This document shows, piece by piece, positions 1 through 29,062 of a stretch of 29,062 bases of DNA (positions are counted from its first letter, which is position 1; every line of letters starts with the position of its first letter). Origin of the DNA: a virus; the IMG/VR virus record IMGVR_UViG_3300025276_000155, positions 1 through 29,062 of that record; one strand, given 5' to 3'. A model generated the notes under the pieces. That model worked only from the letters and a program-made list of their open reading frames with translations, had not been told where the DNA came from and ran no database searches. The position numbers were made by a program, and so were the translations under genes.

Positions 1-2
1 CA

Positions 3-116
3 GTATCCATGTCGTTCAGTGTAGCCAGTGGTTACATTGATACGACTTCATTTGAATGTCGTAACTGTGCAGGCACAGGCGGTGTTCGCCAAAGGGAGAA
101 CCACAATGAACACTGA
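3..116 (+). CDS. Partial ORF with one CxxCxGxG zinc-finger-like knuckle (5' end outside window)
   Basis: This frame is open from the left edge to a TGA at 114-116, so the gene probably begins outside the window, although an ATG at 9 is also available. The visible C-terminus carries CRNCAGTGG, a single CxxCxGxG knuckle of the kind found in zinc-binding repeats, followed by a short polar tail. It overlaps the start of the next gene by 11 bases, the same tight packing seen throughout this arm. One knuckle alone does not identify a family. It could be the tail of a zinc-binding replication or regulatory protein, or a spurious frame. Confidence is low to moderate. Confidence 0.4.
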   Translation, partial: VSMSFSVASGYIDTTSFECRNCAGTGGVRQRENHNEH

Positions 117-312
117 CATCTTACTTTTAATCAACAAGCATTTATCAATCATGGTTTCAGCTGAAGTGCAGAAACAATTGGTTGATTACAAATCAAAAAT
201 AGAACTACAAGACCAAGACACTACTTTAACTAGCGCACAAGAAAGCGAAGTTGATACTATGATCCGTGATATCATTAATAATGAGTTATCAATATCACCA
301 GACAACCTATAG
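106..312 (+). CDS. Small acidic hypothetical protein, 68 aa
   Basis: The ATG at 106 is chosen because AGGGAGAA at 92-99 lies at ribosome-binding distance; a longer reading from 28 would run through the upstream ORF and has no such site. The product begins MNTDILLLINKHLSIM and appears mostly helical, with an amphipathic N-terminus and an acidic C-terminal half. No Cys, membrane segment or recognised motif was seen. It lies just before the promoter/operator-like region of the helix-turn-helix genes. I do not recognise the family. Confidence 0.6.
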   Translation: MNTDILLLINKHLSIMVSAEVQKQLVDYKSKIELQDQDTTLTSAQESEVDTMIRDIINNELSISPDNL

Positions 313-313
313 G

Positions 314-349
314 TTGACATAGTAGCTGCGTTAATGCAGTTACATAGTA
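314..349 (+). promoter_or_regulatory. Promoter/operator-like region with direct repeats around a dyad
   Basis: A perfect -35-like TTGACA lies at 314-319. The octamer ACATAGTA occurs at 317-324 and again at 342-349, a 25-bp period, and flanks a CTGC-N6-GCAG dyad at 326-339. TTACAT (340-345) and TAGTAT (345-350) are -10-like but too far from the TTGACA for a standard sigma-70 promoter. The region sits at the start of a helix-turn-helix gene with no evident ribosome-binding site, so autoregulation or weakly led translation is plausible. This is an inference from layout only. Confidence 0.4.
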
Positions 350-600
350 TGAAAACATATCTTCAAGAACTCAAAGAAAGAGCAGAGGCGCAACAAGTGT
401 CTCTGCTTGAATCATTCAAAGCAGCAGACATTCCTACTTCAACATACTATAGAGCAATCAACGGAACAAATGAACTAAGGTATGACACAGCTATAAAAGT
501 GATCCGATCCATTGAAAACTTTCACGCACTTCAATCATCCAGTGACGATACCTCAACATTACGACGATCTAATGGAGGGATTGATTCATGCGAGGAATGA
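349..600 (+). CDS. Small helix-turn-helix DNA-binding protein (XRE-like)
   Basis: The 83-residue product has an N-terminal helical stretch (MKTYLQELKERAEAQQ) followed by a helix-turn-helix pattern. The recognition-helix region is IPTSTYYRAINGTNELRYD at about residues 29-47, resembling small Cro/repressor-type regulators. The start at 349 is preferred to an ATG at 334 because it gives the typical N-terminus, but neither has a clear ribosome-binding site. The 3' end overlaps the next regulator. An operator-like region sits directly at the start codon, suggesting autoregulation. It could be a repressor/Cro-like early switch; its targets are unknown. Confidence 0.65.
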   Translation: MKTYLQELKERAEAQQVSLLESFKAADIPTSTYYRAINGTNELRYDTAIKVIRSIENFHALQSSSDDTSTLRRSNGGIDSCEE

Positions 601-766
601 GCAAGGATACAGTCAAGAAGCACTAGCACATAACATAGGTTGTACTGTATCACTCATCCACAAATGGGAAACACACAAACGAATCCCTTCTGGATTTATG
701 CTGATGTGTTGGTTGGATGCACTTGGGTACGAAATCGAAATTAAAAAGCGGAGTAGCAACGTGTGA
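542..766 (+). CDS. XRE-family helix-turn-helix regulator
   Basis: The core LIHARNEQGYSQEALAHNIG, then VSLIHKWETHKRIP, is a classic Cro/CI-type helix-turn-helix: SQEALA forms helix 2 and the IHKWE region is the recognition helix. The frame is open from a TTG at 512; a GTG at 542 and an ATG at 572 are alternatives. I chose 542 because it keeps the whole first helix with a smaller overlap, but no start has a good ribosome-binding site. The protein ends in a basic tail. Paired with the preceding helix-turn-helix gene it could form a two-regulator switch, but a single Xre regulator pair does not prove lysogeny and no integrase is visible. Confidence 0.7.
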   Translation: MTIPQHYDDLMEGLIHARNEQGYSQEALAHNIGCTVSLIHKWETHKRIPSGFMLMCWLDALGYEIEIKKRSSNV

Positions 767-1037
767 TAACTGTGAGGTTAAAACTGAATGGTTCGTCGCA
801 CTACTTAAAAACGATGGGCAAGGTGGCAACAATAGACACTGGTTCATCTGCCTTAACTGTTACGAGAGAGACATATGGCAAACAAAAATAAGTCTAAAGG
901 GACGTACCATGAAAAGTGGTTCATCACGTGGCTCGAAAAAATCGGCATCAACTGTGAACGCCAGCCCCTCTCAGGAGCATTGGGAGGAAAGTATCGCGGA
1001 GACATCAAGCTCAACCTCTTGGGACACGAACTGGTAG
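717..1037 (+). CDS. Possible zinc-ribbon protein overlapping the downstream nuclease gene
   Basis: The first half encodes CDNC at about residues 16-19 and CLNC at about residues 45-48, separated by a segment containing FVALLKNDGQGGNNRHWF. Two CxxC knuckles in this arrangement make a zinc ribbon likely. The second half, from about residue 65, is Ser-rich and lies over the start of the nuclease gene, sharing 163 bases with it in another frame; it looks like read-over rather than folded protein. The start (ATG 717 or TTG 723) has no clear ribosome-binding site and overlaps the upstream regulator by 50 bases. It could be real with a long tail, or a short gene whose stop was lost. Confidence 0.5.
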   Translation: MHLGTKSKLKSGVATCDNCEVKTEWFVALLKNDGQGGNNRHWFICLNCYERDIWQTKISLKGRTMKSGSSRGSKKSASTVNASPSQEHWEESIAETSSSTSWDTNW

Positions 1038-1219
1038 GTGAAGTAAAATACCGTGACCTGAGCAATTTTCCTAGCCCTTTCAGTGTGTTAGATAAAAGGG
1101 ACATTGCTTTCTACAAACGTAAGAAGGGCGACCCGCAAGTAGTAGTCATACTTAGCGGTGAAACATTCATTCAACTCATGGAGAACAAACATGAACTACA
1201 CAAGACAGGACCAGATTGA
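875..1219 (+). CDS. Holliday-junction-resolvase-like PD-(D/E)xK nuclease
   Basis: The 114-residue product has the signature of the archaeal/phage Hjc-like nuclease fold: an N-terminal helix with E13 (in YHEKW), then GD with D43 (KYRGDIKL), and the E56-V-K58 pair in GEVKYRD. These are the metal-binding and catalytic residues of PD-(D/E)xK enzymes. Length matches small phage resolvases. A purine-rich GAGAG precedes the ATG. In this neighbourhood (initiator, exonuclease, annealing protein, SSB) it would resolve branched recombination or replication intermediates. Other small endonucleases of the same fold cannot be excluded, but the catalytic set is intact. Confidence 0.8.
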   Translation: MANKNKSKGTYHEKWFITWLEKIGINCERQPLSGALGGKYRGDIKLNLLGHELVGEVKYRDLSNFPSPFSVLDKRDIAFYKRKKGDPQVVVILSGETFIQLMENKHELHKTGPD

Positions 1220-1571
1220 AGAGCAAGCAGAAGCCTTCATAGCTAAACACCCACAGGTATGGGTTTTATTTGTTGGCTTTACCTTTGAGGCAATCAATGC
1301 TGGCTTTAAAACATATAGTGCTTATGCAATCTCAGAACGCATGCGCTGGGAGATGTCAATTAATCAGGCAACACCCGAAGAGTTCAAGCTAAACAATAAT
1401 TACAGACCATACTTTGCCCGATGGTTTATGGCACAGTACCCAGAACATGAAGGATTCTTTCGTGTGCGTAAACTTATAAGCACAGACAAGGAACCTTACA
1501 CCATGCCAGAACTTACACCCTTAGACTTCCCTTACCTCACTCGACAAGCAGCATTTGATAGCCAGTTTTAA
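1191..1571 (+). CDS. Conserved phage protein of unknown function, 126 aa
   Basis: The ATG at 1191 is preferred because GGAGAAC lies just upstream; the gene overlaps the nuclease by 29 bases. The sequence contains aromatic-rich stretches (VWVLFVGFTFEAINAGFKTYSAYA; then ISERMRWEMSI; LNNNYRPYFARWFMAQYP; GFFRVRKL). The NNYRPYFARW segment gives me the impression of a conserved phage family, but I cannot name it. There are no Cys clusters or membrane segments. Its position between the resolvase and the replication initiator suggests a role in DNA metabolism. The stop codon overlaps the next ATG by one base, so translation is probably coupled. Confidence 0.75.
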   Translation: MNYTRQDQIEEQAEAFIAKHPQVWVLFVGFTFEAINAGFKTYSAYAISERMRWEMSINQATPEEFKLNNNYRPYFARWFMAQYPEHEGFFRVRKLISTDKEPYTMPELTPLDFPYLTRQAAFDSQF

Positions 1572-2200
1572 TGGCCTTTAAACATATGGCTCTTGCCATG
1601 AATAGTTTGGTTGGCGATCCGCTTGCCAAGCTATTACTTATTGCTCTCGCTGACAGGGCAGACAAAGAATCCAATCAATGCTGGCCTAGCTACGCTCGTC
1701 TTTGCCAAGACACAGAAATGAGCATGGCTACCATCACTCGCAAGCTGTCGTACTTGGAGGAACACAGCTTCATCTATAGAACCAAGCGCAAGAATACATC
1801 TACACTCTATACGCTCAGAGTGAGCAACACCGATGCTCACGTAGAGCGTAGTGATGATCACACAGAGCATAGCAGTACGCTCCCTGTGAGTGTAGAACCT
1901 ACCAATGTTAATCTACCAATAGAACCTATCAAAGAACTAACGGTTTTGTATGACTGTAGCTTCGATGATTTTTGGTCTGTGTATCCACGCAAGATTGCTA
2001 AGAACACAGCACGCAAAGCTTATGCCACTGCTATGAAGGTGGCTACCGCAGATGAAGTACTCTCAGCGGTAAAAATTTTTAGTGCCAATTCTCGCAGCAC
2101 TGAAAAACAATACATTCCACACCCGTCTACATGGCTCAATGGTGAGAGATGGCTCGACGATGTGGCTGACGAAACTTGGGGTGGACTTAATGAACTATGA
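1571..2200 (+). CDS. Phage replication initiator with N-terminal winged helix
   Basis: Residues about 8-75 form a winged-helix domain typical of phage replication proteins (MNSLVGDPLAKLLLIALAD, then CWPSYARLCQDTEMSMATI). A low-complexity linker rich in Ser, Glu and Thr follows. The C-terminus carries FDDFWSVYPRKIAKNTARKA and later IPHPSTWLNGERW, a pattern shared by lambda-O-like and DnaD/DnaT-like proteins that bind the origin and recruit the host helicase. The start overlaps the previous stop by one base. No phage helicase, primase or polymerase is visible, so this protein probably loads host machinery. The origin may lie within or near this gene, but I saw no clear iteron array. Confidence 0.8.
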   Translation: MAFKHMALAMNSLVGDPLAKLLLIALADRADKESNQCWPSYARLCQDTEMSMATITRKLSYLEEHSFIYRTKRKNTSTLYTLRVSNTDAHVERSDDHTEHSSTLPVSVEPTNVNLPIEPIKELTVLYDCSFDDFWSVYPRKIAKNTARKAYATAMKVATADEVLSAVKIFSANSRSTEKQYIPHPSTWLNGERWLDDVADETWGGLNEL

Positions 2201-2681
2201 CACAAGAATACTACACATCAAACAGTGGTTCAAAGCTTCTGTGCTTACTAGGTTTACGCCGCCCAATGGCGTTGACCCAATGATTGTTGCGATTGATACC
2301 ATCGAAGCAATCAATGCTAACATTCCTGCCGATGCAGATGTTAACCTTATGAACCATTACTTAGAGTCTATCATCAAAGAAACTACACGCCAAGCCAAGT
2401 CGCGCACCCTCCCTGTCATTGAGAAGTTTACTCAAGCAGCCAAGGGTGTGTCTGTGCGTGGCTCAGGAGTGGTTCTCATTGACGGCCCTGCTACTAGGGT
2501 AGACCGCGAGTACATTATTACTGAAGGCCGTGTAAAGCGAGGTGACGCTATCTGCGATAGCTACCTGTACGGACACAAGAAAGAAACATTGCTGATGACC
2601 ACCTCAGTAACACAAGAAGACTTAAACAATTACCTTGCACCCGCTGCACATATGCAGTACAACCAACAAGAAGGAGAATAG
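2190..2681 (+). CDS. Hypothetical protein in the replication module, 163 aa
   Basis: The ATG at 2190 overlaps the end of the initiator by 11 bases and is preferred to a start at 2082, which would sit far inside that gene. The N-terminal half is mostly helical (MNYDTRILHIKQWFKASVLT). The C-terminal half includes SGVVLIDGPATRVDREYIIT and GRVKRGDAICDSYLYGHKKE. I see no Walker, zinc or membrane motif and do not recognise a family. Its place directly after the initiator suggests a replication accessory role, for example a helicase-loading partner, but that is inference from context only. Confidence 0.7.
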   Translation: MNYDTRILHIKQWFKASVLTRFTPPNGVDPMIVAIDTIEAINANIPADADVNLMNHYLESIIKETTRQAKSRTLPVIEKFTQAAKGVSVRGSGVVLIDGPATRVDREYIITEGRVKRGDAICDSYLYGHKKETLLMTTSVTQEDLNNYLAPAAHMQYNQQEGE

Positions 2682-2682
2682 T

Positions 2683-3486
2683 ATGGAACGCAAAGGATTT
2701 ATAGGAGGCTCGGATTGCGTCAAGATTATGCAAGGCAAGTGGCTAGAGTTATGGGAAATAAAAACAGGCAAGCGTGAGTCAGAAGATTTGTATGATAATA
2801 TAGCAGTGCAACTAGGCATGCTAACAGAAGACTTTAACTTAGAATGGTTTGAAAGACAGCACGATGTAGTGCTTAGCAATCATCAGAAAGAATTTCAGGA
2901 ACCGTTATATACAGATGGAATAACAGTACCAATCAAAGGCACAATAGACGCATCGTTTGGCAGTAATTTAGTAGAAGCAAAGCACACTAATCAATTCAAC
3001 AATATGGATTCACTTATAGAATACTACATGCCGCAGATTCAATGTTACCTCTGGCTATCACGCAGTAAATTAACAGGTTTTGGTTTCGAGGGTTGCTATC
3101 TTTCAGCAATCTTTGGCAACAGCAAGTGGGAGTCAGCGTTTGTCTCGGCAAATATCGAGTATCAAAATTCTATGTGGAAATTGGTGTCAGAGTTCTGGCA
3201 ACATGTTACTAGCAGATCAGAGCCGGATTATCTTTTACCCGACATCTCCGTTTCGCAAGATAAAATCTCAGTGGATGGAATGGTTAAGCGTGATGCCAGC
3301 AAAGAAAACGGTTTTGTCTGCGCAGCATTTGACTACATTAAATACAAAGACGAAGCCAAGCTATTTGAATCTAGTAAGAAAGACTTAAAGCAACTTGTTA
3401 ATGAGAATGAGCGAGAAGTTTACAGTGAGTTACTGTCTATAAAGCGCAGCAAGAATGGATCACTTAGAATAATAGAGGCCAAGTAA
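2683..3486 (+). CDS. YqaJ-type viral recombination exonuclease
   Basis: The 267-residue protein starts at ATG 2683 behind AAGGAGAA. It shows the YqaJ/lambda-exonuclease pattern: GGSD at residues 8-11, E50 in a helical segment, D89 in GTIDA, the E98-A-K100 catalytic pair in VEAKHTN, and a following QIQCY (Q-x3-Y) in MPQIQCYLWL. This family degrades one strand of a DNA duplex 5' to 3', leaving a 3' tail for an annealing protein. The next full-size gene encodes such a protein, giving a two-component recombinase like lambda Red. The C-terminal third is Lys/Glu-rich and helical. Catalytic residues appear intact. Confidence 0.85.
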   Translation: MERKGFIGGSDCVKIMQGKWLELWEIKTGKRESEDLYDNIAVQLGMLTEDFNLEWFERQHDVVLSNHQKEFQEPLYTDGITVPIKGTIDASFGSNLVEAKHTNQFNNMDSLIEYYMPQIQCYLWLSRSKLTGFGFEGCYLSAIFGNSKWESAFVSANIEYQNSMWKLVSEFWQHVTSRSEPDYLLPDISVSQDKISVDGMVKRDASKENGFVCAAFDYIKYKDEAKLFESSKKDLKQLVNENEREVYSELLSIKRSKNGSLRIIEAK

Positions 3487-3489
3487 ATC

Positions 3490-3551
3490 GTGGAGGCGGC
3501 AATGTCGAACTGTATCAAGCGCAGATATGGGTTTAAGAAAACCGCCCCCAC
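3490..3551 (+). repeat. Long-range inverted repeat between exonuclease and annealing genes
   Basis: GTGGAGGCGG at 3490-3499 and CCGCCCCCAC at 3542-3551 are complementary at 9 of 10 positions, with a 42-nt loop. No T-run follows, so it does not look like an intrinsic terminator. The left arm contains the GGAGG ribosome-binding site of a 19-codon ORF. Folding of the RNA could therefore hide that site. This may be a regulatory leader for the annealing gene. Confidence 0.4.
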
Positions 3552-3561
3552 TTCACACTAA
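3502..3561 (+). CDS. Tiny ORF (19 aa) with a good ribosome-binding site
   Basis: An ATG at 3502 follows GGAGG (3492-3496) at ideal spacing and encodes MSNCIKRRYGFKKTAPTSH before a TAA at 3559. The peptide is strongly basic. It lies wholly in the 90-base gap between the exonuclease and the annealing gene, and its ribosome-binding site lies in one arm of the inverted repeat. It could be a leader peptide controlling the downstream gene, a real micro-protein, or chance. Only the start signal and the layout support it. Confidence 0.3.
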   Translation: MSNCIKRRYGFKKTAPTSH

Positions 3562-3576
3562 CAACGGAGAAGTACC

Positions 3577-4029
3577 ATGACAACTAACAATTTAGAACTA
3601 TGGGATGCAGTCGAGAAGTCAGACCCTCGTTACTTAAAGAAGGTTAGCTTTGGCTCACGTTCCTTCACTGCCATTGATCCTATGTATCAGATCAGGTGTG
3701 CCACAAAACAGTTCGGCCCAGTAGGTCAGGGCTGGGGATGGATCAATCGCACTAGCTTTGTTGATCTATCCAATGGTGACAAAGTTGTAGTTGCAGATGT
3801 GCAAGTATGGCATGGTGAATTAATAAATGCGTTCGGCCCCTTCACAGGATGCCGCAAACTTTTCGACGCTGCTAAAGGCAGACTCGCAGAGGACGCACCC
3901 AAGATGGCTGTCACTGACGGCCTAACGAAAGCCCTATCACACTTAGGGTTTAACTCAGACGTTTTTCTCGGAAAGATGGATGGGAACAAGTACGCTGCAG
4001 ATAGCGGCGCAAAAGAAGAAGGGTGGTAA
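3577..4029 (+). CDS. Single-strand annealing protein (Rad52-like Sak/Sak3 type)
   Basis: The 150-residue product matches the pattern I know for small phage annealing proteins. It starts with an LWDAVEKSDPRYLKKV segment, then RSFTAIDPMYQIRCATKQFG, GWGW, and a C-terminal MAVTDGLTKALSHLGFNSDVF. Proteins of this type coat single strands made by a partner exonuclease and pair complementary sequences without RecA. The partner gene lies immediately upstream. GGAGAAG precedes the ATG at good spacing. The alternative assignment is another RecT/Erf-like family, but short length and the GWGW and LTKALSHLGFN blocks favour the Sak-like group. Confidence 0.75.
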   Translation: MTTNNLELWDAVEKSDPRYLKKVSFGSRSFTAIDPMYQIRCATKQFGPVGQGWGWINRTSFVDLSNGDKVVVADVQVWHGELINAFGPFTGCRKLFDAAKGRLAEDAPKMAVTDGLTKALSHLGFNSDVFLGKMDGNKYAADSGAKEEGW

Positions 4030-4030
4030 C

Positions 4031-4204
4031 ATGGCGAAAGGATCCATTAAATTTAGCTTACCAGAAGTTCAATGGATGCTTACTTACATACTAGAAAATA
4101 TGAAAGTAAGATCAGATAAGGAGGTAGGCCACGAAGAAAGCGTGGCAATTAGATCAGTTGGCAATAAGTTACGTCAACTTGAAAAGCAACTATACAATAC
4201 ATAA
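4031..4204 (+). CDS. Small hypothetical protein, 57 aa
   Basis: The ATG at 4031 comes one base after the stop of the annealing gene. The product begins MAKGSIKFSLPEVQWMLTYI and ends in a Lys/Gln-rich helix. It looks like a single helical bundle fragment without Cys or membrane segments. Its place between the annealing and SSB-like genes suggests it is co-expressed with them. I do not recognise a family. Confidence 0.65.
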   Translation: MAKGSIKFSLPEVQWMLTYILENMKVRSDKEVGHEESVAIRSVGNKLRQLEKQLYNT

Positions 4205-4221
4205 ACTAAGGAGCCAGAAGC

Positions 4222-4623
4222 GTGGCAAATTTTGACAACAATAATAGAGGGGCAGCGTTCAAGCCCTTCGACCAGCAGCAGATGATCTTGCAAGGTAAGA
4301 TCAATACCAACGGGCAAGATGCCAACGTAGTATTAGTTAAGACCTCAACTAAAGCAGGCAAAACTTTAATAGAAGTTTACGAAAAGCGTGGCGTTCTCTT
4401 TGAGAATGACAAGCAGGGCAACGAGGGTCGGCCTGATTACACAGGGCCGTGGATGGAGGACACACCAACGCCAATGCGTTTAGCAGCGTGGCGCAAAAGC
4501 AAAGAAGGCAAGCCGTACATGAGCTTTGAAGTATCAGAAAAGCAAGGAGCTGCGCCTATAGATTTTGATAAAACAAAGTCAGTGCCAGATTTATCCTTGC
4601 AAGATGATGACATTCCGTTCTAG
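4222..4623 (+). CDS. SSB-like single-stranded DNA-binding protein
   Basis: Translation starts at a GTG (4222) behind AAGGAG at 4208-4213. The 133-residue product ends SLQDDDIPF, the acidic tail with terminal Pro-Phe that single-strand binding proteins use to dock partner enzymes. The middle (NVVLVKTSTKAGKTLIEVYE and later KEGKPYMSFEVSEKQ) fits a beta-rich OB-type body, though I cannot confirm the fold. It is the last gene of the recombination block before a strong terminator. The tail and gene context give fair confidence in a ssDNA-binding role. Confidence 0.65.
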   Translation: MANFDNNNRGAAFKPFDQQQMILQGKINTNGQDANVVLVKTSTKAGKTLIEVYEKRGVLFENDKQGNEGRPDYTGPWMEDTPTPMRLAAWRKSKEGKPYMSFEVSEKQGAAPIDFDKTKSVPDLSLQDDDIPF

Positions 4624-4657
4624 GATAAGTTGTTCTCCGTTGTAGACTGCAACACTT

Positions 4658-4697
4658 GGGGCCGCGCTAGGCATTAACTACGTGGCCCCATCTTTTT
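4658..4697 (+). terminator. Rho-independent terminator after the recombination block
   Basis: GGGGCCGCG (4658-4666) pairs with CGTGGCCCC (4681-4689) through nine base pairs, one of them G-T, around a 14-nt loop. TTTTT follows at 4693-4697. It lies 35 bases after the SSB-like stop and directly before the ribosome-binding site of the next small gene, so it probably attenuates transcription into the two downstream regulator-like genes. Confidence 0.8.
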
Positions 4698-4708
4698 AGG
4701 AGATTCAC

Positions 4709-4918
4709 ATGGAACAATGGGCAGAGATACGAGCCCGTCACCGCCGAGAAAAAATAGAAATACTGCAATCATTAGCTCAATCAAACTTTAGCTACAGAGT
4801 TGCAGCAGATGTACTTGGCATGAACAAAGAAACCCTAGTCACAACAGCTAGACACTATGGTGTTATCTTTGACACACATAAATCAGATGAGCGGAGGGTA
4901 AGGTACGCTGATGAATAA
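4709..4918 (+). CDS. Small helix-turn-helix protein, 69 aa
   Basis: TAGGAG precedes the ATG at 4709. The product has a helical basic N-terminus (WAEIRARHRREKIEILQSLA) and a helix-turn-helix-like pattern, YRVAADVLGMNKETLVTTAR, at about residues 29-48, resembling Fis/resolvase-type or sigma-like DNA-binding helices. The C-terminus is charged. It overlaps the next gene by 8 bases. Because it follows a terminator near the end of the early arm, it may be expressed later or at lower level. A DNA-binding role is likely, but the target is unknown. Confidence 0.6.
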   Translation: MEQWAEIRARHRREKIEILQSLAQSNFSYRVAADVLGMNKETLVTTARHYGVIFDTHKSDERRVRYADE

Positions 4919-5279
4919 GATGTTAGAGTTCGAAAGACTGCAATATAAATTAGGCAATCGTAGCGACAGACCACCATGCGACAGAAGAACAGAGCATGTA
5001 AAAGATAAGCTAACCATTCAGCAGAAAATAATACTGCAAACAATCGCTCAACTAGGAGAAGCAACAGCCTTTGAAGTAGTAGAATCAAAAGGACTCAATG
5101 CTTATTCAGTATCAGCTCAGCTTACACACCTATCTAATGCAAACTTAGTTAGAAAAATAAGGAGAGTTCCAGCACCTAAAGCTAAAAATAAAAGAACTAA
5201 ATCAGGTTCAGCAGATTGCTGGGTGTACGGAGTAATGGATCATACACTAAGCGCAGTAGGCGGTCGCGTCTCTTCCTAA
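4911..5279 (+). CDS. Winged-helix-like DNA-binding protein, 122 aa
   Basis: The central part (LTIQQKIILQTIAQLGEATA, then YSVSAQLTHLSNANLVRKIR) follows the helix / helix / recognition helix / wing order of winged-helix regulators, at about residues 34-80. The stretch after it is rich in Lys and Arg, as in a nucleic-acid-contacting wing or tail, and it ends with WVYGVMDHTLSAVGG. The start codon overlaps the previous gene, so the two are probably translated together. As the last gene before the convergent terminator, it could be the regulator of late expression, but this is only contextual. Confidence 0.6.
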   Translation: MNKMLEFERLQYKLGNRSDRPPCDRRTEHVKDKLTIQQKIILQTIAQLGEATAFEVVESKGLNAYSVSAQLTHLSNANLVRKIRRVPAPKAKNKRTKSGSADCWVYGVMDHTLSAVGGRVSS

Positions 5280-5298
5280 AATAGTATCGGAGACTAAC

Positions 5299-5319
5299 AC
5301 CTACAGGTTAAGCATAGGT
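5299..5319 (+). terminator. Weak stem-loop followed by a T-run
   Basis: ACCTA (5299-5303) and TAGGT (5315-5319) can form a five-base-pair stem with an 11-nt loop, directly followed by TTTT. The stem is short and AT-rich, so it is at best a weak terminator ahead of the much stronger structure downstream. Confidence 0.25.
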
Positions 5320-5347
5320 TTTTGTACTTTCTACTATGTGATTAACT

Positions 5348-5386
5348 ATAAGACTCACTTGATAAAATACATCAGGTGAGTCTTAT
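5348..5386. terminator. Bidirectional terminator between the converging arms
   Basis: A 16-bp stem (one T-G pair) with a seven-base loop runs from 5348 to 5386; its core is AAGACTCAC paired with GTGAGTCTT. On the + strand it is followed by a T-rich tract ending in TTTTATT, as expected for an intrinsic terminator. On the - strand the following bases are moderately T-rich. It lies between the last + gene and the last - gene. The 164-base gap around it holds no credible gene. Confidence 0.8.
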
Positions 5387-5443
5387 TATTTTATTAGATA
5401 TAGATATTCCGCGAGTCGTTTTTTCCAGAAAAAATAATTCTAA

Positions 5444-5896
5444 TTATTCTACAATCTCAAAATGCGGTGCGTCGATGAATGGCCTACGTCCCTGTGATCT
5501 ACGCAAATCTATGTACTGATTCATAGCTCCGTCAGCAGTTAAGTCACAGCTACCAATGTCATTGATGTGCCAAGCTGCGCCCCATCTAAGGTTAATCTTT
5601 TCGTATGATGCACCTTCTGCCATAGCGTCAGCTATTTCATCATAGAGATTTAACTCCCATCGGCCACCATTGTTGTAGGCCATTAGATCAACAGCCAATC
5701 CATCAAGATGTTTGCTCTTCATAGTTTGCGAAGCACCAGATGCAACGAGCTTGCGTTGCTCTGCTTTAGTACGGATGCCGCAGATCACAGAGAAGTCTTG
5801 CTTAGTTATAGAAATAGCATGATAAACAATACGTTGAAGTCTATCATCTACAGTAAATAGTTTCTTTAAGCTGCGCTTACCTAATACATATCCCAT
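5444..5896 (-). CDS. Endolysin: M15-family L-alanyl-D-glutamate-type peptidase
   Basis: The 150-residue protein carries the M15 zinc-peptidase signature SKHLDGLAVDL with H63 and D70, and the C-terminal APHFE with H145; D142 is placed like the catalytic Asp of T5-type endolysins. These enzymes cut the peptide stem of peptidoglycan in the periplasm. No signal peptide is visible, so release through a holin is expected, and a holin-like gene lies directly upstream in the operon with a TAATG overlap. It is the last late gene before the convergent terminator. Family assignment is firm; exact bond cleaved is inferred. Confidence 0.88.
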   Translation of the reverse strand: MGYVLGKRSLKKLFTVDDRLQRIVYHAISITKQDFSVICGIRTKAEQRKLVASGASQTMKSKHLDGLAVDLMAYNNGGRWELNLYDEIADAMAEGASYEKINLRWGAAWHINDIGSCDLTADGAMNQYIDLRRSQGRRPFIDAPHFEIVE

Positions 5897-6240
5897 TATT
5901 TTTTAAACCCCTTGATTGTTCTAATGCCAAAGCTGGCTGCTATACTGCAATACATTCCCCACTGTACCCATAGTGGTGTAGTCTCAAGGTTAGCAAAGCC
6001 CTCTGCCATAACTGCTTGCATAGAAGGAACGAAGTTCATGAGAAGAATAAGTACAAACACCACTGTCCATAGCTCGTCCTTCCAACTGTCCTTACTAGCC
6101 TCTATAGCTGACTGTTCCCAATCAGTTTCAGAGGTAGCTTTCTTTAGGGCTATCTCAGCGTTAGCTTTTTGTACTGCTGTCTTGCCGTCTATGTAACTAC
6201 TTGCAAGACCACTGATCGCAGTAACAATACCGCCTATCAT
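5896..6240 (-). CDS. Holin-like membrane protein (3-TM, GTA-holin type)
   Basis: The 114-residue product begins MIGGIVTAISGLASSYIDGK, has a charged helical middle (KKATSETDWEQSAIEASKDS), then WKDELWTVVFVLILLMNFVP and WVQWGMYCSIAASFGIRTIK as membrane segments, ending in a basic tail. The WKDELWT block before a hydrophobic span and the short hydrophobic N-terminus resemble the three-TM holins known from gene transfer agents. It would open the inner membrane for the adjacent endolysin. It overlaps the next gene by TAATG and the preceding one by ATGA. Confidence 0.75.
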   Translation of the reverse strand: MIGGIVTAISGLASSYIDGKTAVQKANAEIALKKATSETDWEQSAIEASKDSWKDELWTVVFVLILLMNFVPSMQAVMAEGFANLETTPLWVQWGMYCSIAASFGIRTIKGFKK

Positions 6241-6437
6241 TTCTCATGCGAAAGCCATACGGCAAACGCCCCCGTCATTGCGCCAGTGACCACAGAAATT
6301 AGGGAAGCCTGCTGTGTTGATATGTCGGGCATAGATAACGCCCACTCAATGCAGCGCACGTAAACCACAGTCATAGTAAACATCATAAAGCGCGGCAAGA
6401 TTTTGTACTCTAGTAACTTAGTAAAAACTATTGTCAT
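6237..6437 (-). CDS. Small two-TM membrane protein, 66 aa
   Basis: Two hydrophobic spans are visible: about residues 16-34 (RFMMFTMTVVYVRCIEWAL) and 45-62 (ASLISVVTGAMTGAFAVWL), separated by a short polar turn. It overlaps both neighbours by ATGA, showing tight translational coupling in the lysis cassette. Size and topology fit a second holin, antiholin or pinholin, but no family motif proves this. Co-location with the holin and endolysin supports a lysis role. Confidence 0.65.
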   Translation of the reverse strand: MTIVFTKLLEYKILPRFMMFTMTVVYVRCIEWALSMPDISTQQASLISVVTGAMTGAFAVWLSHEK

Positions 6438-6691
6438 TCAAAGCCTCCTTGCAAGCCTTCCATTATCTCTTTGACAGTTGGACGCCGCTTGGTATTCGGA
6501 GAGTAGCGGCACTGAAACGTAGACGGACACTCTTTGAAACTAAAACTAGGATAGTGATAACCTATAGTATTGTTTGGCCCTTTGTAAATACAGACTTTCT
6601 CGCCTTGTATCGTGGTACGTTTAGCCAAGCTACACGTTACATAGTCAGGGTTAACCAAGCCAGCATAGAGGTAAGCAGCAAACAAAATCAT
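6434..6691 (-). CDS. Small Cys-containing probably exported protein, 85 aa
   Basis: A short hydrophobic N-terminus (MILFAAYLYAGLV) is followed by a segment with four cysteines at C20, C34, C55 and C61, suggesting two disulphides in the periplasm. The C-terminus is basic and ends in a helical RPTVKEIMEGLQGGF. The pattern resembles conserved unknowns of marine phages that I recall but cannot name. There is no lipobox around C20, so it is not an obvious outer-membrane spanin. It overlaps its neighbours by four bases on each side. Confidence 0.6.
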   Translation of the reverse strand: MILFAAYLYAGLVNPDYVTCSLAKRTTIQGEKVCIYKGPNNTIGYHYPSFSFKECPSTFQCRYSPNTKRRPTVKEIMEGLQGGFE

Positions 6692-7164
6692 TGGGTAGCC
6701 AGCACAATTAAATAAATACCACTACCAAGCATACCAATAATACCTATAGACAAACCGCCTATAGCTGCATTGTTAGCTATTTGTCTCTTTGCTTCCATTG
6801 CTGCGTACACTGTTTCTTCCCTTTCCTTGCGTATCTGCCTGCGCATACCTAACATTTCATCATAGGTTGATGGGCCGAATCGCATGTTAAGCATAAACTT
6901 AATCTCTTTTTCCCGCTCTAACAGAGTCTTCTTACGAACAACAATGTCCATAGCCTCTTGCTCTATGTCACCAGAATGAGATTGTTTCTCTAAGAACGTA
7001 GGTTTCTTACGTTGTGACTCAGCTTTAGATATATCTGCGACTGCACTATACCATGCACCGAGTTGTTTGCTTACGTCTTCTATCTCACGACCCGCACCGA
7101 CCAGCATCTTAACGCCCTTGAAGGCAGCGTTAGCAGCAGCAAAGGCAGTGATAGGATCAATCAT
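6688..7164 (-). CDS. Conserved phage protein with C-terminal membrane segment, 158 aa
   Basis: It starts MIDPITAFAAANAAFKGVKM, a small hydrophobic/amphipathic segment, continues with a long charged helix likely to form a coiled coil (about residues 70-130), and ends with AAIGGLSIGIIGMLGSGIYL, a clear membrane span. This N-terminal pattern recurs, in my memory, in podovirus genomes next to fibre and lysis genes. Topology (soluble body, membrane anchor at the C-terminus) is opposite to an inner-membrane spanin. It may be a membrane-anchored lysis or virion accessory. Function is unknown. Confidence 0.7.
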   Translation of the reverse strand: MIDPITAFAAANAAFKGVKMLVGAGREIEDVSKQLGAWYSAVADISKAESQRKKPTFLEKQSHSGDIEQEAMDIVVRKKTLLEREKEIKFMLNMRFGPSTYDEMLGMRRQIRKEREETVYAAMEAKRQIANNAAIGGLSIGIIGMLGSGIYLIVLATQ

Positions 7165-7369
7165 AAACCATTACCTCACTTGGATTCACCAGCTGGGGAA
7201 GACAATAGGCAGTGCCATAGTCGTTTGTTTGAGGGTATCCAAAACGCTTTACTAATTCTTGAGCATACCAGTTACAGGTATCCACTCGTCTAAAGTAAAG
7301 CTCAGATTTTATAGGTATTCGTTCTGATCCCATTCCGAGATAAAGAACAAGAACAAAAACATGTACCAC
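7157..7369 (-). CDS. Small probably exported protein with two Cys, 70 aa
   Basis: Translation begins at a GTG (7369), five bases after the stop of the preceding 58-residue gene. The N-terminus MVHVFVLVLYLGMG is hydrophobic enough for an export or anchor signal. Two cysteines, C32 and C56, could form one disulphide, and the rest is polar with many Tyr. It overlaps the following gene by eight bases. Together with the 85-residue neighbour it forms a pair of small secreted candidates in the lysis cassette. A spanin role is possible but not shown. Confidence 0.6.
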   Translation of the reverse strand: MVHVFVLVLYLGMGSERIPIKSELYFRRVDTCNWYAQELVKRFGYPQTNDYGTAYCLPQLVNPSEVMVYD

Positions 7370-7373
7370 ATGC

Positions 7374-7550
7374 TTACCCCATCCTACTTAGGATGGTAAT
7401 TAACATAATAATAGTTGCGCCAGAAGTAGCAATCAGTACAGTTTCTAATCGCTTGATGCGAGTAAAGACTTCTTTGAATTGAATCCTAACCTCTGTCTGC
7501 AAGGCAACCATATCCTTCTCTAAAGATGAGACACGATCTTCAATGTCCAT
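7374..7550 (-). CDS. XhlA-like coiled-coil plus membrane protein, 58 aa
   Basis: This short gene starts at ATG 7550, three bases after the stop of the upstream gene. The product begins MDIEDRVSSLEKDMVALQTE, a heptad-like helix continuing to about residue 36, followed by VLIATSGATIIMLITILS, a single membrane span. Coiled coil followed by one C-terminal span is the layout of XhlA-type proteins that accompany holins. Its place at the head of the lysis cassette supports that. Only topology and context, not a specific motif, back the assignment. Confidence 0.7.
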   Translation of the reverse strand: MDIEDRVSSLEKDMVALQTEVRIQFKEVFTRIKRLETVLIATSGATIIMLITILSRMG

Positions 7551-7553
7551 ATC

Positions 7554-7934
7554 TTAGGAAACATCTAACAAGGTATCACGCTCGGCTTTGACTGAGTTAA
7601 TGATAGTTTGAATGTTATTTAAAACAGTTGAGTCGCTAGTTCGATGCGCCCTAAGTTCATCATGAATTGAGTAAGTATCTCCTACCGTGGAGACACATAG
7701 ATTATCATAGTAAGGTTTTGATAAAGCTTTAACAGCAGCCACACCGTCAGCATCTGATTTTGCAAACGCATTATCATTTAACGGATTAAGCAACGCTGCC
7801 ATTGCTGTGTCCATAGAAACGTAACCCTCTTGCCACCAATGGATGAACAAACCAGATTGCATTTTGTTTGGGTATTTAAAATCCGTTGCCGATTTGTAGC
7901 TTTCGGCATCGTATTGATATAATTTAATAGCCAT
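7554..7934 (-). CDS. Fibre-associated hypothetical protein, 126 aa
   Basis: The ATG at 7934 overlaps the stop of the RCC1 fibre gene by TAATG, and is preferred to a reading from 7958. It begins MAIKLYQYDAESYKSATDFK and has a Trp-rich FIHWWQEGYVSMDTAM block, then a helical second half. I recognise no domain. Being coupled to a fibre gene, it may be a fibre chaperone, a capping protein or a small virion part. The following gene starts three bases after its stop. Confidence 0.7.
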   Translation of the reverse strand: MAIKLYQYDAESYKSATDFKYPNKMQSGLFIHWWQEGYVSMDTAMAALLNPLNDNAFAKSDADGVAAVKALSKPYYDNLCVSTVGDTYSIHDELRAHRTSDSTVLNNIQTIINSVKAERDTLLDVS

Positions 7935-9967
7935 TATGCTGATCCCATTCTTTTCCAATGGACGTTATCGTAAATACCGCCCGTGTTTCCTGATGGCGTA
8001 GCCGTCATTACTGGTCCTGTAAGTCCTTGACTCGCGTCTCCTAAATGCCAAAGGCTACCATCACTACCCATAATAACCCAGATAGCATGCATTGCAGTTG
8101 CGTCATGCCCTATAAAGTAATCTGAAACTGTGACCTGAGAATTGCCAGAGTAACGTGTGCCACTAGACAAAGAGTGTGACCAAGGGCTTGGATACATAAA
8201 CGGCAAGTTAACAACCTCTGTACCTGTGTGGTTAGCAAAGCCATGCATCCTGTAGAAATTACCTGTGTACCAAAAACGCGCTTGGCTGTCTGTGTAGCAA
8301 ATAAGCCCAGCAGCTTCGTTCATTGAAGCATCATAAATATCTACAACACTTGTGCGCGGAAACGTCATGTTTGATGAGCTGTTAACGCTTCCGTCTGCGC
8401 TAGTCACAGTTTTTAGAAAGCTTGTGCCATAGCTAGTAGCACTAGGTTGTATCCAAGATGTGCTGTCTGTATTGTTGCCTTGTCCTAGTTGCCCGTAATT
8501 ATTTTCGCCACAAACGTATACCGTTTTTCCAGTTGTATCAAACAAATCGCCGGGGATACCTGATAAGGCTACTGCCGATCTGTTAGTTCCAGAACCAACA
8601 AGAACAACGTGAGAAAAATTAATAGACCCACCCGTTTGAGTCCAAGCAGATCGGTTTGTAGCATCACCCACACCCAATGAACCTACAACATTATAACCAA
8701 CAGCGTACATATCGCCGTCTGTTTGGATAGCCATTGCAGCGCAATTGGCAGTTTCAAGATGTGCTTGTAAAACTACAACATCAGAAATGCCGTTCATTTT
8801 AACTGGGGCGGTTCTTGCTGTTCCTAAGTTAATACCTGTTGTGTTTGCACCTGTAGACCACACGTCACCCGCACTATCTAAGAAAAGAGTAGCGTTGTAA
8901 CCAGAACGAATAGTAACAATATCTACACCTGAAAGATTACTAATTAACTCTGGGGTGTTTGTTTGAACAGCATCACCTAGCCCCAATGACCCACTGTTGT
9001 TCTCGCCCCATGATAAAACCCTACCGTCATGCAAGATAGCAAAAGCGTTAATCTTATCATTAGCAGACGCGACTGTATTACCCGCAATTACAAGCGTAGA
9101 CACTTCACAAGTAACACTACTGTTTGTAGCTTGCGGCCCAAGATATGGATTACGCACCCACTGGTGTCGGTCAACAATGTCACCAAGCCCTAGACAACCG
9201 TCTGTATTTTCGCCGCGAACAAATACGTTACCTTTATTTGTCAGCGCGTACATGCTGCGATACTTATACCAAACCCTTACAAAATACTCGCCAGCTAATA
9301 GCCCACCAAACTCACTGTGGATTGCCATGCTAGGACCACTTGTTGTAGCAATACCGGAGTTTGTAGCACCGCTACCTTGAAAACTATAGCCTCTTGAAAC
9401 AAATTCGTAGTTAGCGTTTAAATAAAAGAACTGCGTCCAAGATAAGCCGCCACAATAATCTCCATTGTTTCCGCGCCTTGCTGGGCTGCAGTCAGTGTTA
9501 GGCATCCCAGAGTAGGGGATGTAGTCCGCACTTGCACCAGACTTGCCAGCGTACCGAGCCAACCAAGGACGTTTAATAGTAACGTCACTATCTGTAGTGT
9601 GGGCATGTTTAGGAATGTTAGTTCCTAATGGAGTCCATCCTTCTAAGCCAGAAGTAGTAGACCAACCAACAGCAGTGCTACTTGTAGCTTTAAGTACAGT
9701 TCCCGATGCACCAATAGGCAATCTAGTCGCTGCGCCATTACTACCACCAAATATTATATCACCAGCAGCAGACATAGGATTAGAACCGTCAGCCATAATG
9801 TCCCAATAAGCATTGTCAGCTGGTGTTTGACCAGAAGCTGCCGTTGAGTTTACATATACCCAAGATGATCCTGAGTATGATACAACATCATCTGCGCTGT
9901 ATGTTGTTGAAGAAGCGTAAGCACCCTTCCAGACAAATTTGATTTTTCCTACATCAATAGTAGCCAT
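7934..9967 (-). CDS. Tail fibre/receptor-binding protein with RCC1-like beta-propeller
   Basis: Residues 1-60 look like a small carbohydrate-binding-type beta module (WKGAYASSTTYSADDVVSYS, then SGQTPADNAYWD). Residues about 70-110 have a fibre-like stretch. From about residue 240 a series of RCC1-type repeats follows, with signatures such as VFVRGENTDGCLGLGD (~247-262), VLSWGENNSGSLGLGD (~318-333), MYAVGYNVVGSLGVGD (~419-434) and VYVCGENNYGQLG (~483-496); weaker copies near 364-382, 556-571 and 633-648 would make seven blades. RCC1 propellers bind proteins or nucleosomes in eukaryotes; here one probably forms the receptor-binding head. TAGGAG precedes the ATG, and the gene follows the gp17-like fibre base. 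Confidence 0.8.
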   Translation of the reverse strand: MATIDVGKIKFVWKGAYASSTTYSADDVVSYSGSSWVYVNSTAASGQTPADNAYWDIMADGSNPMSAAGDIIFGGSNGAATRLPIGASGTVLKATSSTAVGWSTTSGLEGWTPLGTNIPKHAHTTDSDVTIKRPWLARYAGKSGASADYIPYSGMPNTDCSPARRGNNGDYCGGLSWTQFFYLNANYEFVSRGYSFQGSGATNSGIATTSGPSMAIHSEFGGLLAGEYFVRVWYKYRSMYALTNKGNVFVRGENTDGCLGLGDIVDRHQWVRNPYLGPQATNSSVTCEVSTLVIAGNTVASANDKINAFAILHDGRVLSWGENNSGSLGLGDAVQTNTPELISNLSGVDIVTIRSGYNATLFLDSAGDVWSTGANTTGINLGTARTAPVKMNGISDVVVLQAHLETANCAAMAIQTDGDMYAVGYNVVGSLGVGDATNRSAWTQTGGSINFSHVVLVGSGTNRSAVALSGIPGDLFDTTGKTVYVCGENNYGQLGQGNNTDSTSWIQPSATSYGTSFLKTVTSADGSVNSSSNMTFPRTSVVDIYDASMNEAAGLICYTDSQARFWYTGNFYRMHGFANHTGTEVVNLPFMYPSPWSHSLSSGTRYSGNSQVTVSDYFIGHDATAMHAIWVIMGSDGSLWHLGDASQGLTGPVMTATPSGNTGGIYDNVHWKRMGSA

Positions 9968-9977
9968 TAGTATTCTC

Positions 9978-10907
9978 CTATGGTGTGGTCAACAGCAAGT
10001 GTCCTGCTGCGTTAATTGCGAATGTTAAACCAGTAGCGTTGAGTATTGTTTGTGGATAATCGCTATCTGTAAAAGCTTCTGACCCACCAGAAGTTGTTGT
10101 GTCTACTTTTAAACTTGAACCGTCTGTTTTAAATCCATAAAAAGCAGCGTTAGAAACATTACCAGCATTAAAAGTAATAGCCTCTTTTACACGTAAAGGG
10201 TTCATACCTTTAGAAGTATTAGTTCCAGCCTCGGCCTCAGATTTTGAAGCTATTGAACTAAAAATACCATCGTTACCAGCGTTGCCAGTTGCACCTTGAG
10301 GTAAACCAAAAGCAAAAGCTATGTTGCCTGTGCTTTGAACATAACTAACCGTAACTGTTGGACTAACGCCTGCACTTAAATGAGTAACGCTACTTACAGA
10401 AGCACTACTAACAGCAGAATCTCTTGGCTCTGGCAAACCAGTGCTTGAATTAAAGCCTAACAGCTTACCAAGCCTAGCTGCCTTGAGCGGTATTGTCATT
10501 GCCGCAGCATCATCAAAGTCAGCAAGAGTTAAAGAGCGATCAATTGTAGCTTTTTGATCAGCAGCAATTGCAGTGAGCGTATCAAGCTGAGTATTTAAAG
10601 CAGCCCTGTTAATGTCAGCACCAGCAGTAAAGTCAGTAACGCGCTCAATAGTAATGCCTCTGGTTATAACAACAGTAGCACTAGCGGTTACACCGCTTAC
10701 AAAAGTAACTGTACCAGTAGAGCCAGCACCACCACTTACGCCATAGTTGGCTGAGCCAGTGCCTAAAGACTTAGTAGACCCATTAACATAAACGCTTAAA
10801 TCACTATTATCAAAAAACTCAAAAGGAACGGCAAACGCAGTCTGCGCTCCATTTGCATTAGCTGTATAACTAATGCGAGGGTTGTTGTCTGATATGTCTA
10901 TAGTCAT
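9978..10907 (-). CDS. T7 gp17-like tail fibre, N-terminal attachment protein
   Basis: The N-terminus (YTANANGAQTAFAVPFEFFD, then LSVYVNGS, and FVSGVTASATVVITRGITIE, TDFTAGADINRAALNTQLD) is the hallmark of the T7-type fibre domain that docks on the tail tube. Later come a helical segment, a short Gly-x-y collagen-like stretch (GATGNAGNDG) and a beta-rich end. At 309 residues it is shorter than T7 gp17 (over 550) and lacks a large receptor-binding head; the next gene with its propeller probably supplies that. CAAAAGGAG precedes the ATG, and a TTTGTGCGTTG motif lies 56 bases upstream. Confidence 0.85.
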   Translation of the reverse strand: MTIDISDNNPRISYTANANGAQTAFAVPFEFFDNSDLSVYVNGSTKSLGTGSANYGVSGGAGSTGTVTFVSGVTASATVVITRGITIERVTDFTAGADINRAALNTQLDTLTAIAADQKATIDRSLTLADFDDAAAMTIPLKAARLGKLLGFNSSTGLPEPRDSAVSSASVSSVTHLSAGVSPTVTVSYVQSTGNIAFAFGLPQGATGNAGNDGIFSSIASKSEAEAGTNTSKGMNPLRVKEAITFNAGNVSNAAFYGFKTDGSSLKVDTTTSGGSEAFTDSDYPQTILNATGLTFAINAAGHLLLTTP

Positions 10908-10950
10908 AGATCGCTCCTTTTGCAGAGTATTCTATCTAATAACTAAAAAA

Positions 10951-10963
10951 AACAACGCACAAA
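10951..10963 (-). promoter_or_regulatory. Late-strand motif copy: TTTGTGCGTTGTT
   Basis: Read on the - strand, this exact copy of the recurring TTTGTGCRTTG motif begins at the first base after the stop codon of the 1216-residue gene and is followed by a T-run and then by the fibre gene's ribosome-binding site. The motif-to-start distance is 56 bases. A promoter or RNA regulatory site is plausible; no standard -10 box is at the usual spacing. Confidence 0.4.
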
Positions 10964-13900
10964 TTAATACTTCTTATACCCAAACGCTTCACCAAGCTGG
11001 CCTGTCATAGCAGTAACAGGAATAGTGCCAGTTAAAGGCAAAATATTCCACATAGCTTGGAAGCCTTTTTTATATTCAGTATCATCGCCTAGCATTGGTA
11101 TTCCAAAATGACCAAGGGCTTCAAATGAATCTTGAATTGTAGAAGTTCCCGCACCAGTAACACCAGTTACAGCATCCATCCATTGAGGAAGCACTTGATT
11201 GTCTATGCTTTTAGCAGAAGGTTTAAACTTAGGCTGAAGACCAGTTAGCTTAGTGACAAAAGGCTCCTGCCCCATAGCAACCTGTTGCTGCATAGAGTCA
11301 TAAATGACTGTGCTATATAAAGAAGCAAGCCCACTGTAATCAAAAGCTCGCATCATCCTATCTCGCTCGTCAAGCTTGTCCCAAATATAATTAGGAACTT
11401 TAGCGTAAGCAGAAATATAACCCATACCCATAGCTGCAACTACGCCACTCACTCTATTAAGAACTGCACCAGACGTATAAGCAGCAGTTACTTTATTCAT
11501 AGAAGCAAACATAAATGAATAGAACTGAAACGGTAAGGTCATATAACCAGACTCAAGTTTAATGTAACCCTTCATAGTAGGGTCTTCTTTAAGTTTGCCG
11601 CCCCAAGGGAGAAGTTTAGCAGTGCTTGTTCTTATATAAAGAATGCCATCAGCAATTAATGGTCTGTCATTTGGAGTCGCAGAAACAATAGTATTTAAAA
11701 CACCTTGATTAGCGGCCGCTCTAAACGCTTCAGTTGTTTCTTCAGAAACCCTTATGTTACTATTAGTAGTCCATTCATTAATGTTTGCAAATAACATGCC
11801 GCCCTTACCTTGCTGGATAGGGGCTTTAGTGGCTATTTCTTTTAGCATAGCAACAGTAAGGCCATGTCTAGCTGCATACTCTATTTCAAAATCAGTAGCC
11901 CTGCCATTAGTCATATCTTTGGCAAGCGTAAGCAACTTGTGTATTCTTAACTGACCTTCCATCTGCTTGAATAACTGTGTTATTGGGCCTAAGCCGTTCA
12001 TGATATGACCAGCTTGCTTGATATTGTTCCACATACTTGCTGAGTTAACGTCATTAGTAAGGCTATCGCTTATTCTGTTAGCAATAGAGCCGTTAAACAT
12101 ATCAAGTATTTCGCCATAATCATCGCCAAACTCTCGCATGTTTTTACGAGTGTTTTTATCTGTCAGCATGTTTAATGTTACTTGCAATGTATCCATATGC
12201 TTGTTGTCCATAACGATACGAGCAAAGTCAGCCAAGGAAGCAAGGCCAGAAGTGCTGAGATAGTTAAGAGTTGTAACTTCCTTTAGTGTGTTGGCAACTT
12301 TGATGCTCATAGCTGTAGGATCGTCATAAACAGAACTCATAACTCTGCGCTGATTAGTTACCCAATTTAAACGTGCTTTGTTTATAAACTTTTCGCTGTA
12401 TCCATCTAATCTTAACTGATCCTCAATGTCATTCCACACCTTCTCAGGTGTTCGACCACCAAATGCTTTTTGAAAGTGGTATTTAGGAGCAACTCTAGCT
12501 GTATAATTCTGCATTACCATAATAGGATCAGTGTGAATGAAGTTAAAAACCTTAGAGTTTTCTATGTCTATCATTCTGTGAGCCATACGAAGGCTACCTT
12601 GAATGCCAGAAATCATATCAGGATCAAGAGGGTCTTTATCATTAACAATTTGATTATAAATGTTGTCAACATTTTGATCTATGTTTGCTGCACTTACCTT
12701 TTTACGAACAAACAATTTCTTTGTACTGTCGTAAACGGGAACAGAACCCTCAGAAGCAAAATGAGCTTTTAAAATACCTTTTATCTCAGCGGGTTTAGCT
12801 TTCATTTTTTCCACATCCCAAATGCGGTTAAAGAAAGGTTCCTTTAAATTACGGCCACTATTTTGAGTGTTGTTTATTAAGTCTAAAGCAGAATCGTAAA
12901 GAGCGCGTTCTTCCACATTGTCTTTTTTGCGCTGTTCAAACCAATCTCTAGTTCTTTGAGGTAGTTTGTCAGGCCCAGAAGTAGGCATGCTTAATCTTTG
13001 ATTAATTCTATCCATGTCTAAATCTAAGAATGCAATTTCCTGCTCAACACGCGCTCTGTTTCCAGATAAATCAGTCTGATCTATGCGTTGACCCCAAGAT
13101 TCGTAGAAACGATCATACTCTTTTATTAATCTGTCTTCATATACAGTGCTGCCGTTTTCTTTGTTAAGCCGTTTACGCATTGCTTCGCGTGTAAATTGCT
13201 CAAAGGTAACACCTGATCCGCTTACCCTACGATACATGCTGGTATAGTTCATATTGTACAAATTAGTTTTAGTAGCATTTGTATGTTCAGCAAAAGTTTC
13301 GTGAGCAACAGTATTAACTTGCTTCCAATGACGCTTCTCAACATTAGACAATGTGTAAACACTTTGAGGGTTAACCAATCCGCTAAGATTGCCTACGTTT
13401 AAACGACCACCATCGCCAGAAATTTGCATCATAGAATGTTTGAGCATACTCAAGCCACCCATTTTGTACTTACCAGTTGCCCTGTCTTTAATGGGTTTTA
13501 AATTCATTAAAGATTGGAAGGGACTTGGAAGCGGATTCCAAGCTGTAGATTTTAATCTATAGATATCAACTTGCGTACCATCTATTGTTTCATAAGTAGA
13601 ACGCTCAACTAAACGAGTAGCACCTTCTTCTGCAAATTTCTTTTTATCAGTAGCCGCTTTAATTATGTTACCTTCCATGTTTCTAATGTCATTTTCAATA
13701 TTGCTTATTCTTGCAGCACTCAATCTTCTACCTTTATTATCTACACCTGTTCTAAGGCTTTCAGTGCCAGTTCTAATGCCTTTTTCAAGGCCAGCAATTC
13801 TCTTTGTAAGACTAATTATATTGGTGTTAATATCTAAATCAGTAAAAGTTCTATATGCTCTACCAGCTTGTGCGACAACAGGAGTATCTAATTGAATAGT

Positions 13901-14614
13901 CTGCAACGCTTCAACAATATCAATACGAGCTTGGTTGTGACGATTGTTTCTTTTAGCATCAACCCAAAAATTAAAATAAGCTTTTTTACTAAGATTAATG
14001 CTGCCACCAATAGACCCGCCTAGAACAGTAGCAGCAGTCATGTTTAAAACAGAGCCTTCTATAGTAGCATTTACGCCACTTAAATGACGCAAGCTTTCTT
14101 CTCCAGCACTTACAGCAAAGTTACTTATAGCCGCGTTACCAACAGCAGCTAAGAAAGTAGGAGCTTTAAAAGCTAAAATTCCCGGGACCATTGCAGTCAT
14201 ATCAGCAGGAGCCGCGAGTAATGCCGTTGCCCATGTAGAATTTTGGTAGTTATTAATTCTAATTTCTTCTTCTTTAGAAAAGTTATGCAAGAAATTAAAA
14301 TGATCTTCGCTTACTGCGCCTTGAACATTCCCCCAATGTTGAGGCTCAACATCGTTCTTATGTTCCCACACATTGAAATTTTCATCTTCTCCCAACCCAG
14401 AAGACCAAGGCAAATGATAAGTAGCACCGACAAGTAAATCAACTTGGTGATTAAAGTTGTCCTTAACTAAAGTTGTCCACTCAGTTCTTTCTTGAAGAGG
14501 TCTAGATTGAGTGCCACCAGCATAAGTTATTTGATCTGCGAATCCTACCGTAGAGGGTGGAGCAACAGGGTTTAAAAACTTTTGAGCATCATTACTAAAC
14601 TTTAACTGATCCAT
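10964..14614 (-). CDS. Large internal virion protein, gp16-like (1216 aa)
   Basis: Its position, last of three genes between the tail tube and fibre genes, and its size match T7 gp16, which is ejected to help build the DNA channel across the cell envelope. Residues about 125-200 contain several hydrophobic helices (for example TALLAAPADMTAMVPGILAF and VLNMTAATVLGGSIGGSINL), and further ones occur near the C-terminus, fitting membrane insertion. Long charged helices fill the rest. I did not see the lytic transglycosylase signature present in T7 gp16. It starts with a TAATG overlap on the preceding gene. Identity rests mainly on size and gene order. Confidence 0.7.
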   Translation of the reverse strand: MDQLKFSNDAQKFLNPVAPPSTVGFADQITYAGGTQSRPLQERTEWTTLVKDNFNHQVDLLVGATYHLPWSSGLGEDENFNVWEHKNDVEPQHWGNVQGAVSEDHFNFLHNFSKEEEIRINNYQNSTWATALLAAPADMTAMVPGILAFKAPTFLAAVGNAAISNFAVSAGEESLRHLSGVNATIEGSVLNMTAATVLGGSIGGSINLSKKAYFNFWVDAKRNNRHNQARIDIVEALQTIQLDTPVVAQAGRAYRTFTDLDINTNIISLTKRIAGLEKGIRTGTESLRTGVDNKGRRLSAARISNIENDIRNMEGNIIKAATDKKKFAEEGATRLVERSTYETIDGTQVDIYRLKSTAWNPLPSPFQSLMNLKPIKDRATGKYKMGGLSMLKHSMMQISGDGGRLNVGNLSGLVNPQSVYTLSNVEKRHWKQVNTVAHETFAEHTNATKTNLYNMNYTSMYRRVSGSGVTFEQFTREAMRKRLNKENGSTVYEDRLIKEYDRFYESWGQRIDQTDLSGNRARVEQEIAFLDLDMDRINQRLSMPTSGPDKLPQRTRDWFEQRKKDNVEERALYDSALDLINNTQNSGRNLKEPFFNRIWDVEKMKAKPAEIKGILKAHFASEGSVPVYDSTKKLFVRKKVSAANIDQNVDNIYNQIVNDKDPLDPDMISGIQGSLRMAHRMIDIENSKVFNFIHTDPIMVMQNYTARVAPKYHFQKAFGGRTPEKVWNDIEDQLRLDGYSEKFINKARLNWVTNQRRVMSSVYDDPTAMSIKVANTLKEVTTLNYLSTSGLASLADFARIVMDNKHMDTLQVTLNMLTDKNTRKNMREFGDDYGEILDMFNGSIANRISDSLTNDVNSASMWNNIKQAGHIMNGLGPITQLFKQMEGQLRIHKLLTLAKDMTNGRATDFEIEYAARHGLTVAMLKEIATKAPIQQGKGGMLFANINEWTTNSNIRVSEETTEAFRAAANQGVLNTIVSATPNDRPLIADGILYIRTSTAKLLPWGGKLKEDPTMKGYIKLESGYMTLPFQFYSFMFASMNKVTAAYTSGAVLNRVSGVVAAMGMGYISAYAKVPNYIWDKLDERDRMMRAFDYSGLASLYSTVIYDSMQQQVAMGQEPFVTKLTGLQPKFKPSAKSIDNQVLPQWMDAVTGVTGAGTSTIQDSFEALGHFGIPMLGDDTEYKKGFQAMWNILPLTGTIPVTAMTGQLGEAFGYKKY

Positions 14615-17600
14615 TAGTCTGCCCCCATGCCAAAAATATCGCGAAGTGTATCAGGGAAACCTCTAACTTCATTAGCCATTTCGTGAAATTTTTGAGTCTC
14701 CCGCAGTCTATCAGTTAAAGATTCTTTATCTAAAACGTAGTAAGCTCCATTAAAAAATCTATTAAAATTAACATCACCCACTTTCATATTTTTCTGTCTA
14801 ATAAAGTTAGTCATTTGCGCCTCAAAAACTAATGACTGTTGAGACATTTTTGTTTGTGAAAGATCACTTACTGCATTGACCCAATCAAACGCAACCGTGT
14901 CACCATACATATTTGATGGGAACAATTTCTGAACTTCTCGCTCACTAAAATCATCTTGACTCAAGACACCATTGCCGTCTTTTAATTTGTTAACATTAAA
15001 CTCCATTAATTTCTTTGTTATTGGATGATCTTCCCAACCCACAGGAATAGGCTCTTGTTGACGTCTTACAAAGTCATCTCTAGTTAAGCCAGAGCCACCA
15101 AAATCAATGTCTTTAGATTCACTAAATCTAGTCCATTCAGCCTCTAACAGTGTTTTCTTTTCTACAAAAGTTTTTCTGTTGTCTATTAGCTGCCTGTTAA
15201 AGTTTCGAAATTCTGCGTCAGAAGGATTAATAATAACTGCTGATCCGTCTGGTCTTCTATAAATTTCAGGACCACCAGATTTGCCAGAAATGTGAAGAAC
15301 CCAAATAGGATTATCAGCCGTGGAGTTAGGATGCGGCACAAGATCAGCACGTTGTTGTTTAGTTCCTGATGTTTTATTTTGCCATTCAATAAGGGTTAAA
15401 CTTCTTGTTGCATTGCCTTCTAAATAATACTCTTCGTTTACACTTGTTAGCATGTCATCTGAACCGCCCATAGGCAACGAAGCTACCATTTGCCCTGCAA
15501 GATTACTTGGCACCTTAGTGTCTAAAATAGGCGAAATATTATTTTTTCCATCTTGAACTAATATTGAATTAACAAACGCATTAACGCCTTGCATAACAAC
15601 TGGTGGCTGAGAGTCTAAAGACAATCCTGCAATCATTTGACCAGTAAGTTCGTTTGCCTCTAATGTAGTGCGAGATCGAATAATGTGTTGATCAAAAAAA
15701 GCTTTCATATGATTGCCATACTCTTCTTTTTCAAACCCTAATCCCATTCCCTGTCTTGTATTTAAATAACCTCTGGCATAATCAAGAAAATCGTCACGTA
15801 AGCCTGCCTTTCCTGATATATCGTATTTGCCTGCAAGAAGAACATTTGTCATTTCAATGATAGAACCGTAATCCTTATTAACCCCAACGCCAGCGTAAAG
15901 ATCAATATGGGTGGCAAGACTTATATTTCCGCTAATTATTTCAGCTTTAACTTTACCAATATTTTTAACTTGATCATCTGTAAGAGCATACTGGCCCTCA
16001 AAAAGAGCCATAGCATCAAGCGCACCTCTTGTAGACTCTTTCAAGCCTTTCAGGTCAGTAACAATAATTTCACCAGTATCTAAATCATATGACCTAATAT
16101 TTTTCCACAATTCAACCATAGCAGTAACTTCATTACTATTTAAGTCGAGGTTTGCTACAGCATTATTAAGCGAATTAACAACATCGGCAGGAATCATCTT
16201 ACGCTTGTTTGCAAGTATTGTACTTATATAAGCACCAACTTGTGCTTGTTCTCTTTCAGGATCAGTTAAGGATTCACCTTTTCGCTCTCTAGTATACATG
16301 CGTAAATACTTAGCTGAATTATAAAGATAATCTTCAGGAGGGGCTTTGCCATCCAACAAAAGCTTTGATAATTCTTGACCATATTTTGTTGGAGTCATGT
16401 CGCTAGTCATTGGATAAGTTGAATCAAGAACACCCCTTTCCATTTCAAATTTCTCTTGTCTTTCTTCCTGTAACTTAATGAGTGTTAATTTGTCATTAGA
16501 TATTGTTTTCCAATGCTCTCTTAAAGATTTCTGACTACTGGTTTGATAGCCGTTTAAAGCTAAAGCAGCGTTAATAGTCAAAGCAATGCCTGAGTCTTTC
16601 TCACCTAAATTAGATGTGTCGCCATTATTAATAGCATTCATAATCATTGAAACCTGACCAGAATTTTCAAGATCATTAGTTATAATAGTAAGTTTTTTCA
16701 GGGCTAATTCATGGCTTAGAAACTGTTTAAATTTACTTAACTCTTCTGGTTTAAGTTCCTTTGCAATCTGCTGTCCTATTTCAAACAGACTAACTCTTTT
16801 TTGAAAATTACTTTGTAGTTCTGAATCTTCAAATTGCTCATCTGGACCCGATCCAACAGGATCAAATGTCGATGTTGGCAAAGGAGCTTTTGGATCAAGC
16901 ATTTGAATAAGATCAATATAAGCTTGATCAGCTTCAACTTGAGTCCTTGCTTGAGATATTTGAGCCGCGCTTACAGTTTCAACTTGTCCAAATGCAAGTG
17001 TAGCTTGCTCACCTTTAGCCTTACGCCTTTTTTCTCTTTCATTAAAAGCTGCCGTTTGTTTTGTCTGAAAGTTAAGAGCGATTGTTTTCTTTTTATCTAG
17101 GCTTAATTCTTGAGAAACAGTTTTTAGTTGTATGAGTTCATTAATGCCAGATTCTGTATTAAATCTTCCACTTAAAAAATCTGTTGCTTGACCAGTTGTT
17201 AAAACTGACACAACGTCACTCATTTCATTAGGCGTAAATTCTTGTATAGCAGTCATGTCTCCAAGCAAACTAACAAGCTTAGATTCGGTATGTCCCTTTT
17301 GTAGTTCAGCAAAAAAATCAGGATGACTATCTTCAGTAATCCCCTTATTATTTAGTTGAGATATGACTTCTCTAAGAGTTGTGTCTACATTGTGAATAAA
17401 TGATCCATCTTCATTAGGTCCACCAGCGCCAACAAACTGACCGCCAGTTTGACTAGAGACACTATTTACAATTCGATCACCGTTAAGTTTTAAATAGTCA
17501 TTTTTAGACTCAGCTATTAATTCTCTTTGCTTATCAATAAACTTTTGTTGGTTTGTAAAAAAGCCATCTAAGGAAAGACCATCTATACTAGAGTCTGCAT

Positions 17601-19179
17601 AAATGTTTAATCCTTGATTTCCATTTAATGAACCACCACCATTTTTCTGAGACATAACAGATATAACACGGCCACTTATTAAGTCGGCTCTAAAATCATT
17701 AAGTGCTTCAGCATTTTCTTTTGGTGTTGCGTCTGGATCAAGAGAGAATTGTGTAATAGCGCGTTTCTGCAATCCTTGCTTAAATTGCTTTTTAAGTTCT
17801 ACTAATTCACTGCGCAATGTAGCAATGGTAGCTACGCCAGCCTCTGTGTTTGCAACAATTCGTCCTGTACTACCAAGCCGCCGTTCGTTTTCTGCAAAAC
17901 CAGTTTCGTACTGAGTAATTTGTGTTTCCAGAGCGTTAATTTTCTTAACAGCATTAGTTTGTAAGTCAGAAAATTTACCAGTTGTTGCAGCAACTCCAAC
18001 AGAATTAGATGTAACTAATGCACCAGCATCAATAACTACTTTTTGAACTGCCATTTCTCGTGATTGAGACGCTCGTATATTAGCTTGATCTTCAAAAGCA
18101 ATAGCTTGATTAATAAGTGAAACTGCTGACTTAGACTCTGGAGCTATTTCATTAACTAAAGAAGCCCTTTCATCAACAGTTAAATTCTGCAATCCAGAAA
18201 GAATTGTATTTAAATGCCCAGCATTTCTAGAATTAACTTTTGCTATCTCGCTATGAGGATTCATTAACAAATTTAAAATAGATGAAATTTGCTCAACACC
18301 CTCAGCAGACTCACTCTGTATGGTTACAAGAGTTTCTAATTGCCCAGCAACATATGACAAATGAACACTGCGCGATCCTTTAACAGAAGCCTTATAAGCT
18401 TTTAAAGTTAATTCCTGTGGATCGCCAGTTTCTTCAGAAGCAGCAGAGGCAATAGCCTCAGAAGTAGAAGCATCTAAAGAACCAGTTACCGCACTAGATT
18501 GATGAAAAGGAGTAAACTGTGTTGTAGAACTGTTTGTATCCTCTATAGCACTGGATTGCCCTAAAGCTTGAGCGGCACTAGCTAAATTAGAAAGATGTTT
18601 TGCAGCATCGTCTTTTACTTTTTGGCGTCTTCTTGCTTCCTGAGAAGCAAACAATGAAGCTTTACGACTAGCTAGAATTAAAGCCCCGTTGTCAGTTGCA
18701 GTTCCAACAAATTCAGCAGGGACTTGCTCAGCAACTTTAGCAACATAGTCTGACATTAATGTTTCATATTGCTGCACAGAGTTAGGTTGACCATCAACCT
18801 TAGCAGATATAACTCCAGATCGTTCTTGCAAATCACTTTGAATAGAAGTCTCAAAGCGTTTGCTCATATGTTGTTGGTAAGCTTTTCTTTGAATAGAGCC
18901 TCCCATTGAAAACAAACTTGCGCCTTCAAGCCTAGCATGAGGATCTTTCTTTCCATCAGCACCAGTAGCGTAAAGTTCATCTTGGCCTATAGAGCCAGCC
19001 ATTTCAATTCCACGCTCTTCGGCTTTAGCTGCAGCGCGTTTAAATAAAATATCGCTAAATTGATTGGCTCCACGCTGAATTGCTTCAGCGGTAATTTGAC
19101 CAGCTTGGCTTTGACGAGCTACACCAACATTTCCAATTTTAAAACTTCTTGTTGATTTGACAACTTTTACAGGTCGCAT
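14614..19179 (-). CDS. Very large internal virion protein, gp15-like (1521 aa)
   Basis: The 1521-residue product is rich in long charged and Gln-rich helices, without membrane spans or enzyme motifs that I can see. It begins MRPVKVVKSTRSFKIGNVGV, and residues 30-140 hold an Ala-rich helical part. It sits between the gp14-like and gp16-like genes, as gp15 does in T7, but is about twice T7 gp15's length. The ATG lies only three bases after the stop of the gp14-like gene and in the same frame. Ejection with the genome is inferred from order. A role as an unusually large inner-core protein is the best guess. Confidence 0.7.
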   Translation of the reverse strand: MRPVKVVKSTRSFKIGNVGVARQSQAGQITAEAIQRGANQFSDILFKRAAAKAEERGIEMAGSIGQDELYATGADGKKDPHARLEGASLFSMGGSIQRKAYQQHMSKRFETSIQSDLQERSGVISAKVDGQPNSVQQYETLMSDYVAKVAEQVPAEFVGTATDNGALILASRKASLFASQEARRRQKVKDDAAKHLSNLASAAQALGQSSAIEDTNSSTTQFTPFHQSSAVTGSLDASTSEAIASAASEETGDPQELTLKAYKASVKGSRSVHLSYVAGQLETLVTIQSESAEGVEQISSILNLLMNPHSEIAKVNSRNAGHLNTILSGLQNLTVDERASLVNEIAPESKSAVSLINQAIAFEDQANIRASQSREMAVQKVVIDAGALVTSNSVGVAATTGKFSDLQTNAVKKINALETQITQYETGFAENERRLGSTGRIVANTEAGVATIATLRSELVELKKQFKQGLQKRAITQFSLDPDATPKENAEALNDFRADLISGRVISVMSQKNGGGSLNGNQGLNIYADSSIDGLSLDGFFTNQQKFIDKQRELIAESKNDYLKLNGDRIVNSVSSQTGGQFVGAGGPNEDGSFIHNVDTTLREVISQLNNKGITEDSHPDFFAELQKGHTESKLVSLLGDMTAIQEFTPNEMSDVVSVLTTGQATDFLSGRFNTESGINELIQLKTVSQELSLDKKKTIALNFQTKQTAAFNEREKRRKAKGEQATLAFGQVETVSAAQISQARTQVEADQAYIDLIQMLDPKAPLPTSTFDPVGSGPDEQFEDSELQSNFQKRVSLFEIGQQIAKELKPEELSKFKQFLSHELALKKLTIITNDLENSGQVSMIMNAINNGDTSNLGEKDSGIALTINAALALNGYQTSSQKSLREHWKTISNDKLTLIKLQEERQEKFEMERGVLDSTYPMTSDMTPTKYGQELSKLLLDGKAPPEDYLYNSAKYLRMYTRERKGESLTDPEREQAQVGAYISTILANKRKMIPADVVNSLNNAVANLDLNSNEVTAMVELWKNIRSYDLDTGEIIVTDLKGLKESTRGALDAMALFEGQYALTDDQVKNIGKVKAEIISGNISLATHIDLYAGVGVNKDYGSIIEMTNVLLAGKYDISGKAGLRDDFLDYARGYLNTRQGMGLGFEKEEYGNHMKAFFDQHIIRSRTTLEANELTGQMIAGLSLDSQPPVVMQGVNAFVNSILVQDGKNNISPILDTKVPSNLAGQMVASLPMGGSDDMLTSVNEEYYLEGNATRSLTLIEWQNKTSGTKQQRADLVPHPNSTADNPIWVLHISGKSGGPEIYRRPDGSAVIINPSDAEFRNFNRQLIDNRKTFVEKKTLLEAEWTRFSESKDIDFGGSGLTRDDFVRRQQEPIPVGWEDHPITKKLMEFNVNKLKDGNGVLSQDDFSEREVQKLFPSNMYGDTVAFDWVNAVSDLSQTKMSQQSLVFEAQMTNFIRQKNMKVGDVNFNRFFNGAYYVLDKESLTDRLRETQKFHEMANEVRGFPDTLRDIFGMGAD

Positions 19180-19182
19180 TAG

Positions 19183-19650
19183 TTACCCCCCCTGCTTTGC
19201 TGCATTAGAATAAGTCTCAGCAAAATTCATTATGCCAGTAGCCATTGTAGTAAACGCTCCAATGTTAGCCGCAGTTTTTCTTGCGTAACCTTCTTCAATA
19301 ACAACTCGTCGTTGAGACTTAGTTTTATACATATTAATTTCGCCTTGAGTCATTATTGCGTAAATGTCTTCGCCAAGAATTTCTTTATCAGCCTCTAATC
19401 TAGCTTGAGTCGAGGCACTGTTAACATTTCCAAACGCGCTAAAGACTGCATTATTAGCAGCCATTGCTAAGTCATATTCTTTTCTGCGTGTGTTTTCGTT
19501 AGCAGCAGCCATTGCGCCTTGGATTACGACTTCTGTTTGAAGATCATAAGCTTGCGCCATTGCATTTTGCAATGCAACTTCACCTTGTTTTTTCTGCGCT
19601 TTAGCAGAAGCCGCAGCAAACGATAGTCCTAAGAATGCCTCTATACTCAT
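19183..19650 (-). CDS. Internal virion protein, gp14-like (155 aa)
   Basis: The protein begins MSIEAFLGLSFAAASAKAQK and is Ala-rich and helical throughout, with further blocks EVALQNAMAQAYDLQTEV, NAVFSAFGNVNSASTQARLE and a hydrophobic TAANIGAFTTMATGIMNF. This composition and its location directly after the gp12-like gene match T7 gp14, which inserts in the outer membrane during DNA ejection. It is somewhat shorter than T7 gp14. Its TAA stop is followed in frame by one codon and the ATG of the next gene. The start overlaps the gp12-like stop by TAATG. Confidence 0.75.
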   Translation of the reverse strand: MSIEAFLGLSFAAASAKAQKKQGEVALQNAMAQAYDLQTEVVIQGAMAAANENTRRKEYDLAMAANNAVFSAFGNVNSASTQARLEADKEILGEDIYAIMTQGEINMYKTKSQRRVVIEEGYARKTAANIGAFTTMATGIMNFAETYSNAAKQGG

Positions 19651-21890
19651 TAGATTATTAACTCCGCAGTTATGCCATTGACTTGAAATGACAAAGGTTC
19701 GTTTTGAGTCATTACAACTTGAGGGTCTCGACTGTAGCCAAGAAGTCTAAATTCTTTCTTTCCAGTAAAAGAGGAATCAGTTGTCAAAGGTATATTATTC
19801 AAAGATATTGATCTAGTTTCCAACAAATCGCAAACTACAGTTGCAATTCCTCTTGGGGTTCCAGTTACAGGGCCAATAGGAAGCTGAACATCAATAGGGT
19901 TGGTAGTTATATTAACTGTAAATTTGTAACCTATTTCAGCAGTTGCGTAAGTTTCATTGTATTCTGCTAAAGAAATAGATGTATTTGCTATAGTGTGAGT
20001 TCCAAGATAATCCTCTCGACCAGAAGAAGTTTTGCCAATAACATGAACCACAGTGCCGTTAGCAAAGTCACTTCCAGTAGATGCAGATTTTGTGCTTACA
20101 GAATAAACCTTACTGTTATCTAAATGATGAGTAGTAATAAATTCACACAAACGAAGATTAACATCGTCAAACCAAACACTAGCAAACAAACGATCATCAA
20201 CAGCAACGACAGATTCAAAAGAACCTTGCGTTGTAAATCGAGTCCACCCTGCACGTTTTTCCGCTCTGTTTGATCCAAAAACAGCACACTCACCATTAGT
20301 AGAAGTAAACACACTATAAGATTCTGCTTCTTTAAATGCACCATTTACAACAGAAATATCTTTAAAGTTATCTATCATATGAGAAGCAATAGTAGAAACA
20401 GCCGTAGAGGTATAAGCATCTTCACTGTCAGTATATAAGTATTCTCTTACAACTTTACTTCCAGCTTGAACAAAAACAGTTGCTCCATCTAAAGGCGTTG
20501 GTCTTACAAAGTCGCAACCAAAAGGAGTCTGTTTTCTAATTTGTGCATTTGTAGGAGTAATCGCTTGATTCAAAAATGTAGGAACATACAACTCAGCAGA
20601 AACAGTAAACACCTGTAAATCTCTGTCAGACACAAGATAACGAATTGCATTAACATCACCTGTTGCAGCAATTAAATTAATAGATTCATCATCCTCACCC
20701 TCGCCTACATCAAAGTTAAAAAACTCAGATGACTTACTAAACCAAAGACTATCTGGCTCAGCTAAAGTTCCTGCAAAAACCAAACGGTTTTCGTGAAAAG
20801 TAACAGCAGCAGGATAGCCACGCTTTTCAGAGAAAGCTTGTTCGTTCCAGTTGGTAGTTGGATTGTGAGTAGAAACCTTTACATAACCACCACCATCTTC
20901 ATCGGAAGTAGCAGCAGCACCCGCAGTAATAGTAAAAGTGTTGTTGTCTATAATAGTTCCTACAGTTCTAGCTCCGTTTAAATTACCAACAGCAATTCCA
21001 CCAGTAGCAGAAGCGTCACTAAAAGTAAGAGACTCACCGCCAGAATAACCGTGACCAACATTTGTAACCTCTACAACAGTGCTTCCCGTAATTGTGCGAA
21101 ACGGATTAAGTACGTTAAGTTTTTGAATTAAAGTATCAACAATACTTGCATTAGCTACAGTTGCACTTTGTATTGTGTTGATAAGTATTTCTGAAGTGCC
21201 ATAGCGCACCCTTACGCCCACATGCTTAGAATCAGGGAACGTACCATTAGAAATAGAACCTGTAGTGTCCCAGTAAGCCGCTGAGGTAGTAACAGTAATA
21301 CCAGTTCCGCTTACAGCAGAAGGATCAAGAGTAACGTCAGTAGGGTGAAAGACGGAATAAGGTTGATAAGTTTCTTTATTGTCAGAGCGAGTATCAAACG
21401 AAAACACTCTTATTTCAAAATCAGTAAGGCTTGTTCTAACAAGCATCCGAGGCATAAACAACGGATGGCAAATAAACATAGTATCGCCAACTTGAGCAAA
21501 CGTATATTGATACAAGTATGAGTCACTAAAAGGCAAAGCCGCTTCATCTACATCTTGCGTAATTGTTTCAACTAATGAAATTGTAGATTCAGATTCCACT
21601 CTAAAGCATCGAACTTTAGCATTTTCTATTGAGATAATATATCTTTCATCATCTGAAAATATAAAAGACTCAAGTTTATTTTGCATAACTTTGCCTGAAG
21701 CTTTAGTAATGCCAAAGTTATAAATGTTTTTTAAGCCAGAGCGTTTCATTGCTCCACCTTCGGCTCTAACAACTACATTTTCTAATCGTTGAGCAGAAGA
21801 CGCATAAATTGGAGTATCAATTCTAGAAAGCGTAGAAGGACTAACCTCACCAAATTGGAAGCTATTAACTGGAACTCTATATTTTCGCAT
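19650..21890 (-). CDS. Tail tubular protein B (gp12-like nozzle)
   Basis: The 746-residue protein has the gp12-like N-terminus (VNSFQFGEVSPSTLSRIDTP, then VVRAEGGAMKRSGLKNIY), followed by a beta-rich body and the typical RGYPAAVTFHENRLVFAGT and SLWFSKSSEFFNF blocks. At about residues 275-335 sits an inserted segment (HGYSGGESLTFSDAS, TITAGAAATS) of the FCCH type, originally named in ubiquitin-activating enzymes but common in phage tail proteins. The protein forms the tail nozzle below the gp11-like ring. It overlaps both neighbours by TAATG, keeping the tail operon tightly coupled. Confidence 0.87.
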   Translation of the reverse strand: MRKYRVPVNSFQFGEVSPSTLSRIDTPIYASSAQRLENVVVRAEGGAMKRSGLKNIYNFGITKASGKVMQNKLESFIFSDDERYIISIENAKVRCFRVESESTISLVETITQDVDEAALPFSDSYLYQYTFAQVGDTMFICHPLFMPRMLVRTSLTDFEIRVFSFDTRSDNKETYQPYSVFHPTDVTLDPSAVSGTGITVTTSAAYWDTTGSISNGTFPDSKHVGVRVRYGTSEILINTIQSATVANASIVDTLIQKLNVLNPFRTITGSTVVEVTNVGHGYSGGESLTFSDASATGGIAVGNLNGARTVGTIIDNNTFTITAGAAATSDEDGGGYVKVSTHNPTTNWNEQAFSEKRGYPAAVTFHENRLVFAGTLAEPDSLWFSKSSEFFNFDVGEGEDDESINLIAATGDVNAIRYLVSDRDLQVFTVSAELYVPTFLNQAITPTNAQIRKQTPFGCDFVRPTPLDGATVFVQAGSKVVREYLYTDSEDAYTSTAVSTIASHMIDNFKDISVVNGAFKEAESYSVFTSTNGECAVFGSNRAEKRAGWTRFTTQGSFESVVAVDDRLFASVWFDDVNLRLCEFITTHHLDNSKVYSVSTKSASTGSDFANGTVVHVIGKTSSGREDYLGTHTIANTSISLAEYNETYATAEIGYKFTVNITTNPIDVQLPIGPVTGTPRGIATVVCDLLETRSISLNNIPLTTDSSFTGKKEFRLLGYSRDPQVVMTQNEPLSFQVNGITAELII

Positions 21891-22474
21891 TAGCTACGCC
21901 TTTGCGCTTTAAATCTTGATGTATTTAACTTCTTTGTTGTTTGCTGTTGAGAGTGCAAACGTCTAGCTTGCATCATTTGCATTTGAGATTTTTGATCCAT
22001 CATTTGAGAAAGTGCCTGATCTCTAGCAACAGAAGTTGCAAGAACAGCCGCCATTGTATACTCAACAGCAACTACAAAATAAGGAGGCCAATCAGATTCA
22101 TCAGCCCTAAACACAAAGTCAGCAATTAACACTTCGTTTATGCCAGAGTCACAGTAAACTTTACTACCATAAGTATCATAATTAATAGCAAAGCCATTAA
22201 CTGTAACCGCATTAAGCAATAAAACAGAAGAAGGTAATTGGTAGGCCGCAGAAAAGCGACCAGATGGTGAGTCGCTTAATCTAGCTAACATTTCTTGATT
22301 AGTAGAAAACCGCCATCTACAATTAGTCAAAGCGGCTCTTGCTATATCTTCATACATTGCTCCCGCAACAGTAGCTTCAGATGAACCGTCAGTAAAAGAC
22401 GAAATGGGGCTACCGCCAATTAACAAAGATGCCCTTGAGCAAATTTTAACTGCGGTGTTTGCTATTGATGCCAT
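21890..22474 (-). CDS. Tail tubular protein A (gp11-like adaptor)
   Basis: The 194-residue product has the T7 gp11 pattern: an N-terminal helical part beginning MASIANTAVKICSRASLLIG, then GSPISSF, a CRWRFSTNQEMLARL block, a beta-rich central YQLPSSVLLLNAVTVNG, and a C-terminal helix rich in Gln and Arg. It forms the adaptor ring between portal and tail nozzle. No good ribosome-binding site precedes the ATG; a GC-rich hairpin ends nine bases upstream, so translation may be limited or depend on RNA structure. The gp12-like gene follows with a TAATG overlap. Confidence 0.85.
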   Translation of the reverse strand: MASIANTAVKICSRASLLIGGSPISSFTDGSSEATVAGAMYEDIARAALTNCRWRFSTNQEMLARLSDSPSGRFSAAYQLPSSVLLLNAVTVNGFAINYDTYGSKVYCDSGINEVLIADFVFRADESDWPPYFVVAVEYTMAAVLATSVARDQALSQMMDQKSQMQMMQARRLHSQQQTTKKLNTSRFKAQRRS

Positions 22475-22482
22475 TCAATGAG

Positions 22483-22502
22483 TGGGGGGCCGAAACCCCC
22501 CA
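22483..22502 (-). terminator. GC-rich hairpin after the capsid block (possible attenuator)
   Basis: A seven-base-pair stem (TGGGGGG / CCCCCCA) with a six-base loop fills the gap between the 89-residue virion protein and the gp11-like gene. In the late direction it is not followed by a T-run, so it is not a standard intrinsic terminator; in the other direction TTCCTTTT follows. T7 carries its Tphi terminator at the equivalent place. It could reduce transcription of tail genes relative to capsid or protect the capsid mRNA 3' end. Confidence 0.5.
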
Positions 22503-22508
22503 TTCCTT

Positions 22509-22778
22509 TTAATCGCCATCGGTGTTGGTAATGGCAACGCCATTTACAACATCGACTGCGGTAGCTGTGCTGGCATTAACATATGTGTGACCAACAACAG
22601 GTGTACCACCTGTAGAGGTAACAGTCATAATAACATCATTCAGATTAAACATATTAGCTGAACTGTTAAAATAACCAGCAGTGTTAACATCGGCAATGGT
22701 ATCTGCCGTTGAGTAATGCCAGAAGGTAAAGCCCGAACCGCCAGAAAGGCGAGTTAGGGAAGTTGAGGTGTAAGCCAT
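22509..22778 (-). CDS. Small virion-type protein after the capsid gene, 89 aa
   Basis: AAGGAG precedes the ATG. The product begins MAYTSTSLTRLSGGSGFTFW and is rich in Thr, Ser, Val and Asn, with alternating beta-strand patterns (NDVIMTVTSTGGTPVVGHTY) and no membrane span. Its place directly downstream of the major capsid gene and before the hairpin suggests high expression, as expected for a capsid decoration or head-stabilising protein. I recall similar small proteins beside phage capsid genes but cannot name a family, so the decoration role is inferred. Confidence 0.65.
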   Translation of the reverse strand: MAYTSTSLTRLSGGSGFTFWHYSTADTIADVNTAGYFNSSANMFNLNDVIMTVTSTGGTPVVGHTYVNASTATAVDVVNGVAITNTDGD

Positions 22779-22790
22779 TAATCAGTCTCC

Positions 22791-23603
22791 TTATCCGTTG
22801 TTATCAAGAACTTCATAAATGCCTTCGGACTCAATAACGACAGCCCCCATAGACATCATAGAAGTACACAGGTGAGAGACTTTTTCAGCCACATAGTTGA
22901 CCTCAGTAGTAACGTCAGCGTTAATACCAAGCCCAAGCGAGGAAGTATGGTAAGCAAAGTTTTTGCCACCAGCTACCGCAGAGGTTGAGAAAATCTTAAA
23001 TCCAAGAAACTCTTTCATGGTCATTCCACCAGCGAAAGGAAGGTTCTGAGAACCAACATAGTCAGAAGATGCAAACTCTTCGATAAGGAATAAGTCAGCA
23101 AATCCTTTTGGATTCATTGCAAGGTAACGATCTCCGTCTTCTGGAATGTCAGCAATGCCCATTGTTTCAAACAAAGAAAGCATATCAGCTTTGACAAGCG
23201 CACTAGAAGCGTCATTGATCTGAGTAGAACTTGCACCAGCATCCATCGCTGCAACCAGAATTTCATCTGTCTTGCGACCAAGCGCGGCGGCAGCAGACTT
23301 AGCTACGGCTTGACGCTCGTTAATGTTGGTCTTCAATTCATCCAGTTTATCAATGTACTCGGCAGCATAAAAGTCAGCCATTGTGACTTCTACGTTGCTG
23401 TGCGTCAGTTCCATAGGAGTAACTGAACCATTGCGGGATTTAGTAGTGGCAGAGCCAGTGCCAATCTTTTGGAATCGAGCAACCGAAGCTGAAACATTAG
23501 ATGTACGAACAGTATTCCGCAGTTTGGAACCCATGCGTTGGTACGCCAAATGAACTTCAGATTCAAACTGCTTGATAAAGGCAAGGTCGATTGTATTAGC
23601 CAT
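22791..23603 (-). CDS. Major capsid protein (HK97-fold, gp10-like)
   Basis: The 270-residue product shows the pattern of compact HK97-fold capsid proteins: an N-terminal helix (AFIKQFESEVHLAYQRMGSK), a strand-rich E-loop region (VARFQKIGTGSATTKSRNGS), the spine helix with NINERQAVAKSAAAALGRKT, and a C-terminal half containing DRYLAMNPKGFADLF, GFKIFSTSAV and VSHLCTSMMSMGAVVIES. AAGGA precedes the ATG after a 77-base leader with a repeated GGATACC. Upstream lie the scaffold and a gp13-like gene; downstream lies a small virion protein. It forms the icosahedral head. Shorter than T7 gp10A, with no sign of a frameshifted minor form. Confidence 0.88.
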   Translation of the reverse strand: MANTIDLAFIKQFESEVHLAYQRMGSKLRNTVRTSNVSASVARFQKIGTGSATTKSRNGSVTPMELTHSNVEVTMADFYAAEYIDKLDELKTNINERQAVAKSAAAALGRKTDEILVAAMDAGASSTQINDASSALVKADMLSLFETMGIADIPEDGDRYLAMNPKGFADLFLIEEFASSDYVGSQNLPFAGGMTMKEFLGFKIFSTSAVAGGKNFAYHTSSLGLGINADVTTEVNYVAEKVSHLCTSMMSMGAVVIESEGIYEVLDNNG

Positions 23604-23680
23604 TTCAAGAGTCCTTATTAAAGTTAAACGCTAACGGGTATCCGTCTTTAAACTTCAACGTAGGTATCCAAATGGGCTAC
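23604..23680 (-). promoter_or_regulatory. Capsid gene leader with two GGATACC repeats
   Basis: This 77-base gap is one of the longest in the late arm. On the coding strand GGATACC occurs twice (23663-23669 and 23637-23643), each followed by a similar AT-rich stretch containing GTTTAA or GTTTAAA. A ribosome-binding site AAGGA precedes the ATG. A promoter or mRNA leader that boosts capsid expression is likely on grounds of gene dose, but I see no standard -35/-10 pair. Confidence 0.35.
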
Positions 23681-24184
23681 TCAGTGCATGACAGGCCGTG
23701 ATATGAGACTGTCAACATTATTATCATCAGACTTGCAACGCACAAAATGTAGTATCTCACTATCTTTACTTAAAAAGATTGGTTCAAACTCTAAATATGC
23801 AAGCCATTGTAAGATCATGCTGCTTTCCGTCCACACATCGCAGCTTATTTGATCGTGAAATAAATGATAGTAACCTATTAGATCAGGTGAAGCCCTTGCG
23901 AACCTAATCCAGTTTTGCCTCATGTTCTTAGAGAACAAAGCCCACATCTGAGCTTCATTAGATATTCCCGTAATAGCCAAAGGCTCGTCACCTTTAACTA
24001 CTGCGTAAACCATTTCATCTTTTTCTTTAAGGCACTCAAGTAAACACTCTAAAGGATCAGACTCATATAGGTCAGAAAATTCTCTTACGTTTTCATCGCT
24101 AAGGTTTTCTAAAAAAGGAAAGATATGGGCTGGCTTTAGCTTAACCAAATCCAACCCATGTGATTTTAAAATAGAATCAGCCAT
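23681..24184 (-). CDS. gp13-like/GNAT-type protein between scaffold and capsid genes
   Basis: The ATG at 24184 overlaps the scaffold stop by eight bases and is preferred to the reading from 24232. The 167-residue product (MADSILKSHGLDLVKLKPAH...) contains MVYAVVKGDEPLAITGI and a later ESSMILQWLAYLEFEPIF, the strand/helix order of GNAT-fold proteins; T7 internal virion protein gp13 is of similar size and has been linked to that fold. No clear acetyl-CoA loop (Q/R-x-x-G-x-G/A) is visible, so catalytic activity is doubtful. In T7 gene 13 lies after gene 12, not here. Identity is tentative. Confidence 0.5.
   Translation of the reverse strand: MADSILKSHGLDLVKLKPAHIFPFLENLSDENVREFSDLYESDPLECLLECLKEKDEMVYAVVKGDEPLAITGISNEAQMWALFSKNMRQNWIRFARASPDLIGYYHLFHDQISCDVWTESSMILQWLAYLEFEPIFLSKDSEILHFVRCKSDDNNVDSLISRPVMH
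23736..23746 (-). promoter_or_regulatory. Late-strand motif copy: TTTGTGCGTTG (upstream of capsid gene)
   Basis: This exact copy lies within the 3' end of the gp13-like gene, about 133 bases before the capsid ATG, on the coding strand. A GATAATAAT stretch follows 14 bases after TTGTGC and is -10-like. It could drive extra capsid expression, as capsid promoters within upstream genes do in other phages. Confidence 0.4.
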
Positions 24185-24932
24185 ACAAAGATTTAAACCC
24201 TGCATCAACTTGAGCAATAAAGTGACGATCACGCTTGGCTGGATTATGATACCTTTCGTCCTGCATCATTTCAGTCAAAGCCTGTGAGTTTAAGCCACTG
24301 GTTTGAGAAGTAGCCTCAGAGAAAGAACCATCTTTCATTTCTCTCATAATATGCTCAAGAGCAATTATTCCCTCATGTGATTCACACATTCGCTCTATTG
24401 CTGGTATAGCTTCAGCAGGAAAGAATTTAGTAGCAAAAAGGTTTGCTGATTCAATCCGTGTACTAGAGTTTTCCCCAAGCTTTGCTGCTTCTGCTTCAAG
24501 ATCAGAACTAGAATCATTGCCAACAGATTGAGCATACATTTCAATGCCCTTCTCAAACTCTTCTTGACCAAAGCCATTTTCAAATGCGTGAGCAGACCAC
24601 CAAGAAAGAAGTTCATTCTCTTCAGAAGAATCTACAGTATCAGGCAAAACATAATCATTAACGCTTTCTGGCCTGTCCTTAAAAGCTTCCGTTTCTATTT
24701 CGCCCATGATTGATTTACGCAAGTCTTCTTCTTTAGTGCCAAGCTTTGATTCAAGCTCCTTGTAAGCTTTAGCTAAATCATCGGAAGTTTTATACTTACC
24801 AAGTAATAACTCTTCGGATTGTATTTCTTCATCAGACTTAAAAATAGGATCGCCAGTAGACTCAGTGTTTACACTACCTTCAGTGCTTACGGATTCTTCT
24901 GCTGGTGCTTCTGTTATGAAACTTTCACTCAT
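24177..24932 (-). CDS. Scaffolding protein (gp9-like)
   Basis: The 251-residue product is very acidic and mostly helical, starts MSESFITEAPAEESVSTEGS, has a YKTSDDLAKAYKELESKLGT helix at about residues 46-65, and ends in a basic-plus-aromatic tail (YHNPAKRDRHFIAQVDAGFK) suited to bind the inner capsid surface. Acidic N-terminus, basic C-terminus and its place before the capsid gene are typical of T7-like scaffold proteins, which guide head assembly and then leave. It overlaps both neighbours by a few bases. The family match is good on composition and order. Confidence 0.82.
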   Translation of the reverse strand: MSESFITEAPAEESVSTEGSVNTESTGDPIFKSDEEIQSEELLLGKYKTSDDLAKAYKELESKLGTKEEDLRKSIMGEIETEAFKDRPESVNDYVLPDTVDSSEENELLSWWSAHAFENGFGQEEFEKGIEMYAQSVGNDSSSDLEAEAAKLGENSSTRIESANLFATKFFPAEAIPAIERMCESHEGIIALEHIMREMKDGSFSEATSQTSGLNSQALTEMMQDERYHNPAKRDRHFIAQVDAGFKSLYG

Positions 24933-25192
24933 TTTTTGCTCCTATGTGCGTGTGCTATTCTCTGATCTATAAGTGCAGAAATGTATCTCTGGCCTTCGTG
25001 ATGCCTGAGTGCTTCTGTAGTTACCTCTGGCCCATGAACCATTTGTATAGTTATAGACTTTAAGTAATTTAAAACTGATTGGCCTGTAGGCGTAGAAAAA
25101 AGTTCCGCTACGTCTAAGCTAATTTTTACATCACTTGCTTTTGACCTCTGTATGCCATCGACACCAATGTTAACTGGGGTTTTGCCCTTCAA
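24929..25192 (-). CDS. Bbp19-like small phage protein, 87 aa
   Basis: Translation starts at a TTG (25192) with AGGAG seven bases upstream, inside the end of the portal gene (23-base overlap). The product has ISLDVAELFSTPTGQSVLNY, then MVHGPEVTTEALRHHEGQR and ISALIDQRIAHAHRSKK. The order LF-x-T-x-x-G-x-x-VL followed by an EG-R motif and a basic helix matches small Bbp19-type proteins found beside phage portal and scaffold genes. Function is unknown; a role in head assembly is inferred. It overlaps the scaffold start by four bases. Confidence 0.65.
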   Translation of the reverse strand: MKGKTPVNIGVDGIQRSKASDVKISLDVAELFSTPTGQSVLNYLKSITIQMVHGPEVTTEALRHHEGQRYISALIDQRIAHAHRSKK

Positions 25193-26741
25193 CTGGTTGC
25201 TCCTGTGGTTGCCCTTGCTGCTGCGCCATTTGCTGCTGCGCCATTTGCTGCGCCATTGCAGTCATAGCCTTACGTTCTTCTTCATCGCGAATCAAGGACT
25301 CAGGAACACCAAACTTTTTAGCAAGGTGAACTGCTGTCTCTTCACTATCAATAAGAATCTGCAACATTTCTGGGCCAAAAGTGCTGCCAATGAGTTCTAA
25401 GAACCTAGCAACAGTACCAATGTCTTGATTTGATTGGGCTTGTGCAAGCGGAGAAGAAGAGCGAATCTTAATTTCACGACCATTAACTTGAGGAACCTCA
25501 ATGCGACCTTGCTTTTTAAGTATATAGATTACACGTTGCAAGACAGGCTGTACTAATTCCGCTTGCAAACGCCCAAAAGCTGCACCAATGCGACGAGAAA
25601 GATCAGCCATACGCTCCGCAACTTCTGTAGCAGAGGCAGGGGTTTTATCAGGATTGCCAAGCATGTCGCTATACAAAGCACGTTTAATATTTAAACGCAT
25701 ATCCGACAAAACAAGCTGGGCAACATCAAAATTACCAGCCGCTTGTAATGGTTGCAAACCTTGACTGCCCATAGCTTTCGGTATGATTGATCCGGGAACT
25801 AAGTTTATCGTGTCAGGGTTGATTACACCATCATCATCAACTTGGTATATGCCAGCAATAGACATTTGAGCGTTCTCAAGGATTAGCTCAATAGTGAGGT
25901 TAGTAGTTTTAATTGCAGAAAGTGCGTTAATTAAGGGGCCGCGTCCATATACTTCACCAGCGCACTTGCTCCAACGAAAACATATAAAAGGATTAGAGCC
26001 AAGACCAACCATTTCCTTAGTGTGAAGTATAGTTTTAGTGGTTAGGCAAACAGCATAGTGATAATAGACCTCTTCATTTGGCCTATCGTAATTTCTACAA
26101 ACAATCTCAAGTACAGTTGTGTCACGATCAGAACCCATTTGCTTTAGAACTTGAGGGTCAAACGTAGACTTAGGGTACATAACCTTCAATGAATCAAAGG
26201 GTATCTTCTTTCTCTCACGAAAAACGTGATCAATCTTGTCATCTGGGCCCGTATCTAAAACAACATGAGGCAAAGGAATAGCAGTAAAGTTAACTGGGTT
26301 AACTGAATCCCCTTCCTCAACGCACAAAACACCAGTACCTACCGCTAAATCCATGAAGGATTCGTGGACTTCTTGGCTAAAGTTAGAGTTTTGCAGTATT
26401 TCAAACACGTAATCAGTAACAGCATCTAACTCATTATCAATTTCATCGCGCTCTTCTTCTGGCACTTCACTACCAGACATAAGATCAGCCCATCTAGCAA
26501 AGTTAGGAACAAGGCCAGATTGAAGCCGACTAGCAAATTCTTGCACACCAACAACAGCCGTTTCGTCAAAGATTCTATCGTCTCTGCGCTGACCAGCTTC
26601 CTCTTGGTAAAAAGATTCACGCATAGGAAGCGCGTACTCATAGCATTCTTCAAACAGAGGAACCCAATTTTCACGAAACGCTTTTGCCTTTTCATATCGC
26701 TTTATCTTACTAGCGACCAAAGGATTCTTGTTATATTCCAT
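25170..26741 (-). CDS. Portal protein (head-tail connector, gp8-like)
   Basis: The 523-residue product is the T7-type head-to-tail connector. It starts with a helical stretch (YEKAKAFRENWVPLFEECYE), has FASRLQSGLVPNFARWADL, a MDLAVGTGVLCVEEG block, FICFRWSKCAGEVYGRGPL, and SATEVAERMADLSRRIGAAF. These are the conserved blocks of this family. Twelve copies form the ring through which DNA is packaged and to which the tail attaches. The C-terminus is Gln/Met-rich, encoded by a short tandem repeat. It overlaps the preceding gene by TAATG. A TTTGTGCGTTG motif occurs within codons for LCVE. Confidence 0.9.
   Translation of the reverse strand: MEYNKNPLVASKIKRYEKAKAFRENWVPLFEECYEYALPMRESFYQEEAGQRRDDRIFDETAVVGVQEFASRLQSGLVPNFARWADLMSGSEVPEEERDEIDNELDAVTDYVFEILQNSNFSQEVHESFMDLAVGTGVLCVEEGDSVNPVNFTAIPLPHVVLDTGPDDKIDHVFRERKKIPFDSLKVMYPKSTFDPQVLKQMGSDRDTTVLEIVCRNYDRPNEEVYYHYAVCLTTKTILHTKEMVGLGSNPFICFRWSKCAGEVYGRGPLINALSAIKTTNLTIELILENAQMSIAGIYQVDDDGVINPDTINLVPGSIIPKAMGSQGLQPLQAAGNFDVAQLVLSDMRLNIKRALYSDMLGNPDKTPASATEVAERMADLSRRIGAAFGRLQAELVQPVLQRVIYILKKQGRIEVPQVNGREIKIRSSSPLAQAQSNQDIGTVARFLELIGSTFGPEMLQILIDSEETAVHLAKKFGVPESLIRDEEERKAMTAMAQQMAQQQMAQQQGQPQEQPVEGQNPS
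25215..25256 (-). repeat. Tandem 15-nt repeat coding MAQQQ units in portal C-terminus
   Basis: Two identical 15-base units (25215-25229 and 25230-25244) and a third lacking one CTG triplet (25245-25256) stand in tandem. On the coding strand they give MAQQ, MAQQQ, MAQQQ. The loss of exactly one codon suggests slippage with frame kept. It lengthens the disordered portal tail. Confidence 0.8.
26318..26328 (-). promoter_or_regulatory. Late-strand motif copy: TTTGTGCGTTG (inside portal gene)
   Basis: An exact 11-base copy on the coding strand, within codons for L-C-V-E of the portal protein. It has no nearby gene start, so it may act at a distance, be a chance coding match, or mark a site of another kind (for example packaging or protein binding). 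Confidence 0.3.
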
Positions 26742-27001
26742 TAGCCAAACCTATTCAAATAACCTTGACCACCACCAGCACCGCTATACAAAGAGCGGCG
26801 ACCTTTGCCTCCACTGCCAGAACCTTTAGAGGTTTTAGCATCTATGGCTGCGGTAATATCTTCACGCTTGGTATTAGCTTTTTTTTCAATCTCTCTTCGC
26901 TTAGCGTCTTCTGCCTGTATTCTAGCTGCGGCTGCGGCTTTGTTGGCATCTTCACTTACAGCGGGTGGGGCTACAACGACTTTAGGTTTTGGAAAGCACA
27001 T
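26741..27001 (-). CDS. MCFPKPK-start small protein upstream of the portal, 86 aa
   Basis: The ATG at 27001 is chosen over a start at 27031 because AGGAG lies just upstream. The product begins MCFPKPKVVVAPPAV, then a charged Ala-rich helix (about residues 18-55), and ends in a Gly/Ser-rich basic tail (SGSGGKGRRSLYSGAGGG). Short proteins beginning MCF and placed just before the portal gene occur in several podoviruses, in my memory, with unknown function. No signal peptide or membrane span is seen, although the N-terminal Cys is notable. It overlaps the portal start by TAATG. Confidence 0.7.
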   Translation of the reverse strand: MCFPKPKVVVAPPAVSEDANKAAAAARIQAEDAKRREIEKKANTKREDITAAIDAKTSKGSGSGGKGRRSLYSGAGGGQGYLNRFG

Positions 27002-27045
27002 GTTTATCTCCTTTTGAAGACTCAGAATCACAACTTGAATTAATT

Positions 27046-27058
27046 AACAATGCACAAA
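27046..27058 (-). promoter_or_regulatory. Late-strand motif copy: TTTGTGCATTGTT
   Basis: Read on the - strand, the motif begins at the first base after the terminase stop codon and lies 57 bases before the MCFPKPK gene start, mirroring the copy before the fibre gene. It differs from the other three copies by one base (A for G). An AT-rich stretch and CAAAAGGAG follow, as at the fibre gene. Confidence 0.4.
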
Positions 27059-28582
27059 CTAAAGCCTAGCCCATACGCTCTGTTTCTTTCGTGGGTTATG
27101 AGCCTTACTAAACACATCAAAGTTACGCTTAGCTATAGTAGGCTGCATCGGTTTCTGGCTATTCATCAATGCGCGACCCTCGCCAGCACCTAAGAAAAGG
27201 TATTGGGCTGCGTCATGTACGTGACTAAACATATTTTTATCAGGTTTATCGGCAAACCTCTCACCTGAGACTTCCATGCGCTTGTAGGAGTATCCGCTCT
27301 CAAACCCTTTAATAAGGGTCGAACACCGCCGATCTACGAGTAACGCTGGTTTGCCCTCCACCATTTTTGTCAGCTGGGAGGAAACCGACTCAAGACGGAG
27401 GTCAACAGAATTTGAAGGCGCGGGGTAGGCGCGAAGGCCAGCACCACGAAGAATATGGAATGGAGTAGATTCATCTGTCTGCGCTCGAAAATCACCAGAC
27501 GGATCACCATAGATTATAACCTCACCAGCAGCAGCGAAGCGGGTTGATAGCTCATTACGCATAACTTCCGCAAATCTCACAATGCCCATGTCTATAGCAA
27601 CGATTTCAGACTGAACCAGCCACCGCCCTCGTACCTTCTGAGCAAATACAGCAGCAGGAGTAAGGCCAAAGTCCACACCCACATAAACGGATTGCCCAGC
27701 GGCAATAGGTATTTCCTCTTTAGCCACATGAACATCAGCAGCAAACATAGGATATACAGGCTTACCATCTTGGATATGCCCTAATTGATTCATTACATAT
27801 ACGTCAATCCAGCTTTTAGTCTTACCCATTACCAAGTTAGTGTAATAAGTACCCAGCATATTCTTTACGTTCTCAGCTACTGGGTTAGGAAGATAGCCTT
27901 CTATTTCCCCTTCTTCGTTTCTGTCCTCAACCATGCCAGCGGGTTGCGTATAGAAAGACCAGTTAAAAGGTTTAACGAGCATCTTAGCTTGCTCACGCGG
28001 TATATGGTCAGGGATTGGAACCTCACCAGCCATAATGGGCCACCAATGATCTTCTTCGGGAGCATTAGTGTCGGCAATGACGCCATTCCAAGAAGGGCCA
28101 CCATCACGCATAGACGGGAAGCGACCCACGCGCATTGTGCAAGCATCAATAATCGACTTCGGAATTTCTCTAGCTTCATTGATCCATATACCTGTTAATT
28201 CTAAAGACAGTAATTTCTTAACATCTTCGGGTCTATCTAAAGCTAAGAAGATAACCTCAAGGTCAATGTCGCCCTTTCTAATCCGATGGGTATACGGAAC
28301 AGACCAGTTAAACTTACCCCACTCAGATTCGGGAAACCAATCCAGCCAAGTCTTAATTGTTGTGGTTCTAAGCTGCGGGTTGGTGTTGCGAATAATAGCC
28401 CAGCGGCTTTTGCGTATTCCATCAGGGGCTTTTTGCTGGGTAAGGGAGCGACGAAAAACCTCAATACAACAGCACACAGATTTACCAGAACCAACAGGGC
28501 CGCGAATACCACGAAAGAAAGTATCGTCTTTCATAAACGTCTTAATGGTTTCTCCGTCAGGCTTGTATTTGAAATCAATCAT
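27059..28582 (-). CDS. terL: Terminase large subunit
   Basis: The 507-residue protein carries a Walker A GPVGSGKS at residues 28-35, a Walker B-like hydrophobic stretch ending in E136 (LTGIWINE), and a C-terminal RNase-H-like nuclease with VGVDFG (Asp near 304), a GDPSGD block (near 358) and HVHD (D457). These parts power DNA packaging and cut the concatemer. The start overlaps the preceding stop by TAATG. All key residues appear intact. It heads the packaging/head module in the late direction; the closest packaging class cannot be judged by eye. Confidence 0.93.
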   Translation of the reverse strand: MIDFKYKPDGETIKTFMKDDTFFRGIRGPVGSGKSVCCCIEVFRRSLTQQKAPDGIRKSRWAIIRNTNPQLRTTTIKTWLDWFPESEWGKFNWSVPYTHRIRKGDIDLEVIFLALDRPEDVKKLLSLELTGIWINEAREIPKSIIDACTMRVGRFPSMRDGGPSWNGVIADTNAPEEDHWWPIMAGEVPIPDHIPREQAKMLVKPFNWSFYTQPAGMVEDRNEEGEIEGYLPNPVAENVKNMLGTYYTNLVMGKTKSWIDVYVMNQLGHIQDGKPVYPMFAADVHVAKEEIPIAAGQSVYVGVDFGLTPAAVFAQKVRGRWLVQSEIVAIDMGIVRFAEVMRNELSTRFAAAGEVIIYGDPSGDFRAQTDESTPFHILRGAGLRAYPAPSNSVDLRLESVSSQLTKMVEGKPALLVDRRCSTLIKGFESGYSYKRMEVSGERFADKPDKNMFSHVHDAAQYLFLGAGEGRALMNSQKPMQPTIAKRNFDVFSKAHNPRKKQSVWARL

Positions 28583-28776
28583 TACTTGCTCATTATGTTT
28601 TGATCTATGCCGACCTTAATCATACGGCCAGCAACCTCTGGGCCTATCGCTTCAATCATCTTGTCAGTTTCGTAGTTGGTTACAAAGTCATTTGGGTAAT
28701 GCTTCATATGCGTTAGCTTAACAACTCGCCTAAGCGTGTCTCGCTCTTGCTGAGAAAGGGTATTAATAAATGTCAT
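28582..28776 (-). CDS. Small protein directly before the large terminase, 64 aa
   Basis: The ATG at 28776 overlaps the upstream stop by TAATG and is preferred to a GTG twelve bases earlier. The product begins MTFINTLSQQERDTLRRVVK, continues with LTHMKHYPNDFVTNYETDKM and ends IGPEVAGRMIKVGIDQNIM. It is helical and carries no clear DNA-binding motif. I recall similar short proteins beside terminase genes in marine phages. It could be part of a small terminase or an assembly helper, but it is shorter than typical small terminase subunits. Confidence 0.7.
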   Translation of the reverse strand: MTFINTLSQQERDTLRRVVKLTHMKHYPNDFVTNYETDKMIEAIGPEVAGRMIKVGIDQNIMSK

Positions 28777-29000
28777 TACACCCCCCACAGATCATCTTCA
28801 GTTATGTCGCCTACCTTTTTAAATAGCGGCTTTTTTTGAGAAGGTGTTTTTTCTAAAATCTCAGATAAAGGCCGACCAATCTCAGGCTGAGTCTCATTGT
28901 AAAATTTTCGTATTAGCAAATTTTGCTCATGCAGATCGTCAGTATCCATTATTGCTTGAGCCATTTGCTTTCTGCGCCATACATTAAGTGCATCACTCAT
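28776..29000 (-). CDS. Small hypothetical protein in the packaging module, 74 aa
   Basis: The product begins MSDALNVWRRKQMAQAIMDT, a helix rich in Arg and Gln, continues NLLIRKFYNETQPEIGRPLS and ends in a charged tail (GDITEDDLWGV). No motif is recognised. Its start overlaps the end of the upstream partial ORF and its stop overlaps the next start, so it is translated as part of the packaging operon. It might be a small terminase fragment or unrelated. Confidence 0.65.
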   Translation of the reverse strand: MSDALNVWRRKQMAQAIMDTDDLHEQNLLIRKFYNETQPEIGRPLSEILEKTPSQKKPLFKKVGDITEDDLWGV

Positions 29001-29062
29001 TCTTTAGTCCCCATGTTAATTGGCCTGCCTTCTTTCGTTAGTCCATCAATCATTTTATCCAT
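28997..29062 (-). CDS. Partial ORF running off the right edge
   Basis: The last 66 bases read on the - strand encode MDKMIDGLTKEGRPINMGTKE followed by a TGA that overlaps the next ATG. A Met codon happens to sit at the window edge, but the gene probably extends upstream beyond it. The overlap fits the packing of the late arm. Too little is visible to name it. Confidence 0.45.
   Translation of the reverse strand: MDKMIDGLTKEGRPINMGTKE

Follow-up and report, generated by a model that had tools for sequence, protein, structure and literature searches.

A conserved 11-base motif as a candidate late promoter element in an uncultured marine phage group, and an early HTH_3 gene whose presence follows it

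Sigma-70 promoters are composed of a -35 element (TTGNNN) and a -10 element approximately 17 bp apart, with the transcription start (+1) approximately 6-7 bp after the -10. The sites of lambda CII, which control lysogeny, are direct TTGC repeats flanking the -35. T4 middle promoters carry a MotA box near -30, approximately 12 bp from the -10, and need AsiA, while the promoters of single-subunit phage RNA polymerases are contiguous and about 23 bp long. The DNA described here (the window, the whole 29,062-nt stretch that was analysed) carries an 11-base word, TTTGTGCRTTG, on the strand of its late genes. In the literature, this word was found in unrelated papers only, and no paper on this system was found. 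The word probably marks late promoters in which it overlaps the -35 and which are class II-activated, most likely by an 84-aa HTH_3 protein encoded early. If so, the window and its relatives offer a testable late-gene switch for an uncultured marine phage group, with its sites, predicted transcription starts and candidate regulator protein.

Motif copies in the window and in related genomes

TTTGTGCRTTG matched exactly four times when both strands of the whole window were scanned; all the matches are on the - strand, at 10953-10963, 23736-23746, 26318-26328 and 27048-27058, as the earlier note had listed them. Its estimate that far fewer than one copy is expected by chance is borne out, with 0.09 copies expected and none of 100 dinucleotide shuffles containing four (shuffle maximum of 2). 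The partial match that it had mentioned near 20540 as the only exception on the opposite strand lies at 20540-20550 (+) and is the sole 1-mismatch match in the window. When up to two mismatches were allowed, 22 matches were found in the window vs. 23.2 by chance, so only the exact or near-exact motif is enriched.

Two of the copies had been described as intergenic and one as lying about 130 bases before the capsid gene, and both descriptions hold. Site A (TTTGTGCATTG; 27048-27058, -) lies directly 3' of the stop codon of terL, the terminase large subunit gene (27059-28582, -) upstream of it. Site C (TTTGTGCGTTG; 10953-10963, -) lies directly 3' of the stop, at 10964, of a gene for a 1216-aa internal-virion-protein-like product, with the tail-fibre gene (9978-10907, -; PHROG tail protein, E 1e-12) downstream. 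Site B (again TTTGTGCGTTG; 23736-23746, -) is located within the 3' end of the gene preceding the capsid gene, 133 nt upstream of the capsid ATG. The capsid (MCP-like) gene (22791-23603, -), named from the first reading of the sequence and from gene order, shares 80-94% identity among relatives.

These three copies look like functional sites and the fourth does not. It lies inside the portal gene (26318-26328, -), in codons for VLCVEE, and was set aside as a coding coincidence because the match occurs in only three of 137 distinct homologous segments of this gene, the codons there varying freely; in the window, no TG box follows it downstream. The late-promoter reading, proposed at first for all four copies, is thus retained for three sites and withdrawn for the portal copy.

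Relatives of terL are plentiful in IMG/VR, and their loci constituted the first comparison set; terL relatives also occur in MAG contigs with mixed labels. The motif is conserved and strand-biased among them. The loci first fetched contained 128 copies on the late strand and 0 on the other, a count that leaves out six reverse matches that are the window's own pieces in + orientation. Near-complete contigs usually have three to five copies on one strand per contig, with one stray in G021, and the copies occupy equivalent positions: behind terS (site D) and terL (A), ahead of the capsid gene (B) and behind the internal virion gene (C). Another position, before terS (E), was found in some lineages. 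A look at equivalent places in related genomes, which had been proposed as a way to refute the reading of the motif, showed instead that it recurs in dozens of contigs, on the late strand only. At site A, it was found after terL (up to one mismatch) in 106 of 127 terL loci and is still present in terL relatives of approximately 75-80% identity (L452, L453, L454 and L463). The terL relatives of 67% identity or less are without it, and Hodr, the closest phage record (64% in TerL), contains no motif copy. The terL tree shows several losses of the motif at site A, among them those in the L084 clade and in L042.

Anatomy of the predicted promoters

Motif bases are numbered 1-11 and the positions that follow are counted onward. 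In an alignment of site A from 33 diverse relatives, T2, T3, G4, T5, G6, T9, T10, G11, T29 and G30 are invariant, and the spacer between the two boxes is constant in length, save for one alignment gap in one row, and freely variable in sequence. Often the terL stop codon ends on position 1 of the site A motif. The earlier note had seen no shared -10 box at fixed spacing; such a second box appears once relatives are aligned, and it is discernible at two of the three functional-looking sites of the window. The late element is bipartite over approximately 45 bp at site A, and the early region of the window has no polymerase-sized ORF. As candidate trans-acting factor, the 84-aa HTH_3 protein is named here in preference to the phage polymerase that the note had offered as one possibility.

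The same layout was found across 126 non-redundant sites, placed in five classes (A-E) by simple sequence patterns that leave the class edges approximate. TG begins at positions 28-31 in 111 of them, against a background of 0.14-0.24 per class for any four-base window; the counts by class are 50/54 for A, 22/26 for B, 12/17 for C, 17/17 for D and 10/12 for E. A is present at position 44 or 45 in 108 of the 126. In class E, the motif runs on as TTTGTGCGTTGACA, with ACA at 12-14 in 12 of 12 sites, so that its TTG opens a complete TTGACA. The final TTG of the motif is accordingly best read, from this extension, as the putative start of a -35 hexamer, and with the -35 placed at 9-14, A45 falls at the expected +1. 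Class E sites have no A at 45, so their transcription start may sit elsewhere. The TTG at 9-11, the second box and A44/45 lie at a near-fixed distance throughout the 126 sites, in agreement with sigma-70-type spacing. A -10 close to TATAAT was not seen at these sites, where the element is degenerate (TTACGA, TARGG, TGCTAT and others), and class C sites mostly are without T33.

Three late promoters can be proposed in the window from the alignment of relatives. Promoter A (27014-27058, -) would have the motif at -44 to -34, a -35 starting at its TTG, TG at motif positions 29-30 (27030-27029) and a predicted +1 at A27014, ahead of the next gene's start codon at 27001. Promoter B (23702-23746, -), proposed for the capsid gene, has TG at 23717-23716 and a predicted +1 at A23702, with the capsid ATG at 23603. 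Promoter C (10919-10963, -), proposed for the tail-fibre gene, has a predicted +1 at A10919, with the tail-fibre ATG at 10907; site C of the window has no TG at motif positions 28-31, and promoter C is the weakest of the three. Among relatives, the genes behind A and C start mostly at 56-64, behind a Shine-Dalgarno sequence, while in several D genes the ATG stands at 45/46 without a clear Shine-Dalgarno, fitting a +1 at the A of the ATG and a possibly leaderless mRNA.

A signal acting in RNA is very unlikely, be it an antitermination site of the nut type, with a linear box and a hairpin, or a signal for RNA processing or for translation. Short hairpins do follow the linear motif at some sites, and the mean longest stem is 7.7 at C vs. 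5.2 (sd 0.5) in shuffled sequences and 6.3 vs. 5.5 (sd 0.2) at A. However, site A pairing in the tested register equals the expectation from column make-up, on which ground a nut-like hairpin was rejected there, and the downstream conservation is of sequence at a fixed distance and not of pairing. Rfam found nothing in the window. A spacer that sequesters the ribosome-binding site in read-through RNA was also rejected, as the Shine-Dalgarno at A is sequestered no more strongly than in shuffles (mean fraction 0.57); the result for C (n=7, mean fraction 0.24) is suggestive only.

The coding context of site B bears on the level at which the element acts. Its codons are nearly without synonymous drift (TTT in 62/62, GTG in 60/61 and CGT in 62/62), and the synonymous positions are frozen across 60 of 67 candidate segments, while one base outside the motif varies (TGC in 59, TGT in 5). 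A synonymous freeze next to a variable base just outside it places the constraint on DNA, not on protein. Ten codons on, a GTT valine covering positions 31-33 is found in 56 of 56. Chance recurrence or codon coincidence, which holds for the portal copy, is hardly credible as a general explanation; the frozen codons at B, the shuffles and the retention of equivalent places in relatives already contradict it for the other three copies.

The HTH_3 gene and its loss together with the motif

The candidate trans-acting factor is an 84-aa HTH_3 (XRE) protein whose gene (512-766, +; TTG start as listed) lies in the early operon and which matches Pfam HTH_3 PF01381 with an E-value of 1.3e-8 and 35.2 bits, against a cut-off of 23. 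It is flanked by an 88-aa gene (334-600, +) and a 114-aa gene (875-1219, +), the latter presumably nuclease-like, and both are retained in relatives that lost the HTH_3 gene. No close relative of this regulator was found among 50,697 phage records.

The gene and the sites are lost together. In relatives without the gene, the late sites examined have no intact motif, and site B shows a synonymous GTT. One of them, G008, has an early region without one gene of the motif-bearing genomes, the 84-aa HTH_3, with both neighbours kept; its A and C intergenic regions are gone, its site B is changed by one synonymous base, and its site D is without the motif yet has kept the second box. G008-like neighbours were found in 16 contigs, of which three are 29-31 kb long; all 16 are without the HTH_3 gene and without an exact TTGTGCRTTG, and the gene-bearing contigs in that comparison have the motif in 12 of 12 cases. 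A separate search found it in 25 of 26 HTH_3-positive contigs. Among approximately 50 core families, leaving aside one overlapping antisense frame, the HTH_3 gene and the tail-fibre gene alone are present in 10/10 motif-positive and 0/3 motif-negative near-complete genomes. In other lineages without the gene (L409, L418 and L437/L438), the motif is absent at D; L438 is also without site A, and its one exact TTGTGCATTG lies in the early region, outside the late sites. When 64 loci were combined, the D/E motif (up to one mismatch) was found in 42 of 54 with the gene vs. 0 of 10 without it, and the 12 gene-bearing relatives lacking it at D/E kept the motif at A and B where these were covered.

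The presence of a phage-encoded DNA-binding protein thus tracks the sites, with few independent events: independent contrasts gave three supported pairs, of which on average 2.3 had the motif changing in the direction of the gene and none against it, the others being tied, and the result is not significant. Gene loss is found mainly in one well-sampled clade, and site B in this main HTH_3-minus clade is one base off the intact motif. In G015, sites B and C carry an identical altered word (TTTGTAC), which suggests that a single factor may read several sites.

Other candidates were considered and rejected. A 69-aa HTH gene (4709-4918), found in the window, G001, G004 and G006, was not found in the motif-bearing G002 and G003 and occurs in HTH_3-minus contigs. 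For a 122-aa winged-helix gene (4911-5279), the compared genomes yielded no match. The gene beside site D, which might have passed for a regulator, is by its position most probably the small terminase gene. A suggestive covariation between a recognition-helix residue of the HTH_3 protein and motif base 1 (E with A in 6/7, V with T in 14/15) was discarded, since kinship and the terL stop codon confound it.

The core-family comparison weighs on another account, in which an alternative host sigma factor, or some unrecognised specificity factor of the phage, uses the motif as its promoter box and the HTH_3 link is incidental. The motif is non-palindromic, lies on one strand and contains a -35-like TTG, and sigma-like factors of phages may escape recognition. 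Yet only the HTH_3 and tail-fibre genes track the motif, host factors leave the joint loss of sites and gene unexplained, and a full TTGACA, the sigma-70 hexamer, stands before terS, so that this account is judged quite improbable.

Late promoters may also be accepted with the HTH_3 protein as their repressor, by which late transcription is delayed in the manner of Cro or CI. Repressors are included among the best PHROG and NCBIfam relatives of the protein, and a site overlapping the -35 would suit a repressor too. This is nevertheless unlikely, because the loss of a repressor should leave promoters intact and yet whole promoters are gone: the A and C promoters vanished with the gene, and the D motif was lost including its -35 TTG. 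The weak -10 regions also suit activated promoters. Activation over repression is inferred here from the position of the site and the loss of whole promoters.

Proposed mechanism and comparison with known phage systems

On the favoured reading, an activator-dependent late promoter, TTTGTGCRTTG would be the upstream half of the promoter. Its last three bases, TTG, would start a -35 hexamer recognised by a polymerase of the bacterial (sigma-70-like) type, and the eight bases before them (about -44 to -37) would be bound by an activator which the phage encodes and which touches the polymerase from a class II position. A TG-containing -10 region would come next, with the start at an A approximately 45 bases from the first base of the motif. 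The late-gene blocks, namely the terminase genes, the genes after terL, the capsid gene and the tail-fibre gene, would have one such promoter each. The activator would most likely be the 84-aa HTH_3 protein (512-766 in the window) from the early operon, and late genes would be turned on once early expression yields it, making it the likely switch for the production of new virus particles. The earlier suggestion of a late promoter or activator site is the best supported, in view of the conserved places, the single strand, the TG box at fixed spacing and the A near +1; promoter activity, the exact +1 and direct binding are deduced from comparative sequence data. The joint loss of regulator and sites indicates that a phage regulator can be matched to its promoters from such data alone.

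A bolder and rather doubtful variant is that the HTH_3 protein is a promoter-specificity subunit, taking -35 recognition over from the host sigma factor at late promoters. If true, host polymerase with the HTH_3 protein would read a new code, TTTGTGCRTTG plus the TG -10 region, at all late promoters.

Several described systems share parts of this architecture. Lambda CII is similar in being a small phage HTH protein with a site that includes the -35 region, where weak promoters are made active, as is proposed here; all seven HTH_3 proteins match PHROG 4836 "CII-like regulator" (best E 4e-8). Unlike the CII system, a single 11-bp word at and just upstream of the -35 would here serve late structural genes at several places. 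T4 MotA resembles the proposed system in the combination of an upstream phage box, a TG-containing -10 region and host polymerase, but here the two elements lie further apart and the -35 retains its start. Mu C and P2 Ogr resemble it in having a single phage activator for several late promoters on one strand, while they belong to other protein families and have other site designs, the P2 site being centred near -55 and the site here near -39. HTH_3 (XRE) regulators such as RstR and the Cro/CI-like proteins represent the fold family of the candidate regulator; they are mostly repressors, whereas the 84-aa protein would activate late promoters. As in activator-dependent late promoters, a shared upstream site recurs at several late places in one orientation in front of the predicted promoters. 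The system would therefore belong with the activator-dependent late promoters of phages, with what appears to be its own combination of box, box position and protein family.

Conserved blocks and motif copies around the small terminase gene

The putative small terminase gene (terS) is flanked by conserved G-rich blocks, with GGGGGGTGGGGGGAAAA lying 3' of the gene in related contigs (G001, G008, G064, and others) and GGGGGGAGAGAGGGAGAGGGGGG lying 5' of it in the class E contigs, which carry the proposed promoter motif before terS. These two blocks could have a role as a packaging site. The D motif, located after terS, is present in two copies in the related loci L012 (428-490) and L018 (444-490), and a stretch with CGCTAAAGCGTTCCACTG is inserted between the copies in both; a minor insertion or repeat would fit this appearance.

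The tail-fibre region and site C

The tail-fibre region of the window includes the gene of a 677-aa late protein (7934-9967, - strand), whose repeats resemble RCC1 propeller repeats as judged by eye. In relatives, strong hairpins can form over the Shine-Dalgarno sequence between the site C motif and the tail-fibre start, for instance, in contigs G002 (30502-30560) and G004 (8576-8635). Because such hairpins cover the Shine-Dalgarno sequence, read-through RNA might be silenced at site C, while promoter-born RNA might not.

Start of the genes after site D

The gene after site D encodes a protein with the pattern M[SA]R[FY]...PE. In G001, G014, L017, and others, its ATG coincides with the +1 position predicted here, and it lacks a clear Shine-Dalgarno sequence. 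This arrangement would be as in leaderless mRNA.
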